NCBI GenBank assembly: GCA_022072055.1
Contig: JAJVIK010000005.1
Coordinates: 62,001 to 126,000, forward strand
Direction: 5' to 3'
DNA: 64,000 nt
Source of the DNA: a bacterium
GTDB taxonomy: Bacteria > Hinthialibacterota > Hinthialibacteria > OLB16
This document shows positions 1 through 64,000 of the stretch, piece after piece. Numbering within the stretch: the stretch's first letter is position 1; the number at the start of each line of letters is the position of its first letter. Under the pieces are notes generated by a model. The model did not search any database, was not told the DNA's origin, and worked only from the letters and a program-made list of their open reading frames with translations. Both the position numbers and the translations under genes were made by a program.

Positions 1-1563
1 GCAGTAATAGGCGAGACGCTCATCTCCCGACTTCTCGATCGTGTCCGCGAGAGCATCCGCCTCCTCCACCGTGGGGGGCTGCTTGCGACCTAAGAGGGCG
101 TTCGCTTCCCCCGCGAGATCGCTCGATATCTTGGAGCTCGGAATGGCATCCTTCACCTTCTTAATCCAATCCTGAACCCGCTTGCGCCAATATCCGCGAT
201 TGCGCAACAGGTCCGCGAGGACCTCCGATTTCTCAATGGAGATCGTGCCCACCAATGCGGGTTGGTCCTTCTTCCGGCACTCAATGATTTGCGCGACGAT
301 GGCCTCGAATTTCTCGGCCTCGGTCCGATAGACCTGGTCCGGCAGATCGATTCGGATGCAGGGGCGGTTGGTGGGGATAACCGCCACATCGAGGTTGTAG
401 ATCTCGCGGAACTCCGCGGCCTCGGTGTCGGCGGTTCCGGTCATGCCCGCGAGGCGCTTGTACATTCGGAAATAGTTCTGGAAGGTGATCGTGGCGAGGG
501 TTTGATTCTCGCGCTCGATCTTGACTCCCTCCTTGGCCTCCACCGCCTGATGCAGCCCATCGCTCCATCGTCTTCCCGGCATGAGCCGTCCCGTGAATTC
601 ATCGACGATGACCACTTGGCCATCCTGAACCACATAGTGGACATCCTTGTTGAAGAGATGGTGCGCGCGAAGGGCCTGATCGAGGTGGTGAACAATTTCG
701 AGGTTCTCCTCGGAGAACATGTTGTCCAGGCCGAGGAGCTGTTGAGCGCGCTCCATGCCCTCCTCGGTGAGGAGGATATGGCGCTCCTTCTCATCGACCT
801 TGAAATCCTCATCCTTTCGCAGGCTCGGGATGATCTTGTTGACCCTGTAATAGGTGTCCGGGGAGAGGTCGGCGGGGCCTGAGATGATCAGCGGAGTCCG
901 CGCTTCGTCGATCAGAATGGAGTCCACCTCATCCACAATGGCGTAGTGGAGACCGCGTTGCGGACGATCCTCCGGGGCGACCGCGAGATTACTGCGGAGG
1001 TAATCAAAACCGAACTCGTTATTGGTGCCATAGGTGATGTCGGCCTGGTACGCCACAATCTTGTCTTGGGGATCCTGATCGTGCTGGATGGCCCCCACGG
1101 TAAGGCCCAGGAACTGGTGGATCGGGCCCATCCATTCCATGTCGCGCTTGGCGAGATAATCGTTGACCGTGACAATGTGGACCCCCTTCCCCTCGAGCGC
1201 GATCAGGTAGGACGGCAGCGTGGCGACAAGGGTTTTCCCCTCGCCGGTGGCCATTTCCGCGATCTTGCCCTCGTAAAGGGCGATGCCGCCCATGAGCTGG
1301 GAGTCGAAGTGGCGCATGCCGATCACCCGCTTGGCCGCCTCGCGGACTGTGGCGAAGGCTTCGGGTAGGAGCGCATCGAGGGATTCGCCCAGTCCCAGGC
1401 GGCGCTTGAACTTGTCGGTCTGAGCGCGGAGTTGGTCGTCGTCCATTCGCGCCATTTCAGGCTCCAACGCGCTGATGCGCTCAACGATCGGCAGCAGGCG
1501 CTTCCGGTCGCGCTCGCTCTTACTCCCGAAAATCTTGGTCAGAATGGCGTTCAGAAACGACAC
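1..1563 (-). CDS. secA: Preprotein translocase ATPase SecA (3' end outside window)
   Basis: SecA is the cytosolic motor ATPase that pushes unfolded preproteins through SecYEG. The visible 521 codons cover nucleotide-binding domain 1, the preprotein cross-linking domain and the beginning of NBD2. Walker A MATGEGKT lies near residue 103-110 and [14 protein letters not shown] near residue 209, the same spacing as in E. coli Sec[11 protein letters not shown], at the NBD2 entry, is also present. After it comes a charged stretch ([14 protein letters not shown] and on to the window edge) that looks like a lineage-specific insertion. The start is GTG at 1563, because AAGGAG sits 9 bases upstream and the protein then begins [12 protein letters not shown], as SecA proteins do. 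The gene runs off the left edge, so the C-terminal helical scaffold and zinc tail cannot be judged. It is divergent from the metallophosphoesterase gene. Confidence 0.97.
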
Positions 1564-1696
1564 TGGGAAAGACTCCTTCAAGGCGAAAACGGCGACTCCT
1601 TCGGAGGGGGAATAGCATGGCCCTCGCAAGCCGTTAGAATGTGAATCTCTCTTTCACTAGTTTCAAGGATAACGATCCGTCGAGAGGTAAGAAAGG

Positions 1697-2851
1697 GTGG
1701 AGACCTTGATCGTCGAGTCCCTCTTTGGGGTGGCCGTGGCGGCGACTTGCCTTGGGGCGTTCCTACTCCCCCTTGCGGCGGTAAGCCAGGGGTGTTCTCG
1801 AATGCCGGACAGCGTGGCCAAGGCCGGGCTGGAAACGGGTCTCTACACGGTGGCGGGATTGGGCCCGCTCGTTGTGGTCTGGCTCGCCTGGGTTTGGGGC
1901 TTGCGGCTGTTTGAGTGGGAAGGGGGCCGACCGGTCATCCCGTGGGCGACATTCTGGTACCTCCTGGCGGGACAGGTCTCTTTTGTCTTGCATACCGCCG
2001 CCGATCTTTGGCGCTGGATGAGAAACGCCGGACAAGTCGAGGGTGTCGAAACGGTCCGCGAAGCAAGGCCCTATGTGAGTCGCCCGGATGATCCACGCCC
2101 ACTGCTCCCGAGGTGGAATGGAATTCACCGTCTCGATCGGATAAGGGTCCGTGTTCGCATCCCCGGCCTCGACCCCAGACTCGTGGGCCTTAAGATCGGA
2201 CACCTCACCGACTTCCATCTGGGAAAACAGTGTCATGCCCGTTATGTGCGTCACGCGGTGGATCGGGTCTTGGAGACCTCGCCCGATCTGATCGCGGTGA
2301 CCGGGGACTTTGTGAATTTTGCGAAATACCTGGACGAGTGCTTTGAGACTCTTGCCGAAATCCAGGCGCCCCTTGGGGTGTTCGCCGTTCGCGGCAACCA
2401 TGACTATTGGGTGGGAGCGGAAGAGATCGGGCGCCGAATCGAGTCGGCTGGGATGATTCTTCTTGAAGATCGGACCGTGGAGGCGGAGCGCCGCGGCGCG
2501 CGCTTTCTGGTTTCGGGGATTGAGAGTCGCTGGAATCGCGCCGGGGTTCCTCTCGATTACATCCCCGCCGAGGACACGCGCCTGAAGGTTGTCCTCTCTC
2601 ACACTCCGGATGAGTTCCCTCGATTGGCCGAGCGGGAACCCCACTTGGTGCTCTCGGGGCACACACACGGCGGTCAGCTCCGACTTCCGTTGTTTGGACC
2701 GGTGGTCACGCCCTCAGACTATGGAAGGAGATACGCCGCCGGGGTATTCCGAAAGGGCCCAAGCCTGCTCTATGTGAGTCGTGGAATCGGCTGTTATCCC
2801 CCGCTTCGACTGCTGTGCGATCCGGAGGTGACTGTATTCGAGTTGATCTAG
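1697..2851 (+). CDS. Membrane-anchored metallophosphoesterase (YkuE/YaeI-like)
   Basis: This 384-residue protein starts with about three hydrophobic segments (residues 5-30, 45-70 and 80-105), followed by a calcineurin-like phosphoesterase domain. The metal-binding motifs occur in family order: TDFH (D172, H174), GD (D204), GNHD near residue 234 and GHTHGGQ near residue 322. Relatives such as YkuE and YaeI are membrane-associated, and YaeI acts on UDP-2,3-diacylglucosamine or related phosphodiesters; the substrate here is unknown. The start is GTG with a weak GAAAGG just upstream; no better start was seen. The gene converges on the next one, and the two stop codons share the palindrome CTAG, giving a 4-base overlap. 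Confidence 0.85.
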   Translation: METLIVESLFGVAVAATCLGAFLLPLAAVSQGCSRMPDSVAKAGLETGLYTVAGLGPLVVVWLAWVWGLRLFEWEGGRPVIPWATFWYLLAGQVSFVLHTAADLWRWMRNAGQVEGVETVREARPYVSRPDDPRPLLPRWNGIHRLDRIRVRVRIPGLDPRLVGLKIGHLTDFHLGKQCHARYVRHAVDRVLETSPDLIAVTGDFVNFAKYLDECFETLAEIQAPLGVFAVRGNHDYWVGAEEIGRRIESAGMILLEDRTVEAERRGARFLVSGIESRWNRAGVPLDYIPAEDTRLKVVLSHTPDEFPRLAEREPHLVLSGHTHGGQLRLPLFGPVVTPSDYGRRYAAGVFRKGPSLLYVSRGIGCYPPLRLLCDPEVTVFELI

Positions 2852-3912
2852 GGTCTGGGCAGCCGATCCTTGGGAACCCGGTAAAGACGGATTTGGTGGG
2901 TTTGATCGGGAGCCGCCACTTCCGCGTAGATCCACACCTCGTTTCCCATATCCAACCAATGGGAGTACCTGAAGGTGCTGAAGAACCGGTTGGGGGTCTC
3001 GCTGACCAACAGGGGGGCATCCGGCGTGAGGTCGATCAGATGGTGCAGGTCGAAGGTGAACGCGAGTCCCGTGACAATATTGTAGACCGGATCATACCAC
3101 TGGGTGCTCGATCCCTCATACACGAAGAGATAGCCCACTCCGAGCGGAAGGACGCAAGACGGGCGGACATGAAAGTTGTGCCAGCCTGAGAGGTCGAGAA
3201 TCGGCAGCGAGGGGCTTCCGACAGGCTCCCAGCGCTCGCCATCCTCGCTGGTGAAATGGAACACGCGTTCGTTGCGGCGGATATAGCCGATCACATAGCA
3301 GTGAAATTCCCCGCCGGTGCAAAGGATGAACGGGTCCTTGAATTCGGTCGGCGCGATGTCTCTTTCGTAAGCCCTTTCCGGCGGTCGGATGACAGGTTTC
3401 GCGGTGTTGGCGACAAAATCGGCTGGGGAATCCGCATCCTCCCATTTCACGATGCACCAGGGGTCCTCGGCCCAAGGGCCGCAGCCGTAGAGCTTGAACT
3501 TTCCGGTCCGGGGATCGATGAGCAACGCGGGGCGCTCAAAGCCGGGGATGGGAACCTCTTCGCGCCGGATGGATTTGACCTTCTCGAAGGACTTGCCGTC
3601 CTCGCTCCTGAGAATGCGAATCTCGTAGCCGCGCAGGCCTCGAGGGGCATCGGCGGTGCGCATGCGGCAAGCCATCCAGAACACCCCCGTGGGGTCCCGA
3701 ACCACCGAGGGCGCGCCGGCCCACCACTCCGGCTCCTCCTTGTCGGGTTTCAGGATCAACGTGGAGTTCCGTAGGAAAGGCTCGAGGACGCCATACGCTC
3801 CGGGCGTTGGCTTGGGAGCAGCATGGGAATCCTCCGCTGATCCCTCGGAGACGACCGAGGAAAGGACATACACGAGAATTCCAGGAAGGATGTACAGAGC
3901 GCGTCGTATCAC
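2848..3912 (-). CDS. Secreted beta-propeller-like protein, possible glycoside hydrolase
   Basis: The protein has 354 residues with an N-terminal signal peptide (ALYILPGILVYVLSSVV, cleavage probably near residue 25). The body has the repetitive character of a five-bladed propeller: GAPSVVRDPTGVFWMACRM, EIRILRSEDGKSFEKV, FKDPFILCTGGEFHCYVI and HFTSEDGERWEPV. Such acidic repeats (VRDP, FKDP, SEDG) are typical of GH43/GH32-type propellers and of related GH130-type proteins, but no family-defining catalytic triad could be assigned. The function is therefore only a suggestion: extracellular or periplasmic carbohydrate processing. It is a monocistronic gene that overlaps the stop codon of the convergent metallophosphoesterase by 4 bases. 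Confidence 0.6.
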   Translation of the reverse strand: MIRRALYILPGILVYVLSSVVSEGSAEDSHAAPKPTPGAYGVLEPFLRNSTLILKPDKEEPEWWAGAPSVVRDPTGVFWMACRMRTADAPRGLRGYEIRILRSEDGKSFEKVKSIRREEVPIPGFERPALLIDPRTGKFKLYGCGPWAEDPWCIVKWEDADSPADFVANTAKPVIRPPERAYERDIAPTEFKDPFILCTGGEFHCYVIGYIRRNERVFHFTSEDGERWEPVGSPSLPILDLSGWHNFHVRPSCVLPLGVGYLFVYEGSSTQWYDPVYNIVTGLAFTFDLHHLIDLTPDAPLLVSETPNRFFSTFRYSHWLDMGNEVWIYAEVAAPDQTHQIRLYRVPKDRLPRP

Positions 3913-3951
3913 GATCCAGACTCCTCAACCGGTCGAGTGACTCGTTGAATC

Positions 3952-4332
3952 CTACGCCTCATTTCCAATCCGACTCATTCTTACCTCCCCGCCCACCATG
4001 ACATCCATCCGTACAGCGTATCCGAGCAGCAGACCCATCCCCACAAGCGAATTCGTATCCACCGCCTCGACCTCCACCACGCGAATCTCTCCGTCCCATG
4101 AAACAATCCCCCGATGAATATCAAATGTCGCAACGCTGCCATCGGCAAGCAAGGCCTCCGCGCGCCCTATCCATGGGAAATTCATTTTGGAAACGACCGC
4201 GCGGGGAAGGGTCAAATACCCGGAAAACCCGGTGTCGATCACCGAGTCGATCTGGTAGTCGCCGCCATCGGGACCCAGGAGAGTCAACCGAAGGAGAGCG
4301 TCCAGGTTGGTCGAGATACCCCCCTGAATCAT
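3952..4332 (-). CDS. Clan AA (retropepsin-like) aspartic protease
   Basis: This 126-residue protein has the single-domain retropepsin signature VIDTGFSGYLTLP near residue 32, which carries the catalytic D-T-G. A second hydrophobic, glycine-containing strand (NSLVGMGLLLGYAVRMDV) corresponds to the usual Leu-Leu-Gly motif before the conserved small helix. At this size it must dimerise to form an active site, as retroviral and bacterial clan AA proteases do. It has no signal peptide, so it is cytosolic. Its ATG overlaps the TGA of the upstream small gene by one base (TGATG), which indicates translational coupling. The substrate is unknown; the partner protein is the obvious candidate. Confidence 0.8.
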   Translation of the reverse strand: MIQGGISTNLDALLRLTLLGPDGGDYQIDSVIDTGFSGYLTLPRAVVSKMNFPWIGRAEALLADGSVATFDIHRGIVSWDGEIRVVEVEAVDTNSLVGMGLLLGYAVRMDVMVGGEVRMSRIGNEA

Positions 4333-4604
4333 CAGGCGCCCACTGAGGACCTTTTTCCGATCCGATGAACACCTCGATGACCAATCCGGACAAACCAGAT
4401 TTGCGCGTCCGGATTTCGGGCCAGCAGGCGATCCGCGGCGTCGATCATATTGTCGGCTAATTCGTAGTCCGAGGAATCCACATCGATGGCGACGACCCTC
4501 CCCTGGTGTCCAGCCTCAACCATAGGACGCACCTGATTTTGGTAAATCAGGTCCCCTTTCCGGGCATGTTCCTTGGGATTGATTCTGGGTGTGATCGCGC
4601 TCAT
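4332..4604 (-). CDS. Small conserved protein paired with clan AA protease
   Basis: The product has 90 residues. The core is KGDLIYQNQVRPMVE, then GRVVAIDVDSSDYELADN, then DRLLARNPDAQIWFVRIGH and RGVHRIG. From memory, this pattern (bacterial small protein with VAIDxxxxxYE and DRLLAxxPDAQIWxxRIG) recurs next to retropepsin-like protease genes in cyanobacteria and other phyla, but it has no assigned function. It is translated just ahead of the protease with a one-base overlap, so the two form a compact operon resembling a toxin-antitoxin module in organisation. The protein is basic at the C-terminus and has no membrane segment or signal peptide. Confidence 0.7.
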   Translation of the reverse strand: MSAITPRINPKEHARKGDLIYQNQVRPMVEAGHQGRVVAIDVDSSDYELADNMIDAADRLLARNPDAQIWFVRIGHRGVHRIGKRSSVGA

Positions 4605-4698
4605 CCGCTACCTCGAATCCCGTTCGATGTGTTCAGAAAGCTCGACTCATTCTAAGCCAAGAGAACTCGGAGCGAAAACCCCGCGACGAGGTCCCCCC

Positions 4699-7116
4699 TC
4701 AATCCCCCGGGGCGGCAATCTCCTCGCGAATCTTGCGCGGGGGGGCCTCGCCGATCTTTCCGAACTCGATCCGCTGGCCGTTCTTGAGGTCGAACTCAAG
4801 AATCTTTCCCTTCTTGTTGGAGAGGATCTTGGTGTCCACACGAGACTTGAGGCGCAGCTTGTAGGTGACCCGAGTGGAATCGAAAGGGGACACCAGGCGG
4901 ACCACGCCCGGACGGGTCGCCTCGATGAGGAGTCCCTCCACCTTCCCCTTTTCCATGGTGGCCGCGACCAAGTGCCCCCCGGGGGTGCGCCAACCCCAGA
5001 ACTGAGCGGTGGCGCCCCTCGGCATGCCCGGAAAGACTCGGAGGGTTCCGTTGGTCCAGTGCAGGCAGAGCTCCTGGACCGCGGCGGCGAATCCGAGATT
5101 GGCGTCGATCTGGAAGATGTCGGCGCGGGTTTCCATGTCCGCCGGGTAGTGCCGATTGAGGCCATTCTGACGGGTGAAGCGGGTCAGGAACTCATCCAGA
5201 CACTCAAGGGCGCGCGGGAAGTTGCCGAGGCGCGAATAAAGCAGTGAGAGCCAGATCCAGGTGAAGCCGACCGATTTGTCGAAGCCGATGGCTTCCAGGC
5301 CCTTCAGGGTCTCGCTCGCGATTTGGAGCTCCGATTTGGGCGAGGCCAGCGAGACCTCACACATGGGGAAAACCGGCATCATCTTGGACAGGTAGCGATG
5401 GGATTCCTTGGAGACCAAGTTGCGCCCATCCATCCAGCGCCCGTTTTGGACCGGATATCCGGGGAGGTGGTCGAGGATGTATTGCCAGCGCTCAACCCGG
5501 CGCGGGTCTTCTCGGATTTCGGGGTGCTTGGAGATGGTGATCAGCTTTTGGAACAGGGTTCGGAAGAGGGCCACATCAATGGTGGGTGTGTCCACCCAGG
5601 TTTGCGGGGTTCCCTTCCCCAGATTCGGGCAAAAAGAGGGGAAGATCTCGACCTTGTCGGTTCCGTTCTGGAACAACCAGTTTTCGAGGAACTCCGCGCA
5701 TTCCAGGGCGAAATTGTAGCCGATGGTGGTGAGATAGAGGTTGTCGCTGGTGTAATCCCAGTAGCGCAGGAAGTCGATCGCCACCCAGGCGGTCCCGCCG
5801 GGCCAGAGTTTGGCGGCGAGCCAAGTGGCCATTTCCTGCCCGCGGGGTCCGAAGGAGAGCGGGGTCTTCACTCCCCCCCAACCCCAATGGCGAGCGGTGT
5901 CGGTTCGCATCTGCTCCCGGATTTCGAGCGCGAAGAGGCGGACATAGGGTTCGAGCATGTCGAGGCGGTTGGAGCCGAACGCCCCCCAGGCCGACATCTG
6001 GAGGTGCAGGTCGGTGCGATACCCGCCATGCCAGGGGGCGAATCCATGGCCGTTCCACAGGCCCTGCAGGCCGCCGGCTTGTTTCCCGACCGCCGAGGAG
6101 GCGCCGAGAAGGTATTGAGAGAGATACCACTGCTTTTCGATGTCGGGACGGTTCGCCCACGCAAAGCCGGAACGGAACCAGTACTTCTCCATCGCCTGCT
6201 GGTTTCGCCGGATGGCGCCCCGGTAGCGCTGAGGTTTTTCGACATTGAGGGTGGCGCGGACTCGATCCTCCGGGGAGGCGGTGGTTTCCGAACAGGCCAC
6301 CACCACGCGCAGTTCAAGCGAGGTGTCATCCAGGTCATCGAAGACGATCGCGGCCTCGGTGGAGTCCTGAGACGCGAGCCGTGAGGGAATGTCGCTTTCC
6401 AGGCCGACCACATAGCTCAAGTTGTCGGGAAAGGTGGATTGGAGTTGGAGCAGGGTGCCTCGGTGTTTGAAGATGGGATCAGGCAGATGCTGGGCATGTT
6501 CGCGCAGTAGCCTGACCCGAAGGGTGCGCAACGGGCGCTCGGCCTCGACCCGTATCCGGAGGACATTTTGGTCCGCCGCGAGAAAAGTCTGGACAGTGTA
6601 GTGGGTCAGTTTGAGGGGGCTGGCGAGAAAGTCGGAGTCGAACTCGGTGGTCACCTCGCCGGTGAGCATGGAGTGGGTTTGAACTAAGTTGCGGAAGGTG
6701 CTTTCGCCGATCGGTTCGACCACCACCCAGGCCGCGGCCTGGAGGGAGGGATAGTGGCGCGGAAGGAGGTTGCGCCCGCGCTCCTCGATTTTGTGGAGGG
6801 TTTTCCAATCCTGCTCCTGGACACAGTTGGCGATCTGGCGGAAGGGAACGGGGGGGAGGTTCGAGTCATTCCCGGGGACCCGGTGATCCCAGATGTCGCT
6901 CTTATTGAGGAGCCAGGTGAACCGGTTGGGGGCGCCATAGTGCATGGCGGCCATGTCGCCGTTGCCGAGGGGGACCCCATCGAGCCAAGTGGCGGCGGGG
7001 ACGCGAGTGACCCAATCGTGCTTGGCGATAACATCCCTCGGATCGTGGATTTTAGCCAGTTTTTTCCAGTCGAGAGTGCGCGTGGCGGTTCGATAATCCA
7101 GATTCAGAGCGGGCAT
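4699..7116 (-). CDS. Glycoside hydrolase, GH95-like (alpha-L-fucosidase/galactosidase type)
   Basis: The protein has 805 residues. The N-terminus carries WLDGVPLGNGDMAAMHYG, the GH95 pattern (xALPxGNGxLGAMVxG), and NKSDIWDHR matches its following strand. The middle holds the alpha/alpha barrel hallmark LQGLWNGHGFAPWHGGY, then LHLQMSAWGAF. The C-terminal part holds DANLGFAAAVQELCLHW and TLRVFPGMPRG, which match the GH95 closing motifs. Family members remove alpha-L-fucose or alpha-L-galactose from glycans by inversion. There is no signal peptide at the chosen ATG, so this copy may be cytosolic, unlike most family members. It has its own strong promoter and is not in an obvious operon. Substrate specificity is uncertain because the barrel is divergent. 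Confidence 0.75.
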   Translation of the reverse strand: MPALNLDYRTATRTLDWKKLAKIHDPRDVIAKHDWVTRVPAATWLDGVPLGNGDMAAMHYGAPNRFTWLLNKSDIWDHRVPGNDSNLPPVPFRQIANCVQEQDWKTLHKIEERGRNLLPRHYPSLQAAAWVVVEPIGESTFRNLVQTHSMLTGEVTTEFDSDFLASPLKLTHYTVQTFLAADQNVLRIRVEAERPLRTLRVRLLREHAQHLPDPIFKHRGTLLQLQSTFPDNLSYVVGLESDIPSRLASQDSTEAAIVFDDLDDTSLELRVVVACSETTASPEDRVRATLNVEKPQRYRGAIRRNQQAMEKYWFRSGFAWANRPDIEKQWYLSQYLLGASSAVGKQAGGLQGLWNGHGFAPWHGGYRTDLHLQMSAWGAFGSNRLDMLEPYVRLFALEIREQMRTDTARHWGWGGVKTPLSFGPRGQEMATWLAAKLWPGGTAWVAIDFLRYWDYTSDNLYLTTIGYNFALECAEFLENWLFQNGTDKVEIFPSFCPNLGKGTPQTWVDTPTIDVALFRTLFQKLITISKHPEIREDPRRVERWQYILDHLPGYPVQNGRWMDGRNLVSKESHRYLSKMMPVFPMCEVSLASPKSELQIASETLKGLEAIGFDKSVGFTWIWLSLLYSRLGNFPRALECLDEFLTRFTRQNGLNRHYPADMETRADIFQIDANLGFAAAVQELCLHWTNGTLRVFPGMPRGATAQFWGWRTPGGHLVAATMEKGKVEGLLIEATRPGVVRLVSPFDSTRVTYKLRLKSRVDTKILSNKKGKILEFDLKNGQRIEFGKIGEAPPRKIREEIAAPGD

Positions 7117-7183
7117 TCGTTTCCCTCGAGTTCAGCCAAGACGGAGATGTTCAAACCATAAAACCCACGGTTGATAGCGGGAG

Positions 7184-7212
7184 ACTATACAACGCTTTGG
7201 GTTAAGAGTCAA
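7184..7212 (-). promoter_or_regulatory. Sigma-70-type promoter of the GH95-like gene
   Basis: On the minus strand TTGACT (7212-7207) is followed after exactly 17 bases by TATAGT (7189-7184). The -10 element lies 68 bases before the ATG at 7116. Both hexamers differ from consensus by one base. Confidence 0.7.
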
Positions 7213-7273
7213 AAGTTCATGGGAAGTATTAGTTTGCAGAGGTCAACCCTTTGGAATTGGGGCTGTTACAAAT

Positions 7274-7307
7274 GAAAAGGGGGCGGCAAGTTAACCTTGC
7301 CGCCCCC
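7274..7307 (-). terminator. Intrinsic terminator of the 995-residue secreted protein gene
   Basis: A perfect 12-bp stem (7279-7290 with 7296-7307, five-base loop) rich in G and C lies 31 bases after the stop codon. On the minus strand it is followed by TTTTCATTT. It insulates the downstream GH95-like gene, which has its own promoter. Confidence 0.9.
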
Positions 7308-7338
7308 GAAGAATCAGGCTAGAGCCGATCCTTGTCCC

Positions 7339-10326
7339 TTACGGGAGCAGGTCGGACCGCTGCAAATCCTCATCATAGAACCTGGACGAATCACGGACAC
7401 CGTACACGTTGACTTCGTCAACCGCCACGCACGCCGTGCCGTAACGGCCCGGCAGGGGGTTGGTATCGGCAACATCAGCCGGATCAACGGCGGCGAAGAT
7501 GCCATTGTAACCGTTGAAGTTATCGGCGTTGATGATGTCGCGAATACCCGCCGTCCGACCGATCGGGTTCGCCTTGAAAATCGACACCTGAGCGAGCTGT
7601 GCGCCCGGGTTGTTCGCGGCCATATCAGTCAGGATGCCAGCGGGAACCTCACCCGTGATACCGGCCAAGCCACCCGCCTGATTGTTCAGGAGGATGTCGT
7701 AGTACCGGCGATACGAGTTGAAGGTGATCACCGAGCCGCTCACGAAATCGTCCACCCAAACGCCCGCCGGGGCATTCAGGTCCGAACCTGTCGGCAGACC
7801 AGACGGACCGCGCGAGGCATGGATGCCGCACACAAAGTCCGCGTTGGTCAGGAAGACCTCCAGGTTGGGGTTGTGGCTCGCGTTGGCCGCGTTGCTGCGG
7901 ACGAAGAAGCGCAGGCCGAAGACACCCGAAACGTTCCCAAGAATCTGGTTCGGATTCAGATTCCCGTTTTCGCCGTTGGGGTTTCCGCCCGAGCCACCCG
8001 CGAAGGTGACATCGGCCACGTGCAGGCCCGGGGTCACCGCGTCGCTGGCAAGCCGCATGTCGAGACCCATTGTGCTCACACGAGCGTCGCCATTGTAGCC
8101 CTCAGTCGCGGGATCACCATTCACCAGGGCAGGAATACCCGCCGTTACATTGGTGGTGAAGGCGTTTCCGGTGACGGAGGCCGGGGCCGGTCCGAGGACC
8201 AGACCGCGGTTCCCATCCGGGAGAGAGGGGAAGTTCAGCGCCACATCGAGACCGCCAGCGGCGATCACCGCGGCGTCGAAGGTCTTGCCCGCCTGAGCTC
8301 CGAGACGGACGAAGCCCGCCTTGGCCAGATCAAGCATGCCCGCGTTTCCGGCGTTCGCTGCGGTGCCCCAGAAGGTCGAGGCCGAAACCGCGGCCGCCGG
8401 TTGCGCCGAACCCGTGCCTCCCTGCGAGAAGCTGCCGTAGACGACTTGCCCACGGGTCAGAGCGGTCGGGATGGCGACGTCGCTGCCAAACCCGCTCGCG
8501 CCAGTGAAGAACGCGCCGGGACCGGCATTGGCGCCGTTAGTGAAGGCATCCGCTCCAAAGCCCGCGGAGATCATCGGGACATTGCTCGCGCCATGCGCCA
8601 AGGCAAGCGCCCCGGGGCATGAGGTGATGCAGATGTTGTCAATCCACACGGTCTGGTTGGGGAGACCGGATGGGGCAAAGATGCGGGAAAGGAAGATTTC
8701 CGCGCGAATGCCGTTGGAGTCTGAAATGTTGCCGTCGCCGACCGGACCATCATAGTTCTGGCCGACCTCAGGTACGCGCAAGGAGAGTTCATGGCGAACC
8801 CAACGACCATGCACCGCGGCCAGTAAGTTGACCATCTGGCCCGTGCCGCGACCATACGTCCCACCAGACGAACCTCCCTTGCGGGTTGGGCTGTTGTCGG
8901 GGAACGGATAGGCGATGTAGTTGAGGTTCTGTGCCGCGTGAGCTCCCGGCAACGTGTTCAGGGCCAGGATGAACGCCAAGGAAGCACTCGGCTCGTTGAT
9001 CAGGTCATCCGCTGTGCCGTTGTAGGCCAGATCGACATAAGCGTTCAACGAGAGGGTGATCACATCGCCCGCGGAGTACTGACCCGAGGCGCGGGTAATT
9101 CCCTTGTGGTCCATGAGAATTCCCTGCTGGCCGCTCTTGTTGAAGGTGACCTTGAGCGCCCGATCCTTGGTCGCGCCCGGATAGCTCGCGGTCGGCTTGT
9201 TGTTGCTGGTGATGTCGATGTCGGGATAGTTCCCACCACCGCTGAAGACACCCTGAGCGCTCATGCCGGCGGCATAGACCGTCCAGTTAGTGGCTTGCGC
9301 AAGCAACGCGTTGCGGCGATCAGTCGCTGTCCCGCTGTTCAGGGTGTTGGCCGAGGCCGCGCCCAGGAACTGGGTCAGGGTGACATTTTCGAAGCCGTAG
9401 TTCTCGGCGACCGTGCTGATCGTCGAGCTATCCAGCGCTCCGCCCGTGGTGGACGCGTTCTGCCCGTTGAGGAAGTCCGCGATGGCCACCGTGTAGGAGT
9501 CCTCGGCGCCGCTCTCGTAGGAGCGCGCGACGGTCAGACGAACCCAGTCGGAGAAGTTGGCCTGAGCCGTGACAAACATCTGGCTCACGCCCGCATCGAC
9601 CGACAGATTGGCGTTGCCGGCAAGTTTGGCCACGCCGCCGCTGGGAGCATCGAAGCCATGCAGCGCCACGCCCGCGTCATACGGAGCAAGCGGGTTGGAC
9701 TGCGAAGTGGCATCGCCCACCAAGGAGCTCGCGTTGTACAGACAGATTTGGCCCGGGCCGCTGGTCACGTTCACATAAACCAGACCCGCGGGAGCGCCAT
9801 CCGGATGTCCGGAGCCGCCGCCGAGGGGCACGGCCTGCGGGATACGAAGGGTCGGCGAGGAGTTACCCTCGAGGCACCACCCGTAAGGGATGGTGTTTCC
9901 GGTTCCACGACCGATCTGAGTGTCCACAAGCGGGCCGTTCACCAGGAAGTCCGCCGTGTGTACGCGAATCGGATCAAGGAAGATCGTGTCGGTGGCGTCG
10001 GCCACATTGAAGGTCACGTTCTCGCTGCTCGGAGAAGCGCTGACCGGAATGGTGACCTCGAGTTCGTTCCCCGCCACCACCGCCGTGTTGGACCCGTTCT
10101 CAGCCCAAGTCAGCGGGTCCTGAGCGCTCGTCGCGCCATTCCTGTCATCCGGGTCGATGACATAATCATCCAGATCAAGAACCACATCGGCGCTACCCGT
10201 GGGATTGACCTGCCCCCGGATATCGGGAAGCTCCTTTGCGATTGGCGCCGTGGCGAACGACGCTGCCGGCAACAGGATGATCGCGATGAGACCTAGCACT
10301 ACTGCTGTTCCGCTATACCTTCGCAC
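7339..10326 (-). CDS. Large secreted protein of unknown function (995 aa)
   Basis: The protein begins with a clear signal peptide (MRRYSGTAVVLGLIAIILLP, cleaved near ASFATA) and is otherwise exported sequence rich in Ala, Gly, Asn, Ser and Thr. Near residue 50 is DLDDYVIDPDD, a pattern seen at the start of Ig-like or cadherin-like domains. The rest alternates beta-rich segments (VRLTVARSYESGAEDSYTVA, VWIDNICITSCPG, VWVDDFVSGSVITFNSY) with no motif I can assign. Two similar clauses (VWIDNI, VWVDDF) suggest two related carbohydrate-binding-like beta-sandwiches. No C-terminal anchor is visible. GTG at 10326 is chosen because AAAGGAGG sits 8 bases upstream; longer frames would bury the signal peptide. 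A consensus promoter, long leader and terminator imply strong expression. Confidence 0.8.
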   Translation of the reverse strand: MRRYSGTAVVLGLIAIILLPAASFATAPIAKELPDIRGQVNPTGSADVVLDLDDYVIDPDDRNGATSAQDPLTWAENGSNTAVVAGNELEVTIPVSASPSSENVTFNVADATDTIFLDPIRVHTADFLVNGPLVDTQIGRGTGNTIPYGWCLEGNSSPTLRIPQAVPLGGGSGHPDGAPAGLVYVNVTSGPGQICLYNASSLVGDATSQSNPLAPYDAGVALHGFDAPSGGVAKLAGNANLSVDAGVSQMFVTAQANFSDWVRLTVARSYESGAEDSYTVAIADFLNGQNASTTGGALDSSTISTVAENYGFENVTLTQFLGAASANTLNSGTATDRRNALLAQATNWTVYAAGMSAQGVFSGGGNYPDIDITSNNKPTASYPGATKDRALKVTFNKSGQQGILMDHKGITRASGQYSAGDVITLSLNAYVDLAYNGTADDLINEPSASLAFILALNTLPGAHAAQNLNYIAYPFPDNSPTRKGGSSGGTYGRGTGQMVNLLAAVHGRWVRHELSLRVPEVGQNYDGPVGDGNISDSNGIRAEIFLSRIFAPSGLPNQTVWIDNICITSCPGALALAHGASNVPMISAGFGADAFTNGANAGPGAFFTGASGFGSDVAIPTALTRGQVVYGSFSQGGTGSAQPAAAVSASTFWGTAANAGNAGMLDLAKAGFVRLGAQAGKTFDAAVIAAGGLDVALNFPSLPDGNRGLVLGPAPASVTGNAFTTNVTAGIPALVNGDPATEGYNGDARVSTMGLDMRLASDAVTPGLHVADVTFAGGSGGNPNGENGNLNPNQILGNVSGVFGLRFFVRSNAANASHNPNLEVFLTNADFVCGIHASRGPSGLPTGSDLNAPAGVWVDDFVSGSVITFNSYRRYYDILLNNQAGGLAGITGEVPAGILTDMAANNPGAQLAQVSIFKANPIGRTAGIRDIINADNFNGYNGIFAAVDPADVADTNPLPGRYGTACVAVDEVNVYGVRDSSRFYDEDLQRSDLLP

Positions 10327-10677
10327 AACATTAACCTCCTTTAGGATTGGATTATTCCTCTCCGCAGCATTGCTGCACCCTTTCCACAACCCCGAGCGAA
10401 TCGGCACTAAACAACCTCCATGGTACGAAGCACAAGTTGAACGGATAGGAAAACAAAGACGTTTTGTCCGGTGTGAAGTATAGAAAGGGGAAAAATTCCC
10501 TGTCAAGCTCTTTTTTTCAGACGCAGCCACCGTAACGCGAGCCAACCCTCGCACGCATGTCCAGACAATCCTCCGCAACCCATGGGATATGAGTGGGATA
10601 CAACCCGGTATCACCCCTTTTCAAGCAAGGTATCACTGCCTCCCCAGAGCGTAATTAACGACTTGATCGGAATGGAG
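10327..10677. other. Intergenic region with long leader and promoter
   Basis: This 351-bp gap holds the roughly 145-base untranslated leader and promoter of the 995-residue protein gene. The remaining part lies directly after the stop codon of the upstream radical SAM gene. I saw no RNA gene, open frame with a ribosome site or clear riboswitch fold in it. Confidence 0.6.
10477..10506 (-). promoter_or_regulatory. Strong sigma-70-type promoter of the 995-residue protein gene
   Basis: On the minus strand a perfect TTGACA (10506-10501) is followed after 18 bases by TATACT (10482-10477), one mismatch from the -10 consensus. Transcription would start around 10470, leaving a leader of about 145 bases before the GTG at 10326. 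The spacer contains a GGGAATTTTTCCC inverted repeat, a possible operator. Confidence 0.75.
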
Positions 10678-11805
10678 TTAGAGAGAATTGACCGCAGCGG
10701 TCGGGAGACTCAGGTCAGCGGGGAAGGAGGTGGGCTTTTTGAGGCGGTCAATTTCAGTCGCGGAGCGCGTGGTGAGGCGCTTGGCCAGATATGCGAGTTC
10801 GTGGCCGGTGTCGTCCGTCAGAACCGCCTTGCAGTGGTCGCATCCACGCGCGCACTGATTGCGAAGAGCTTCGCCCCGAAACGCTTGATTGCTTTCGCCG
10901 TACCAGATATCCCGAAAGGGGGTTGTAAAGACATTTCCAAGCGTGAAACGGTCGCGCAAATTCAGGCATGGAAAGCAATGGCCATCCGGTATGAGGAACA
11001 TCCAGGAATCCTCGGCGGCGATGCAGCGACCGTTGTAGACCGGCTCCTCCAGCAGGCGGCCCTCCCAAGGAGTGATCGTGTCGGGAAGATCCTTGGGCAC
11101 CGAGACATGCACGCCGCGCGCCGCGGCCTGTTCGCGCAGGCTCTGAAGGAGCGCGTTCATGCGCGGCGGGTCGTAAGCGAGGTTGTGCGACTTCATCTCG
11201 GGGCGCTCGACGATCATGTGGTGATACGAGATCGAGGTCACCCCGAGGTCGCGGGCCAAGTCGATAAGGGGAAGGGCTTCGTGGCAATTGTCGGTCATCA
11301 GGGTGAAATTGAGCGAGACTTCGGGTTCGACGCGGCGGCGTGCGTTGCGCATCTCGACAAAGCGTCGGATGTTGCCGGTGACCATCTCCCAATCGGCCCC
11401 CACGCGGATGCGTTCGAAGGTCTCCTTGGTGGCGGCGTCGAGCGAGACCCCCAGATGGCTGAGCCCCTCATCCAGGAGCAAGGCGCTCATGGCCTCATCC
11501 AGATGGGTGGCGTTTGTCTGGATGCGGACATAAGGGACGCCCGCGCGCTTGGCGGCGCGGAGCGCCTCGGGAAAGATCGGAAGATAGAGCGGCTCGCCGG
11601 TGCACGAGAGGGACAGGCGCTCGATGTAGGGGAAGACCTCGCGCTCAAGGATTTCGAGCTGAGCGCGAGTCACCTTCATGGGGGGCGGAATGATGGCCTC
11701 GCGGAAACACTGGACACAGCGGATGTCACAGGTCGTGGAGAGGTCCATGTAAAGCCGGATGTGACGTTTCCTCCCGAACCAACCGTTCTTGATGGGTAGT
11801 GTCAT
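10678..11805 (-). CDS. Radical SAM protein with SPASM domain
   Basis: The radical SAM CX3CX2C cluster motif is CDIRCVQC (C26, C30, C33 from the chosen start), with the SAM-binding strand LSCTGEPL after it. The C-terminal part has a SPASM-type cysteine set: GRC near residue 267, then GHCFPCLNLRD, LGNVF, and CARGCDHC. SPASM enzymes use auxiliary Fe-S clusters to modify peptides, sugars or alcohols. No small precursor peptide gene is visible next to it, so a role in nucleoside/sugar or surface-component chemistry is as likely as peptide maturation. ATG at 11805 is preferred, with GGAG 7 bases upstream; the frame stays open to an ATG at 11883 without a good ribosome site. It is divergent from the next radical SAM gene. 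Confidence 0.85.
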   Translation of the reverse strand: MTLPIKNGWFGRKRHIRLYMDLSTTCDIRCVQCFREAIIPPPMKVTRAQLEILEREVFPYIERLSLSCTGEPLYLPIFPEALRAAKRAGVPYVRIQTNATHLDEAMSALLLDEGLSHLGVSLDAATKETFERIRVGADWEMVTGNIRRFVEMRNARRRVEPEVSLNFTLMTDNCHEALPLIDLARDLGVTSISYHHMIVERPEMKSHNLAYDPPRMNALLQSLREQAAARGVHVSVPKDLPDTITPWEGRLLEEPVYNGRCIAAEDSWMFLIPDGHCFPCLNLRDRFTLGNVFTTPFRDIWYGESNQAFRGEALRNQCARGCDHCKAVLTDDTGHELAYLAKRLTTRSATEIDRLKKPTSFPADLSLPTAAVNSL

Positions 11806-12064
11806 GGTCCGGCTCCAGTTCTCCCAAGCGCCTGTTTCCGCTGTTACGTTATGCCAAGAGGCCGGGGTTTGTCCATGCCGCATGAGGTTTCATGGGGGAC
11901 AGCGCAACGGTCCTCAATTCCAGTCCTCAATTCGGCCTTTACATGGGGAGCAAGCGAACCTAATATAACGGGCGACGGCGCGGGAAGATCCCGCCACGCG
12001 CGGATGGGTTCGGCCTCATTGCGTGGGTTGAGAAAGCCATGCGGGCCGTGGAGGCGAGAAAGCC

Positions 12065-13495
12065 ATGAAAGTTCTGTTTCTGACCAGCAGGCATTGTTTC
12101 ACCTACCCGGTCGAGCCTCTCGGGCAAATGTACCTCTCGGCTGTTCTCAAGAAGGCCGGGCACGAGGTGGTCAACCTGGAACTGGAGGCTATCGAGGACC
12201 TGGAGACCACGATCAAAAAGGAGGCCCCGGGGTTGATCGCCTATTCGGCGACAACCGGCCTCCATCGGGTTTACCTCGACGCCACCCAGGCCATCAAGCG
12301 CTTCGCCCCCGATATTCCGACGATCCTCGGTGGTCCCCACCCGAGCTTTCTTCCTGAGGTTCTCGAGACCTCCGAGCTCGACATCATCTGTAAGGGTGAG
12401 GGCGAGATGGCGATGCTGGAGCTCGCCGACGCCCTCCAGGCCGGGAAGGACTACAGCAAGATCCTGAACCTGCATGTCAAGAAGAGGAACGGGGAGATAG
12501 TCAAGAATGAGAGCCGCCCCTATCTCACCAAGGAGGAGATGGATGCTCTCCCCTTCCCGGATCGGGACATGATGCGCTCTCACCCGCAAATCTGGCGCAA
12601 CGGGCTCAACGCGGTGATGACCGGGCGGGGTTGTCCGTACAAGTGCAGCTACTGTTTCAACGAAACCGCTCAGAGCGCGCAGTCGGGACGGTTTGTCCGC
12701 AAGCACGGCGTGGAGCGCGCCATCGCCGAGATCAAGGACTTCGTGGCCTATTGCGGAACCAAGTCGATCATCTTCGAGGATGACATCCTGGTGATGAACA
12801 AGCGCTGGTTCCGCGAGTTCGCCCCGGCCTACAAGAAGGAGGTCGGGTTGCCCTACATCTGCCATTCGATCGTGGACATCATCGATGAGGAGGTGGCGGA
12901 GCTGTTGGCCGAGTCGGGTTGTTCGGCGGTGGCTTTCGGGCTTGAGAACGGGAACGAAAAATTCAGAGCCGCGATGCTCCACAAGTTCACCACCAATGAG
13001 CAGATCATCCGCGCCAGCCGGGCGCTCAAGGCAAACGGCATCGAGGTGATCAGTCAAAACATCCTCGGCTTTCCGGAGGAGACTCCGGACATCACGCTCG
13101 AGACCGCCGCGCTCAATGTCGCGGCGGGCGTGGACACCGCGAATTTCTATTTCTTCACCCCCTATCCCGGGACTTGGGCGGGGGACTACGCCAAGCAGAA
13201 GGGGTATCTCAACCTCTCCTACGAAAGTTTCCCGGTCAATTTCCATGAGCAGCCCCCGGTGGAGTCTCCCCACAAGGAGGACTTTCAGGAGCTGGTCCAT
13301 CTGGTCTACCTCGGAATGGATTACCCCGCGCTGCTGCCCTTCATGAACTTTGTGTACACCAGGATGAGGCGAGAGAACCCTCTGCGGCGAATTGCCGTGA
13401 AGGGACTGTTTTTCCTGAGCGGGAACATTCGCAAATGGCCCTACTTCCGGAACCGGCCCACAATTCTCCCGCAGGGTCTCCAGAACATCGGGTAA
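12065..13495 (+). CDS. B12-binding-domain radical SAM protein
   Basis: The protein has 476 residues. Residues 1-130 form a Rossmann-like cobalamin-binding domain (MKVLFLTSRHCF, EPLGQMYLSAVLKKAGHEV, GGPHPSF, KGEGE). The radical SAM domain follows with CPYKCSYC at C190, C194 and C197. This is class B methylase or cyclase architecture (BchE/HpnP/HpnR type) and may act on lipids, tetrapyrroles or antibiotics; the specific product cannot be read from the sequence. The classic DXHXXG cobalamin ligand motif is not evident (a TGLHR occurs instead), as in several members that bind B12 base-off without a His ligand. A nine-codon open frame ends in ATGA at the start codon. Confidence 0.85.
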   Translation: MKVLFLTSRHCFTYPVEPLGQMYLSAVLKKAGHEVVNLELEAIEDLETTIKKEAPGLIAYSATTGLHRVYLDATQAIKRFAPDIPTILGGPHPSFLPEVLETSELDIICKGEGEMAMLELADALQAGKDYSKILNLHVKKRNGEIVKNESRPYLTKEEMDALPFPDRDMMRSHPQIWRNGLNAVMTGRGCPYKCSYCFNETAQSAQSGRFVRKHGVERAIAEIKDFVAYCGTKSIIFEDDILVMNKRWFREFAPAYKKEVGLPYICHSIVDIIDEEVAELLAESGCSAVAFGLENGNEKFRAAMLHKFTTNEQIIRASRALKANGIEVISQNILGFPEETPDITLETAALNVAAGVDTANFYFFTPYPGTWAGDYAKQKGYLNLSYESFPVNFHEQPPVESPHKEDFQELVHLVYLGMDYPALLPFMNFVYTRMRRENPLRRIAVKGLFFLSGNIRKWPYFRNRPTILPQGLQNIG

Positions 13496-13617
13496 TCGAT
13501 TTTTTTCGAGGAGGGACAAAAGGCCGGTTACCGACCTCGCCGCTCTCCGTTATCCTTCCAAGTGAGTGGTGGTTGGTTGTTTGTGTTTGCGGAGATCTTC
13601 GAGAGACCCCTCCCAAG

Positions 13618-14112
13618 ATGAGTGGCTGGTTTAAGCGCGCCTCGCTTTGGTTTCTGGTATTCGCCCTGGTGGCGGGATACCCTTCCCATGCCTGCCGCTG
13701 CCATGCGGCTCGGACCGCCGCCGTGGATGAGACGCACGGCGCACTCGCGCCGGAGGCGCCCACTTGCTCTGGCTGTTGCGGGTCGAATGGCGAGAGCGTG
13801 TCTGGATGCTGTTCCAGTCCCACTCCTCCCTGCCGCGGGAAGTCCACCTGCGGGTGTCATGTGGGGTGCCGTTGCGCGGCCGGGTTTTGCACCTGCGCTC
13901 GTAACGCGACCTCCCCTTCCTCCCAGCCGCGACCTCGTCAAGCCCCTGAACGGACGGTTTCCCCTTCGCAATGGTCGGCGGTTCCACCCTCCGGGACGCA
14001 TCTTCTCTCGATTTTCCTCGCGCCTTACGAGATGCCTCCGTCGGCGGTCGGAATCTCGCGCGCGTTGGACTCGATTCCCCTTTATCTCGCCAAGCGGGTC
14101 ATCCGATGTTGA
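13618..14112 (+). CDS. Small secreted cysteine-rich protein
   Basis: The chosen start gives 164 residues: a signal peptide (FKRASLWFLVFALVAGYPSHA) followed by a mature part with about 15 cysteines. Most lie in CSGCC, GCC, CGCHVGCRC and CTC clusters. After these comes a Pro/Ser-rich low-complexity stretch and a short C-terminal hydrophobic piece. The Cys pattern suggests metal binding or a disulfide-rich fold. The next gene encodes another cysteine-motif secreted protein, so the pair may handle a soft metal such as copper or cadmium outside the cytoplasm. ATG at 13618 was chosen because it places the signal peptide at the N-terminus; there is no clear ribosome site. I do not recognise a named family. 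Confidence 0.6.
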   Translation: MSGWFKRASLWFLVFALVAGYPSHACRCHAARTAAVDETHGALAPEAPTCSGCCGSNGESVSGCCSSPTPPCRGKSTCGCHVGCRCAAGFCTCARNATSPSSQPRPRQAPERTVSPSQWSAVPPSGTHLLSIFLAPYEMPPSAVGISRALDSIPLYLAKRVIRC

Positions 14113-14209
14113 CCTGAGCCTTGTTAGGACGCCCCAGGTCCGGTGAGGGCGTGGCCATCCCGGTCCGGGGCTTGGAGAGAACCTGACAAGACTCATGAGG
14201 AGATCCACC

Positions 14210-14731
14210 ATGATTCAGAATCTCGAACGCGCTTCGGTCGCGTTGTTGGTGTTTGCGGCGCTCGCGCTGGCCCTTTCCGGGACCGCGCTGGCCGGAGAGG
14301 AGAAAGCCGCGGCGACCCACCTTTACGGCAACCATGTCTGCCCGGTCAGCGGGAAGCCGGTGGTTTCCGATGTCTCGGTGACCTACGAGAACAAGGAAAA
14401 AGGGGTGTATGGGCGCATCTATTTGTGCTGCCCGGGTTGTGTCAAGGCCGCCAAGAAGGACCTGGAGGGCCTTTATAAGAAGTTCTACCTGACCGACGCC
14501 AAGACCGGCAAGGCCAAGGAGCCGAAGGACCTGAAGAATGAAGCTTGCCCGATGTCGGGCGAAAAGGTCGATCCCTCCGCCAAGATCGAATACAACGGAA
14601 TGATCATCCACTTCTGTTGTCCCGGTTGCGCGGATGGATTCCTCGAGGACCCGGAGGCAAAGATGGCGAAGCTGCTCCCGGACGCCAAGGAGTTCGAACT
14701 CAAACCGGCGGAAGCCAAGAAGGACAAGTAA
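14210..14731 (+). CDS. Secreted protein with two YHS/TRASH-like metal-binding repeats
   Basis: A signal peptide (VALLVFAALALALSGTALA) is followed by two similar modules: CPVSGKPV with YLCCPGC, and CPMSGEKV with HFCCPGC. Paired CP(V/M)SG and CCPGC motifs are typical of YHS- or TRASH-type domains that bind heavy metals and often sit beside metal efflux genes. The C-terminus is a Lys/Ala/Glu-rich tail. ATG at 14210 is preferred, with GAGGAG 7 bases upstream. An in-frame ATG at 14195 would only add five residues. The gene lies 97 bp after the Cys-rich protein gene and ends at a strong hairpin. No efflux pump or metal sensor lies in the window, so the metal is not known. Confidence 0.8.
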   Translation: MIQNLERASVALLVFAALALALSGTALAGEEKAAATHLYGNHVCPVSGKPVVSDVSVTYENKEKGVYGRIYLCCPGCVKAAKKDLEGLYKKFYLTDAKTGKAKEPKDLKNEACPMSGEKVDPSAKIEYNGMIIHFCCPGCADGFLEDPEAKMAKLLPDAKEFELKPAEAKKDK

Positions 14732-14747
14732 AACCCGTGGTCGAGGC

Positions 14748-14778
14748 GGTGGGGGGCGCGGACATCGCGCCCCCCACC
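14748..14778 (+). terminator. Hairpin terminator between convergent genes
   Basis: A perfect 13-bp GC-rich stem (14748-14760 with 14766-14778, loop GACAT) follows the stop codon at 14731 by 16 bases. The T-run after it is poor, but the position between two convergent genes and the stability of the stem make termination likely in one or both directions. Confidence 0.7.
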
Positions 14779-14782
14779 AGTC

Positions 14783-16447
14783 TTACTCCTGATACTCAAT
14801 TCGATACAGGGAACACCGGCTCCAGGCGTTCTGGCAGGCCTCGCGATCCAGCCCCTCATCCCGGTCCAGGGAGATCCGGCGCTCCAAGGCGAAGGTTGTT
14901 TTCCAGACCGGATCGATGGATAGATCCTGTTCCTCCACGCGCTCGAATTTGAAGAGGTGAGTGGCCCTTCGCGCTCGATAGAACTCCGGGCTGTTGTGCT
15001 TTCGGAACGACTCCAGGCCGCGTGCATCGAGAAGACCGCTCTGGTCGATCACGTAGAGGTTGGAAGCCATCTTGAATCCGCCGAGGTCGAAAGCCACGAC
15101 GCGGGAATCCGAGGGGAGGCTCGCGCGCGCCCATTCCCCCATGCCGAGGTGCAGATGGTTGATCCGCTCGATTCCGGAATCGAGGACCTGCTTCCAGACC
15201 CGGATCGAAACCCCCACTGGAATCAGTAGAAGACCGAGGAGGGCGATGCGGGCGGCTGTTCCGGCCTTCCCGCGAGCACCGGAGGAGTTCGCGCCGCGAG
15301 CGACCCTTGCCAGCCAGGACCCGGCCCCCTGGAACGCGAAGAGGACAAAGAAGGGCGGCCACAGGAAGTTGATCGCCTGGTATCTTCCGGCGTGACCCCC
15401 GCTGGGGAGGACAGTCACATAAAAGAGATTGTGGAGGAGGGTCCAGACCAGGAGCAGAAAGAGCGGGGCGGACCGGGCCCATCGCTTGGGTTCAAGGGCC
15501 CGAAGGAGCAGGAGAAGCCCCCCAAGGAGCATGAGCCCATCCAGCAGGGCGGCGAGCGGGTTCAGGCGAACTCCACCTGGAAGCTCCGCCTCGCCTCCGG
15601 GAAGGAACCGGTCCATCCAACACCAGTCATGGATCCGTTCGACCCACTGAGCGGCGAATTTGTGGAATGACTCTCCGAGCCGCTCGAGGTGAAGGTTGTC
15701 GGGGTCCAGTTTGAAGAGGAACCGTCGCCCGGCGAAGGTTGTGGGAAAGAGCGCGCCGCACAGGCGCCAATTGTTGAACAAGACCAAGCCGGCGGCGGAT
15801 CCGGAGAAGAGCGCGAAAAGGGCAGCGCGAAGCCGCTCCCCCCGAGAGAGACAGTACGCCAGGAGCGGCAGGGCCAGAAGGAGCCCCTCCAGGCGGAGCA
15901 GGACCAAGCCGGCGAGCGCGAGCGAACACCAGAACGGATTGGGGAGAAACAGGGTTCGGATCGCAACAATCCCACAGGAGGCAAACGCGACAGTTTCCAT
16001 CCCGGAACGGGCGTGAAAGAGAAACACGCCTTGGCAGACGGTCAAGACCGCAAGCGCCCAAGAGGCCTCTCGGCGGAACCTTGAGGAACCGGTCAGTCCC
16101 TTGGAAAAGAACCAGGGGAGAACCACCGCCAGGGGAAGAAGGCCGAGTGTCAGGCCAAGGGCGCGAGTCCAGCGGACCAGGTCGACCTGAAGCGATTCGG
16201 AAATCCCGGGAGCCGAGGACAGCAGCGCGGCCCACAGTGGGCTGGTGACCCCCGCGCTGGGCTCGCCTCGGTTGAAGGCCCATTCTCCATGCTCCCGAAG
16301 GTTGGCGGCAAAAACCAAGAAGATCCAGGCGTCATCCAGCGGAAAACCGAGCTCCTCGGGCGTGAACCGGATCCAGACCGCGAGCAGGAGCGGCAGCGCC
16401 AAGTATCTCACGGCGGCAGCAGCCTCATCGGACCGCCCGGCGCTCAA
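14783..16447 (-). CDS. Polytopic membrane glycosyltransferase, PMT/ArnT-like
   Basis: The protein has up to 554 residues and about ten hydrophobic segments. The first loop carries FPLDDAWIFLVFAANL, then GEPSAGVTSPLW. An acidic pair after the first helix followed by a GxTSPLW motif is characteristic of GT-C enzymes that use polyprenyl-phosphate sugars. The C-terminal part is an extracytoplasmic domain, as in this class. The likely job is transfer of a lipid-linked sugar to a surface protein or glycan. The longest frame starts at a TTG whose bases overlap the stop of the upstream oligopeptidase (TTGA), suggesting coupling. A GTG at 16411 (then RYLALPLLLAVW) is an alternative start. Confidence 0.7.
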   Translation of the reverse strand: MSAGRSDEAAAAVRYLALPLLLAVWIRFTPEELGFPLDDAWIFLVFAANLREHGEWAFNRGEPSAGVTSPLWAALLSSAPGISESLQVDLVRWTRALGLTLGLLPLAVVLPWFFSKGLTGSSRFRREASWALAVLTVCQGVFLFHARSGMETVAFASCGIVAIRTLFLPNPFWCSLALAGLVLLRLEGLLLALPLLAYCLSRGERLRAALFALFSGSAAGLVLFNNWRLCGALFPTTFAGRRFLFKLDPDNLHLERLGESFHKFAAQWVERIHDWCWMDRFLPGGEAELPGGVRLNPLAALLDGLMLLGGLLLLLRALEPKRWARSAPLFLLLVWTLLHNLFYVTVLPSGGHAGRYQAINFLWPPFFVLFAFQGAGSWLARVARGANSSGARGKAGTAARIALLGLLLIPVGVSIRVWKQVLDSGIERINHLHLGMGEWARASLPSDSRVVAFDLGGFKMASNLYVIDQSGLLDARGLESFRKHNSPEFYRARRATHLFKFERVEEQDLSIDPVWKTTFALERRISLDRDEGLDREACQNAWSRCSLYRIEYQE

Positions 16448-18576
16448 TCAGAGAGGTGAAGGTCAAAAACCTTGAACAGGAAGGCGAATTCATCGGCCAC
16501 CTCCGCGATGACTTTCGCGGTGGGTTTCCCACCGCCATGGCCCGCGCGGGTTTCGACTCTCAAGAGGATTGGATTCTTGCTCGCGGCCTTGGCTTGAAGG
16601 GTGGCGGCGAATTTCTTGGAGTGGAGCGGCGCCACGCGGTCATCGGTGTCCGCCGAAGTGATCAGGATCGGCGGATACACGGCTCCCGCGCGGACATTGT
16701 GCAAGGGGGAGTAGGCCCGCAGGAACTTGAAATGCTCCGGGTCGGCTTCGGCGTTGCCATACTCCGGGGTCCAATACCTGCCGACTGTGAACTTGTGGTA
16801 GCGAAGCATGTCGATCACCGGCACCCCGCAGAGAACGGCGCCGAAGAGGTCGGGTCTCTGAAGCATGCAGGCCGCCACCAAGAGACCGCCGTTGCTGCCC
16901 CCTTCAATGGCAAGACGGGAGGGATTGGTCACCTTGTTTTGGATGAGCCACTCGGCGGCGGCGATGAAATCATCGAAGACATTCTGTTTCCGGCCGAGGA
17001 TCCCTGCCTGGTGCCATTCCTCGCCATACTCGCCCCCGCCGCGAGTGTTGGCCATGGCAAACACCCCGCCCGCTTCCATCCAGAGGGCCCGGACCACGGA
17101 GAAGTAGGGGGTGAGTGTGGCGTTGAAGCCGCCATACCCATAGAGGAGTGTGGGATTTGTCCCATCCGGAACCAACCCTTTCTTGTGGGTGAGGAACATC
17201 GGGAAGCGCGTTCCATCCTTGGAGACCGCGAAGACCTGTCTCGTCTCGTAAGGCTCCGGATCGAAATGCAGCCCTGGCTTGAAAACCACTTCCATTTTTT
17301 CGGAGTCGAACGCGTACCGGTGGATCGTGGTCGGGAAAAGGAAGGAAGTCAGGCCGAAGAACATTTCGGGGTCCTCGCGCCTCCCCCAGATCCCGCTCAC
17401 CGATCCGAGAGCGGGGAGGTCCATCTCCCTTTCGAATGAACCCTCCAGGGAGAAGATCCGGAGCACATGGTGGGCGTGGCGGAGGTAAGAGGCGACCAGC
17501 TTCCCTCCGGAGGTGAGGACAAAGTCGAGGGTGTCCTCGCTTTGCGGCAGGATGGTCTTCCAGTTTTCACGGGCCGGACTCGCGAGGTCGATGGCGATCA
17601 CTCGCCCGCGGGGGGCATCGAGGTCCGTGTGAATTAAGAAGACAGGACCCAGGTTGTCGATCAGGTCATATTTGGCATCCCCTGCATCCAGGAGACGAAC
17701 AAAGGGGGAGGAGCCTTCGACTTCCCGGTAATACAAGCGGTTCTTTGGGTCGGTGCCTCGGGTGACATGAAGAGTCAGGTATTTGCCGTCATCGGTCACG
17801 AACGGATGGAAGCCGAGTTCCTTGTCGGCGGGGTCCTCATGGATGAGGGGATCCTCGGATTGAGGGGTCCCAAGCGCGTGCCAGTAAACCCGCGAGTAGT
17901 TGTTCTCATCCTCTGGGGGGACGGTTCCCGGTTCGGGAAAGCGGTTGTAGAAGAAGCCGGAGGCATCCTGTTTCCAGGCCATTGAGGTGAACTTGCACCA
18001 ACGGAGGATTTCGGGGAGATCCTCGCCGGTTTCGAGGCTGCGAACATGGACCTCTTGGGAATCGCTCCCCTTGGAGGAAAGGGCATACGACATCCATTTC
18101 CCATCCTCGCTGACCGCCCATCCGGTCAGCGCCACGGTCCCATCCTCACTGAGCGTGTTGGGGTCGAGGATGACCTGGGCCTCCCCACCAGGGGTGCGCG
18201 CCCGGTGGAGGACCGCTTGATTCTGGAGGCCATCATTCTTGGTGAAGAAATACTGCCCTCCGCGCTTGGTGGGAGTGGAGTATCTGGGATAATTCCAGAG
18301 CTTGGTGAGCTTGGAGCGAAGTTTCTCTCGTTCGGGGGTGTTCAGGAACGACTCGGTAAGTCGGTTCTGGGCTTCGACCCAGGCGATGGTCTCTTGAGAG
18401 TCCGGGTCTTCAAGCGGTCGGTACGGATCGGGGATGAGGGTCCCATGATAGTTGTCGACCACCTCCGAAACGGGAGCCGCCGGATAGTCCCAGGCCCCCT
18501 CGGATCGGGCCGTGGTCGGGAACAGGATCATGGCGAGCGCCCCAATGCTTCCAAGGATGTGCTGAAGGATAGACAT
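16444..18576 (-). CDS. Secreted prolyl oligopeptidase (S9A)
   Basis: This S9A serine peptidase cleaves after proline in short peptides. The 710-residue form starts at an ATG giving a signal peptide (SILQHILGSIGALAMILFP, cleaved near TARSEG), so the enzyme is probably periplasmic or extracellular. An N-terminal seven-bladed propeller region (with DPYRPLEDPDS early and WMSYALSSKGSDSQE inside) caps the hydrolase. The catalytic triad is visible: GGSNGG with S561, the Asp in TDDRVAP and the His in RAGHGGG near residue 678. The 754-residue reading from 18708 is rejected because it precedes the signal peptide. The stop overlaps the glycosyltransferase start, so the two genes form an operon. Confidence 0.92.
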   Translation of the reverse strand: MSILQHILGSIGALAMILFPTTARSEGAWDYPAAPVSEVVDNYHGTLIPDPYRPLEDPDSQETIAWVEAQNRLTESFLNTPEREKLRSKLTKLWNYPRYSTPTKRGGQYFFTKNDGLQNQAVLHRARTPGGEAQVILDPNTLSEDGTVALTGWAVSEDGKWMSYALSSKGSDSQEVHVRSLETGEDLPEILRWCKFTSMAWKQDASGFFYNRFPEPGTVPPEDENNYSRVYWHALGTPQSEDPLIHEDPADKELGFHPFVTDDGKYLTLHVTRGTDPKNRLYYREVEGSSPFVRLLDAGDAKYDLIDNLGPVFLIHTDLDAPRGRVIAIDLASPARENWKTILPQSEDTLDFVLTSGGKLVASYLRHAHHVLRIFSLEGSFEREMDLPALGSVSGIWGRREDPEMFFGLTSFLFPTTIHRYAFDSEKMEVVFKPGLHFDPEPYETRQVFAVSKDGTRFPMFLTHKKGLVPDGTNPTLLYGYGGFNATLTPYFSVVRALWMEAGGVFAMANTRGGGEYGEEWHQAGILGRKQNVFDDFIAAAEWLIQNKVTNPSRLAIEGGSNGGLLVAACMLQRPDLFGAVLCGVPVIDMLRYHKFTVGRYWTPEYGNAEADPEHFKFLRAYSPLHNVRAGAVYPPILITSADTDDRVAPLHSKKFAATLQAKAASKNPILLRVETRAGHGGGKPTAKVIAEVADEFAFLFKVFDLHLSD

Positions 18577-18701
18577 GCCAAGGGGGATCGTGGGGGAAAA
18601 ATTCCGTCTTGTGAATCCTATTTTCTGTTTGACAAGGTCGTGTTCCGAGAGTGAGAATGGCCGCGGTTTCGGGCTTCGGATAAAACGATTAAGGGGCGGA
18701 C

Positions 18702-19370
18702 ATGACAAAACAAGGACGGGTTCACCGAAAGCCGAAGGAGGGGAGCGGGTTCACCCTGATCGAGCTCTTGATCGTGATCGCGATCATCCTGATCCTGATC
18801 GCGATCGCGCTGCCCAACTTCACCGAGGCGCAGCTCCGCGCTCAGCTCACACGGGTCAAGGCCGAGCTGCGCTCTCTCACAATCGCCCTGGAGTCTTACA
18901 ACATCGACTTCAAGCGCTATCCCCTGGATGACAGTGAGGTTCCCAGTCCGCTCCACCCCTTCGGGGGCGAGGATGTCTCCGGGGCCGATTGGTATTCCTT
19001 CTTGGTGCTCACCACTCCCCACAAATACATGGAGGCGGTTCCCCAGGATTACTTCCAGGACCGCAACGCTTCGGCGCTCGCGGAGGTGCCCTATCTGACC
19101 TACAACTACCACGAACAGAAATCGCTCCTCGATCCCCGCGGCACCCCCAGCGCGGGGAGAATCCTCAAGCGGTACAATGTGGATTGGGTGGTCTTTGGGA
19201 TCGGGCCGGACCGTAAGTGGCAGATCGAGACCGTGGCCAGCGACTTCCAGATCATTCAAGCGCTGGAACAAGGGAAATCCGGGGGCTCATTTTTCAGCTA
19301 CAACCCGACTAACGGGAGTAAATCGCTGGGGGATATCTTCCTTACGAACCGAAATCCGGTGTTTCGGTGA
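18702..19370 (+). CDS. Type II/IV pseudopilin-like protein
   Basis: The 222-residue protein has a type III signal sequence: a short basic leader (MTKQGRVHRKPKEGSG), prepilin peptidase site G/F and the N-methylated helix FTLIELLIVIAIILILIAIA, with Glu at mature position 5. The globular part starts with AELRSLTIALESYNIDFKRYP, the pattern of GspG-type pseudopilins. It ends with YNPTNGSKSLGDIFLTN, which recurs in the other two pseudopilins of the window. No secretion ATPase, platform protein or prepilin peptidase is nearby, so it is an orphan subunit. Divergently transcribed from the oligopeptidase gene. Confidence 0.88.
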   Translation: MTKQGRVHRKPKEGSGFTLIELLIVIAIILILIAIALPNFTEAQLRAQLTRVKAELRSLTIALESYNIDFKRYPLDDSEVPSPLHPFGGEDVSGADWYSFLVLTTPHKYMEAVPQDYFQDRNASALAEVPYLTYNYHEQKSLLDPRGTPSAGRILKRYNVDWVVFGIGPDRKWQIETVASDFQIIQALEQGKSGGSFFSYNPTNGSKSLGDIFLTNRNPVFR

Positions 19371-19429
19371 TCCGTGTATCCAAAGGACCGGCCAAGATGC
19401 ACCTAGCACCCTTCACTGTTCCTGGTTTT

Positions 19430-19459
19430 TTGCGCTTGCAGATGTTATGACATTATGAT
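19430..19459 (+). promoter_or_regulatory. Possible promoter of second pseudopilin gene
   Basis: TTGCGC at 19430-19435 and TATGAT at 19454-19459 are separated by 18 bases in a locally AT-rich stretch, about 60 bases before the ATG at 19522. The -35 is weak. Confidence 0.4.
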
Positions 19460-19521
19460 ATCTTGAGTCGAACGGCTTGCGGAGTTCCGCCCAACAACCT
19501 GAGGAACAGGAGTTGAGTCCC

Positions 19522-20214
19522 ATGTCGATTCGAGCCCTGAGAGGTTCCGGACCCGCGCGGGGGTTCACGTTGATCGAGCTCTTGATCGTGATCGCCATCA
19601 TCCTGATCCTGATCGCGATAGCCCTGCCGAATTTCCTGGAAGCCCAGATCCGCGCCAAGGTCACCAAGGCCAAGGGGGAGCTCCGAACGCTGCAGACCGC
19701 TCACGAGGCCTATTATACGACCTACAACAACACATACCCGTTCAACCACCGAAGCGCGGGGACTCCCGCGGCCTCTGATGGGGATTCCGGGATTACCACC
19801 ACGGACTGCGGGGGGCGGGATGGGGTGTTCAATCAGGCGCCTTACTATAGTTTTGAGTCAGTGGGGTATGTGATCACCACCCCGATCAAGTTTATCACCA
19901 GCGCGGAACTCCAGGATGCCTTTCAGTTACATGGCAACCCCAGCGCGGCAAACCGTCCCCACATCTATCGCTACTCCAGCACCAAGATCGCCCATTGTCG
20001 CGGGTTCGGGCACGGCATCGCCTACCGCTATGAACGTCACAACAACCTTCCGGGCTACCAGTCCCGCCCCACGCGTCTGAAGTATCCCAACCAGGGATAC
20101 ATGCTCTGGTCGATCGGTCCGGACACCTCGGATGGGTTTTGCCAGGAAAGTCCCGGCTATGCTCCCACGAACGGCACTTCCAGCCGTGGGGATATTTGTG
20201 TGTTCGCGCCCTAG
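19522..20214 (+). CDS. Type II/IV pseudopilin-like protein
   Basis: The 230-residue protein has the leader MSIRALRGSGPARG, the G/F cleavage site and a nearly identical hydrophobic helix to the previous gene (IELLIVIAIILILIAIALP, then NFLEAQIRAKV). The soluble domain contains KGELRTLQTAHEAYYTTYNNTYP and many aromatic and His residues. The C-terminus again has the motif YAPTNGTSSRGDI. ATG at 19522 is chosen because it has CAGGAG about 10 bases upstream; the longer frame starts without a ribosome site. It is followed 15 bases later by the GH5 gene, suggesting co-transcription. Confidence 0.88.
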   Translation: MSIRALRGSGPARGFTLIELLIVIAIILILIAIALPNFLEAQIRAKVTKAKGELRTLQTAHEAYYTTYNNTYPFNHRSAGTPAASDGDSGITTTDCGGRDGVFNQAPYYSFESVGYVITTPIKFITSAELQDAFQLHGNPSAANRPHIYRYSSTKIAHCRGFGHGIAYRYERHNNLPGYQSRPTRLKYPNQGYMLWSIGPDTSDGFCQESPGYAPTNGTSSRGDICVFAP

Positions 20215-20229
20215 CGGGCGGGGAATCCG

Positions 20230-22314
20230 GTGTCGCTTCCCCTGTTCGCTCTGCTGATCTCCGCCGTGACCGCCACGGTTGGGGAGCAACCCTCAGGTCC
20301 GCCGTTCTTGGAGCAGTCCATTCGCTTGACTGGCCTTGCTGGAAACCCGTTTGACACACGGGACATTCGAGTTGACGCCCAGCTACGCCTCCCCAACGGA
20401 GGAACCGTGGAGCTCCCCTGTTTCCTCCACTCCGACGGCGACTGGCGCTTTCGCTTCGCTCCCTCGGAGGCCGGAGAACACCGCTATGAGGTGAGGGTCA
20501 CCGAGAAGGGGGGAAAAGCGCGGCGGGTGAAGGAGGGAGTCTTCACCGCCAGGTCGGCTTCCCGGGGTCGATTCATCGGCATTCACCCCCACAATCAGCG
20601 CTACTTTGCGACGCGAGACGGTCAAACCTTCTATCCGGTCGGCGAGAACCTGGGGTGGGTGTCGGGGGCGGGCGAGACCTATGAGGTGTATCTGCGGAAG
20701 ATTGGGAACGCGGGGGCCAACTGGATTCGATTGTGGATGTGTTCGTGGGGACTGACCGCTCTCGAATGGATGGCGAGCGCGGGTCCGATGTATCGGGGCT
20801 TGGAGGGATATAGCCTCGAAAACGCGGCAAGGACCGACCGCATCTTCGAGGAGGCGCTCGCCCAGGGGATCGCCATCCAGTTGGTCATCAACCACCATGG
20901 GCAGTATTCCACCGAAGTGAACCCGAATTGGGACTCGAATCCGGAGAATGTCAAGAACGGCGGATTCCTGAAGGACCCTAAGGAGTTCTTCACCCACCCC
21001 GAGGCGAAACAACGATACAGGGACCGTGTGCGTTACCTGGCGGCGCGCTGGGGCGCCTATCCCAATCTGTTCGCCTGGGAGCTCTGGAACGAGGTCAACA
21101 ACACGGACGCCCTCCGAAAGGGATCGGTCGAGGAGAAACGCGCGGTGCTCGCCTGGCATCGCGAGATGGCCGCCTATCTCAGGGAGCTCGACCCCCACGA
21201 CCACCTGATCACCACCAGTGGGTGTGTGGCGGACGAGTCATTCGAGGATGCGACCTGGGGACTGGCCGAGTTCGATTTCAATCAGGCGCATGATTATGTG
21301 GACAACCTGCCGGATCGGATTCGCTCCCAGTCCGAACGGATGCTCGCGCATGGGAAGCCGTTCTTTTTCGGGGAGCTCGGCATCGCCGACCACCAGGCGC
21401 CGGAGTGGGAGAGCGGGACTCCCCTGCATGACATGCTCTGGGCCTCCCTGGTTTCTCCGGTGGCGGGGACGGCAATGACCTGGTGGTGGGACCTTCATGT
21501 GGAGAAGCACAACCTTTATCCCCATTTCACGCCGGTCAGGAAAGTGGTCGATTCAGTGGACTGGGCGACTCAAGACTTCCGGATCTCGAAGATTGAATGG
21601 AGAAGCCGGGACCCCCGCAGGGCAGATCTCCACCTCTTTCCGGGAGTCGGCTGGGAAAGGAGTCGAGTGGAGCGAATCTCGGTGAGCTCCCTTGAAGGGG
21701 CGCCGGGAATGGGGCTGCTTTCGCGCTATCTCCAGGGGACAGGCAAGCCCGAGATGCGAGTCGAACCTGTTTTTGACCTCATCCTCGAGGCTCCGACACG
21801 CGCCACGCTCTCTTTTTCCCGAGTAAGCAACGGGGGCGCGGACCTCCGGGCGCTTCTTGATGGGGATCTCCTCGCGCGCAAGGAGTTCCCCAGGTCCGAG
21901 AAACCCGACGAAGAGGACGCGGCGCCCCTTGAGGATCTTTCTTTCGAGATCCCTGATGGGGGACACGCGCTGGTCTTATCCAACCGGGGAGAGGACTGGG
22001 TGGAACTCAAGAGTTTCAGGCTCGAGGGCTTTGCCGATCCGCTCCTCGCGCTCGGCATGGCAGGAGAGAGCGAGGCGCTAGTCTGGACGCGTGTCCGCGC
22101 GGAAGGCTTGGTGGGAGACCCAGATTTGCCTGACGGAGCGGAGGTCCGAGTCCCGGGGCTTCGCCTGGGCCGTTACCGCATTGTCCGCTGGGACACGCTC
22201 ACGGGAGAGACTTGGGAGCTCGATCCGGCGCGAGCGGAGGATTCCGGGCTGGCTTTTCAGACAGGCCCCATCCGCGGCGACGCCTTCTTTCAGATCACTC
22301 GGATGGGGGACTGA
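20230..22314 (+). CDS. DUF5060 / GH5-type glycoside hydrolase, secreted
   Basis: This 694-residue protein has a short signal peptide (LPLFALLISAVTATVG) and a DUF5060 beta-sandwich (residues about 30-115, LPCFLHSDGDWRFRFAPSEAGEHRYEV). The TIM barrel that follows has GH5/clan A landmarks: FYPVGENLGW, GANWIRLWM, FAWELWNEVN (candidate acid/base E288) and FFFGELGIAD (candidate nucleophile E382). A C-terminal beta-rich region (residues about 470-694) may bind substrate. Clan A enzymes of this build cleave beta-linked glycans with retention; the exact polymer is not predictable. The start is GTG at 20230, chosen because it gives the signal peptide. It probably shares a transcript with the pseudopilin gene before it. 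Confidence 0.82.
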   Translation: MSLPLFALLISAVTATVGEQPSGPPFLEQSIRLTGLAGNPFDTRDIRVDAQLRLPNGGTVELPCFLHSDGDWRFRFAPSEAGEHRYEVRVTEKGGKARRVKEGVFTARSASRGRFIGIHPHNQRYFATRDGQTFYPVGENLGWVSGAGETYEVYLRKIGNAGANWIRLWMCSWGLTALEWMASAGPMYRGLEGYSLENAARTDRIFEEALAQGIAIQLVINHHGQYSTEVNPNWDSNPENVKNGGFLKDPKEFFTHPEAKQRYRDRVRYLAARWGAYPNLFAWELWNEVNNTDALRKGSVEEKRAVLAWHREMAAYLRELDPHDHLITTSGCVADESFEDATWGLAEFDFNQAHDYVDNLPDRIRSQSERMLAHGKPFFFGELGIADHQAPEWESGTPLHDMLWASLVSPVAGTAMTWWWDLHVEKHNLYPHFTPVRKVVDSVDWATQDFRISKIEWRSRDPRRADLHLFPGVGWERSRVERISVSSLEGAPGMGLLSRYLQGTGKPEMRVEPVFDLILEAPTRATLSFSRVSNGGADLRALLDGDLLARKEFPRSEKPDEEDAAPLEDLSFEIPDGGHALVLSNRGEDWVELKSFRLEGFADPLLALGMAGESEALVWTRVRAEGLVGDPDLPDGAEVRVPGLRLGRYRIVRWDTLTGETWELDPARAEDSGLAFQTGPIRGDAFFQITRMGD

Positions 22315-22321
22315 CAGGGCC

Positions 22322-23212
22322 CTACTTCACCACGGAAAAGAGCGGCTCGGACTTGGGCGATTTCGGTTTCTCCACGGAGTGAGGAGCGAACTCCTGATGC
22401 GCGAGGATGGCGCGCACGCTATCGAGGAGTGAATCCAGGGTGAAGGGCTTCACCAGGGTGTCCGCCGCGCCGAGCCTTCGCGCCACCGCCTTGGTCTGCT
22501 CATCCAGAACCTCGGTGAGGAAGACGATCGGCAGGTCCCGAGTGGTCTCGCGCACATTGAGCATCCGAGAGAGATCGAAGCCATCCAGCTTGGGCATCTG
22601 GACATCCGTGATGATCAGGTTGACTCGGTTTTCATGGAGACGAACCAAACCTTCCAGGCCATCCTTCGCGGCACAGACATCGTATCCGGCGCCTTTGAGC
22701 GCGGTGCAGAGCATTTGGAGCAGCGGCTCATAATCATCAATGACCAGGATGCAGGGTTTGCGTGGTCCCAACGGCTCCTCGGCGGGGGACGGAACGCGGG
22801 TTTCAAGGGTCTCCGCCGCGGAGGTCTCAAGACTGGGAAGCTCCACCTCCATCTCGACCACGACTTCCTTTTCCATGGATGGGCTTTCTGGGTGGGGCTT
22901 TGAATCGAGGGTGGGCTCGGGATCGGAGGGGGCCGGGGCCTCTTTGGCTTTCTTCGCGGGGGACCCGCCATAGACCTCGATCTTGACCGCCTTGGGGTCG
23001 AAGGTTCTCTGAGCGGCGGCCTGCCCCGGACGGAAGACCTCCTCCTCCAGTTTCTTGAGGTGCTCGGGCTTCTCGACCTTTTCCGCGAGCTCGGAAGCAG
23101 GGGGCTGGCCTTTCTCCCAAGCCTTCTTGAGAGTGATCAGCGCCAGGCATTCCTTGGCCCAGGCCATGACTTGGACCAGGATGGAATGGTATTTCGAAGA
23201 CCTTCCTCGCAT
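22322..23212 (-). CDS. Response regulator with N-terminal charged region
   Basis: The 296-residue protein has an unusual layout: a receiver domain at the C-terminus (from about residue 152, CILVIDDYEPLLQMLCTAL) with phospho-acceptor Asp in LIITDVQMP and the conserved Lys in LVKPF. The first 150 residues are helical then highly charged (QRTFDPKAVKIEVYGGS, Lys/Pro/Glu-rich), without DNA-binding motif. It is probably a stand-alone signalling adaptor or regulates through protein contact. No cognate kinase is adjacent; the hybrid kinase at 53 kb is the only kinase in the window and has its own receivers. It converges on the GH5 gene with 7 bases between stops. Confidence 0.8.
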   Translation of the reverse strand: MRGRSSKYHSILVQVMAWAKECLALITLKKAWEKGQPPASELAEKVEKPEHLKKLEEEVFRPGQAAAQRTFDPKAVKIEVYGGSPAKKAKEAPAPSDPEPTLDSKPHPESPSMEKEVVVEMEVELPSLETSAAETLETRVPSPAEEPLGPRKPCILVIDDYEPLLQMLCTALKGAGYDVCAAKDGLEGLVRLHENRVNLIITDVQMPKLDGFDLSRMLNVRETTRDLPIVFLTEVLDEQTKAVARRLGAADTLVKPFTLDSLLDSVRAILAHQEFAPHSVEKPKSPKSEPLFSVVK

Positions 23213-23349
23213 GGTGGTCGGACCTCAATCGCAAAGGTGAAGGGCAACTCCCCATTCCAGTGTCGGCGGAAAGCAGACAAGATTGAGTTAAATCTGAGAT
23301 AAAACGGGGTAACTTTAAGGGAGAAAAGTCATTACAACCGGAGAATTCA

Positions 23350-25182
23350 TTATTGGAGGGCGCGCGGGATCCAGTTTTGAACCTCGGCGGAGGAGAGGTT
23401 TCCGAGGTGACCGCCATGCGGGAGGACCTCGAGGCGCTCCTCGGGGAAGGTGTCCTCCAGCCAGCTTACATCCGCCTGGGTGAGGAGAAAGTCGTTCCGG
23501 TTGGTGAGCACTCGGACGCGGGGATTGGAAGCGAGGGAATCCCCGCGCGATTTGAGGTCGCTCGCGCGGCGGATCCGGCGCATGTCGAAATCGCCCTTGC
23601 CGAGCGAGTTGAGATACGGGACCACGAAGCGCTCGAAATAGTCGGTGAAGGAATAGGCGCTGATCTCCTCGTAGGCGGCGCGTCGATTCATCAGTCCCAT
23701 GCCGGACCGGATCACCCCGAGGTTGCTCCTGCGCTCGCCGGCGTGAATGATGTCGCGGAGGTTCAGTCGGTAGCGAAGGCCGATCAGGTATTGCGCTTCC
23801 TGGCTGGTGAATCGAACCGGGGCCTCCTCGCCCCGCTCGGTCTTGGCCAAGACCACTCCTTTCCGGAGGGCCAGGTTGATGCGCTCCTCGCGCTCCGAGG
23901 CGGGCCAAGCCAGGGGGGCGTTGTAGTAGGAGTCCAGTTGACGCATCCCATGGATCAGGTCCACGGGCGGATTGATGGCCGCATAGCGCTCGAAACGGGG
24001 TCCTCTGTTCCCGTCACGCTCCTCCACGGAGGCGATCACAAGGGTGTGAAAGGCGCCAAGGGAGATTCCCAGCAGGGACCTTCCGGTGACGCGCCCCGGG
24101 TAGCGCGCGGTGAGATCCTCATGAATCAGGTCAAGCGCCTTGAGAATCTGGGGGACATCGATGGGGGCATACCCGGGGACCGCGGCGGCGGAGCCTTTGA
24201 ACATGAATTCCCAGTTCATCGGGCTTGAAAGGGTGACAACCGAGAAGCCGCTGTTGTAGAGCTTTTCCGCCATCGCCACGGAAAAGACATCCTGGCGGTG
24301 CGCGCCGAGACCGGGGAGGATGTACACCACCCGCGCCGGGTCGCGCCGCAACCAGAACGAGTAGGGAAGCTTCTCCCCGGTCGCGGGAATCAGGACCTTG
24401 CGCTTCTTCTGGCGCATGTAGAAGTTGGGGTCATCCAGCCCGAAATCAATCGCGCCCAGGGTCTCCACCGCGCCTTCATCCACCCTGGGTGGCATGGGGG
24501 CCTCGATCTCACCCCAGCGAGTGAGCGACCACAGGTCGCGGCTGATCGCGTAGGGGTCGTATTCAGAGGAGGTGAGCTGCTTGTAGGGGATGATGTCATC
24601 CGTGAGGCGGTTGTAGGTGAGGATAAAGGAGGCCGGGAAGAGATAGGTCGCGGGGTTCATGAGGGTGTCGCCGACCAGTCCAATCGAGTCGCGCTCGCTT
24701 CGTGGTCCGAAGAAGGGGAGCATCAGGAACATCTGGTTGTTCCAGCCCCACTCCCCGAAGGTGAGGCCGGTGTCCTCCTCGGACTTGCCGATATCCCAGT
24801 CGGTGGCCGGATCAAAAAGACCCAAGACTCCCACGGTCGTGTTGACCCCGAATCGTTGGGTCTCGGTCCAAGCCCCATCCCACTGCCACTGGAGCGCGTT
24901 GTTCACCAATCGGCCTGGGTAGGTCAGGTTCGTACTGAAATTATTGACGCATTTCCGGACAGGGCGGGGGATGATCAGACGATACAGCCGACTGGTGGGG
25001 TCGATCACGCCGATCATGATCCCGTGATTCACAAACCCAAGCGTGCGGTTGACCGGCTCGATGGGGTCCCGCAGCGGAACCACCATCGGGAGTTCCTCGC
25101 GTTCGGGAGCCTGGGCGCGCGCCTCTTCACCCAGGGCGAAGCTAAGGCAAAGGATTCCTGGAATTAGGTATTTCGCGGCCAT
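23350..25182 (-). CDS. MlaA domain fused to alpha/beta hydrolase
   Basis: The 610-residue protein has a signal peptide (YLIPGILCLSFALGEEARAQA) and no good lipobox, so SPase I cleavage is likely. Residues about 40-250 match MlaA/VacJ, the outer-membrane phospholipid-transport component: DPIEPVNRTLGFVNHG, RPVRKCVNNFSTNLTYPGRLVNNALQ, and a long loop ending LVGDTLMNPATYLFP. Residues about 290-610 form an alpha/beta hydrolase: VVYILPGLGAHRQDVFSVAMAE, nucleophile elbow GISLGA (S374) and C-terminal HGGHLGN with the likely catalytic His. Canonical MlaA stops after about 250 residues and has no enzyme attached. The start at 25182 is chosen for the signal peptide; no ribosome site is clear. Possible role: coupled lipid removal and hydrolysis at the outer membrane. 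Confidence 0.85.
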   Translation of the reverse strand: MAAKYLIPGILCLSFALGEEARAQAPEREELPMVVPLRDPIEPVNRTLGFVNHGIMIGVIDPTSRLYRLIIPRPVRKCVNNFSTNLTYPGRLVNNALQWQWDGAWTETQRFGVNTTVGVLGLFDPATDWDIGKSEEDTGLTFGEWGWNNQMFLMLPFFGPRSERDSIGLVGDTLMNPATYLFPASFILTYNRLTDDIIPYKQLTSSEYDPYAISRDLWSLTRWGEIEAPMPPRVDEGAVETLGAIDFGLDDPNFYMRQKKRKVLIPATGEKLPYSFWLRRDPARVVYILPGLGAHRQDVFSVAMAEKLYNSGFSVVTLSSPMNWEFMFKGSAAAVPGYAPIDVPQILKALDLIHEDLTARYPGRVTGRSLLGISLGAFHTLVIASVEERDGNRGPRFERYAAINPPVDLIHGMRQLDSYYNAPLAWPASEREERINLALRKGVVLAKTERGEEAPVRFTSQEAQYLIGLRYRLNLRDIIHAGERRSNLGVIRSGMGLMNRRAAYEEISAYSFTDYFERFVVPYLNSLGKGDFDMRRIRRASDLKSRGDSLASNPRVRVLTNRNDFLLTQADVSWLEDTFPEERLEVLPHGGHLGNLSSAEVQNWIPRALQ

Positions 25183-25346
25183 GGGGAACCTGATTGGAAA
25201 CGATTCGCGGGAACGCGACAAGCCATCCGCATGTCTCCCATTATCGGCCGTTTTTTTTCCAGCCACACTCCACTAGGTGTATCCGACCGCCCCTCATGGT
25301 AACCTTGTGGTCTTTCGGACATCCCCTTTCGGAGAGGAGCCTTGTG

Positions 25347-26486
25347 ATGCGTCTGTCAATCACTGGATTGGTTTCGTTCCATCTGCTGGTTTGCCTGGCG
25401 GCGAATGGCCAGGACCGAGGTTTCAACGGACTGTACATGAACCTGGGCTCGCTGCCGCGTCTTTCGGATGCCGCCTCGCGTTCGATCAGCGCGGAGAATT
25501 TCACGGGCGAGAAGGGCAAGGCGGGGATGGCCACCGAGGGATTCGGCGCGCATGCCGCGCGCGACCTGGGGCAGGGCTGGAAGGTCTCGCCCGCGGTGCA
25601 TATCGAACCGACCTCGACTTTCACCCTGGCGGACATCGAAGGCCCCGGAGCGATTCAGAGCATCTGGATCACGGGCGGGCTTTCGCGCGAGACCATCTTG
25701 CGGATCTATTGGGACAACCAGGAGCAGCCCTCGGTGGAGGTTCCGATCACCGACTTTTTCGCTTGCGGGTGGGGACCTTACGTTCAGATCAATTCGATTC
25801 CGGTGAGCGTGAACCCGAAGAGCGGTTTCAACTGTTTCTGGGTGATGCCTTTCAAGAAGCATTGCCGAATGACGCTTGAGAACCGCAAGAAGGAGAGGAT
25901 CGGATGTTACTTCCAGATCAATTACACGCTCACGCGGGTGCCGGACGACGTGGCCTATTTCCACGCCCAGTTTCGCCGGGTGAACCCCCTACCCTACAAG
26001 GAGGTCTACACGATCGTGGACGGCATCCAGGGAGAGGGGCAGTATGTCGGGACATACATGGCCCGTCAGGTGAACAACAACGGCTGGTGGGGCGAGGGGG
26101 AGATCAAGTTCTATCTCGACGGCGACAAAGAATTCCCGACCATCGCGGGCACGGGAACCGAGGATTATTTTGGTGGGTCGTACAATTTTGACGTGGACGG
26201 ACAATACACGGCGTACTCCGGGCCGTACCTCGGCATGCCGCAGGTGATTCGCCCCGATGGAACCTACAAGGCCAACCAGCGGTTTGGGCTGTATCGATGG
26301 CACGTGATGGACCCGATCCGGTTCAAGAAGGATCTCAAGGTGACGATCCAGGCGTTGGGCTGGAGGAGCGAGGGGCGCTATCTGCCGCTCCAGGACGATA
26401 TCGCAACCGTGGCTTACTGGTACCAGACTCTTCCCACCGCGCCCTTCCCACCGCTCGGGGACAAGGACTTCTTGGAGATACAGTAG
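25347..26486 (+). CDS. GH172-type glycoside hydrolase (DUF2961), secreted
   Basis: The 379-residue protein has a signal peptide (LSITGLVSFHLLVCLAANGQ) followed by the DUF2961 fold, a double jelly roll now classified as GH172 (fructofuranosidase, arabinofuranosidase or difructose-anhydride chemistry). Diagnostic motifs are IEPTSTFTLADIEGPGAIQ, VEVPITDFFACGWG, FNCFWVMPFKK and, most clearly, GTGTEDYFGGSYNF with the candidate acidic residue E272. ATG at 25347 is chosen with GAGGAG about 10 bases upstream; the longer frame lacks a signal peptide at its N-terminus. It is divergent from the MlaA fusion gene and followed by a large inverted repeat. Confidence 0.88.
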   Translation: MRLSITGLVSFHLLVCLAANGQDRGFNGLYMNLGSLPRLSDAASRSISAENFTGEKGKAGMATEGFGAHAARDLGQGWKVSPAVHIEPTSTFTLADIEGPGAIQSIWITGGLSRETILRIYWDNQEQPSVEVPITDFFACGWGPYVQINSIPVSVNPKSGFNCFWVMPFKKHCRMTLENRKKERIGCYFQINYTLTRVPDDVAYFHAQFRRVNPLPYKEVYTIVDGIQGEGQYVGTYMARQVNNNGWWGEGEIKFYLDGDKEFPTIAGTGTEDYFGGSYNFDVDGQYTAYSGPYLGMPQVIRPDGTYKANQRFGLYRWHVMDPIRFKKDLKVTIQALGWRSEGRYLPLQDDIATVAYWYQTLPTAPFPPLGDKDFLEIQ

Positions 26487-26501
26487 AGGGGCGCCGGTGT
26501 T

Positions 26502-26585
26502 GAATCGTGGAACTCACGGAAGGCATGGAAGGATCCTGGAATCCGTTTTCCACGCCTTCCGCAGCCTCCTTTGACTCCACGATTC
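26502..26585. repeat. Nested inverted repeat between convergent genes
   Basis: Outer arms of 10 bases (26502-26511 with 26576-26585, perfect) enclose inner arms of 14 bases (26517-26530 with 26548-26561, 13 matches). The whole element is 84 bases and sits between the stop codons of the GH172 and radical SAM genes. It may terminate both transcripts or be an interspersed palindrome. Confidence 0.7.
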
Positions 26586-26599
26586 AGAAAGCCAAGTAC

Positions 26600-27823
26600 T
26601 CAGCGAACGCTCATCCTCCGCAAAAACTCCTCCCTTTGTGCGAGCGCTTTCTGCTGGCGCTTCCATTCTTCGGCGAGGCGCTTGAGGTCGGGGTCGGCGT
26701 GACGGAAGAAGCGCAGGAACGACTTGCAGAAGTGGTTCGAGCCGCCATCGGCGGGATCGCGCAACCGGTCCTTGGTGCAGCCCCCATGACAGTGCGCGAG
26801 ATAGTCGCAGGAGTAACACTCCTGGGGCATGTCCGCTTTCATCTCGCCGAATTCCTTTTGGCGCGGGGAGTTGAGCAGGTGGATCAGGGAGTCGTTAAGG
26901 ACATTGCCAAGCCTCCACTCCCCCTCCACGAAAAAGTCGCACGAGAACACATCCCCGTTATACTCCACGACCACATAGTTCCCGCATTCCGAAAGCAGGG
27001 TGCACTCCGGGGGAGGAACATTCACATAGGTGTGAAAGATCGAATCGAAATAACGGACCGAAACGGTCGGTTTCCCGGAGCGGAAGTCTCCCTTCCAGCA
27101 GTCGAAGATCTCGCACAGGAACTTGCCGTAGTCCTCGGCGGAAACCGAGAACTCCGCCGCCTTGGTCGGGTCGTTCGGGTCGCGCTCCACGCAGGGAATA
27201 AACTGCATGAAGCGAATGCCGAGGTCCTTGTGGTGATTATAGATGTCCTTGGCAAACCGGACCGAGTAGGAGTTCACCACCGAGAGCGCGTTGTATTCCA
27301 CGTTCTTGGCGCGCATGAGCAGCGCCGCCGCGCGGACCTTCTCGTAAGTGGGTTGCCCGTTGCGGGTCACTCGATAGTGATCATGGACATGCGCCGGGCC
27401 ATCGATCGAAAGGCCCACCAGCCAATGGGTTTCGCGGAGGAAGTCGCACCACTCCTCATCCATCAGGAGACCGTTGGTCTGAAGGCCATTGCCGACAATC
27501 TGCCCGTTCGTGCCATACTGCCGTTGGAGACTCACCGCGCGGCGAAAGAACTCGACCCCCATCAGGGTCGGTTCCCCGCCCTGCCAACCGAAGGAGATTT
27601 GGCTGCTCCCGCCGCGCATGGCCTGGCGGATGAGGCTCTCCTGAACCTCCTCGGACATCCGCCGCCCCATCTGACGGCCCATGCCCTTTTCGGAATCGAA
27701 TCCGGGGCGCGGGGTCCCCGCGCGGTCGAGATAGAAGCAGTACTTGCAGTCGATGTTGCAGTCCGCTCCGGTGGGTTTGATCAGCAGTGAGGATAACGGT
27801 TTGAGGACTTCGAGGTTGCGCAT
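26600..27823 (-). CDS. Anaerobic sulfatase-maturase-like radical SAM protein
   Basis: The 407-residue protein matches anSME: LLIKPTGADCNIDCKYC with cluster cysteines C22, C26 and C29, ISFGWQGGEPTLMG in the SAM strand, LVGLSIDGPAHVHDHYR, and SPASM-type cysteines CTLLSECG, DVFSCDFFVEGEWRLGN, CYSCDYLAHCHGGC. anSMEs convert Cys or Ser of sulfatases to formylglycine. No sulfatase gene is in the window, so its client is elsewhere or it modifies another protein. It lies 32 bases downstream of the CehA-like metallohydrolase gene, probably in the same operon. Confidence 0.9.
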   Translation of the reverse strand: MRNLEVLKPLSSLLIKPTGADCNIDCKYCFYLDRAGTPRPGFDSEKGMGRQMGRRMSEEVQESLIRQAMRGGSSQISFGWQGGEPTLMGVEFFRRAVSLQRQYGTNGQIVGNGLQTNGLLMDEEWCDFLRETHWLVGLSIDGPAHVHDHYRVTRNGQPTYEKVRAAALLMRAKNVEYNALSVVNSYSVRFAKDIYNHHKDLGIRFMQFIPCVERDPNDPTKAAEFSVSAEDYGKFLCEIFDCWKGDFRSGKPTVSVRYFDSIFHTYVNVPPPECTLLSECGNYVVVEYNGDVFSCDFFVEGEWRLGNVLNDSLIHLLNSPRQKEFGEMKADMPQECYSCDYLAHCHGGCTKDRLRDPADGGSNHFCKSFLRFFRHADPDLKRLAEEWKRQQKALAQREEFLRRMSVR

Positions 27824-27855
27824 CGGGGATATCTTCCGCTCAAGTCGTCTTGATC

Positions 27856-30009
27856 TTACTTCGGGATTTTTCGGGCGGATACCCTCTCTTGGAGCTTGGT
27901 GAATCTCTTGCGTGCGGCGGCGATTCGCTCACGCGCCAGGGCATCCTGAGCGCGTGATTCGGGGGAAACCTCGAGATGAGAATTCCAGGCGCGCTCCACC
28001 GCATCGCACCAGCCCACGAAGTAATCGGCGTCCTCCGGGCTTGCGGCCAAGACATCCTTGCCGTCCACCAACACATAAACCGGCGAGGTGTGCGCGAACT
28101 GCCCCTGACCAAGAGGACGTCCCTCCAGCTCCGAGGCGAAGAACGGGCATTCCGGACCGGTCACTCGAGCCGCGATCCATGCGCTGCCTGCCAGTGGGGT
28201 GTCCTCGGAAACTCGTAGGTGATCCGCCCCATGCGCCATGAAGGCTCGGAGGACTTGTCCATTGGCGACCAACTCCAGTCGGTCCAGCGGCCCGAGCGAG
28301 GCCGCTTCGCAGGTGATCGAGACCACCGCGCCGCCTGCGACTGGCACGGTCGCTCCCGGCCCTTCGCCACCCACCCGGAGATCGAGGAGCGGGCCGTTGG
28401 TCACAAAGGTTTTCCCTTCGCGGTAGGCGCGGGCGATGGATTGCATGTCTCGCTTTTTGGGGTGGACATAGGTTCGCACGGCGCCGATGGGCTGACGGCC
28501 CTGGTCCACATGGAAATCGGTGGAGGCGGAGAGAGTGGGGCGGAGGCCGAGGTTCCAGAGCCGGTAGAGGTCGCGGAGTTTGAGGTCGAGCTGGTTCCGG
28601 CTCCCCTCTTGAGTGAGCAGGTCCACCGCGCAGCGCGCCCCTAGCGCCAGGTCGATGGGGAACTCTCGTCCCGGAAGATGCGATGAAAGCGATGCCAGCG
28701 CCCCGAATTCGCGCCCCTCCTCAAGCGGACCGTAGGGATGCCCGAAACACAGAACCCCACCCTCTCCTCGAATGGCGGCATCCCGGTCGAGATGCATCGG
28801 ACCGTCCTCAAAGCGCGGATCGTCGCGCGAGTTCGCTGGAACTCCGATGGGGCAGACATGTCCCCAGAAATCCTCGGTGATTTCTTCGGAGAGCTCCGCG
28901 ACAATCCCTTCCGCATCCGGGAAGCGAACGCCGTCGGGATAGCGATCGGCGCCCATGAAGGGCAGGAAATCGAGGCCCTCCGCGCGCGCCACCCGAAGGA
29001 TGTCCTTCCAGGTGAGGCTGGTGAAAAGGCTGCCGCCATGACGGTAGAGGTGGGTGTGGTGGTCCCCGCAGAACCAGCCGCGCGCGGGCCAGTTCCATTT
29101 GCGCGTGAGGTTCACCTCAATGGGGAGCCCCGCGCGCGAATTGCCGGTCACCTCAAAGCGTTGTGTCCATGGCTCATACTCAAACCCCTTGGTGACAGTG
29201 ATTTGATGCGCCCCCTTTGGGAGGATCAGTTCGATCAGTCCATCCCGCGGCGGGTGGAAGGAGTCGGATGCCATGCCATAGGCAATGCAGCCGCGCGGCG
29301 CGCCCCTTCGCGGGCCATGAGTGGCGCCATCGGTCACGGAGGCGAGGTGAATCCTGGCGACAGTGGGCTGCCCCAGTTCATCTCGGCTGTGAAGGAGCAC
29401 ACGTTGTTGTCCGGCGGGCACCGGGTCTTCGCCGGGGTACGGTTCAAGCCGGAGCGAATCGACATCGAACCCACCCGGCAACGGCTCATGCGTGACCAAC
29501 GCGAAGGACGCTTGGATGGACGCACAATCGGGTGGGGTATCGAAGAGCACCCACCCCGGTCGCCAGCCATGAGTCTGCCAGCAGTGCGTATGGCTCCTCG
29601 AAGCTCCCAAGCTTGCGCCGGACCGGTTCAAGAACTCGATCTCAACGCCGGAGAACTCGGCGCGAAAGCGCCAAGCCTTTTCGCCGCGATAACGCGCCAG
29701 CCATTCGAGGAGGTAGGTTCGGTCCGCTTCAACTCCAAAAGGCGGCGAGGTCCAGCGTTGTGAGCCGGAGAGGCCGGAGAGTCGCAGGGCGCGACTCCCA
29801 TCGGCGGGGGTCTCGGCGGTCCAGGCTGATGCGCGCGCCTCCTCAGGCCCGGTGTAGGTCCATCCGAGCGGGCCCGAACCGGCGCCATCGGGCTGTTCCA
29901 GGGATTGGTTGAGGTGGGTCCGGTCAAGGCTTTCTCCGCCACTCGGATGCGGCAGGAGGATGAAAAGCAGCGCCAGGACCGCAATTGAGGAGGGTGGATG
30001 AGCGGGCAT
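27856..30009 (-). CDS. CehA/McbA-type PHP metallohydrolase, secreted
   Basis: The 717-residue protein has a signal peptide (SIAVLALLFILLPHPSGG), an N-terminal beta-sandwich region (residues about 40-200), a second beta-rich region with carboxypeptidase-regulatory-like character (GLIELILPKGAHQITVTKGF), and a PHP metallohydrolase domain starting at GWFCGDHHTHLYRHGG. STDFHVDQG, later in that domain, carries further metal ligands. This is the build of CehA/McbA-like proteins, some of which hydrolyse phosphoesters or carbamates; the substrate here is unknown. ATG at 30009 is used for the signal peptide; the frame extends to 30039. Upstream partner of the anSME-like gene. Confidence 0.82.
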   Translation of the reverse strand: MPAHPPSSIAVLALLFILLPHPSGGESLDRTHLNQSLEQPDGAGSGPLGWTYTGPEEARASAWTAETPADGSRALRLSGLSGSQRWTSPPFGVEADRTYLLEWLARYRGEKAWRFRAEFSGVEIEFLNRSGASLGASRSHTHCWQTHGWRPGWVLFDTPPDCASIQASFALVTHEPLPGGFDVDSLRLEPYPGEDPVPAGQQRVLLHSRDELGQPTVARIHLASVTDGATHGPRRGAPRGCIAYGMASDSFHPPRDGLIELILPKGAHQITVTKGFEYEPWTQRFEVTGNSRAGLPIEVNLTRKWNWPARGWFCGDHHTHLYRHGGSLFTSLTWKDILRVARAEGLDFLPFMGADRYPDGVRFPDAEGIVAELSEEITEDFWGHVCPIGVPANSRDDPRFEDGPMHLDRDAAIRGEGGVLCFGHPYGPLEEGREFGALASLSSHLPGREFPIDLALGARCAVDLLTQEGSRNQLDLKLRDLYRLWNLGLRPTLSASTDFHVDQGRQPIGAVRTYVHPKKRDMQSIARAYREGKTFVTNGPLLDLRVGGEGPGATVPVAGGAVVSITCEAASLGPLDRLELVANGQVLRAFMAHGADHLRVSEDTPLAGSAWIAARVTGPECPFFASELEGRPLGQGQFAHTSPVYVLVDGKDVLAASPEDADYFVGWCDAVERAWNSHLEVSPESRAQDALARERIAAARKRFTKLQERVSARKIPK

Positions 30010-30250
30010 CGCGTTTTTGGGCCTATACGTTATCATCAACCTGAACGGGTCGAACAGAGAGAGGCGCGATTCCCGCTCTTCTTGCGTGGCTCCTGGGTTG
30101 TTTCAGGTTCCCGGGAGGAGCCATTGCGGCGACACCCTGCCGATTAGAGTGGTTCTCGGGTAGGCCAAATGCCATTGAGGCGTTGGATCGAGGTAGCCCA
30201 GACGAGTCGCTTCTGTTGCGGAGGAAAGCGCTTCTAATTAGCATTTCCGG

Positions 30251-30532
30251 ATGATTCGGAGCTTCCGATGCAAGGAGACCGAACGGATTTGGAGGCGGGA
30301 GTTCTCTCGGCGCTTCCCCGCTGAGCTTCAGCGGCTGGCCCTGCGGAAACTCGCGATGATCGATTCGGCGGGCGCGCTTGAGGATGTAAGGATTCCGACC
30401 TCCAACCGATTGGAAAAGCTTTCGGGAGATAGGCAGGGGCAGTATAGCATTCGAATCAATCGACAGTGGCGGATCTGCTTCGAGTGGATTGACGGTGACG
30501 CGTACGCGGTGGAGATGGTTGATTACCATTAG
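30251..30532 (+). CDS. higB: HigB/RelE-family toxin
   Basis: The 93-residue basic protein begins MIRSFRCKETERIWR, has the middle LNRLEKL-like segment (SNRLEKLSGDRQGQYSIRIN) and ends with WRICFEWIDGDAYAVEMVDYH. These are the standard HigB features: YSIRINxQWRICF and a C-terminal VxMVDYH. HigB toxins cleave mRNA on the ribosome. The toxin gene precedes the antitoxin, the usual order for hig modules. The start has no ribosome site, so initiation may be leaderless or weak. Confidence 0.93.
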   Translation: MIRSFRCKETERIWRREFSRRFPAELQRLALRKLAMIDSAGALEDVRIPTSNRLEKLSGDRQGQYSIRINRQWRICFEWIDGDAYAVEMVDYH

Positions 30533-30544
30533 GAAGACAGTCCA

Positions 30545-30850
30545 ATGATCAGTGGAAAGATTCCCCCCATTCATCCGGGAGAGATCCTCCTGGAGGAGTT
30601 CTTGGTCCCCATGGGGATCAGCCAGCTTCGTTTGTCGAAAGGGATTTCGGTGTCACCGCGAAGAATCCATGAGATCATTCATGGCAAGCGCGGAGTGAGC
30701 GCAGACACCGCGATCCGCCTGGCGCGCTTTTTTGGAACCACTGAGCAGTTTTGGATGAACCTTCAATCTCTTTACGATCTGGAGGCGGAAAAGGACCGCC
30801 TGGGGGCACGGATCGATAAAGAAGTCGAGGTTTATGCGGCCTCGTCCTGA
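30545..30850 (+). CDS. higA: HigA-family antitoxin
   Basis: The 101-residue protein is a HigA/VapI XRE-type helix-turn-helix antitoxin: PPIHPGEILLEEFLVPMGIS, then ISQLRLSKGISVSPRRIHEI, and ADTAIRLARFFGTTEQFWMNLQ. It binds HigB and represses its own operon. It starts 12 bases after the higB stop with AGGA upstream. It converges on dxr with only 8 bases between stops. Confidence 0.95.
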   Translation: MISGKIPPIHPGEILLEEFLVPMGISQLRLSKGISVSPRRIHEIIHGKRGVSADTAIRLARFFGTTEQFWMNLQSLYDLEAEKDRLGARIDKEVEVYAASS

Positions 30851-30858
30851 TTCCGAGA

Positions 30859-32001
30859 TTAGCCCCGCGCGCGGGCCCGCACGCTCTCGCGTGTCCGTCG
30901 CTCGATCTCCAGGATGGTCTCAAAATCCAGTGCCGACGGATTGGAGAAGGCTTCGAGCTCGGCCTCGATCAAACGGCTGATGTCGCCGAACCGAATCCGC
31001 TCGGCAAGGAACGCGGCGACCGCCTCCTCGTTGGCCACCGAGAGCACCGCGGGGTAGCCGCCGCCCAGTCGACAAGCCTCGCGGGCCATGGCGAGACACG
31101 GAAACCGTTCGAGGTCCGGCGCGGCGAAGGTAAGCGACCCGAGCGCGGGAAGGTCGAGGGGAGGATCCCGGCGCGGGAAGCGGTCGGGGAAGCTGAGGGC
31201 GAACTGGATGGGGATTTTCATGTCCGGAAGCCCCATCTGGGCCATCACCGCGCCATCCGCGAACTCCACCATCGAGTGAACAATCGACTGCGGATGGATC
31301 ACGACATCGATTCGGTCCACCGGAAGGCCAAAGAGGTGGTGGGCCTCGATGACCTCCAGTCCTTTGTTCATCAGGGTGGCGGAATCGATGGTGATCTTCT
31401 TGCCCATGGACCATGTGGGATGATTAAGGGCATCCGCGGGACAAGCGCTTTCGATCCGCTCGCGGGGCCACTCGCGGAAGGGCCCCCCTGAGGCGGTGAT
31501 GACAATCCGGCGGATGCGCCTGAGGTTCTCTCCTTGAAGGCACTGGAGAATCGCGCTGTGCTCCGAGTCGATGGGAAGGATCGGCCGATTCAGGCGGCGC
31601 GCCTCGCCCATGAGGATTTCCCCGCCCATCACCAGAACTTCTTTATTGGCGAGCGCGATCCGCTTCCCGGCGCGGAGGGCCGCCAAGGTGGGAATCAGGC
31701 CCGCCGCCCCCACGGTGGCCACGACCACGGTGTCGGCTTGTGGGTGTGTGGCGACCTCGCACAAGCCCTCGCTTCCGGCCCCCGCCATCCGGCAGCCATT
31801 GGGAAGCCCGGGCAGGGCCACGCCGCACTCCAGGGAGGCGATCCTCGGTTTGAATTCATGAATCTGCGCGGCGAGGAGATCCTTGTTGTGGCGCGCGGAC
31901 AGGCCCACAACCTCGAAGTCTTGCGGGTGGTCGCGGACCACTTCCAAGGTTTGTGTCCCGATCGAGCCGGTCGAGCCTAGGATTGAGATCCGATGTTTCA
32001 T
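30859..32001 (-). CDS. dxr: 1-deoxy-D-xylulose 5-phosphate reductoisomerase
   Basis: Dxr makes 2-C-methyl-D-erythritol 4-phosphate from DXP with NADPH, the second step of the MEP isoprenoid pathway. The 380-residue length and motifs fit: GSTGSIGTQTLEVV at residues 9-22, ALANKEVLVMGG, LPIDSEHSAI (metal and substrate site), GPFREWP and KITIDSATLMNKGLEVIEAH. HPQSIVHSMVEF follows, and the C-terminal domain is complete. The usual partners uppS, cdsA and rseP are absent; an unknown gene lies 59 bp upstream on the same strand. Starts at ATG. Confidence 0.97.
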   Translation of the reverse strand: MKHRISILGSTGSIGTQTLEVVRDHPQDFEVVGLSARHNKDLLAAQIHEFKPRIASLECGVALPGLPNGCRMAGAGSEGLCEVATHPQADTVVVATVGAAGLIPTLAALRAGKRIALANKEVLVMGGEILMGEARRLNRPILPIDSEHSAILQCLQGENLRRIRRIVITASGGPFREWPRERIESACPADALNHPTWSMGKKITIDSATLMNKGLEVIEAHHLFGLPVDRIDVVIHPQSIVHSMVEFADGAVMAQMGLPDMKIPIQFALSFPDRFPRRDPPLDLPALGSLTFAAPDLERFPCLAMAREACRLGGGYPAVLSVANEEAVAAFLAERIRFGDISRLIEAELEAFSNPSALDFETILEIERRTRESVRARARG

Positions 32002-32060
32002 CGCGTGAGATTATCGCACATGCGCCCCGATTAAAGCAGTTGTGGGAAACCGTGGCATGG

Positions 32061-32840
32061 TTACCTGGAGGCCAGAAAGTCCCGAACCCAGTTGGCCTGC
32101 TCCTGGTGACCATCGATCAGCACCGCGGCCAGGATCGAGTATCCCTGGATCAATCCCTCGTTCACATAGCGCTCAACGCGCTCCCATTGGAATTTGAGGA
32201 GCTCCATCGGCACCCCGGCGCGGAGGGTGTAATCCCGCAGATAACAGCCGAGGATGATGGGCTTTCCCGGAAAGAGGTTGCGGCAGCGCGCAAGGTCCTC
32301 ATCGAGCTTGAGGATGTCGGCGGATTTCCACACCCAGAGGTTGATGATGTCCATGAACTCCACGAACCCCGCCCAAGCTTCCGGGTCGAGCTCATGGGTA
32401 TAGACCACCGACCACAGCTTGAGGTTTGGGGCGTTCGACTTGAGGGCCTGATAGACCTCCCCATATTGTTCGATCCGAATCCCGCCGCGCTCCACCAAAC
32501 CCTTCATGTCATCGTGGATGGCGCCGGTGAGGTTGGGGAATTTCGCGGCGAGCCGGCTCACATTCTCCGCCTCGCGTTTCACCGACTCCGGCGCGCAATC
32601 CACGAGATGCCGGGCTCCTCCGCTGGGCGAGTCCTCAAACTTCCATTTGGAGATGTCGCAGACCACCTCTTTCTTGTCGGAGAGTTTCCCGAGCGCGAGA
32701 TCATTGTTGGGATGGAACATGAAGCAGACCCGCTCCAGACCGAAGTATTCCGCCCCTTCCCCGACCCCGAAGATGGAGGGGGGCACACCCGGATCAAGCC
32801 CCTGCCCTTCCCAGATCCAACCGACATCCCGCAGGCCCAT
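32061..32840 (-). CDS. Conserved protein of unknown function
   Basis: From the chosen ATG the protein has 259 residues, with no signal peptide and no family I recognise. Sequence features are a run of alternating strands and helices (FGLERVCFMFHPN, LTGAIHDDMKGLVER, NLKLWSVVYTHEL, PIILGCYLRDYTL) compatible with a TIM barrel, and several acidic residues at strand ends (IHDDM, THELD), as in glycosidase-like barrels. It is not assigned an activity. ATG 32840 was picked because GAGGTG sits 9 bases upstream; the frame continues upstream into the divergent gmd gene, which makes longer starts implausible. It lies just upstream of dxr on the same strand. Confidence 0.55.
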   Translation of the reverse strand: MGLRDVGWIWEGQGLDPGVPPSIFGVGEGAEYFGLERVCFMFHPNNDLALGKLSDKKEVVCDISKWKFEDSPSGGARHLVDCAPESVKREAENVSRLAAKFPNLTGAIHDDMKGLVERGGIRIEQYGEVYQALKSNAPNLKLWSVVYTHELDPEAWAGFVEFMDIINLWVWKSADILKLDEDLARCRNLFPGKPIILGCYLRDYTLRAGVPMELLKFQWERVERYVNEGLIQGYSILAAVLIDGHQEQANWVRDFLASR

Positions 32841-32978
32841 GATGGAGTTCACCTCGGCAATGAGTTTGAGTTGGAGGATGCCCAAACCAGTCTGGCCACC
32901 CAACCGACGTGATGCTATGGTTTGCCCCTTCAATCGTACGGCGATTCTTGCGTATTTGGAGAGGAGTTCCCCCCACCG

Positions 32979-34010
32979 ATGGCGAAAAAGGCCTTGATTA
33001 CCGGCATTACGGGCCAGGATGGATCGTATCTGGCTGAATTCCTCCTGGCCAAAGGCTATGAGGTCTTCGGCATCATTCGCCGTCAGAGCACTTTCGGCAC
33101 CGCGCGCATCCAGCATATCTTCGATGAACCGACGAAACCGGGCGCGAGGCTCCGGTTGATCTACGGCGACCTCACCGACGCCAGCGCCTTGAACAAGATT
33201 CTCCGGACCATCCGGCCGGATGAGATCTACAACCTCGGGGCGCAGAGCCATGTTCGGGTGAGCTTCGATGTTCCCGACTACACGGCGGATGTGGTGGCGC
33301 TCGGAACTCTACGGCTTCTGGAGGCGATTCGAGATTCGGGAATCTCGCCGCGCTTCTATCAGGCAAGCTCCAGCGAAATGTACGGCAAGGTTCAGGAGAT
33401 TCCCCAGACCGAGCGAACTCCCTTCTATCCCCGCAGCCCCTATGCCTGCGCCAAAGTGTTTTCATACTGGATCACGGTCAACTACCGCGAGAGTTATGGT
33501 CTTCACGCCAGCAATGGGATTCTCTTCAACCATGAATCCCCGCGCCGCGGCGAGACCTTTGTCACCCGCAAGATCACGCGCGCGCTCGCGAACATCCTCC
33601 ACAAGCGGCAGGACAAGCTCTATCTCGGCAACCTGGACGCCAAGCGGGATTGGGGTTACGCCGGGGACTATGTGGAGGCGATGTGGCTCATGCTTCAGCA
33701 GGATGAACCCGAAGACTATGTGATCGCGACCGGGAAGAATTATTCGGTCAAGGAGTTTCTGGAAGCCTCCTTTTCCTACAAGGGTTTGGATTGGCGGGAC
33801 TATGTGGAAATTGACCCGCGATACTTCCGGCCCGCCGAGGTGGACGAGCTCCTCGGCGATCCGGGCAAGGCCAAGCGCCAATTGGAGTGGGAGCCAAGGG
33901 TCGGGTTCGAGGAATTGGTCCGCATGATGGTGGACCATGATGTCGAGGATATCCGCAAAATCGTGGAGGGAGATCGGAGCAAGATCTCCCAACAAGGTGA
34001 GATGCATTAA
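32979..34010 (+). CDS. gmd: GDP-mannose 4,6-dehydratase
   Basis: Gmd converts GDP-D-mannose to GDP-4-keto-6-deoxy-D-mannose, the branch point to GDP-fucose, rhamnose, perosamine and colitose. The 343-residue protein begins [20 protein letters not shown] (NADP-binding glycine motif) and has [34 protein letters not shown] and [35 protein letters not shown] supplies the catalytic Tyr-Lys, and [20 protein letters not shown] follows. GGAGAGGAG lies about 12 bases before the ATG. It starts a three-gene operon; the next gene is 12 bases away and encodes a DegT-family enzyme. Confidence 0.96.
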
Positions 34011-34022
34011 AATCAGTTCTTT

Positions 34023-35228
34023 ATGGAAATGACAAAAACCTTCATCCCCAAACAGCAGATCGGTGTCGGCGGTTTCAAGATCGGCGAGGCCGAGCGGAGA
34101 TACCTCGGAGAGGTGATCGACAGCAGCCGCTTGTCCTACGGCCCCATGACCGAGCGCTTCGAGGCCGAATTCGCGCGGCTGCATGATTGCAGGTACGCGG
34201 TGTTCTGCAACAGCGGGACCTCCGCGCTGCACATCGCGCTCGCGGCGCTCAAGGAGCGCGGGGGCTGGGCGGATGGAGACGAGGTGATTGTGCCCGCGGT
34301 CACTTTCGTAGCGAGCTCCAACATTGTGCTCCACAACGGCATGAAGCCGGTTTTCGTGGATGTCGAGCGGGACACCTACAATCTCGACCCGACCAAGATC
34401 GAGGCGGCGATCACGCCGAGGACGCGCGCGATTCTCCCGGTTCACCTCTTCGGGCAACCCGCCAGCATGGAGGGGATCTGGGAGGTCGCCCGGAAACACA
34501 ATCTGGTGGTGTTCGAGGACTCCGCCGAAACCATGTTCGCGCGCTATAAGGAACAGAGCGTGGGAACCCTTGGAGACATTGGCTGCTTCTCGACCTATGT
34601 CGCCCACATCCTGGTGACCGGAGTGGGCGGATTCGCCACGACCAACGATCCCGAGCTCGCAATCCTGCTCAAGAGCGGCATGAATCACGGGCGGGACTCG
34701 ATCTACCTCAACATCGATGACGACAAGGGCAAGACCGGCGAGCAGCTCTTCAAGGTGGTGGAGCGTCGCTTCAAGTTTGTTCGCTTGGGGCATTCGTTCC
34801 GGTGCACCGAGCTTGAGGCGGCCATCGGCCTGGGGCAGCTCGAACAGGCCGAAATGTTCCTTGCGCGCCGTCGGACCCTCGCAAAGCGCTACACCGGCGG
34901 GCTATCCAGCCTCGCCGAGCGCATCCAACTCCCCCGTCCGCGCGAGGACCGGACGCACAGTTACATGATGTATCCGATGGTCCTCCGGGAGGAATCCAAA
35001 TGGGACCTGGTGCGCTATCTCGAGGAGCGGAACATCGAGACGCGCGAGATGATGCCGCTGGTGAGCCAGCCGGTCTACCGCGCGCTGTTCGGCGACATCG
35101 AGGATCAATATCCGGTCGCCAAGTGGATCAACGAGAGCGGATTCTATGTCGGCTGCCACCCCTATCTCGCGGATGAGGAAGTGGATTACATCATATCACA
35201 GATTCACGAGTATTTCAGGAAACGATGA
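34023..35228 (+). CDS. DegT/DnrJ/EryC1/StrS-family enzyme with Lys to His change; probable sugar 3-dehydratase
   Basis: The 401-residue protein has the family fold: GPMTERFEAEFARL, CNSGTSALHIALAAL, DEVIVPAVTFVASSN, and VVFEDSAET with D166 for the cofactor pyridine. The loop that normally carries the PLP-binding lysine reads FSTYVAHILVTGVGG, placing His195 (codon 34605-34607) at the lysine position. In ColD, GDP-4-keto-6-deoxy-D-mannose 3-dehydratase, the same Lys to His replacement removes aminotransferase chemistry and allows PMP-dependent dehydration. The neighbouring gmd makes ColD's substrate. This supports a role in 3,6-dideoxyhexose synthesis for a surface glycan, although ColD itself has a different surrounding loop. 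The stop overlaps the M28 start by 4 bases (ATGA). Confidence 0.82.
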   Translation: MEMTKTFIPKQQIGVGGFKIGEAERRYLGEVIDSSRLSYGPMTERFEAEFARLHDCRYAVFCNSGTSALHIALAALKERGGWADGDEVIVPAVTFVASSNIVLHNGMKPVFVDVERDTYNLDPTKIEAAITPRTRAILPVHLFGQPASMEGIWEVARKHNLVVFEDSAETMFARYKEQSVGTLGDIGCFSTYVAHILVTGVGGFATTNDPELAILLKSGMNHGRDSIYLNIDDDKGKTGEQLFKVVERRFKFVRLGHSFRCTELEAAIGLGQLEQAEMFLARRRTLAKRYTGGLSSLAERIQLPRPREDRTHSYMMYPMVLREESKWDLVRYLEERNIETREMMPLVSQPVYRALFGDIEDQYPVAKWINESGFYVGCHPYLADEEVDYIISQIHEYFRKR

Positions 35229-36664
35229 CCTTCCCCACTCAATCCGAAATGGTCCGGTGGATCGAGGAGGTGGTCTCCTTTGGCACCCGCCGACCGGGTT
35301 CGCCGGCGGACCTGCGGACCGAGGAGTACATTGCCCAGCTGTACGCCTCGTTTGGGCTCGAACGAGTGGAGAAGGAGCCGGTTCCGGTCAACTGCTGTCG
35401 CTCGGATCGAGCGGAGCTTGCCCTTCCCGATGGCTCGCGCGTTCCGGCCTGTTCGGTTCCTTACACGGCTTGGACACCAGCCGCGGGCATCGAGGCGCCC
35501 TGTGTGCTCCTCGGTTCAGGGACTCCCGAGGAGATTGCAGACGCCGAGGTTCGCGGCAAGATTGTGGTCGTGGAGGCGCGCTTCGCCGATTTTTCCGCGG
35601 CCTTCCTCAAGCAGCACGCCACTCATATCCATGACACGGATAACACCATCCCGGATGGAATCCTGCACAAGGCCAACTGGCTGATCACCAATTTCAGCGC
35701 CTATTACGCGGCCCACGCGCGGGGGGCGGTCGCTTTGGTCGGAATCCTTGTGGACGCGCCGATTGACGGGTGCGAGTACTGGGTTCCTTACGATGGCTTC
35801 CTCAAGGACTTGCCGGCGGTGTGGGTGGGACGCGAACAGGCGGACACGCTTCGGAGTCCGGCGCACTGTGGAGAAAGGCTCACCCTGTTCAGCGTGGGAG
35901 AAACCCGCCGAATTGAATCCCACAATGTGGTCGGCTGGGTTCCGGGCAGGGGTGATGAGATCGTGGTGGTGACCTGCCACCATGACGCCCCTTTCGCTTC
36001 GGCGGTGGAGGATGCCTCCGGGCTTGCGGTGCTGCTGGCCTTGGCGAAACACTTCGGGGCTTTTCCGAGAACCCTGGAGCGCAGCCTTGTTTTTGTGGCC
36101 TCCTCGGGACACTTTCATGGCGGGGATGGGAACCGTGTCTTTGTGGAGACTCATCGAGAGGATCTGCTCCCTCGGATCGTGGCCGCGCTGGGAGTCGAAC
36201 ATTTCGCCAACGAGGTCGAAAGCGGGCCGGACGGGAAGTACAGGCTGACTGGATTGCCGGAGGTGCGCGCGCTGTTCTGCGACAGCCAGGCCCTCTCAGC
36301 GCGTCTCGCGGAATTGCTGAAACCCGGAGTCCTCGAACGGGGCCTGATTCTGCCCCCGTATATCTTTGGTCCCGAGCCGCCCTGTGACAGCGCGCCGTTC
36401 TTCACCGCCGGAATCCCCTCGCTGTGCCATATCAGCGGGCCGCTGTACCTGTTTGATCCGGAGGACACCCTCGACAAGGTGCGGGTGGAGGACCTTGTCC
36501 CGGCGGTTGGGGTGTTTTCCGAGCTGATTCGAGGAATTGACGCGACGCCCGCCGCTGAATTGGAGCGGGGACTTGCTCGCAAGCGGACTGATCCGCCGGC
36601 CGCGCCCCCGCACTGGTTCCTGCCCCCCGAGGATTACCTCAAGAGAATGGGCGCTCACGGCTGA
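35225..36664 (+). CDS. M28-like zinc peptidase with inserted PA-like domain
   Basis: The 479-residue protein has no signal peptide. Residues 1-60 resemble the lead of M28 peptidases (FGTRRPGSPADLRTEEYI). An inserted segment follows (residues about 75-220) with the PA-domain feel, APCVLLGSGTPEEI, then VRGKIVVVEA. The catalytic part has VVTCHHDAPFASAVEDASGLAVLLALA with candidate zinc ligands His and Asp, and later ALGVEHFANE, and CHISGPLYLFDPEDTLDKV near the end. This is close to aminopeptidase/glutaminyl cyclase-like M28 proteins; activity may be amidase-type rather than peptidase. Its start overlaps the DegT-family gene by 4 bases, so it belongs to the deoxysugar operon, where its role is unclear. 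Confidence 0.75.
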   Translation: MTFPTQSEMVRWIEEVVSFGTRRPGSPADLRTEEYIAQLYASFGLERVEKEPVPVNCCRSDRAELALPDGSRVPACSVPYTAWTPAAGIEAPCVLLGSGTPEEIADAEVRGKIVVVEARFADFSAAFLKQHATHIHDTDNTIPDGILHKANWLITNFSAYYAAHARGAVALVGILVDAPIDGCEYWVPYDGFLKDLPAVWVGREQADTLRSPAHCGERLTLFSVGETRRIESHNVVGWVPGRGDEIVVVTCHHDAPFASAVEDASGLAVLLALAKHFGAFPRTLERSLVFVASSGHFHGGDGNRVFVETHREDLLPRIVAALGVEHFANEVESGPDGKYRLTGLPEVRALFCDSQALSARLAELLKPGVLERGLILPPYIFGPEPPCDSAPFFTAGIPSLCHISGPLYLFDPEDTLDKVRVEDLVPAVGVFSELIRGIDATPAAELERGLARKRTDPPAAPPHWFLPPEDYLKRMGAHG

Positions 36665-36676
36665 CCGCGAGCGCCC
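36649..36676. terminator. Possible hairpin at end of gmd operon
   Basis: Perfect 8-bp arms GGGCGCTC (36649-36656) and GAGCGCCC (36669-36676) flank a 12-base loop containing the stop codon. There is no T-run, so it could be an mRNA-stabilising stem or weak terminator between convergent genes. Confidence 0.35.
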
Positions 36677-36708
36677 ATCGTAAATCGCTCCCACAATCGG
36701 ATTTCAGT

Positions 36709-37617
36709 TCACTTGTCCTTCAAAGCTTCCAGGCCATTCTTGGCGGCGATTTGGATCTGTTCCCCGATCTTCTTGTTCTGAGCCAGGGAGGTGTAAATCC
36801 TCTCCGCGCGCTTGTACTCGCCGTAGGCCACCAGATTGTCGGCGAAGCGTAGGCGGATGTTCGCCTTCACTTCCGGGCTGACCTCCTTGCCCAAGGAATC
36901 CAGGTGGACTTTGAGCTGTTTGGGAGGGAGCGCGCCGGACTTCGACATCGCCCCCAGGGCCAACAGCTTCATGTCTCCCTTGGCCGCGCCCAGGAACTTC
37001 TCGATGGCCGGACCCGCGCTGGGGTCCTTGCGCTGTCCGAGGGCCGCCAAGATGCGCGGCTTGCAGGGGTCCGGGGAGGCGTTCAGGTACTTCTCAAACA
37101 CCTCGGTGGCGGCGCGACCGGGAATCCGCTGGATGGCGCGGCAAGCCTCCTCGCTCACCGCCTGATCGGCCAGCAAGGGTTCGATGCTGGGGAGGTTCTT
37201 GGGGGTGGCGATGAAGCCGAGCAAGTCGAGGACCTCGTTCTTCACCTTGGGGGAGCGCTCCGGGGTGAGCAGCTTGCAGAGCTCATCGGCGACCTCCTGT
37301 CTCGGTGGGCGATCCTCGCCTTTCACCTCGGGACGAGCCGCGCTGTGGACGATGCGTTCCATCGCGCGCTTGAGGTCTTGAGCCTTGGAGCGGTCGGCGG
37401 ACTCCATTTTCTCACCCAGCGGAACGATCACCGCGGGGCCGTACTTTTCGGCGGTGGTCCAGGCCGGATAGCGCAGCTCCGCAGAGGCGTTATCCAGAGT
37501 CGCAAGGAACGCCGCGACGTCCTCCTCGGCGCTCGCCGAGGGAAGGAACGCGCTGAGGAACAAGACCGCGGCCATGAGGCCGACGATCCAGGGGTTTGGT
37601 TTCACGGTTGATGTCAT
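36709..37617 (-). CDS. Secreted HEAT-repeat protein
   Basis: The 302-residue protein has a signal peptide (PWIVGLMAAVLFLSAFLPSASA) and helical repeats of about 35 residues: NLPSIEPLLADQAVSEEACRAI, AATEVFEKYLNASPDPCKPR, AGPAIEKFLGAAKGDMKLLAL. These HEAT/ARM-like hairpins form a protein-binding solenoid. Location is periplasmic or extracellular; the partner is unknown. It lies 18 bases upstream (in the transcribed sense) of nothing recognisable: the oxidoreductase gene precedes it on the same strand with 19 bases between, so the two form an operon with the oxidoreductase first. Confidence 0.75.
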   Translation of the reverse strand: MTSTVKPNPWIVGLMAAVLFLSAFLPSASAEEDVAAFLATLDNASAELRYPAWTTAEKYGPAVIVPLGEKMESADRSKAQDLKRAMERIVHSAARPEVKGEDRPPRQEVADELCKLLTPERSPKVKNEVLDLLGFIATPKNLPSIEPLLADQAVSEEACRAIQRIPGRAATEVFEKYLNASPDPCKPRILAALGQRKDPSAGPAIEKFLGAAKGDMKLLALGAMSKSGALPPKQLKVHLDSLGKEVSPEVKANIRLRFADNLVAYGEYKRAERIYTSLAQNKKIGEQIQIAAKNGLEALKDK

Positions 37618-37636
37618 GGTCAGGCCTCCGATCGGA

Positions 37637-38941
37637 TTATAGGTGATACTGGCCTCGTCCCGGCGACTTGATGTACCGGTTGGCCTCTTCGTCGTTCACA
37701 AACTGCTGCTTGGCCGGATCCCATTCCAGGGGTCGGTTGAGGATGTAGGCCAGGTTCCCGATGATGCACATCTGGGATACCCGCACGCCCGCGACGATGT
37801 CCATGAGGGGTTTCTCGCGCGAGCGGATGCAGTCATACCAATTCTGCTTGTGACCCGGGCTCTTGAAGACCTCGACGCCGCCCGCGGGAGGCGTGTAGTT
37901 GAGGGCCTTCTCCTCGGTCTTGCAGCCGCCATCCCCGCCCCGGACCACGAGTTTGTCGTTGGCGCCGTGGAAGATCATCCCAAAGTCCCATTCGCCCCCA
38001 CGGTCGCCGGGTTGCGCCCAGACCACCTCCCACTCGGGGTCCTTGAACTTGTAGACAATCTCCAGCTCGGTGGGGACATCGAAAATGCCGCCCGACTTCG
38101 GGGGAGTGCCCTTGGCGGTGACTGTCACCGGGGTGTCGCGGTCCTGGTTCATGCACCAGAGCACCACGCTGAAGACATGCGCGCCGCGGTCGCGGATGTA
38201 GCCCGCGCCGTAATCCAGGAACCAGCGGAAGTTGAAGTGGCAGCGCTCCGGGTTGTAGGGAATCCAGCGCATGGGTCCGAGCCAGAAATCCCAATCCAGC
38301 TCGGCCGGTGGGTCGCAATCCGGCTCGAATCCCCCTTCCTTGTTGGGGACATGCCAGCAGGTGACCTTCTTGACCTCGCCGAGGGCCCCGTTGCGGACAT
38401 AGGTGCAGGCGGCATGGGCATCCGGAGTCGAGCGCCCCTGGCTGCCGACCTGGACCACTCGTCCGTAGCGGTTGGTGGCGTCGATCATCGCCTTGCCTTC
38501 CTCGAGGGTGTGGCAGGCGGGTTTTTCGACATACACATCCTTTCCGGCCTGGCAGGCGTGAACCATGATGATGCCATGCCAATGGTCGGGGGTGGCGATC
38601 ACGACCGCATCCACATCCTTGCGCTCCAGGACGCGGCGGTAATCGCCATAGGTGTCCACCACGGTCCCGCCGGTCTTTTCCTTGGCGCGTTCCACGGCCT
38701 GGGCGAGGTGGTTCTTGTCGACATCGCAGACCGCGATGGTGTCCTCCGAGATATGCCCTCGGCCCATGCCGCCGACACCGATGTTGGCGATGCGGATGCG
38801 GTCGTTGGCCCCGGGGCGTCCGGGTTTGGCGAGGACATGGCTGGGGATGATGGTCGGCAGGGCGAGGGCCGCGCCGACTTGCGCCGTTTTGGACATGAAC
38901 GAACGGCGGGTCACGGGTTTCTGAAATCGAATGGAATCCAT
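37637..38941 (-). CDS. Tat-exported Gfo/Idh/MocA-family oxidoreductase
   Basis: The 434-residue protein starts with a Tat-type signal (VTRRSFMSKTAQVGAALALP), then IRIANIGVGGMGRGH for NAD binding and DAVVIATPDHWHGIIMVHAC. GKDVYVEKPACHTLEEG supplies the EKP lysine, and CTYVRNGALGEVKKV is the family's RxG.LG motif. The C-terminal half contains the alpha/beta substrate domain (FRWFLDYGAGYIRDRGAHVFSV). Exported members are common in planctomycete-like bacteria and are thought to act on sugars or cyclitols; the substrate is unknown. ATG at 38941 has AAGGAGG five bases upstream, which rules out the longer reading to 39280. It is the first gene of the operon with the HEAT-repeat protein. Confidence 0.92.
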   Translation of the reverse strand: MDSIRFQKPVTRRSFMSKTAQVGAALALPTIIPSHVLAKPGRPGANDRIRIANIGVGGMGRGHISEDTIAVCDVDKNHLAQAVERAKEKTGGTVVDTYGDYRRVLERKDVDAVVIATPDHWHGIIMVHACQAGKDVYVEKPACHTLEEGKAMIDATNRYGRVVQVGSQGRSTPDAHAACTYVRNGALGEVKKVTCWHVPNKEGGFEPDCDPPAELDWDFWLGPMRWIPYNPERCHFNFRWFLDYGAGYIRDRGAHVFSVVLWCMNQDRDTPVTVTAKGTPPKSGGIFDVPTELEIVYKFKDPEWEVVWAQPGDRGGEWDFGMIFHGANDKLVVRGGDGGCKTEEKALNYTPPAGGVEVFKSPGHKQNWYDCIRSREKPLMDIVAGVRVSQMCIIGNLAYILNRPLEWDPAKQQFVNDEEANRYIKSPGRGQYHL

Positions 38942-39153
38942 GGCTGCCTCCTTGAGGATGCGCGGATGCCTTGCGCGCTTGGGAATTTCGCCCTTTCGAG
39001 GGGTTTCGTCAAGCGTGAGGAGGCCAGACCCCGGGTCGCGCGTCACCACCTCTCGCCGAGCCGCGACCGCAAGCGAGCGGTCCGCCACACGCTTGGCTAG
39101 GGTTGCAGCCCGAGCCATTGGCCCATTTGAACCACGCAACCCTCGGAAGGGCT

Positions 39154-39201
39154 GGAAGGGTCGGAATTGGATGTAAGGTTTCCGGGGGGTGATTTCGTAA
39201 G
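39154..39201. repeat. Dispersed 48-bp repeat, copy A
   Basis: About 37 of 48 bases match the copy at 46567-46614 without gaps (hand count). Both begin GGAAGG and contain GGTGATT and GTAA. Both copies lie 215-275 bases before a gene for a large secreted protein. Confidence 0.6.
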
Positions 39202-39292
39202 AAGGGTGAGAGAGACGGGAGGAACGAAAAGATCGAGCGGAAGACGAGAAACCGGCCTGGAGCCAACCCGAATAGTTCAAAAAAGACCACGA

Positions 39293-39321
39293 TTGCCGCC
39301 TTGTAGCTGTTCTGCTACCTT
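39293..39321 (+). promoter_or_regulatory. Candidate promoter of the giant surface-protein gene
   Basis: TTGCCG (39293-39298) and TACCTT (39316-39321) are separated by 17 bases, 49 bases before the ATG. The same spacing and -10 hexamer occur before the beta-helix gene at 46703-46731, preceded in both by TCTG(C/T). The match between two paralogous loci supports it more than consensus quality does. Confidence 0.5.
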
Positions 39322-39369
39322 GGAATCACTCAGCTCGGCGGTGGTTTGACCCCCAAGGGAGAGAGTTGA

Positions 39370-42300
39370 ATGAGGCGCTTGATTTGCCTGATCTTGCCTG
39401 GAGTCCTTGTGTTCGGGTCGGCTTGCGCCTGGCCCGCCACCCCCGGTCTGCCGTTCACGGAGGATTTCTCGGCCACGAGTCTGCGTGACGCCACCCGCAC
39501 CACCGCGAACTGGGACACGGCCGCGGGGGAGCTGCTCGCGCCGCCGGCGAAGCGGCTGTACGGGGCGGCCTTTGGCTCGGTAACGCCGTTCTCTTTCAGC
39601 AGTGCCATGTCCACAACCGATTTGGCGACTGGAGACATGGATGGGGACGGTGATCTCGACTTGGTGGCCGTCAATAAGAACCAAGTCAACCAACTCTTCC
39701 TCAATAGCGGCACATCCAGTCCCTTCAGCGGAGTGACAGCCAAGGACATCACAACCGACGCGCTAGACACCGTTGGCGGAGATATTGGCGATGTGGACAA
39801 TGATGGAGACCTGGATTTCGTTGTCGGTGTCCTCAACGCTGGTAACCGCCTTTACTTGAATAACGGAACCTCCGACCCCTTTGCGGGAGCTGTGGGGATA
39901 GTGATTGATTCGGACAACCTGAAAACCTACGACGTCGCATTGGCCGATTTTGACAATGATGGGGATCTCGATCTGCTGGCGACGACTCTGAGCGACGCAG
40001 CGAGCATGCTCTACCTCAACGACGGGGTTGGAAATCCTTGGGACACCGCCACTCCGAAGGCCATTGGAACCGCGACGCAGAATGTCTTCACGCAAGAAGT
40101 GGTGGACCTGGACGGGGACGGTTATCTGGATATCGTCTTCCCCGCGGAGAACAGCAATAGCCGGGCATTTTTCAACAACGGAACTAGCGATCCCTTTAAC
40201 GGAGTCAGCGCCTTTGAATTCACGAAGCCGACCAACCGTGCACAAGGTGTCGCAGTCGGCGATTTGGATGGCGACGGCGATGTCGATGTCGTCTTCAATG
40301 AGGATGGCGTCTCCGCAGGCGAAGTCAACTACTTGTTTCTCAATAATGGGACTGCGACTCCATTCAATGGCGTCACCGCGAAACAGATCACGTCCGACGC
40401 GAACCGGGGGTTCCCAGCCCGAATCGCGGACCTGAATAACGACGGCGCCTTGGATGTAATTATCGGAAACGCAGGGGCTGGCTCGGGGGAGATCAATCGC
40501 ATCTACTTCAATAACGGGACCGCCGATCCCTATAGTGGCGTGTCGGGTATCAACCTGGGGACCGAAACGGATGTAACCCGCGCGCTTGTGGCGGGGGATT
40601 TTGACGGCGACGGGGACATCGACATCGTCGCGGGGAATAACGGCCAGGCCAACCGCCTCTATCTCAACCCCGCCAATGAGAACCCGTGGAATGGGGTGGG
40701 CGGGAGCGATGTGGGATCAGACACCTACTCCACCGTCCGGATTGCAGTTGCGGATATTAACGGAGATGGGAAGCTCGATGTCGTTGCTGGAAATGACAAT
40801 ATGGCCTCCAGTCACCGGAATCGCCTGTACTTGAACAATGGGACGGCCACTCCGTTCAACGGCGTCGTGGGAACCAATGTCGGCTCCGAATCACGGAGAG
40901 TAGCCGGAATTGGAATTGCCGACTTTAATGGAGATGGTCGCCTCGATATAGCGTTCGCAAATGGCGTGGCCGAGTCTCAAGTGAACCGCCTCTTCTTGAA
41001 TGACGGGGCCGGGGACCCTTTCGACATGGCCACTGGTGTCGATATCACTTCCGACACTCACCATTCGAGGGCCATAAAAGTTGGTGATATTGACAATGAT
41101 GGCGATATTGATGTCGTTATCGCAAACACGTCCGACAATAACCGTCTCTACAGGAACAGCGGCAATGGCCTCGCCTGGACAGGAACCAATATCGCCACGG
41201 ACCCGGGTACCACTTTGGATATTCTTATTGGCGATTTTAATGGCGATGGTTGGCCTGATGTCATTGCGGGAAATAGCGACGGCCCTGAAACGTTGTACCT
41301 TAACGACAAGACAGGTGACCCATTTGATACACTAGGAGGTGTCAACCTCCCCCTTCCCGGCGGGGGTGGGACCCATTCTTATCTGGCTGCCGGGGATGTG
41401 GACCGCGATGGTCACCTCGATGTAATCGCGGCCGACCCCAACGCGGGGCTAGAAGGATCAATTCTCTACTTAAACAACGGGACCTCTTCCCCCTTCACAG
41501 GGGTGACCCCCATTTCCATTCCCGACACATCCACAGGGCGTCCACTCATGCAACTCTGTGACGTGGATGGGGACGGCGATTTGGATTTGCTTTCCTATGA
41601 CTACGGCGAATCAGTCTGGGTTCACTTGAATAACGGGACGAGCAATCCATGGGAGGGTGTGAGTTCGATTAACATTGCCGGTTCCAATGTATCTCAGGGT
41701 AACAGTATCGTGTGCGCAGATGTCGACAACGATGGAGACCTCGACCTGGTCCAAGGTGTTGAAGGGGGAACCACCAAACTCTATCTCTCCACCGCCGCGG
41801 ACAACGGCGGGCTGCACCCGTGGAACGCAAATGGCTTCTATGGAACTCAACTCCCAGGCTTGGCGGCCACCCACGGTCTTGCGTTTGGCGATGTTGACGG
41901 TGACGGCGACATAGACTTGGTTGAAGGGGACCGAAGTGGAGGTCCGCCTCTGTATACATTGAACAATGGGACTTCCGATCCTTATCAGGGCCAAACCCCT
42001 ACTGCGATCGGATCGGATATGTATCGCACGACCGATGTCAGGCTCGCCGACATCGACAACGACGGAGACCTGGACCTACTCACTGCCAATGGAGGCGAAG
42101 CCGTCTTGTCTGGAATTGTGGCCCAGCCCAACCGGCTTTACCTTAATAACGGAACCAGTACGCCATGGTCTCCCCTCACCGCGCTCACTATAGGTACCAT
42201 TGACTATGCGACGCGCAAGATCGCGGTCGGCGACGTTGATGGCGACGGGGACCTCGACGTGGTTACGGCGGAACAGAGTTTGTCCCCGAATCACCTGTAC

Positions 42301-45300
42301 CTGAACGACGGTTCCTCCGCGCCATTTGTTGGTTTGGCCGCTGCCGACATCGGCGCGGCGACTGACAAATCAAACGATATTGCGCTCGCCGATTTCAACG
42401 AGGACGGCATCCTCGACGTGGCGGCAGTTCACGGGGTTGGGGGAACCGCCAAACCTTCCTATGTCTATCTTGGGAGCGCCTCGACGACGAACCCGTACTC
42501 CAGCTCGACGCCGATCCAGCTACCCAATGCCGACAGCTGGTCCGTGGAAGTGGGGGACGTCGACCGAGATGGCGATATCGATATCGTGGAGGGAATCCTG
42601 TCAACATTTGGACAGGTCAATCGAGTTCATATCAATGGCGGGACTGGAACCGTTTGGACTCAAGTCGATGTCGGTGTCGATGCGGTCAGGACCGACGGCT
42701 CCGCGGTCGGGGACCTTGACGGGGACGGGGACCTGGACCTATCCGCAATCCAAGAGCATTCACCAAACGATCTTCGCTTATACCTGAATGACGGCACCAC
42801 GGATCCCTGGAATGGTGTGGCGGGAATCCTTGTGGATCCATCATTCGGAAGTAATTCGACCAACAAAGGAGGAACCGTGGAGTTCGCGGATGTTGATGGA
42901 GATGGTGACCTCGATATCATAGCGGGCTTATACGAGAATGGCGGTGGGGCAGGAGACAATGGGCTTGCAAACCGCCTCTACCGGCGTTGTCCTCTTTGCA
43001 GGCCGTCCTCTTCCTTTGCCACCTCCCTCACCATCGACACCGAACCCGGCAACATCCCCGACGCGCTCCTAACAGTCACCGACACCACACCGGACCACAC
43101 CTCGATCCGCTACTACCTCTCCAACAACGGCGGCGCGCAGTGGTTCCAGGTGACACCGGGAGTGTCGTTTGTTTTCCCAACCACCGGCAGTGATTTGCGC
43201 TGGCGGGCGGAGCTCGCTTCCCTCTCTCCGGTCGTGTCGGCCTCCATCCAGAGCGTGATGATCACCGGTTCCGTCGCCCCGACCGAGACCCCGACCGCCA
43301 CGGCGACACAGACCGACACGCCGACGGTTACGGCAACCAGCACGAGCACTCCAACCGACACGTCCACTCCCTCGCCATCGAAGACTCCCGTCCCGCCAAC
43401 CGCGACGCCCACTTGGACCGGCACGGAAACCGCCACGCCAACCAACACGGTGACTCCGCTCTATGGGACGCCGGTTCAGATCAAGGCGCCATCCGAGGCC
43501 ACCAACGCGAACTTCGGCTATTCGGTGGCCGGGATCGGGGATGTCAACGGGGATGGCAAGGGGGACCTGATTGTCGGGGCGCCCGCGGCGGATGCTGATA
43601 GCCCAGCCCTTGCGGGGAAGGTCTATCTGGTGGATGGAGGGACCGCCGCGGTCCTGGGTGAATTCGCGGTCGCCTCCCCGGAAGTGGGCGGCCAGTTCGG
43701 ATACTCGGTCGGGAGCGTTCCGGACACAAGTGGAAACGGAACTTGGGACGTTGTGATCGGCGCCCGGCTGGGGGATGGCGGCTCCGCTCCAAGCGATCGG
43801 GGACGAGTGTTCCTTTTTGAAGGGTCCACTCGGAGCTTGATCCGGGAGCTCACCTCACTCGGCGCGGATGGGATGGGCTACTTCGGCGCGGCGGTCGCCG
43901 GGATGGGCAGCGTCAACGGGGACAGCTTCGGCGATATCCTTGTGGGAGCCTATCAAGAGGACATTACACAGAATAACAGTGGGAGAGCCTATGTTTTCAG
44001 CGGGACCGCGAATCAGGTGATCCATGACCGTCAACCTCAGGCGCCCGCCGCGGACGGGAATTTCGGGTGGGCGGTGGCATCGGTTCCCGACACAAACAAC
44101 GATGGCGCGCCCGATTTTGTGGTCGGGGCGATAAGAGACAATGGGAGTGTAACCGAGGAAGGGCAGGCCTACTTGTTCAGCGGTGCCACAGGAGCCCTCC
44201 TCCAAACCTTGGACAACCCGGATGGCGAGGTGGGGGGCCGTTTCGGATACGCCGTGGCGGGGGTCGAGGATGTCAATGGGGACGGCTGGGGGGATGTGGT
44301 GGTCGGGGCGCGTGACGAAGACCCCGGGACCAGTCCGGCCGCGGCGGGGCGTGTTCATGTCTTCAGCGGCGCGACCGGAACGCACATAAGGGCAATCGCC
44401 TCTCCCAATGAGGAGATGAACGGTTTCTTCGGTTCCGCCTTGGCGGGGATCCCCGATCTGGATGGGGATGGGTTCGGTGATATCCTTGCGGGCGCGTACC
44501 AGGAGGACCCGGGAGGAAGCCCGACCGAAGCGGGGCGGGTTTATGTCTTGAGCGGCGCGTCCGGCGCGGTGCTCCAAACCCTGGCGTCGCCTGAGGAAGG
44601 AGCCAATGGCTTCTTTGGATTCTCCGTGGCGGCGGTCCCGGACGCAAACAACGATGGGTACGCCGAAATCGCGGTGGGCGCGCGGTCGGAATACGCCGGT
44701 GGTGGCCCGGCGGGTTCCGGGCGTGTTTACCTCTTCTACTCTGTCCTTCCGCCCCTACCGACCGCAACCGCTTCTCAAACCCCAACGGGGACGCAGACAT
44801 CCACCTCTACCCAAACCCCGACTTCATCGGGCACCCACACCCGCACCGCGACCGGAACAAACACCCGCACGGCCACGCCGACAGAGACGAATCTCCCGAC
44901 TTCGTCTCCAACCGCCACCTCCACTCACACTTCCTTGCCAACCTCCACCGGCACGGCCACAAATACAGCAACCCCAACAAGCACGGGGACGAACACCGAG
45001 ACACCCTTGCCCACCGAAACACAAACGCCTCAGCCCACGGCCACCGCCACGAACACCGAGACCTCGCTTCCGACACACACCTCCACGCCAACCGCGAGTG
45101 TCACCCACACGCCTCTTCCTCCCACATCGACATCGACCAGAACCGCAACCGGCACAAACACGGTAACCCGCACGGCGACTCCGACCCGGACCGCCACCGG
45201 AACGAACACCCCCTCGGCCACGATCACAGAAACTCCCACCGCAACCCAGTTCGGCGCTCCCAGCTCGACCCCCACTCAAACCCCGACCGTGTCCGGGACC

Positions 45301-46536
45301 GCCACAGTGACTCCCACGGACACGATTTCGGAGACCCCCTCTCCGAGCGCTTCTGTAACTCAAACAGAAACCGCAAGCCCGACCACCACCGGAACGTTGA
45401 CACCGAGCCCAACCGCGACCGCCACGCCGACACCTTCCGCAACTCTCGATGGACCCACGCCGACGGCAACCGCCTCGCCCACGGCCACCGAGGTTCCACG
45501 CCTTGTGGATGTCATCCCGGACGACACCATCACCCTGGGGCCGGGGCTGGCCCGGTTCGCGTTTTCGTTCTCGGTGCCCATGAATCGGGAGGAAGCCCCC
45601 ACGGTCACCTATGGGCGGGTGTTCCCCTTCGCCCTGGGAAGCCTGTTTCCGGACCCGGGCTGGACCAATGATTTCACTTGGGTTGGGGTCACCGAACTTC
45701 CCGATTTCCTCACCGATGGCTTGTATACATTGCGTGTGCGCAACGCGGAGACCTTGGATGGCGCGACTGTTCCTGAGGATTCCAGCCATCAATTCCGCTT
45801 CCTCAAGCAGAACCCGAACGACCTCACCGAGGGACGTGTGACCGATGAGGCGGTCAACGCGCTCGGGATGGAGTGGGATCGCTCCGGGAACACGGATGTA
45901 TCCGGGCACATCATCGGCAGCGCGCCGCAAGCGAACGGACCTTACGATGTCGTGGCGGGAGTCGGATCCTCGCAGGATGCCTTTATCCATCTCGGCCTGA
46001 ACAGCGACACCGCTTACTTCTATCGCATATATGAGGTCTCCCTGAACAAGGGGAACGCCTCGACGGTTCGACAGCTCACCAACACCTTTGATGGCCGCAC
46101 CCTGGCGCTCTTGGCCAACGGTCGCGCCGAGGGGATCTCCTACAACAAGATGCGGATTTCGTGGGAGAGCGATGACAATCCGAGCACGGTCGGATTCCGG
46201 GTCCGTCGCGCCACGCACCGGAACGCACTCGGTGACTGCGGCGAGAATCCGGGGAGCATCATCGCGGAAGCCACTTCCGAGGTGACAGCGGCGACCGATG
46301 AGGGGCTTCATTCCAACACCGTGTACTTCTATGACATCTGTTTGTTGGACCAGGAAGGGAACACCTCGCGCTTGGAAAACCCATTTGTCGGCAGGACCCT
46401 CGGCATGGATCCCAATGGAGACGGCACGGTGGACGCTCAGGACTTGCTGTGGTTCCTTGACGCGGCGACCAAGGGTCAGGAAACGCAGGATATCCTGATC
46501 GAATTCTCGCTTCAGTGGGACACGTCGGTGGAATGA
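39370..46536 (+). CDS. Giant secreted VCBS/FG-GAP surface protein (2388 aa)
   Basis: A signal peptide (LICLILPGVLVFGSACAWP) opens the protein. Residues about 75-1195 are over twenty VCBS-type repeats of roughly 50 residues, each with a Ca2+-binding loop of the form D(x)D(x)DGD(x)D followed by NRLYLNNGT. A short beta-sandwich (about 1210-1300) and a Thr/Pro linker follow. Residues about 1375-1795 carry seven FG-GAP units (FGYSVAG, FGYSVGS, FGAAVAG, FGWAVAS, FGYAVAG, FGSALAG, FGFSVAA), the number for an integrin-alpha-like propeller. A 245-residue TPT-rich linker leads to the C-terminal module (2041-2388), shared with the 1229-residue protein and ending in an EF-hand/dockerin-like DPNGDGTVDAQDLLWFL. 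Likely an adhesin or polysaccharide-binding surface protein. Confidence 0.9.
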   Translation: MRRLICLILPGVLVFGSACAWPATPGLPFTEDFSATSLRDATRTTANWDTAAGELLAPPAKRLYGAAFGSVTPFSFSSAMSTTDLATGDMDGDGDLDLVAVNKNQVNQLFLNSGTSSPFSGVTAKDITTDALDTVGGDIGDVDNDGDLDFVVGVLNAGNRLYLNNGTSDPFAGAVGIVIDSDNLKTYDVALADFDNDGDLDLLATTLSDAASMLYLNDGVGNPWDTATPKAIGTATQNVFTQEVVDLDGDGYLDIVFPAENSNSRAFFNNGTSDPFNGVSAFEFTKPTNRAQGVAVGDLDGDGDVDVVFNEDGVSAGEVNYLFLNNGTATPFNGVTAKQITSDANRGFPARIADLNNDGALDVIIGNAGAGSGEINRIYFNNGTADPYSGVSGINLGTETDVTRALVAGDFDGDGDIDIVAGNNGQANRLYLNPANENPWNGVGGSDVGSDTYSTVRIAVADINGDGKLDVVAGNDNMASSHRNRLYLNNGTATPFNGVVGTNVGSESRRVAGIGIADFNGDGRLDIAFANGVAESQVNRLFLNDGAGDPFDMATGVDITSDTHHSRAIKVGDIDNDGDIDVVIANTSDNNRLYRNSGNGLAWTGTNIATDPGTTLDILIGDFNGDGWPDVIAGNSDGPETLYLNDKTGDPFDTLGGVNLPLPGGGGTHSYLAAGDVDRDGHLDVIAADPNAGLEGSILYLNNGTSSPFTGVTPISIPDTSTGRPLMQLCDVDGDGDLDLLSYDYGESVWVHLNNGTSNPWEGVSSINIAGSNVSQGNSIVCADVDNDGDLDLVQGVEGGTTKLYLSTAADNGGLHPWNANGFYGTQLPGLAATHGLAFGDVDGDGDIDLVEGDRSGGPPLYTLNNGTSDPYQGQTPTAIGSDMYRTTDVRLADIDNDGDLDLLTANGGEAVLSGIVAQPNRLYLNNGTSTPWSPLTALTIGTIDYATRKIAVGDVDGDGDLDVVTAEQSLSPNHLYLNDGSSAPFVGLAAADIGAATDKSNDIALADFNEDGILDVAAVHGVGGTAKPSYVYLGSASTTNPYSSSTPIQLPNADSWSVEVGDVDRDGDIDIVEGILSTFGQVNRVHINGGTGTVWTQVDVGVDAVRTDGSAVGDLDGDGDLDLSAIQEHSPNDLRLYLNDGTTDPWNGVAGILVDPSFGSNSTNKGGTVEFADVDGDGDLDIIAGLYENGGGAGDNGLANRLYRRCPLCRPSSSFATSLTIDTEPGNIPDALLTVTDTTPDHTSIRYYLSNNGGAQWFQVTPGVSFVFPTTGSDLRWRAELASLSPVVSASIQSVMITGSVAPTETPTATATQTDTPTVTATSTSTPTDTSTPSPSKTPVPPTATPTWTGTETATPTNTVTPLYGTPVQIKAPSEATNANFGYSVAGIGDVNGDGKGDLIVGAPAADADSPALAGKVYLVDGGTAAVLGEFAVASPEVGGQFGYSVGSVPDTSGNGTWDVVIGARLGDGGSAPSDRGRVFLFEGSTRSLIRELTSLGADGMGYFGAAVAGMGSVNGDSFGDILVGAYQEDITQNNSGRAYVFSGTANQVIHDRQPQAPAADGNFGWAVASVPDTNNDGAPDFVVGAIRDNGSVTEEGQAYLFSGATGALLQTLDNPDGEVGGRFGYAVAGVEDVNGDGWGDVVVGARDEDPGTSPAAAGRVHVFSGATGTHIRAIASPNEEMNGFFGSALAGIPDLDGDGFGDILAGAYQEDPGGSPTEAGRVYVLSGASGAVLQTLASPEEGANGFFGFSVAAVPDANNDGYAEIAVGARSEYAGGGPAGSGRVYLFYSVLPPLPTATASQTPTGTQTSTSTQTPTSSGTHTRTATGTNTRTATPTETNLPTSSPTATSTHTSLPTSTGTATNTATPTSTGTNTETPLPTETQTPQPTATATNTETSLPTHTSTPTASVTHTPLPPTSTSTRTATGTNTVTRTATPTRTATGTNTPSATITETPTATQFGAPSSTPTQTPTVSGTATVTPTDTISETPSPSASVTQTETASPTTTGTLTPSPTATATPTPSATLDGPTPTATASPTATEVPRLVDVIPDDTITLGPGLARFAFSFSVPMNREEAPTVTYGRVFPFALGSLFPDPGWTNDFTWVGVTELPDFLTDGLYTLRVRNAETLDGATVPEDSSHQFRFLKQNPNDLTEGRVTDEAVNALGMEWDRSGNTDVSGHIIGSAPQANGPYDVVAGVGSSQDAFIHLGLNSDTAYFYRIYEVSLNKGNASTVRQLTNTFDGRTLALLANGRAEGISYNKMRISWESDDNPSTVGFRVRRATHRNALGDCGENPGSIIAEATSEVTAATDEGLHSNTVYFYDICLLDQEGNTSRLENPFVGRTLGMDPNGDGTVDAQDLLWFLDAATKGQETQDILIEFSLQWDTSVE
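45793..45965 (+). repeat. Shared C-terminal module, copy 1 (DNA repeat)
   Basis: This 173-bp stretch inside the giant protein gene matches 51478-51650 at 159 positions without gaps (hand count). Thirteen of the 14 differences are synonymous; the one amino-acid change is Thr to Ala. Confidence 0.9.
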
Positions 46537-46566
46537 CGGCGGCCCCACGGAAACGCCGGAATCCAC

Positions 46567-46614
46567 GGAAGGATCGGAATGGATTGTAACCTTCCCGGGC
46601 GGTGATTCGGTAAT
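46567..46614. repeat. Dispersed 48-bp repeat, copy B
   Basis: Partner of the copy at 39154-39201, about 77 percent identical by hand count. Purine-rich GGAAGG and GGGGGAGAGAGG flank it. Confidence 0.6.
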
Positions 46615-46702
46615 AGGGGGAGAGAGGGGTCCGACCACGGGAGGCCAAGAGGCAAACCGAGAATCGAACGACACGCCGGGCAAAGGGTGTGCAAAACCGC
46701 GC

Positions 46703-46731
46703 TTGTCGTGCCGTCATCACTCTGTTACCTT
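46703..46731 (+). promoter_or_regulatory. Candidate promoter of the beta-helix / repeat-protein operon
   Basis: TTGTCG (46703-46708) and TACCTT (46726-46731), 17-base spacer, about 110 bases before the ATG at 46841. It has the same layout as the candidate at 39293-39321. Confidence 0.5.
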
Positions 46732-46840
46732 TATCTAACCTTGCTCCGCTTTGATCCGGCTCCGATGGCAAGGGGCGCGCGGGCTCGCGTTGGCGCCCGC
46801 CCCGACGCCGCGCAATTTGTGTGAACCAGGAGGGAAACCC

Positions 46841-48505
46841 ATGAGTACCAAGTCCGTGATCCTTTTGGGGATGCTGATCCTCCTGCAGGTCCCGGCTGCG
46901 GCCACGGAGTATTACGTGGATATCCAGAACGGGAGCAACCAGACCGGGGATGGAAACATCGGCAATCCCTGGCGCAACATCACCTACGCGCTGGCGCAGA
47001 TTTCCGGCACGGGGCACACGATCCATGTTGCCCCGGGGGTGTATGACAAGTCGCAGGACGCCGGGGGGTTATCGGAATCTTTCCCGATCCAGATGGAAAC
47101 GGGTGTTTCGATTGTGGGCGACCAGGGAGCCGCGGTCACTGTCCTGGACGCGCTGAACCAGAGTCCCAGGACGCGGGTCATTCAGGCGGTGAGCATCGCG
47201 GCGGGAACTGTCTTGCAGGGACTGACAATCAAGAATGGGCAGGCATCGGATAGCGGCGGTGGGATCTATATGAGTTCCTCGTCGATGACGGTTCAGGATT
47301 GTATTATTGAATCGAACGCGGCTTCCTCTTCTTTTTCTTCCACGTATGGGGGAGGGATATACATTAGCGGCGGGTTCAGCAACACACCACTGATTGATGG
47401 TTGTATCATCCGAAACAATTCCACAGTCACTTCTTCTTCAAATGGTATTGCATTTGGCGGGGGAGTGTTTGTCTCAGGTGCGGTGCCAACTATTACAGAC
47501 AATTCAATCATCGGAAACTCAGCAAGTCAGGCTGTATATTCTAATCCGACGTACGGTGGTGGAATTCATCTTTCTAGTTGCCCAGGGTCCTCCATCACGA
47601 GGAACATCATTGTAAGCAACAGCCTTTCCTCAACGGATTATGCTTATGGGGGAGGGTTATACTTGATTTCATCCAGTGGTTCTATCTCACGAAACCTCAT
47701 CAAAGCGAACACGTTAGGTTCGCAGGGGACTCGAGCCGGAGGAGGTATCTATATTTCCGGGAGTTACTCGGGGGCTCCAAGCATCATAAGAAATGAAATC
47801 CTCGGCAATGACCTGCAGGGCCTCTATATTGGGTCGTCGCAAGTCATGAACAATACAGTGGCCCGTAATGGTACCAACGGAGTTTACGTTATTGGATCAG
47901 CAAGTATCATCAACAACTCAATTGTAAACAACGGATCGCATGGCCTCTATGGCTCTAGTTCAGGGAATACAACCGTTCGGAACAATGTGATTGCGAGTAA
48001 CTCTGGCTACGCCATGTACGAGGCAGCAATTGGTTTCGATTTCACAGCCGACTACAATCTCCTTTACAGTAACCCCTCCGGACTGTGCTTCGACGAGGGA
48101 ACCACACCCATCGGAACACTCGCTCAACTCAACATCACCTCCGGTTACACCAACAATCTCGAGGGGAATCCGATCTTCGCGGACGAGGCCTCCGACAACT
48201 ACCGCCTCACCTCCACCTCCCCCGCCAAGGACGCCGGGTCCTCCACCAGCGCGCCGACCGATGACGCCGACGGCGAACCGCGCCCCAATGGGGCCGGATA
48301 TGACATCGGTGCGGATGAGTATTACGCCCCCCACGCCGCCGATACAAACACCAATTATGTGATCGAAAACTTCGAGATGCTCCGCTGGGTGGATGATTGG
48401 GCCAACAGCCTCATCACCCAAGGCCAACTGGATGAACTCAAGGCGATCTGGTCTTGCCTCAACGGATACAAATCCGATGGCTTTGGTGGATTCACCTGCC
48501 GCTGA
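46841..48505 (+). CDS. Secreted right-handed beta-helix protein
   Basis: The 554-residue protein has a signal peptide (SVILLGMLILLQVPAAATE) followed by a DUF1565-like start (YYVDIQNGSNQTGDGNIGNP, then WRNITYALAQ). It continues as a parallel beta-helix with NNS, GGG and GGIYIS rungs (GGGIYMSSSSMTVQDCIIE, GGIYISG, NNTVARNGTNGVYV). The end, FADEASDNYRLTSTSPAKDAG with GYDIGADEY, is the choice-of-anchor Q type terminal domain seen in surface proteins. The last 50 residues form a helical tail (MLRWVDDWANSL, LDELKAIW). Such helices bind or cleave polysaccharides, but no lyase catalytic residues can be assigned. ATG at 46841 has AGGAGGG upstream. The 1229-residue gene follows after 26 bases. Confidence 0.85.
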   Translation: MSTKSVILLGMLILLQVPAAATEYYVDIQNGSNQTGDGNIGNPWRNITYALAQISGTGHTIHVAPGVYDKSQDAGGLSESFPIQMETGVSIVGDQGAAVTVLDALNQSPRTRVIQAVSIAAGTVLQGLTIKNGQASDSGGGIYMSSSSMTVQDCIIESNAASSSFSSTYGGGIYISGGFSNTPLIDGCIIRNNSTVTSSSNGIAFGGGVFVSGAVPTITDNSIIGNSASQAVYSNPTYGGGIHLSSCPGSSITRNIIVSNSLSSTDYAYGGGLYLISSSGSISRNLIKANTLGSQGTRAGGGIYISGSYSGAPSIIRNEILGNDLQGLYIGSSQVMNNTVARNGTNGVYVIGSASIINNSIVNNGSHGLYGSSSGNTTVRNNVIASNSGYAMYEAAIGFDFTADYNLLYSNPSGLCFDEGTTPIGTLAQLNITSGYTNNLEGNPIFADEASDNYRLTSTSPAKDAGSSTSAPTDDADGEPRPNGAGYDIGADEYYAPHAADTNTNYVIENFEMLRWVDDWANSLITQGQLDELKAIWSCLNGYKSDGFGGFTCR

Positions 48506-48531
48506 GGTCGCGGAGCCGACAGGAGCGCAAG

Positions 48532-51500
48532 GTGAGAAACGACCGCGTTTCCCGTGGGACAGGCATCCTGCTTGTCGGGGGGTGGGAAAAGGACAGGCAA
48601 GATGGCTGTCCCCCCAGCTTGGGCGCGCTCCTGCTCCTCCTGTTCACTCTCCCCGCGTTCGCCGATATCACCGGAAGCCGGAGTCTCCCCGGAAGCTATG
48701 TGGGGGCCACGACGGCCCATGTGGAAATCGCGCTCACGATAACCGGCGCCACCCCGGTGTATGGAGCCGTGGTTGAAGAGACGATTCCATCGGGATGGAA
48801 CCTCGCATCGTCCTCGCCAACACAGGATAAGTTCTCATCCTCAACAAACAAGATCGCCTGGCTGATTACAGATGCAAGTGGACTGGACTCGCAAACACTC
48901 GAATATGATGTACTTGTTCCGTTGGGACAGACCGGAAGCAGCGTGTTCTCTGGCCAAATCCATTACTTACTGGAGGATGTGGAAACTTCAGTCACCATGG
49001 GTGGTAACACAAGTCTGCCTCAGTCCACGCCAACGACGACGCCGACACAGACCATTACCGGGACACCGACACAAACCGGGACCCCCACAAACACGGCGAC
49101 GGTGACCCCCACACTCAATCCACTTGCGCTTTCCGGCAGCCGCGACTTGCCCTTGGATTATTCTCCCGGGCTTCCGGTGGAGGTGAGTGTGTTCTTGGAC
49201 ACCGACGCATCGGTTCCCCTTAAGGGTGTGATCCTTGAGGAGACCTTGCCCGCCGGCTGGAGTGTCACGGCCTCCACGCCCGCTGTGGACGCCTTCGATT
49301 CCGATAGCGGCAAGGCGCGGTGGCTGCTGGTCGATATGACCACGGTGGCTGACCAAACGGTCGATTACCGCCTGCTTCCTCCGATTACTGACACCGGGAA
49401 CAAGACCTTTAGTGGATCACAAAGCATCCGCCTGTCGAATACAGGATATATCATCACGATGGGAGGAGAGACAAACCTTCCGAAAGCCCTGCCAACTTCG
49501 ACGCCGACCGTAACACCGACTTTCACGCGCACGTTGACACACACGCAGACCGCTACACCCACCAGGACCCCCACACTGGACCCCAATGCACTTATCGGAA
49601 CGCGGAATCTCCCCGCGAATTACCTGCCCGGCGAACCGTTGGAGGTTCAGGTAACCCTCAACTTGAACGAAGCGTCACCCGCCAAGGGCCTGATCCTCCA
49701 GGAGACGGTCCCCTCCGGTTGGCTGGTTCTCGATTCCACGCCCGGAGTGGATGCGTTCAATTCATCGAGCAGCCAAGCCCGATGGCTTCTGATGGACATA
49801 TCGGGGCTCCCCGACAGCGTGGTCGAATACCGTGTCCTGTCCCCGATCACCGCGTCCGGCCAGCAGGCATTCAGCGGAACACTGCATGTCCGCGCGGCGA
49901 ACAGCGACTACTCCCTGGCGGTGGGAGGGGAGAGCCTTCTCCCCCAGGGACCGCCATCCTTGACCCCCACGCGAACCATCACAAACACCCCCACGATCTC
50001 CCCCACCCGAACGCGGACCCCCACTCGATCCCCAACGATTGCCCCGGCTCGAGTTGTCGGGATTCGGGAGTTGCCGCTCCAATACGCCCCGGGGCAGACT
50101 GTCAGCGGCCGGATCCGATTGGAGATCGGCCCCGAATCCCCGCCCAAGGGGTTGATTGTATCGGATCAGCTTCCCTCGGGCTGGCTGCTGCTCTCCTCCA
50201 ATCCCACGGCCAATGCCTTCAATTCGACCTCCGGCGAGGCTCGCTGGTTGCTCGCCAGCATCGCGGGGCTTGGGGATGGGTTCGTCGACTTCGAGGCGCT
50301 GGTGCCCATCACGGAGAGTGGAGCGAAATCGTTTCAGGGAACCTTGAGCGCGCGACTCGAATCGTCGGAGTATGTCATCCCCGTGATCGGCCACAATCAG
50401 GTCGGGCAGACCCCCCGCGCCACGGACACCCCCTCACGGACTTCGACCTCCACTCGGACCCCCACGGATAGCGCCACGTTTACGCCCACGACAACCTCGA
50501 TCCCAACTCATTCTTTCACTCCGACCGGGACAAGCTCCTTTACCCCCATTCCAATTGACACCGATACACCGAGCGCGACCCCGACAGGGACCGCCACGCT
50601 CACGAAGACACCGACGCCAACCCATTCGGGCACGCAGACACCAACCGCAACCAGTTCACCTACAATCACGGAAACCGCCACCGGCACGGACACCCAGACG
50701 CCGACACAAACGGTCACGCATACCGTGACGGAATCACACACACCGTCCTCAACGATTACCGAAACGCCGACGAACACCCAAATCGGAGCGCCGACCTCCA
50801 CGCCAACCCCAACCACGACCGACACGTTGCCACCCACCGCAAGCGCCTCCCCCACGGCTTCCGGAACGGACACGCCTCCCCTGAACACAGCCACGGTGAC
50901 ACGCACAGGGACCGCCACGCCCTCTCGATCCTTCACTCTCACAAGGACCCCCACCGGGTCGATGACTCCCTCTCCGACCATCACCCAGACCCCCACCGCG
51001 ACCCAGTTCGGCGCGCCCAGCTCAACCCCCACCGAGACCGCGACCATTTCCGGAACGGCGACAATCACCGTAACCCCAACGGATTCACGGACCCCGACTC
51101 CAAGCGCAACACGGACCCTGACCCCAAGCCCATCCACAAGCGCCACGGCCACACCCTCCGCCACGGTGGTCGGTATCCCGCTCCTTGTGGATGTTATCCC
51201 GGATGAGAGCATCACCATCGGGGTCGGAGACGCCATCTTCTCGTTCACCTTTTCTCACCCGATGGACCGTGACCGGGATCCATCCGTGACATTCGGCACT
51301 CCGCCGCTGTATAACATCGGCCTGCGGTTCACTCCCGCGCCGGGATGGGTGGACGATTTTACCTGGTACGGCGGCGTGCAACTTCAGAGCTTTGTCAGCG
51401 ACGGCTTGTACACGCTGCGGGTCACTGACGCGCGGACCGCCACGGGGGCGTCCATCCTTCCGGACACCAACCACAACTTCCGTTTCCTCAAGCAGAACCC

Positions 51501-52221
51501 CAACGACCTCACCGAGGGACGAGTGACCGACGAGGCGGTCAACGCGCTCGGGATGGAGTGGGATCGATCGGGGAACGCGGATGTATCCGGGCACATCATC
51601 GGGAGCGCCCCGCAAGCAAACGGACCTTATGATGTCGTCGCGGGGGTTGGCCCCTCGGCGGATGCTTTTGTCCACCTCGGACTGACCAGCGACACGGCTT
51701 ACTTCTATCGCATCTATGAGGTCTCCCTGAACAAGGGGAACGGAAACGGTGTCCGGCAGCTCACCAACACCTTTGATGGCCGCACGCTGGCGCGACTGGC
51801 CAACGGGCGAGCGGAGGCGATTTCGCAGACCCGGATGCGGATCACCTGGGAGAGCGATGACGACCCGAGCACGCTCGGCTTCCTGGTCCGTCGCGCCACG
51901 CACCGAGACGCGCTCGGAGACTGCGGCGAAAACCCGGGAACCATCATCGGAGAGGTCCCCGCCTCCACGAACGAGGCCATCGACATGGGACTCCACGCCG
52001 ACAGCGTTTACTATTACGACCTCTGCCTGCTGGATGACCAAGGGAACAGCATGCGGTTGGAAAACACCTTCGCCGGGCGGACGATGAGCCTCGATCCGAA
52101 TGGGGATGGGATGGTGAACGTGAGAGACCTGCTTTGGATTCTGAATTCAGCCAGGGATGATGAGAATTCTCTGGAGGTGCTCATCGAGTTCTCGCTGGGG
52201 TGGGACGGTCAAATTCAATAG
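48532..52221 (+). CDS. Large secreted repeat protein with TPT linkers (1229 aa)
   Basis: GTG at 48532 is chosen because AGGAG lies 6 bases upstream. An odd N-terminus precedes a hydrophobic signal core (LGALLLLLFTLPAFA). Four copies of a 115-120-residue domain follow (about residues 45-160, 200-320, 355-470 and 508-623). Each has the pattern R(x)LP(x)xY(x)PG, then P(x)KGLIL(x)ET(x)PSGW, then ARWLL, and F(S/Q)GTL. TPT-rich linkers separate them, and a 255-residue one leads to a C-terminal module (882-1229) shared with the 2388-residue protein. The end carries DPNGDGMVNVRDLLWIL, EF-hand/dockerin-like. The repeats resemble unnamed adhesin-type domains of planctomycete-like secretomes. A palindromic repeat lies within the first 30 codons. 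Confidence 0.87.
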   Translation: MRNDRVSRGTGILLVGGWEKDRQDGCPPSLGALLLLLFTLPAFADITGSRSLPGSYVGATTAHVEIALTITGATPVYGAVVEETIPSGWNLASSSPTQDKFSSSTNKIAWLITDASGLDSQTLEYDVLVPLGQTGSSVFSGQIHYLLEDVETSVTMGGNTSLPQSTPTTTPTQTITGTPTQTGTPTNTATVTPTLNPLALSGSRDLPLDYSPGLPVEVSVFLDTDASVPLKGVILEETLPAGWSVTASTPAVDAFDSDSGKARWLLVDMTTVADQTVDYRLLPPITDTGNKTFSGSQSIRLSNTGYIITMGGETNLPKALPTSTPTVTPTFTRTLTHTQTATPTRTPTLDPNALIGTRNLPANYLPGEPLEVQVTLNLNEASPAKGLILQETVPSGWLVLDSTPGVDAFNSSSSQARWLLMDISGLPDSVVEYRVLSPITASGQQAFSGTLHVRAANSDYSLAVGGESLLPQGPPSLTPTRTITNTPTISPTRTRTPTRSPTIAPARVVGIRELPLQYAPGQTVSGRIRLEIGPESPPKGLIVSDQLPSGWLLLSSNPTANAFNSTSGEARWLLASIAGLGDGFVDFEALVPITESGAKSFQGTLSARLESSEYVIPVIGHNQVGQTPRATDTPSRTSTSTRTPTDSATFTPTTTSIPTHSFTPTGTSSFTPIPIDTDTPSATPTGTATLTKTPTPTHSGTQTPTATSSPTITETATGTDTQTPTQTVTHTVTESHTPSSTITETPTNTQIGAPTSTPTPTTTDTLPPTASASPTASGTDTPPLNTATVTRTGTATPSRSFTLTRTPTGSMTPSPTITQTPTATQFGAPSSTPTETATISGTATITVTPTDSRTPTPSATRTLTPSPSTSATATPSATVVGIPLLVDVIPDESITIGVGDAIFSFTFSHPMDRDRDPSVTFGTPPLYNIGLRFTPAPGWVDDFTWYGGVQLQSFVSDGLYTLRVTDARTATGASILPDTNHNFRFLKQNPNDLTEGRVTDEAVNALGMEWDRSGNADVSGHIIGSAPQANGPYDVVAGVGPSADAFVHLGLTSDTAYFYRIYEVSLNKGNGNGVRQLTNTFDGRTLARLANGRAEAISQTRMRITWESDDDPSTLGFLVRRATHRDALGDCGENPGTIIGEVPASTNEAIDMGLHADSVYYYDLCLLDDQGNSMRLENTFAGRTMSLDPNGDGMVNVRDLLWILNSARDDENSLEVLIEFSLGWDGQIQ
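48556..48612. repeat. Interspersed palindromic repeat in signal-peptide coding region
   Basis: Imperfect 21-base arms (48556-48576 with 48592-48612, 18 of 21 pairing) flank a 15-base G-rich loop. The arms begin GGGACAGGCATCCTG, a sequence type known as a REP-like interspersed element in several environmental genomes, where its reverse-strand translation is a hallmark (GTAILPVLF and DKQDACPTG). Confidence 0.75.
51478..51650 (+). repeat. Shared C-terminal module, copy 2 (DNA repeat)
   Basis: Partner of 45793-45965; see there for identity. It encodes residues about 983-1040 of the 1229-residue protein. Confidence 0.9.
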
Positions 52222-52304
52222 GACATGTCATTGACGGCGCCATGCCAGGGGTGGTTGCGCGTCATGCACGGTCTCCAGTGGTTTCACGGGAAGGAGAATC
52301 CGAC

Positions 52305-52967
52305 ATGATCAGGCTTGCCCGTCGCCACGCGCGTGAGGGATTCACCCTGCTCGAACTGCTCATCGTTGTCGCCATCATCCTGATCCTGATCGCCATCGCG
52401 CTACCAAACTTCATCGAGGCGCGGATTCGCGCGAAAGTGGCTCGGGCTGAGGCGGACATGCGCACTTTGGCCGTGGCGGTGGAATCCTATTACCAAGACC
52501 GAAGAATCTACCCGTACCCGAGTGTCGCCTCCCTGGACGCCACGCACTTGACGGATGGACTCAGGCTGCTTACCACGCCGATCTCGTACCTTACCGATCT
52601 CCCGACCGACCCCTTTTCACTGCCGGTTGAGGGATCGGTTGCGCTCCACTTCAGAGGCCCGAATTACAAACTTGTATCGACCACCCCGCTTCCAATAGGA
52701 TTGCCCCGAACGAACAATGTCGATGCTTATTTCCTCTACAGCTACGGTCCCAATCTTGATGATGAATCCACATACGGTGGTCAGTTCTGGCCGTTCAGTC
52801 AGTTGGACAACCCCTGTGCGTATTTGAACTCGACCAATCTGAAATCTTACTCCCCCACAAACGGGACCAAATCGGCCGGGGATATTCTCAGGTTCGGCGG
52901 GGAGTATCGAGCCGGGAATTGGTGCCTGGATGGCATCATCATCCGTGGGCGAAAACCAGGTGGGTGA
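52305..52967 (+). CDS. Type II/IV pseudopilin-like protein
   Basis: The 220-residue protein has the leader MIRLARRHAREG, site G/F and helix FTLLELLIVVAIILILIAIA, then LPNFIEARIRAKVARAEADM. The globular part has RTLAVAVESYYQDRRIYPYP. A C-terminal motif YSPTNGTKSAGDI repeats that of the two other pseudopilins, followed by an extra tail with Cys. ATG at 52305 is chosen, with AAGGAG about 10 bases upstream; the longer frame from 52200 overlaps the previous gene. Located after the surface-protein operon. Confidence 0.88.
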   Translation: MIRLARRHAREGFTLLELLIVVAIILILIAIALPNFIEARIRAKVARAEADMRTLAVAVESYYQDRRIYPYPSVASLDATHLTDGLRLLTTPISYLTDLPTDPFSLPVEGSVALHFRGPNYKLVSTTPLPIGLPRTNNVDAYFLYSYGPNLDDESTYGGQFWPFSQLDNPCAYLNSTNLKSYSPTNGTKSAGDILRFGGEYRAGNWCLDGIIIRGRKPGG

Positions 52968-53175
52968 ATCGCATCTCCAGCCGAACCCTACTCGGAGTCA
53001 CTCATCCATTATCTTCTGCCGGTCCGAGGACGGGGTTCTTGGCAAGGTAGACTCCCTTCCCCACCGAATCTAAGGTTGCCGGAGTGAGAGTTTCACTTTG
53101 GAGAAGAATTCTGACTGGCGCCCTGCTTCGCCAATGATTATAATTGTCTCTGGCTTCGAGGAGGCGACAAGCCGG

Positions 53176-56040
53176 ATGACAGAACCTCGTCCTCAACCAG
53201 CCACGGGGGATTTCTCGGCGGGGCCCGGGACGCCGCTCAGCCGAAAGATCGCCCGGATTCGACCGTCCGCGCGATCCGGGGGAATGGTCGTGGGTGGGCT
53301 GCCAACCCTTCTCTTGTTGATCTTTGCGCTCTCCCTTGTCGGATTGACCTTGTTGATGTGGGTTGCCCCGCCGATCGGAGGGTGGGAAACCGTGGTCGGA
53401 GCGGGAGTGCTCATGGCCCTTTCCTGGCCCGTCGCTCGCTTTTGGAAAACTCAATCCGCGCGGAGCGCCAGCGTGAACGGCTTGGGTCTTGTCGGAGACT
53501 GGTCTCTCGCGGTCGACAGCATGCCGGACCTGATCATGGTCTTGGACTCGAACCATGAGGTTCGACAGGTGAATCGCGCGCTTGCCCAGCGACTGAATTT
53601 GGAACCGGAGGCGGTCATCGGCCATAAGTGCTTCGAGCTGGTGCATGACACTTCGTGTCCCGTGGACATCTGCCCTCACCGCAAGGTCATGGAGGATGGC
53701 GTCGAGCACGCCGCTGAAGTCTATGAGCCTCGATTGAACAGCCATTTCTTGGTGACCTGCACGCCGCTCCATGACCCATCAGGTCAACTTCTGGGGTCGT
53801 TGCACGTCATGCGGGATATATCGAGGCTGAAGCAGTCCGAGGAGGAACTGCACGGAGCGATCATCGAGATCAATAAGGTCAACGACGGGCTCCGAGCGGT
53901 CAACGAGCTGCATCAGGCCCTCTTTCGATGCCGGTCCGTGGAGGATGTGGCCAAGGTCATGACCGACACACTGGTTCGGAGCTTTGAAGCTCACTTCGCC
54001 CGTCTCTGGATTCGCCGTCCCGCCGATCTCTGCTGCGAATGCGCGCTCGCCGCGCACTGTCCCAGCAAGAGGGAATGCCTTCACTTGCTTTCCAGCTCGG
54101 GGCGTTACACGCATATCGATGGTGATCATCGCAGGGTCCCCTTGGGAGCCTTCAAGATCGGGCTTATCGCGGAAGGACGTGGAAAGACGATCTCGAATGA
54201 TGTCGTGAACGATGAGCGCGTCCACAACCGGGAGTGGGCGGCATCCCTTGGGCTGAGATCGTTCGCGGGGATTCCCCTTGAGAGCGAGGGAAAGGTGGTC
54301 GGAGTCCTTGCGATGTTCTCGCGCGAGTTCCTGTCGCCCAGCCTGCTCGCCACGCTGGAGCTCCTCGCGAAGCTCGCCACCGCGGCGATCGGGAATGTCC
54401 GTCAGATCGAGGAACTGAAAGTCGCCGAAAGGAGCGCAACGGCCGCCGCTCAGGCCAAGAGCCAATTCCTCGCGACCATGAGCCATGAAATCCGCACGCC
54501 GTTGAACGGCGTTCTGGGGATGAACGGCCTCCTCCTGGACACGGATCTCACCCCTGAGCAGCGCAATTTCACCGAGATCGCGATGAACAGCGCGAATTCC
54601 CTTTTGACCATCATCAACGACATCCTGGACTTCTCAAAGATCGAGGCGGGAAGACTGGACTTGGAGACCTTGGATTTCAATCTCCGAGACTTGCTTGAGG
54701 AGATGGGTGACTCGCTGGCTCCGAAGGCCCAGGAAAAGGGATTGGAGTTCATCTGCATGGTGGACCCTGAAGTCCCCTCCGCCGTCCGCGGCGATCCTGG
54801 AAGGCTTCGTCAGATCCTGACAAACCTCATCGGAAACGCCATCAAGTTCACCGAAAGGGGGGAGATTTCCCTTCGGGTCCAATCCGAGGCGAGCTTCGAG
54901 AAAGAGGTCACAATCCGCTTCTCAGTCGCCGACACGGGCATTGGGATCCCGAGTGAGAAGGTGGAACTCCTGTTTGAACCGTTCACCCAAGCGGATTCAT
55001 CCACGACGCGGAGATACGGAGGGACGGGGCTTGGGCTTTCCATCACCAAGCAGCTTGTGGAACTGATGCGCGGAACCCTGAGCGTGCACAGCGAGGTGGG
55101 GAGCGGCTCCACCTTTGCATTCACGGTCGTGTTTGAGCGCGGTTCGCGGTCAAGCAGCAGTTCGGAATTGCATTTCCGGGACATTCGGGGAATGCGCGTG
55201 CTCGCGGTCGATGACAATGAGACCAACCGGTTTCTGCTTCGACGTCAGCTCCAATCCTGGGGTTGCGACTCCGAGGAGGCGGCCAATGGGGAGATTGCCC
55301 TTGCCAAGCTGCGCGAGGCCGTTGAGCGGGGAGCTCCCTTCGAGGTCGCCATCGTGGACATGCAGATGCCGATCATGGACGGGGAAACGCTCGGGAGGAG
55401 AATCAAGGGGGACCCCGACCTCAAGGACATCCCCCTGGTCATGATGACTTCCATCGGGCAGCGCGGGGACGCCTCCCGGATGAAGGAGATCGGATTCGCG
55501 GCTTACCTGACGAAACCGGTCAAGCGCGCGCAGCTCTTCGATTGCCTGACGACCATCGCCAGTCTCCGAGCAGCTGGGGAGAGCCTCGCGGAAAAGCCGA
55601 TTATCACGCGCCACACGCTCCGTGAGGGAACCACCGGTCCCAAGCTCCGGATACTCCTTGCCGAGGACAACCGCACCAATCAGCTGGTCGCGCTCAAGAT
55701 TCTGGAGAATATCGGATACCGTGCTGACGCGGTCGCAAACGGACTCGAGGCGATCGGGGCGCTTGAGCTGGCCCCTTACGATCTGGTGTTGATGGATGTA
55801 CAGATGCCCGAACTTGACGGGCTCGAAGCCACGCGGAGGATCAGGGCCGCCGATTCCAACGTGTTGGACCGTCAAATCCCGATTGTGGCCATGACCGCTC
55901 ACGCGATGCAGGGGGATCGCGAGGCGTGCCTGGAGTCCGGGATGGATGATTACATCTCGAAGCCGATTAACCGCGAGGAACTCTCGCGCGTCATCGAAAG
56001 AGTGTGTTCATCTGTGCTCAGGCCCGGCGCCACCGGATGA
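53176..56040 (+). CDS. Hybrid sensor histidine kinase with two receiver domains
   Basis: The 954-residue protein has two transmembrane segments (about residues 40-90), a PAS domain ([20 protein letters not shown]) with [10 protein letters not shown], and a GAF domain. The GAF domain contains a cysteine-rich insertion, [16 protein letters not shown], before [15 protein letters not shown]. The kinase core has [18 protein letters not shown] with phospho-acceptor H437, an N box ([16 protein letters not shown]), G1 box (DTGIGIP) and G2 box (GGTGLGLSI). Two receivers follow with D728 (IVDMQMP) and D874 (LMDVQMP). Signal output is by phosphorelay; no HPt domain is visible. The ATG start at 53176 is a judgement: GAGGAGG lies about 11 bases upstream, while the longer TTG start adds an unlikely leader. 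No target regulator is adjacent. Confidence 0.88.
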
Positions 56041-56188
56041 TTTCATCGACCAAGAAACACCCCCCGCGCATCGATTTCGGGCGCTTTTTGGGCGGGCCTA
56101 GAATTCGCTCTTCCCCCGGTCCTGTTTCCCGTCCGTTCCGTGGAGGCACTCCTTTTCTACCGACCCGGTTTTGCCGATGATAGGAACC

Positions 56189-56776
56189 ATGAAACCGAGA
56201 CGCGCCAAAACCACCCGAAAAACCAACGAAACGGAGATCACCGCCGAAATGGTGCTGGATGGCGCCGGGAAGCGCTCGATTTCCACCGGAATCGGGTTTT
56301 TCGACCACATGTTGGACCACCTCTCCAAGCACAGCGGGATCAGCCTCATGCTCAAGGCCAAGGGAGACCTCGAGGTGGACTCTCACCACACGGTCGAGGA
56401 TGTCGGAATTGTGCTGGGGCAGCTCCTCGCCGAGGCCATCGGGGACGCCCGCGGAATCGCGCGCTATGGGTCCGTGTCGGTTCCCATGGAAGAGGCTTTG
56501 GTGGACGCCGCCATTGACCTCTGTGGGCGCGGGAACCTGGTCTATAATGTGCCCACCACTCAGCCCAAGGTGGGGGACTTTGACGCCGAGCTCGGGCGCG
56601 AGTTTTTCCAGGCTATCTCCCGCGGCGGAAGGTTCACCCTGCACCTGAATCTCCGTTACGGCGAGAATCAGCACCACATCCTCGAGGCGGCGTTCAAGGC
56701 CTTTGCCCAAGCGCTGCGCCAGGCGATTGCGCTCACCGGGCAGGACGAAATCCCCTCCACCAAAGGGGTCCTCTAA
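56189..56776 (+). CDS. hisB: Imidazoleglycerol-phosphate dehydratase
   Basis: HisB (IGPD) makes imidazole acetol phosphate in histidine synthesis. The 195-residue form has duplicated His-rich motifs that bind two Mn2+: GFFDHMLDHL, DSHHTVEDVGI, EENQHHILEA-type (GENQHHILEAAFKAFA). It lacks the fused phosphatase of enteric HisB. ATG at 56189 gives the standard length; in-frame ATG 56177 and TTG 56171 are alternatives. argH begins 8 bases after its stop; no other his gene is present. Confidence 0.96.
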   Translation: MKPRRAKTTRKTNETEITAEMVLDGAGKRSISTGIGFFDHMLDHLSKHSGISLMLKAKGDLEVDSHHTVEDVGIVLGQLLAEAIGDARGIARYGSVSVPMEEALVDAAIDLCGRGNLVYNVPTTQPKVGDFDAELGREFFQAISRGGRFTLHLNLRYGENQHHILEAAFKAFAQALRQAIALTGQDEIPSTKGVL

Positions 56777-56784
56777 CCACCCGC

Positions 56785-58314
56785 ATGTCAAACGGCCGGG
56801 AAACCAAAGTATCCGCCCCTGTCTGGTCGCATTCCCCTGAGGAAACCGGGGAGATTCGCGAGCGGCTGGTCGCGTTCTGCGCCGGACGGGATGTGGAGCC
56901 GCTCCCCGCCTGTGACGAAGCGCTTCTGCATGAAGACCTCGCCACCAACGAGGCCTCCACGCTCGCGCTCTGCGCGGCCGGAGTATTCAGTCGCAAAGAG
57001 GCCGCGGAGATCTGCTCGGCGCTTCAACACCTGCGTCGCGAAATCGAGCAGGGATACATCCGTCTCGACCCGCGGTATGAGGATGTGCACATCAACATCG
57101 AGGAACTCCTGCGCGCCTACGCGGGCGAGGTCGCGGGGAAAATTCATAGCGGGCGCAGCCGAAATGATCAGGTCGCCTGCGATATCCGCCTGTGGCAAAG
57201 GGATCGTGTGCTTGCCCACCTGGGAAACCTGATCGAGACCATCCGAGCGTTCATCCAGCGCGCGGAGGCGGAGAAGGCCACTGTAATGCCGGGGTTTTCG
57301 CACCATCAGCGCGCCTTTGTCACAACCTTCGGGCATCTGCTCGCGGCGCATGCCGAGGCGTGGCTGCGGGATGTGGAGCGCGGCCTCGCGCTTTTCTCTC
57401 GGATCAATCGCTGCCCGCTCGGCGCGGCCGCCGGATTCGGGACCTCCTGGCCGATTGACCGCGACCAACTCGCGTCCTTTCTAGGGTTCGAGGGGTTGAT
57501 CGAGAACTCGCTGGATGCGGTCTCAAGCCGCTTGGAGGTGGAGGCGGATGTGGCCGGGTGGATCGCGCTCTGGATGACCCACTGCTCCGCGCTGGCGCAG
57601 GACTTGATCCTGTTTTCCATGGAGGAGTTCCGCTGGGTGTGTCTTTCTCCGGAAACCACGACCGGCTCCTCGATCATGCCGCAGAAGCGCAACCCGGATT
57701 TTGCCGAGGTGATCAAGGGGAAAACCGCGCTCGCACACGGGGCGCTCGCAAGCCTCCTGTCGCTGGGGAAGGGGCAGCCATCCGGGTATCATCGCGACAG
57801 TCAGTATTCCAAACAAATCGGGCAGGATCTCTGGGGCGAGGCGTTCCAGATTCCGGAGATCCTGCGGATCGTGATCGAGACGGCGGAGCTGGACCGTGAG
57901 CGGATGCGCGCGGCCACTCGCGGCGGGTTTCTTGAGGCGGCGGAGTGGGCGGACTACATCGCGCGCGAGGCCAAGATTCCGTTCCGCGAAGTCTACACGG
58001 CCATCGGGCAGGCGGTGGACCGCGCGCGCAAGAAGGGGCGCCTTGACGCCCGGACAGTCAACGCGACGCTCAAGGAGCGCGGCATCTCCTATCGGGTGGA
58101 TGAGAAAGCCGCCGCGCGCTTCGAGTCGCCGGAGGGACTGCTTGCGGCGCGCGCGACCAAAGGCTCGCCCAACCCGAGTCTGGCGGAGGCGCATTTGACG
58201 CGCCTGCGGTCCGAAGTGGAGAAACACGCCAAAGCGATTCGCGCGGCGGAACGAAAGATCTCGGCCGCGGAGAAATCGCGGCTGGCTGAGATCGCGCGTT
58301 TGGCGAAGGGCTGA
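56785..58314 (+). CDS. argH: Argininosuccinate lyase
   Basis: ArgH splits argininosuccinate into arginine and fumarate. The 509-residue protein contains EDVHINIEELL, HSGRSRNDQVACDIRLW, FSHHQRAFVTTFGH and the signature GSSIMPQKRNPDFAEV with the catalytic Ser loop. It is some 40-50 residues longer than typical ArgH because of a charged C-terminal tail (LRSEVEKHAKAIRAAERK) and a modest N-terminal extension. argG and the earlier arg genes are elsewhere. ruvC starts two bases after its stop. Confidence 0.96.
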   Translation: MSNGRETKVSAPVWSHSPEETGEIRERLVAFCAGRDVEPLPACDEALLHEDLATNEASTLALCAAGVFSRKEAAEICSALQHLRREIEQGYIRLDPRYEDVHINIEELLRAYAGEVAGKIHSGRSRNDQVACDIRLWQRDRVLAHLGNLIETIRAFIQRAEAEKATVMPGFSHHQRAFVTTFGHLLAAHAEAWLRDVERGLALFSRINRCPLGAAAGFGTSWPIDRDQLASFLGFEGLIENSLDAVSSRLEVEADVAGWIALWMTHCSALAQDLILFSMEEFRWVCLSPETTTGSSIMPQKRNPDFAEVIKGKTALAHGALASLLSLGKGQPSGYHRDSQYSKQIGQDLWGEAFQIPEILRIVIETAELDRERMRAATRGGFLEAAEWADYIAREAKIPFREVYTAIGQAVDRARKKGRLDARTVNATLKERGISYRVDEKAAARFESPEGLLAARATKGSPNPSLAEAHLTRLRSEVEKHAKAIRAAERKISAAEKSRLAEIARLAKG

Positions 58315-58316
58315 CC

Positions 58317-58883
58317 TTGCGGATTCTGGGGATTGATCCGGGGCTTCAGATCACCGGTTATGGACTGATCGAAACCGGTCCGGGCGGACCGCGCCTCTTG
58401 GAGGCGGGGTGCCTGAAGAGCACCGCAGCCTCGTCGCTTGAGCGGCGCCTGGCGGAGCTCGCCGCGGGCATCCGTGAAGTGCTGGCGGAGGGGCAGCCGG
58501 AGAGCGTGGCGGTGGAGGCGCTTTTCTCCAGTTACAAGCACCCGACCTCCGCGCTGCAGATGGCGCACGCTCGCGGGGTCCTGTTCCTCGCGGCGGCGGA
58601 GGCGGGTTTGCCGGTGTTTGCCTATCCTCCCGCGCGCGTGAAAAAGGCCCTGGTGGGTCGTGGCGCGGCCACGAAGAGTCAGATGCAGTCGATGATTCAG
58701 AGCGTGTTCGGACTGGAGAAGCCGCCCTCGCCCCCGGATGTGGCCGATGCCCTGGCGGTGGCGCTCTGTCACGCGAGCGCGATGGGCAAGGGGAATTTGA
58801 CCTCCAAGAGGCGTGGGCGCGGGGCGATGCCGGACTGGCTTCAAGAGGCCATCGAGAAATCCAGGAAGAAGCCGAGAACATGA
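58317..58883 (+). CDS. ruvC: Holliday junction resolvase RuvC
   Basis: RuvC nicks Holliday junctions. The 188-residue protein begins MRILGIDPG with D7, has VAVEALFSSYKHPTSALQMAHARGV with E67, and PPDVADALAVALCH with the carboxylate pair that completes the metal site. A basic C-terminal tail extends it beyond the usual 165 residues. It starts at TTG, two bases after argH, and its TGA overlaps the ruvA ATG (ATGA). Confidence 0.95.
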   Translation: MRILGIDPGLQITGYGLIETGPGGPRLLEAGCLKSTAASSLERRLAELAAGIREVLAEGQPESVAVEALFSSYKHPTSALQMAHARGVLFLAAAEAGLPVFAYPPARVKKALVGRGAATKSQMQSMIQSVFGLEKPPSPPDVADALAVALCHASAMGKGNLTSKRRGRGAMPDWLQEAIEKSRKKPRT

Positions 58884-59512
58884 TTTCGCAGATTGAGGGG
58901 ACCATTCGGCGGCTGCTTGAAAACCGAGTCGAGCTCGATGTGGGAGGGCTAACCTATGAGGTCTTGCTTCCCTCGCGAGCCTACCAGCAGCTCCGTCACC
59001 ACGAGCAGGAGAAGCCGGTCCGGTTGTACACCTTCCACTATCTGGAAGGGGGCATGACCGGGACTCCGATCCCGCGCCTGGTGGGGTTCATCTCCGAGCT
59101 GGACCGTGATTTCTTCCACCTCCTCCGGACAGTTAAGAACATCGGGGTGAAGACCGCGCTCGCCTCGATGATCCTCCCGGTGTCCCAATACGCCCGCGCG
59201 ATCGAGCACGAAGATATCCCGACCCTTAAGGGGCTGCCGGAGGTCGGCCCGGCGACCGCCAAGCGGATTATCGCCGAGCTCAAGGGAAAGCTGGTCAAGT
59301 TCATGCTGATGCCCGAGGAAGGTCCGCTCGCGGCGCTGCCTGTTGCCGCCGATTACCGAGCCGAGGCGGTGGAGGTGCTGCTGCAACTGGGCAAACGTCG
59401 CGCGGAGGCGGAGGACTGGGTGGCCCGGGCGGCGAGTCAGTTCCCGGACATCCGTGAGAGCGACCGCCTGCTTGCGGAGATCTTCAAGCTGTTTGGGGCC
59501 CCGGGGGGGTAG
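58880..59512 (+). CDS. ruvA: Holliday junction DNA helicase subunit RuvA
   Basis: RuvA binds junctions and loads RuvB. The 210-residue protein has an OB fold (MISQIEGTIRRL, VELDVGGLTYEV), helix-hairpin-helix motifs (NIGVKTALASM, GLPEVGPATAKRIIAEL) and a C-terminal domain III for RuvB contact. Domain I is unusual in having EGGMTGTPIPRLVGF where the family has REDAxxLYGF. ruvB is not in this stretch. Confidence 0.93.
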   Translation: MISQIEGTIRRLLENRVELDVGGLTYEVLLPSRAYQQLRHHEQEKPVRLYTFHYLEGGMTGTPIPRLVGFISELDRDFFHLLRTVKNIGVKTALASMILPVSQYARAIEHEDIPTLKGLPEVGPATAKRIIAELKGKLVKFMLMPEEGPLAALPVAADYRAEAVEVLLQLGKRRAEAEDWVARAASQFPDIRESDRLLAEIFKLFGAPGG

Positions 59513-59545
59513 AGCCTTCCGCCCTTTTCCGTCCGATTCCGAGGC

Positions 59546-59574
59546 TTGTCCCTTCCTTCCGCTTGGAAGATAGT
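59546..59574 (+). promoter_or_regulatory. Possible promoter of the GH32 operon
   Basis: TTGTCC (59546-59551) and GATAGT (59569-59574) are separated by 17 bases, 41 bases before the ATG at 59616. Confidence 0.4.
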
Positions 59575-59615
59575 ACTTCCGGCTCGTTTTTCATTTCATT
59601 CGAGGGGGCATTCTC

Positions 59616-61007
59616 ATGCGTCGCGGACTCCGGGCAATCCTTGTGACTCTATTCATCGGCGGGACCATTGACGGATTTCCAGCCCAGTCAGAGGAGCCCC
59701 CCCCGCTCCGCTTCCGTCCGAGTGTCGGAAACCTCGCCGACACGATTCCCTTCTTCTGGAAGGGGGAATACCACATCTTCTATCTGCACGGCGACATCGG
59801 GAAAGTCCCCTGGGAGCATATTGTGTCCACCGACCTCCTTCGCTGGAAGGAGCTCCCCACCGCGCTGGTCTCCGATGGGGACCCGGATGGTCCCGACGGC
59901 GAGCACATGTTCACCGGCAGCGTGATCGAACACGACGGGACCTTTCATATTCTCTACACCGGCTGGAACCCGAGGAACAAGGAAGGGCGCGAGTGGGTCA
60001 TGCACGCCACCAGCCCGGATTTGATCCAGTGGACCAAACACCCCGAACACAAGTTCCGCGCCGATGGAGAGCACTATCAGAACACGGATTTCCGCGACCC
60101 CTATGTCTTCTGGGACAGGGACGAGAAGCAGTTCCGGATGATCCTGTGCGCGCGGGACGCCAAGACCGGGACGCCGGTTCAGGGTGTCGCTCAATCCAAA
60201 GACCTGATCCACTGGAATCAGGTCGAACCGCTCGAGCTCGACCCGCCGCTGGGAAAGGGGACGCCCGAATGCCCGGACATCTTCAAGATCGGCGACACTT
60301 ACTATCTGATCCACTCTCCGAGCGCGGGAACCACGGACATGCGTTATTCCAAGAGCCTGCGCGGCCCCTACAAGTCCCCCACCACCACGGCGATTGACAC
60401 GCCGATCCTGTACGCCGCCAAGCGCATGTTTGACGGCAACCGACATATTCTCACCGGGTGGCTGCGCGACCTGGATGGCGCGAAGGACGACGGCGGCTTT
60501 CGCTGGGGCGGCGACCAATCGATCCCGCGAGAGGTTTATCCGGGGCCGAATGGGCAGCTCTATTTCAGGCCGGTTTCGGAGGTGCTCGGCCAATACTCGA
60601 AGTCGCTCCTCGATGTCGAATCCACCGACCCCACGGGCAACGCGCCGTACGATACCCCTCGCGACTATCTGCTGGATTGTTTCATTGACATGAAGGGCGC
60701 CTCGGAGGTGAGCGTGGTCCTTCGCGCCGCGGGCGAGGGGGACGCCGGATATCGCCTGACCTTGCGCCCGGGGAAACAGGAAGCGGCAATTCGCGGGACG
60801 AACTTTGAGTACGCCAGGCCGGTGACATTTGAAACCGGAAAGCCGATTCATGTGAGGGCATTCGTGGAAGGTTCGCTGATCGAATGTTTCATCAACGAAG
60901 CCTACCCCTTCAGCTGCAGGGCGTATGAACACCCCGATGGAAAGCTCGGGTTCGAGATGATCGGCGGCGCGGCCAAGGTCAACAAGCTCGCGATCAAGAC
61001 AAGGTAA
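59616..61007 (+). CDS. GH32-family glycoside hydrolase, secreted
   Basis: The 463-residue protein has a signal peptide (GLRAILVTLFIGGTIDGFPA) and a five-bladed propeller with a C-terminal beta-sandwich (GH32-C type, FETGKPIHVRAFVEGSLIECF). The nucleophile motif WMNDPNG is replaced by NLADTIPFFWKGEYHIFYLH, in which D42 is probably the nucleophile. Other motifs are SVIEHDGTFHILYTG, FRDPYVF with the transition-state Asp near residue 162, and TPECPDIFKI with candidate acid/base E218. The family releases fructose or related sugars with retention. A sugar-binding protein gene follows after 16 bases, so the product is likely imported. Confidence 0.85.
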   Translation: MRRGLRAILVTLFIGGTIDGFPAQSEEPPPLRFRPSVGNLADTIPFFWKGEYHIFYLHGDIGKVPWEHIVSTDLLRWKELPTALVSDGDPDGPDGEHMFTGSVIEHDGTFHILYTGWNPRNKEGREWVMHATSPDLIQWTKHPEHKFRADGEHYQNTDFRDPYVFWDRDEKQFRMILCARDAKTGTPVQGVAQSKDLIHWNQVEPLELDPPLGKGTPECPDIFKIGDTYYLIHSPSAGTTDMRYSKSLRGPYKSPTTTAIDTPILYAAKRMFDGNRHILTGWLRDLDGAKDDGGFRWGGDQSIPREVYPGPNGQLYFRPVSEVLGQYSKSLLDVESTDPTGNAPYDTPRDYLLDCFIDMKGASEVSVVLRAAGEGDAGYRLTLRPGKQEAAIRGTNFEYARPVTFETGKPIHVRAFVEGSLIECFINEAYPFSCRAYEHPDGKLGFEMIGGAAKVNKLAIKTR

Positions 61008-61023
61008 GAGGAGAGGAGAGAAC

Positions 61024-61983
61024 ATGATGCATGGAGAGGGACGGACAGGCGTGATGCGTGTCCTACTCGCCGCGGTCATCCTTGCGTGCTTCGGCTGCTC
61101 CGGGAATCCTCAGACCGCCAAGAAGGAGGGAGACGGCAAGCGGCTTTTCGGAGTGGTCTTGCAGACCATGAACAACCCGTTCTTCGTGGAATTGGTCGGA
61201 GGACTGGAGGAAGTCATCGAATCCAAAGGGGATGAACTGCTGGTTCTCGATTCCCAGTTCAATAGCCTGAAACAGAGGAACGACATCTCGGATCTGATCC
61301 TCAAAGGCGCGGCGACAATCTTCATCAATCCCGTGAATTGGGAGGGGATCAAGGGGAGCCTGCTCCAGGCCAAGGAGAAGAATGTTCCGTGCATCGTGGT
61401 GGACGCCCCGGTTAAGGATGAGGACCTGGTGCTCTGCCAGGTGGCCTCGGATAACCTTGAGGCGGGAAGGCTCGCGGCGCGAGCGCTCGCGGAGGTCCGC
61501 CGCCCCGCGAAGGTGGTCATCCTCCATCTTTCGGTGAACAAGGCCTGCATTGACCGAGTGGAGGGTTTCAAGGAAGAGCTTGCCAAGTATCCCGACATGG
61601 GAATCCTGGACATCCAGGAGGGCAAGGGGACGACCGAAGGAGGACGCCCCGTGATGCGCGACTTGCTTGGACGATTCCCCGACCTGAACGCGGTGTTCCC
61701 GATCAATGATCCGAGCGCGCTGGGAGCGATTTCGGCCTTGGAGTCGGCGGGGAAACTCGCCGATGTGACGGTGGTCACCGTGGATGGCTCCGCCGAGGGG
61801 ATCGCGGCAATCAAGGCGGGGAAGCTCCACTCCACCTCCGCCCAGTTTCCCAGGCGGATCGGCAAGACTTCCGCGGAAAAGGCCTACGACCACTTGGAGG
61901 GGCGGCCGGTGGAAAAGAATGTGGTGATCCCGGTGGAACTGGTGACCCGGGAAAACGCGGACGCTTTTCTGGAAAAGAAATAG
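61024..61983 (+). CDS. Sugar ABC transporter substrate-binding protein (RbsB-like)
   Basis: The 319-residue protein has a lipoprotein-like signal (VLLAAVILACFGCSGN) and the periplasmic-binding fold of the ribose/xylose cluster: FGVVLQTMNNPFFVELVGGL, NDISDLILKGAATIFINPVNW, PCIVVDAPV, and AVFPINDPSALGAISALESAG. It probably delivers a monosaccharide or small oligosaccharide freed by the upstream GH32 enzyme to the permease. GGAGAGGAG lies 5 bases before the ATG. It is the second gene of a three-gene operon. Confidence 0.9.
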   Translation: MMHGEGRTGVMRVLLAAVILACFGCSGNPQTAKKEGDGKRLFGVVLQTMNNPFFVELVGGLEEVIESKGDELLVLDSQFNSLKQRNDISDLILKGAATIFINPVNWEGIKGSLLQAKEKNVPCIVVDAPVKDEDLVLCQVASDNLEAGRLAARALAEVRRPAKVVILHLSVNKACIDRVEGFKEELAKYPDMGILDIQEGKGTTEGGRPVMRDLLGRFPDLNAVFPINDPSALGAISALESAGKLADVTVVTVDGSAEGIAAIKAGKLHSTSAQFPRRIGKTSAEKAYDHLEGRPVEKNVVIPVELVTRENADAFLEKK

Positions 61984-62018
61984 GCGGCCCAGGGTCACGG
62001 AATTCAACTCCGCGTTTC

Positions 62019-62966
62019 ATGAGACAGGTCCTCCCGCTTCTCGCCGCGATCGCGATTCTGCTCGGCGGTTTCCACGTCTGGGTTCCCGGGTTCCTTCGTT
62101 CCGAGAACATGCTGGATCTGGCCCAGCAGATTTCGGTCAACGCCATCATCGCCTTTGGGATGACCCTCACGATCCTGATTGGGGGAATCGACCTCTCGGT
62201 CGGCGCTCTGGTGGCGCTGGTGGGAACCATCACGGTGGCTGTGCTGGCGCGGGGGGAGCCGGAAACCCAGAGCCTGGCGCGACTCCTCCTCGGGCTGGGG
62301 GCTGGGCTTGGGGTGGCGGCCTTGTTCGGGGTCTTCAGCGGAGCTTGCGCCTCGAAAACCCGGATGCCCCCCTTCATTATCACCTTGGCGACCATGCAGG
62401 TGGCGCGGGGTCTCGCGCTCCGCTTCAACGAGGGGCGCCCGATGCATGTGCCGGAGGTCCAGTCGGCGTTCCTCGAACTCGGCAACGGGCGCGTGTTGGG
62501 CATTCCGATTCCGGTCCTGATCATGTTGATTTGTTTCGCCCTCACCGCCTTGCTGCTGCATGGAACGCTCTTTGGGAGGCACTTGTACGCGATTGGAGGC
62601 AACCGGACCGCAGCCTGGCTGTGCGGGGTGCCGCTCCTGCATCGAGAGACCCTGGTCTACATGCTCTGCTCGATTCTCGCGGGCGTGGCGGGATTGATCC
62701 ACGCCTCGCAGCTCTACTCGGCGGAGCCGGCCTCCGGCGCGGGTTTCGAGCTCAACGCGATCGCGGCGGTGGTTGTCGGGGGGACGAGCTTCACCGGCGG
62801 GATCGGAACCATGCACGGCACCCTGTTGGGCGCGGTGATCATCGGAATCCTCGACAAGGGCCTGAACCAGGCCGGAGTTCACTTCTCGCTTCAATACATT
62901 GTAAAGGGGCTGGTGATTCTGGGGGCGGTGTATGTGGATGTGCTGCGGAGGAGGGGGAAGGCCTGA
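62019..62966 (+). CDS. Sugar ABC transporter permease (RbsC-like)
   Basis: The 315-residue protein has 8-10 membrane spans and the family pattern FGMTLTILIGGIDLSVGALVALVG, near NAIIAFG, then PPFIITLATMQVARGLAL and VVVGGTSFTGGIGTMHGTLLGA. It is the membrane subunit for the preceding binding protein. No ATPase subunit (RbsA/MglA type) lies in the window, and the next gene is on the other strand, so it must be supplied from elsewhere. Confidence 0.92.
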   Translation: MRQVLPLLAAIAILLGGFHVWVPGFLRSENMLDLAQQISVNAIIAFGMTLTILIGGIDLSVGALVALVGTITVAVLARGEPETQSLARLLLGLGAGLGVAALFGVFSGACASKTRMPPFIITLATMQVARGLALRFNEGRPMHVPEVQSAFLELGNGRVLGIPIPVLIMLICFALTALLLHGTLFGRHLYAIGGNRTAAWLCGVPLLHRETLVYMLCSILAGVAGLIHASQLYSAEPASGAGFELNAIAAVVVGGTSFTGGIGTMHGTLLGAVIIGILDKGLNQAGVHFSLQYIVKGLVILGAVYVDVLRRRGKA

Positions 62967-62992
62967 GGTTGGCGCGTGGAAAGGGGGGCGCC

Positions 62993-64000
62993 TCATCGGT
63001 TCCGCGCCCGTTCGACCTCCTTAAGGCGAGTCTTGGCCCATTCCTGGTCCGGCCCATCGATCCGAGCGGCTTCCCGGTAATGCCCCAAGGCAATCGCCGG
63101 AAATCCTTGGGCCAGGGCGACATCTCCTCTTCGGACAAGAGCGTGAGCGCTCCTGGGGTCAATCTTGAGCGCCGCCTGGAAGGAGTGATCCGCCTCCACG
63201 AGTTCCCCGAGGACCAAATGGGCTTCCCCGATTTGCAGGTTAAGATAGAGCACGTTGGGCTGGGGGTCGTCCAAGGCTCGAATCAGCTCCTGAAGGGCCT
63301 CACGCGGTCGTTTCAGCTGGGAAAGCGCCTTGGCCTTGGAGGCCGACATCCACCAGCGCTCCCTGGGCGGCACGCGACTCCGCGCCGCCTCAAAGGCCTC
63401 GGCGGCCTCCTCGAACCGACCGGCATCGAGGAGAATCTCGGCCTTGACACGTAGGATCGCGTGCAGGTGGGGAGCCATTGAGGCCGCGTGAATGATTCTG
63501 TCGCAGGCTTGGTCCCACGCTTTCGCCTTGGCGTAGACGCGCGCCTCCTCGAGGAGATTCATTGCGTTTTCGTTTCCCGGGCGAGTCGATTTCCCCTCCC
63601 CGAAAAGCTCCTTGAAGGTCTCCTCGGTGTACAGTTGAGGGTCTTGCCAAATGACGAAGACGCGATTGAAGGAGGAGAGCTTGAGTTCAGAGGTGGTCTC
63701 CGGTGGAAAACGAGTAACCGCATAAAGAGTCCCCCCTTCGCGCTCCATATTGTTCCAGGCCTCCGGGTTAAGGAGGAAGCGTGCATCCACCTCTCGATCC
63801 GCGACTCCCGGACAGTAATAGTTCACCATAAAGTCCAAGTTGTCCTCCCTGCGGATTGTGTAGCGGTCCGCGGGACGGAGGTGATCTTTGAGAAAACGCC
63901 CGGCGCTTCGGTAATCCGGCCAGTCGCGCCCAAACTCAAGCCACGCGCTTGGGGCGAGCCCCAGGCTGATCCCCACCGCAAGGACAGCTGCGACAGGTCG
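62993..64000 (-). CDS. Membrane glycosyltransferase-like protein with C-terminal TPRs (5' end outside window)
   Basis: The frame stays open from 62993 to the right edge, and its GTG at 63976 has no ribosome site, so it is the 3' part of a larger gene. The visible 335 residues start with VAAVLAVGISLGLAPSAWLEFG, the last membrane span, then a periplasmic loop (RSAGRFLKDHLRPADRYTI and on to FMVNYYCPG) typical of PMT-type glycosyltransferases. Several TPR units follow (AWDQACDRIIHAASMAPH, RFEEAAEAFEAARSRVPP, LVEADHSFQAALKIDPRSAHA). TPR tails on these enzymes bind protein partners or acceptors. It converges on the permease gene. Confidence 0.7.
   Translation of the reverse strand, partial: RPVAAVLAVGISLGLAPSAWLEFGRDWPDYRSAGRFLKDHLRPADRYTIRREDNLDFMVNYYCPGVADREVDARFLLNPEAWNNMEREGGTLYAVTRFPPETTSELKLSSFNRVFVIWQDPQLYTEETFKELFGEGKSTRPGNENAMNLLEEARVYAKAKAWDQACDRIIHAASMAPHLHAILRVKAEILLDAGRFEEAAEAFEAARSRVPPRERWWMSASKAKALSQLKRPREALQELIRALDDPQPNVLYLNLQIGEAHLVLGELVEADHSFQAALKIDPRSAHALVRRGDVALAQGFPAIALGHYREAARIDGPDQEWAKTRLKEVERARNR

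Follow-up and report, generated by a model that had tools for sequence, protein, structure and literature searches.

In the window, i.e., the whole stretch of 64,000 nucleotides that was analyzed, a gene for a DegT-family protein with histidine in place of the Schiff-base lysine (His-DegT) lies between a gmd gene and a gene for an M28-family peptidase-like protein (Table 1). The gmd gene, for which a longer alternative open reading frame with a TTG start at 32922 exists, is the only one in the genome of the window (single match in a genome search). It ends at 34010, and His-DegT starts at 34023, which confirms the 12-bp spacing given in a preliminary description of this DNA. The start of the M28-like gene overlaps the His-DegT stop codon by 4 bp (ATGA), and the three genes look like a single operon. 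No homolog of the M28-like gene was found near the His-DegT gene in the neighborhoods of its relatives. Elsewhere in the window, two very long open reading frames with Thr/Pro-rich linkers were noted on the + strand (39370-46536, with VCBS/FG-GAP-like repeats, and 48454-52221); their C-terminal regions are near-identical, with a dockerin-like stretch at the end.

Table 1. Features of the gmd/His-DegT locus in window coordinates.
Feature	Position	Strand	Remarks
gmd, GDP-mannose 4,6-dehydratase	32979..34010	+	ATG start; TIGR01472 544.5 bits vs. curated cut-off 415
His-DegT gene	34023..35228	+	Intact ORF, 401 aa; proposed GDP-4-keto-6-deoxy-D-mannose 3-dehydratase
Asp166 codon	34518..34520	+	Cofactor (pyridine N1) aspartate; D in every aligned sequence
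His195 codon (CAC)	34605..34607	+	Column of the Schiff-base lysine; equivalent to ColD His188 and E1 His220
Insertion, residues 223-252	34689..34778	+	At the E1/RfbH Fe-S cysteine site; cysteine-free here, as in ColD
M28-family peptidase-like gene	35225..36664	+	Pfam PF04389, E 8.7e-8

The His-DegT protein belongs to the Pfam family DegT_DnrJ_EryC1 (E 3.5e-98). Its best NCBIfam scores, 241.3 bits for RfbH (cut-off 423) and 236 bits for PseC (cut-off 423.5), are below the curated cut-offs, and the protein is therefore not a named equivalog. The loop bearing His195 reads GCFSTYVAHILVTGVGG, and the corresponding column is occupied by lysine in GDP-perosamine synthase as well as in all seven aligned Lys-type DegT paralogs (7/7) from the genome of the window. 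The alignment hence bears out the earlier observation that lysine is replaced by histidine at residue 195, with the cofactor aspartate Asp166 retained. A sequencing error or an isolated mutation at this position can be ruled out, since the histidine is conserved in 21 of 21 full-length bacterial relatives (22 bacterial members including the window protein) and in all 30 relatives from viral contigs that cover the position (30/30). The ColD columns Gly56, Asp159, Glu162, Ser183, and His188 are likewise conserved in the window protein; the Asn248 column holds serine (Ser258) throughout the branch formed by this protein and its relatives, referred to as the window clade, and serine is also present there in a second, cysteine-bearing clade discussed below. 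The exchange of lysine for histidine suggests that His-DegT probably removes the 3-hydroxyl group of a GDP-sugar, as ColD does.

The insertion listed in Table 1 is free of cysteines across the whole window clade according to the alignment. The E1 ligand columns C193, C251, C253, and C261 correspond to A168, S226, Y228, and T238 in the window protein, where C251, C253, and C261 are conserved in the aligned RfbH sequences and C193 is taken by us to be the fourth ligand on the basis of the ligand spacing in E1. E1 and SpnQ use four cysteines to hold a [2Fe-2S] cluster, while ColD has no such cluster, its product being released by hydrolysis and PMP being regenerated with glutamate (PMC8987622). 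The lack of cysteine at all four ligand columns implies that the window protein has no Fe-S cluster either, and as far as can be judged from the sequence this favors a ColD-like chemistry. That the enzyme is instead a reductive 3-dehydratase of the E1/RfbH type, which would require a [2Fe-2S] cluster and a reductase partner, is highly improbable: RfbH gives the best NCBIfam score (241 bits, yet with a cut-off of 423) and the insertion is located at the E1 cysteine site, but none of the four E1 ligands is present (0/4) and the neighbors of the window gene are not CDP-glucose genes. His-type DegT proteins without Fe-S cysteines were also noticed in Roseibium (L126) and Rhodococcus (L125). The Roseibium gene lies beside rfbF/rfbG (CDP-glucose genes), which indicates that GDP-linked enzymes are not the only ones to lack these cysteines.

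For the main phylogenetic tree, the columns of the catalytic loop and of the insertion were removed. In this tree, the His enzymes, namely the window clade, the ColD relatives, E1/RfbH, and a cysteine-bearing, heptose-linked clade, formed one clade (support 96/94) with a single Lys/His change, and a tree computed by a quick method with the viral rows added gave the same result (SH-aLRT 94 for the His group). A tree keyed on residue 195 had been proposed as a check, and its outcome places the window protein in the His (3-dehydratase) clade and rules out a placement in a Lys clade. Within the His enzymes, the window clade is a separate branch (100/99; SH-aLRT 99 with the viral rows), and ColD groups with E1/RfbH (100/99). 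Forcing ColD and the window clade together was rejected (AU p = 0.024), in accordance with the earlier suggestion of a distinct subfamily. A topology uniting the window clade and the second clade was not rejected (AU p = 0.42), and the branch order among the His clades is unsure because some branches are long, above all that of the Streptomyces gmd-linked enzyme. As part of the explanation as a whole, the window clade is likely to be a subfamily separate from ColD that occurs in some bacteria and in many phage-like contigs.

The second His clade was found in 16 further genomes among those listed, at 38-42% identity, and the histidine is present in all 15 aligned rows (15/15), including the protein from the Solidesulfovibrio plasmid (L042). 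The latter had been considered as a member of the window clade; the tree, however, puts it in the cysteine-bearing clade. In members of this clade (L033-L040, L042, L065-L078), the insertion bears a conserved set of four cysteines (GRACKCxxC...C; motif C-x-C-x2-C...C-x-[KR]RF). Their gene clusters include genes resembling HddA and HddC together with SDRs, and in many cases also two E1-like subunits of the TPP-dependent kind. The second clade may represent an Fe-S-using GDP-heptose 3-dehydratase, unlike the ColD-like enzymes of C. jejuni.

The bacterial sample consisted of 295 genomes of the group containing an 'Elusimicrobia bacterium' MAG, 21 of which encode full-length window-clade relatives with 51-63% identity and the loop FSTY[VIAT]AH...TG[VA]GG. 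In the phylum of the window itself, no close DegT relative was found in 13 other genomes (E <= 1e-80). In one genome of the same family as that of the window (G012), an Fcl-like gene comes after gmd and there is no DegT gene; this order suggests that His-DegT was either gained beside gmd in the lineage of the window or lost in G012. The gmd and His-DegT genes are immediate neighbors in the window (gmd-DegT) and, in the reverse order (DegT-gmd), in G175, G165, and G264; in most members of the Elusimicrobia group gmd lies elsewhere in the genome and not beside His-DegT. At the level of whole genomes, gmd was present in 20 of the 21 clade genomes as compared with 75 of the 274 others (Fisher p 5e-10, uncorrected for genome size, completeness, and kinship), and no gmd was found in the window-clade genome G297. 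An SDR similar to GDP-fucose synthase/ColC is located directly downstream of DegT at three loci (L044, L052, and L059, with overlapping genes in L044 and L052) and no more than about 7 kb away in nine further contexts, usually beside a glycosyltransferase resembling dolichol-phosphate-mannose synthase. In these Fcl/ColC-like SDRs, the Cys, Tyr, Lys, and His residues known from ColC are retained. A Haladaptatus plasmid locus (L043), at first taken as a relative on account of its overlapping SDR, carries lysine and was dropped. The proposal of a ColD-type 3-dehydratase is sustained in part: the change from lysine to histidine, the position in the His clade, the absence of Fe-S cysteines, and the linkage to gmd and ColC/Fcl-like genes speak for it, whereas the protein falls outside the ColD clade.

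Sets of gmd, His-DegT, and SDR genes were also noticed on plasmids of an actinobacterium (Streptomyces sp. HUAS 15-9, L124) and a haloarchaeon (Haladaptatus pallidirubidus, L122), in both of which His-DegT is annotated only as aminotransferase. Judging from these two cases, ColD-like pathways look wider than annotation implies. Predictions of colitose genes exist for several phyla (PMC7725333), and a verrucomicrobial endosymbiont was described as having ColD and ColC together with transketolase, GmhA, HddA, and HddC (PMC8204192).

Relatives were also found among viral contigs. A scan of IMG/VR with the window protein as single query found nothing; with an alignment as query it returned 37 loci, 30 of which (25 distinct) are window-clade relatives with 44-55% identity. 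Among the 27 virus records, gmd was seen in 13, always near His-DegT (12 distinct, nearest edges <= about 3.2 kb), and not in the other 14, which may be fragments. On seven distinct viral contigs, gmd, an Fcl-like gene, and His-DegT occur together, and fucosyltransferase-like GT10 or GT11 genes lie near the module in the viral contigs examined. The contigs in which the window clade was noted as common, often in such gmd/Fcl-like/His-DegT modules, are L128-L158 and L161. Since the large subunit of a terminase (phrog_2, E 6.5e-25) is encoded on the 103.6-kb record of L136 (an example locus, L136:3355-7149) and an endolysin-like protein on the 186-kb record of L158, at least some of the carriers are probably real phages. 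A scan for PF03237 detected a terminase in 4 of the 27 virus records, which is a weak test of viral origin as other terminase families exist, and the IMG/VR set may contain bacterial contigs misfiled as viral. It is conceivable, though tentative, that uncultured phages carry, in their gmd/Fcl-like/His-DegT modules, an iron-sulfur-free GDP-sugar 3-dehydratase subfamily distinct from ColD which has been exchanged between phages and bacteria. If true, these phages would possess their own 3,6-dideoxyhexose pathway, altering host or virion glycans.

The structure predicted with AlphaFold2 from 27 sequences (pLDDT 92.2) is as expected for the DegT/aspartate-aminotransferase fold. When its PDB matches are ranked by E-value, GDP-perosamine synthases come first (TM 0.86 by query), followed by E1 (TM 0.88), with ColD (0.85) lower in the list. 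A match to an enzyme presumed to share the substrate is compatible with the proposed function; this modeled fold cannot separate a dehydratase from an aminotransferase. A PMP-dependent aminotransferase that, despite its histidine, forms GDP-perosamine or another 4-amino sugar would agree with these best matches, which are Lys-type enzymes, and SpnQ, a His enzyme, does transaminate without its reductase (PMC8987622). Yet the histidine is invariant, the window clade groups with 3-dehydratases, and neither ColD nor E1 shows transamination under the SpnQ conditions (PMC8987622), so that such an activity appears very unlikely.

The His-DegT protein is likely to be an iron-sulfur-free, glutamate/PMP-dependent GDP-4-keto-6-deoxy-D-mannose 3-dehydratase with a ColD-like mechanism that forms its own subfamily. 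The histidine and its conservation, the predicted fold, the clade, the missing Fe-S cysteines, and the gene linkage are what the analysis shows; the reaction, substrate, and end product are inferred. In the putative reaction, Gmd, encoded just upstream, would supply GDP-4-keto-6-deoxy-D-mannose, and PMP held by Asp166 would form a Schiff base with its 4-keto group. His195, with which an internal aldimine would not be possible, would take the role of the base, and the C3 hydroxyl would leave. The enamine would be released and hydrolyzed to GDP-4-keto-3,6-dideoxymannose and ammonia, with glutamate restoring PMP and electron transfer via an Fe-S cluster being unnecessary. A separate Fcl/ColC-like epimerase/reductase would then yield a colitose-like 3-deoxyfucose as the finished sugar. 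No 4-reductase was found in the window operon; the best candidate in the genome is an unlinked Fcl-like gene (G000:C4:78395-79294) that adjoins a gene resembling dolichol-phosphate-mannose synthase and whose product is 51% identical to the SDR of L052. With regard to the idea that the operon makes a GDP-3,6-dideoxyhexose, gmd and His-DegT would provide the first steps, and the final reductase is missing from the operon.

The weakest step is the assignment of the substrate, which is based on the linkage to gmd. The true substrate of the same 3-dehydratase chemistry might be a different GDP-4-keto sugar, for instance GDP-6-deoxy-4-keto-heptose or a branched-sugar intermediate. C3-dehydratases of C. 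jejuni which are 62-67% identical to ColD use GDP-6-deoxy-4-keto-heptose (PMC10440746), and identity alone thus does not fix the substrate. Moreover, the related cysteine-bearing clade clusters with HddA/HddC homologs, and the genome of the window encodes one HddA-like kinase, with a score of a third of the family cut-off. On the other hand, neither HddA nor HddC is found beside the window gene or most of the window clade, the adjacent gmd is above the equivalog cut-off for GDP-mannose, and the fucosyltransferase-like genes of the viral contigs examined fit a fucose-like product. A different GDP-4-keto sugar is hence rather unlikely.

Only a few types of 3-dehydratases have been characterized to date (E1, ColD, and SpnQ). 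The window clade would add a deep-branching type without an Fe-S cluster, and this is relevant to the question of a single or multiple origins of C3 deoxygenation by the hydrolytic (ColD-like) route. It would further lead one to expect 3,6-dideoxy sugars in bacteria that have received little study and in phages, with a possible change of surface glycans and phage recognition.

In comparison with known systems, the window protein shares with ColD (WbdK of E. coli O55) the exchange of lysine for histidine, the cofactor aspartate, the cysteine-free insertion, and the company of gmd; that of a ColC/Fcl-like reductase is matched in window-clade relatives and unlinked in the genome of the window. 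It differs from ColD by its low identity (26%), its separate clade, its loop (FSTYVAHILVTGVGG vs. FSSFYSHHIATMEGG in ColD), and serine in place of Asn248. With E1/RfbH and SpnQ it has the histidine and an insertion at the same site in common (31% identity to E1); E1/RfbH, however, are characterized by Fe-S cysteines and CDP-glucose genes, as opposed to no such cysteines and gmd in the case of the window protein. GDP-perosamine synthase (RfbE/Per, 3bn1) is closest by E-value in solved fold and sequence (39% identity), and its substrate, GDP-4-keto-6-deoxymannose, is presumably the same, but it is a Lys-type aminotransferase from the Lys group of the tree. Finally, the GDP-6-deoxy-4-keto-heptose C3-dehydratases of C. 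jejuni HS:5/HS:11 employ the ColD-type chemistry with PLP and glutamate that is proposed here for the window protein, whereas they are close ColD homologs (62-67% identical) with a heptose substrate.

Follow-up and report, generated by a model that had tools for sequence, protein, structure and literature searches.

DNA exchange as the probable source of a low-divergence tract in a mobile C-terminal module shared by two large proteins of a Hinthialibacteria genome

Why do two large genes whose products have unrelated N-terminal domains carry, in their C-terminal coding regions, a block of DNA that is almost the same in both? The pair lies in a stretch of 64,000 nucleotides (the window, C18:62001-126000) of a 5.86 Mb genome in 32 contigs (G000), and all of the window features placed below are on the forward strand. 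The first gene (39370..46536) is an ORF of 2388 aa for a probable secreted protein, with a signal-like N-terminal segment indicating that the product is probably exported, many FG-GAP repeats (Pfam FG-GAP_3, E 1.8e-111), Thr/Pro-rich linkers and the C-terminal module. The second large protein gene (48454..52221) is a 1255-aa ORF read from a TTG codon, with its true start uncertain, and encodes four similar NEW3/DUF11-type repeats (NPCBM_assoc, E 1.6e-7, over the cut-off; DUF11, E 3.9e-4, below it), Thr/Pro linkers and again the C-terminal module. The intervening gene (46751..48505) encodes a right-handed beta-helix protein (Pfam Beta_helix, E 1.3e-18; choice_anch_Q); in place of the module it has its own short EF-loop tail. 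Elsewhere in the window, three stretches (18747-18871, 19561-19685 and 52338-52432) are 76-83% alike in DNA; the last of them encodes the N-terminal region of a prepilin-like product (gene 52200-52967, with matches of GspG/PilA type), and all three may therefore be pseudopilin N-termini.

An earlier note on this DNA had described the domains flanking the block as unrelated. This is correct for the N-terminal domains, an FG-GAP propeller in one protein and NPCBM_assoc/DUF11 repeats in the other, but not for the remainder. Module copy 1 (45496..46533, 346 aa; aligned with copy 2 and four further copies) and module copy 2 (51178..52218, 347 aa) are homologous end to end and ~68% identical, and the Thr/Pro linkers are similar too: a repeat search matched 45178..45350 to 50935-51107 at 72% over 173 nt, and blastn matched 45188-45306 to 50945-51063 at 78%. 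The module consists, in order, of a beta-like domain, two fibronectin type III domains (FN3-1 and FN3-2) and an EF-loop tail. The first domain (45496..45810 in copy 1) belongs to no Pfam family over the cut-off, the best match among the module copies being MG2 at E 0.0064, below the cut-off. FN3-1 (45811..46107) was assigned from the match of the module profile to fibronectin/titin FN3 chains, and FN3-2 (46108..46398) from a Pfam fn3 match (PF00041, E 8.5e-6, residues 210-290) of 26.3 bits versus a cut-off of 25; copy 2 falls just below it with 22.7 bits, and an fn3 match is present in all six module copies. AlphaFold2 models of the two window copies had a pLDDT of 31, too poor for use.

The reported block occupies 45793..45965 in copy 1 and 51478..51650 in copy 2, and a recount gave exactly the 14 differences, 13 of them synonymous, that had been claimed; the sole non-synonymous one is at position 45892, in a Thr/Ala codon. 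The 173-bp block does not stand alone but forms the front of a tract of low divergence ~420 bp long, delimited by a segment scan on silent sites with permutation at 45799..46218 in copy 1 and 51484..51903 in copy 2. Inside the tract 29/119 silent codons are changed, as against 64/105 outside it (permutation p ~3e-4, with none of 3000 shuffles reaching the observed value); for this pair, a cruder permutation test based on runs of identity gave only p 0.024. Blockwise dS was 2.4 in the first 100 module codons, upstream of the tract, then 0.45, 0.48 and 0.50 in blocks of 58, 37 and 48 codons inside it (about 0.47), and 1.5 followed by saturation downstream. The tract starts near the boundary of the first domain and FN3-1 and ends inside FN3-2, its edges being approximate because the tract is old. 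Since silent divergence is much lower in the tract than in its surroundings, DNA exchange between the copies is the best explanation.

The earlier note had offered strong protein-level constraint or recent gene conversion as causes, and we computed dN/dS along the two copies. The ratio was ~0.02 in the first 58 tract codons (one non-synonymous versus 14 synonymous changes) and ~0.2-0.3 in the remainder of the tract, a contrast (Fisher p 0.005) that was picked after seeing the data. In most copy pairs, moreover, the block protein is more conserved than the preceding domain. Extra purifying selection is thus likely to have acted on the start of FN3-1 in the window pair, and both observations are in line with the proposal that the 58 residues are essential and that no DNA was exchanged. 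However, silent sites are conserved within the same limits, and also in 85 further codons where the protein changes, and therefore protein constraint alone is not enough. The other copies argue in the same direction: their block proteins are only 40-78% identical between pairs (22-60% of residues differing), with L005/L006, a C1 pair described below, as the exception, and their silent divergence is ordinary. Over alignment columns 100-205, silent differences numbered 21/90 for the window pair and 47/79 and 46/77 for the two window copies versus the C1 copy L003, so that there is no general codon-level constraint in this region. An explanation by constraint alone, with silent divergence low within the tract and normal in other copies, was consequently dropped as very improbable. 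What stands of the original pair of causes is the exchange, with its sharp silent-site limits absent from other copies and its parallel on C1, together with a partial role for constraint; "recent" does not hold for the window pair, in which a dS of ~0.47 points to an exchange that is not very recent. Trees of the six copies were too weakly resolved to reveal a topology shift for the window pair, and AU tests did not reject alternative topologies in the first two blocks.

A search of the genome for more copies of the module found at least seven, so that the window pair is not the only one. Six are clear and full-length: two in the window, three on C1 (408.7-415.7 kb) and one on C6. A divergent seventh full-length copy is on C11 (E 1e-45), and partial relatives were found at C6:35781 and C18:140976. 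Among 13 other genomes of the class, clear module relatives occurred only in G002, of the same family, and therefore the module looks lineage-limited. The partial relative at C6:35781-36383 (L028) belongs to one frame of 1857 codons in which a subtilase-like N-terminus is joined to beta-helix-like parts and to an incomplete module that has a linker and an EF-type tail; the one at C18:140976-141242 (L030), near the contig end, is a module-related FN3 accompanied by WD40-type repeats and caspase-like stretches (names in both cases by sequence reading).

The C1 cluster consists of three neighbouring genes carrying the copies L003, L005 and L006, which share blocks of 94-99% identity with abrupt edges, preceded by N-terminal domains that are unrelated. 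L005 and L006 have 1035 bp in common at 98.8%, with every difference in the last codons: there were no differences over the first ~319 aligned codons and an abrupt divergence in the last 20-25. For L003, the block in common with these two is confined to its final 439-455 bp (96% and 94%), from the FN3-2 boundary onwards, and its FN3-1 has only ~43% protein identity to theirs. Exchange in the C1 cluster is recent. The same copies were considered under a different account, in which the whole module was recently duplicated between genes and then diverged unevenly with no later exchange. The full-length homology of modules and linkers agrees with it, and the three C1 copies do look as if modules had recently been copied in whole or in part; yet it predicts uniform silent divergence, and in the window pair dS shifts at the tract edges by a factor of three to five or more, so we regard duplication without exchange as improbable. 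A repeat of ~110 bp, 88.6% identical, was also observed near the C1 modules, on the reverse complement of L026 (G000:C1:400001-420000; 2683-2792/3230-3343).

The N-terminal parts joined to the six copies are diverse, comprising an FG-GAP propeller, NEW3/DUF11 repeats, a further FG-GAP/propeller, a beta-helix and two without a Pfam match. The beta-helix case bears on the mobility of the module. BLASTP aligned the intervening window protein (46751-48505) with the module-bearing beta-helix protein of C1 at 37% over 527 positions, up to the residues GADEY; past that point the C1 gene continues with a linker and the module, and the window gene with its own short tail. The occurrence of a homologous beta-helix N-terminus with the module in one gene and without it in the other speaks directly for gain or loss of the module.

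We therefore consider it probable that DNA exchange homogenised ~420 bp of a mobile module, which would serve as a shared display or attachment unit. According to this model, the two genes carry one and the same mobile C-terminal module after N-terminal domains that differ and are joined to it by Thr/Pro linkers, and the copies would have diverged first and then swapped DNA, by gene conversion or other homologous recombination; the C1 genes show this process at a later stage. The Ig/FN3-like domains may form a stalk, with the two-helix EF-loop tail as the attachment or sorting part, and recombination would keep the copies alike and allow N-terminal domain swaps at the linkers. An anchoring or display role of the module is a reasonable and plausible proposal.

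The earlier note had also taken the module, which ends in an EF-hand/dockerin-like motif, as a possible sorting or anchoring signal. The motif itself is real. The copy 1 tail has an EF-hand-like loop, DPNGDGTVDAQD (46408..46443), recognized from the sequence with weak EF-hand_1 and dockerin_GC matches, and copy 2 has the corresponding loop DPNGDGMVNVRD (52093..52128), recognized from the sequence and the tail alignment. The invariant stretch, in contrast, is FN3 sequence; the EF loop is ~450 bp past the 173-bp block, outside the tract, and the EF-loop tail is among the most diverged parts of the module. Thus the EF motif has to be considered apart from the invariant block, with which the first reading had joined it, and the suggested sorting or anchoring role, plausible as it is, has no link to the invariant stretch.

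The resemblance of the tail to a dockerin is only partial. In copy 1 the DPNGDGTVDAQD loop is followed by 'LLWFLDAA' and then by a terminal 'ILIEFSLQW' segment without a loop, and the sequence pattern suggests that the tail segments form two helices. The loop matched EF-hand_1 at E 0.15, below the cut-off, and dockerin_GC at E 0.056 (13.8 bits versus a cut-off of 29). No module copy passed the cut-off for Dockerin_1 (PF00404), for which the best value was E 0.05 with a match in three of the six copies, and a second Ca-binding F-hand repeat was not found in the module tail. Two full-length homologues, the C11 copy and G002:C515, lack the Ca loop and keep the L..L..W ending, and therefore Ca binding cannot be general. 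A profile of the module tails matched EF-hand (calmodulin-type) and dockerin chains about equally, and a combined tail profile matched cellulosomal dockerins best (2y3n, E 8e-10).

Tails of this kind are widespread in the genome. A profile built from the module and other tails hit 54 places in G000 at E<=1e-3 and 92 at E<=0.1, these counts being profile hits; terminal position was examined for the best 30 of the 54, of which 27 lie within 70 aa of the stop codon and 20 follow a Thr/Pro/Ser-rich linker. Pfam Dockerin_1 itself has 15 places in G000. Potential partners are also present. Cohesin (PF00963) exceeded the Pfam cut-off at two places on C5 and, with neighbours, at C6:283345; a 416-aa protein scored 34.7 bits versus a cut-off of 24.1. 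A cohesin-like profile gave two clusters, C5:311-317 kb and C6:211-217 kb, with about ten places between them, five of the ten having built the profile and one of these five being the C-terminal part of a zf-HC2 (anti-sigma-type zinc finger) protein. The nearest solved structures of the cohesin-like domains are cellulosomal cohesins, matched weakly (E 0.004), and tails of the kind described above also terminate several of the cohesin-like proteins. The C5 cluster (L054, C5:306001-322000; 6133-11398, minus strand) contains cohesin-like proteins with dockerin-like tails, the zf-HC2 protein and a protein bearing a dockerin that falls narrowly short of the Dockerin_1 cut-off. To the second cluster belongs a frame of 5570 codons (C6:214280-230989; L098, L100) with beta-helix-like, propeller-like, Thr/Pro and cohesin-like parts and a loop-less tail.

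These findings bear on whether the tail is a working dockerin that binds cohesin-bearing scaffolds encoded at C5:311-317 kb and C6:211-217 kb in a non-cellulosomal surface assembly. The cohesin matches over the cut-off and the two clusters, the Dockerin_1 places, the combined profile and a comparable cluster in another family (G004:C835), where cohesin-like domains again occur with tails, would all fit such a function. The tail has, however, one Ca loop rather than two, every module copy fails Dockerin_1, and the module tails on their own match calmodulin-type EF hands equally well. Furthermore, tail and cohesin-like counts across 14 genomes were weakly and not significantly correlated (Spearman 0.40, p 0.16), and in G001 15 tails were found without any cohesin match. 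We judge a working dockerin of this kind to be rather unlikely. A broader version, in which more than 50 single-loop or loop-less dockerin-like tails plug into a few cohesin-like proteins and recombination spreads the tail-bearing module, appears unlikely as well; in such a large docking system, one of the partners would apparently be an anti-sigma factor whose C-terminal domain is cohesin-like.

Alternatively, the tail may act at the C-terminus as a signal for secretion or sorting that an export machine reads, in the manner of the C-terminal domain of T9SS substrates, rather than as a cohesin binder. Its terminal position in the great majority of the best 30 tails, the many different N-terminal domains and the two-helix L..L..W ending kept where the Ca loop is lost would be expected of such a signal. 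Against this, no sortase (PF04203) was found in G000 by a search that was positive in three control genomes. The modules had no Pfam/NCBIfam match to a Por_Secre_tail or CHU_C type domain, and SprA (PF14349/SprA_N) gave no signal in G000, nor in any control genome. An export signal thus seems possible, if somewhat doubtful, and as far as the sequences allow a judgement, we give about equal weight to a tail that docks to cohesin-like proteins and one that is read by an export system. Sortase anchoring was dropped with the failure to find a sortase in G000, and the search for a cohesin-like or sortase-like partner proposed in the earlier note accordingly yielded cohesin-like candidates and no sortase. 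With these candidates and at least seven module copies, the situation that the note had named as refuting its reading, two copies and no partner, was not the one observed.

That gene conversion occurs in families of modular surface proteins is well established. For Porphyromonas gingivalis surface proteins, intragenomic gene conversion together with domain shuffling is reported (PMC5266723); as in those families, homologous segments appear to have been swapped between genes whose partner domains differ, whereas here it is a C-terminal FN3-containing module beside low-complexity linkers that is homogenised, and no antigenic role is indicated. A literature search for dockerin together with gene conversion found nothing relevant. 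The tail resembles the type I dockerin (PF00404) of the cellulosome, which pairs with cohesin (PF00963), in its EF-hand-type loop followed by a helix, its C-terminal position and its Pro/Thr-rich linkers, and cohesin-like domains occur in the same genome as the tails, as in cellulosome genomes. It differs in the single Ca loop and the failure against Dockerin_1, and the attached domains are not cellulases but propellers, beta-helices and Ig-like repeats. Cohesin/dockerin sets outside cellulosomes are known as well, one example being the 'planctosome', a hypothetical non-cellulosomal cohesin/dockerin assembly of freshwater Planctomycetes (PMC6461901), which likewise combines cohesin and dockerin modules with large multidomain secreted proteins without cellulose degradation, although the attached domains differ and both assemblies are hypothetical. 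The LPXTG/sortase and T9SS tails are similar in that one C-terminal element recurs on many secreted proteins that are otherwise unrelated; unlike in LPXTG/sortase anchoring, there is here no sortase, and an LPXTG motif with a hydrophobic-basic tail is absent from the sequence.

The locus also carries a caution: a block of DNA can be nearly invariant without marking a functional motif that is frozen. For this lineage, a single genome presents several stages of module homogenisation, from a dS of ~0.47 in the window to near zero on C1, and a family of tails spread over the genome for which cohesin-like proteins are candidate partners, which makes the putative docking directly testable by binding assays.
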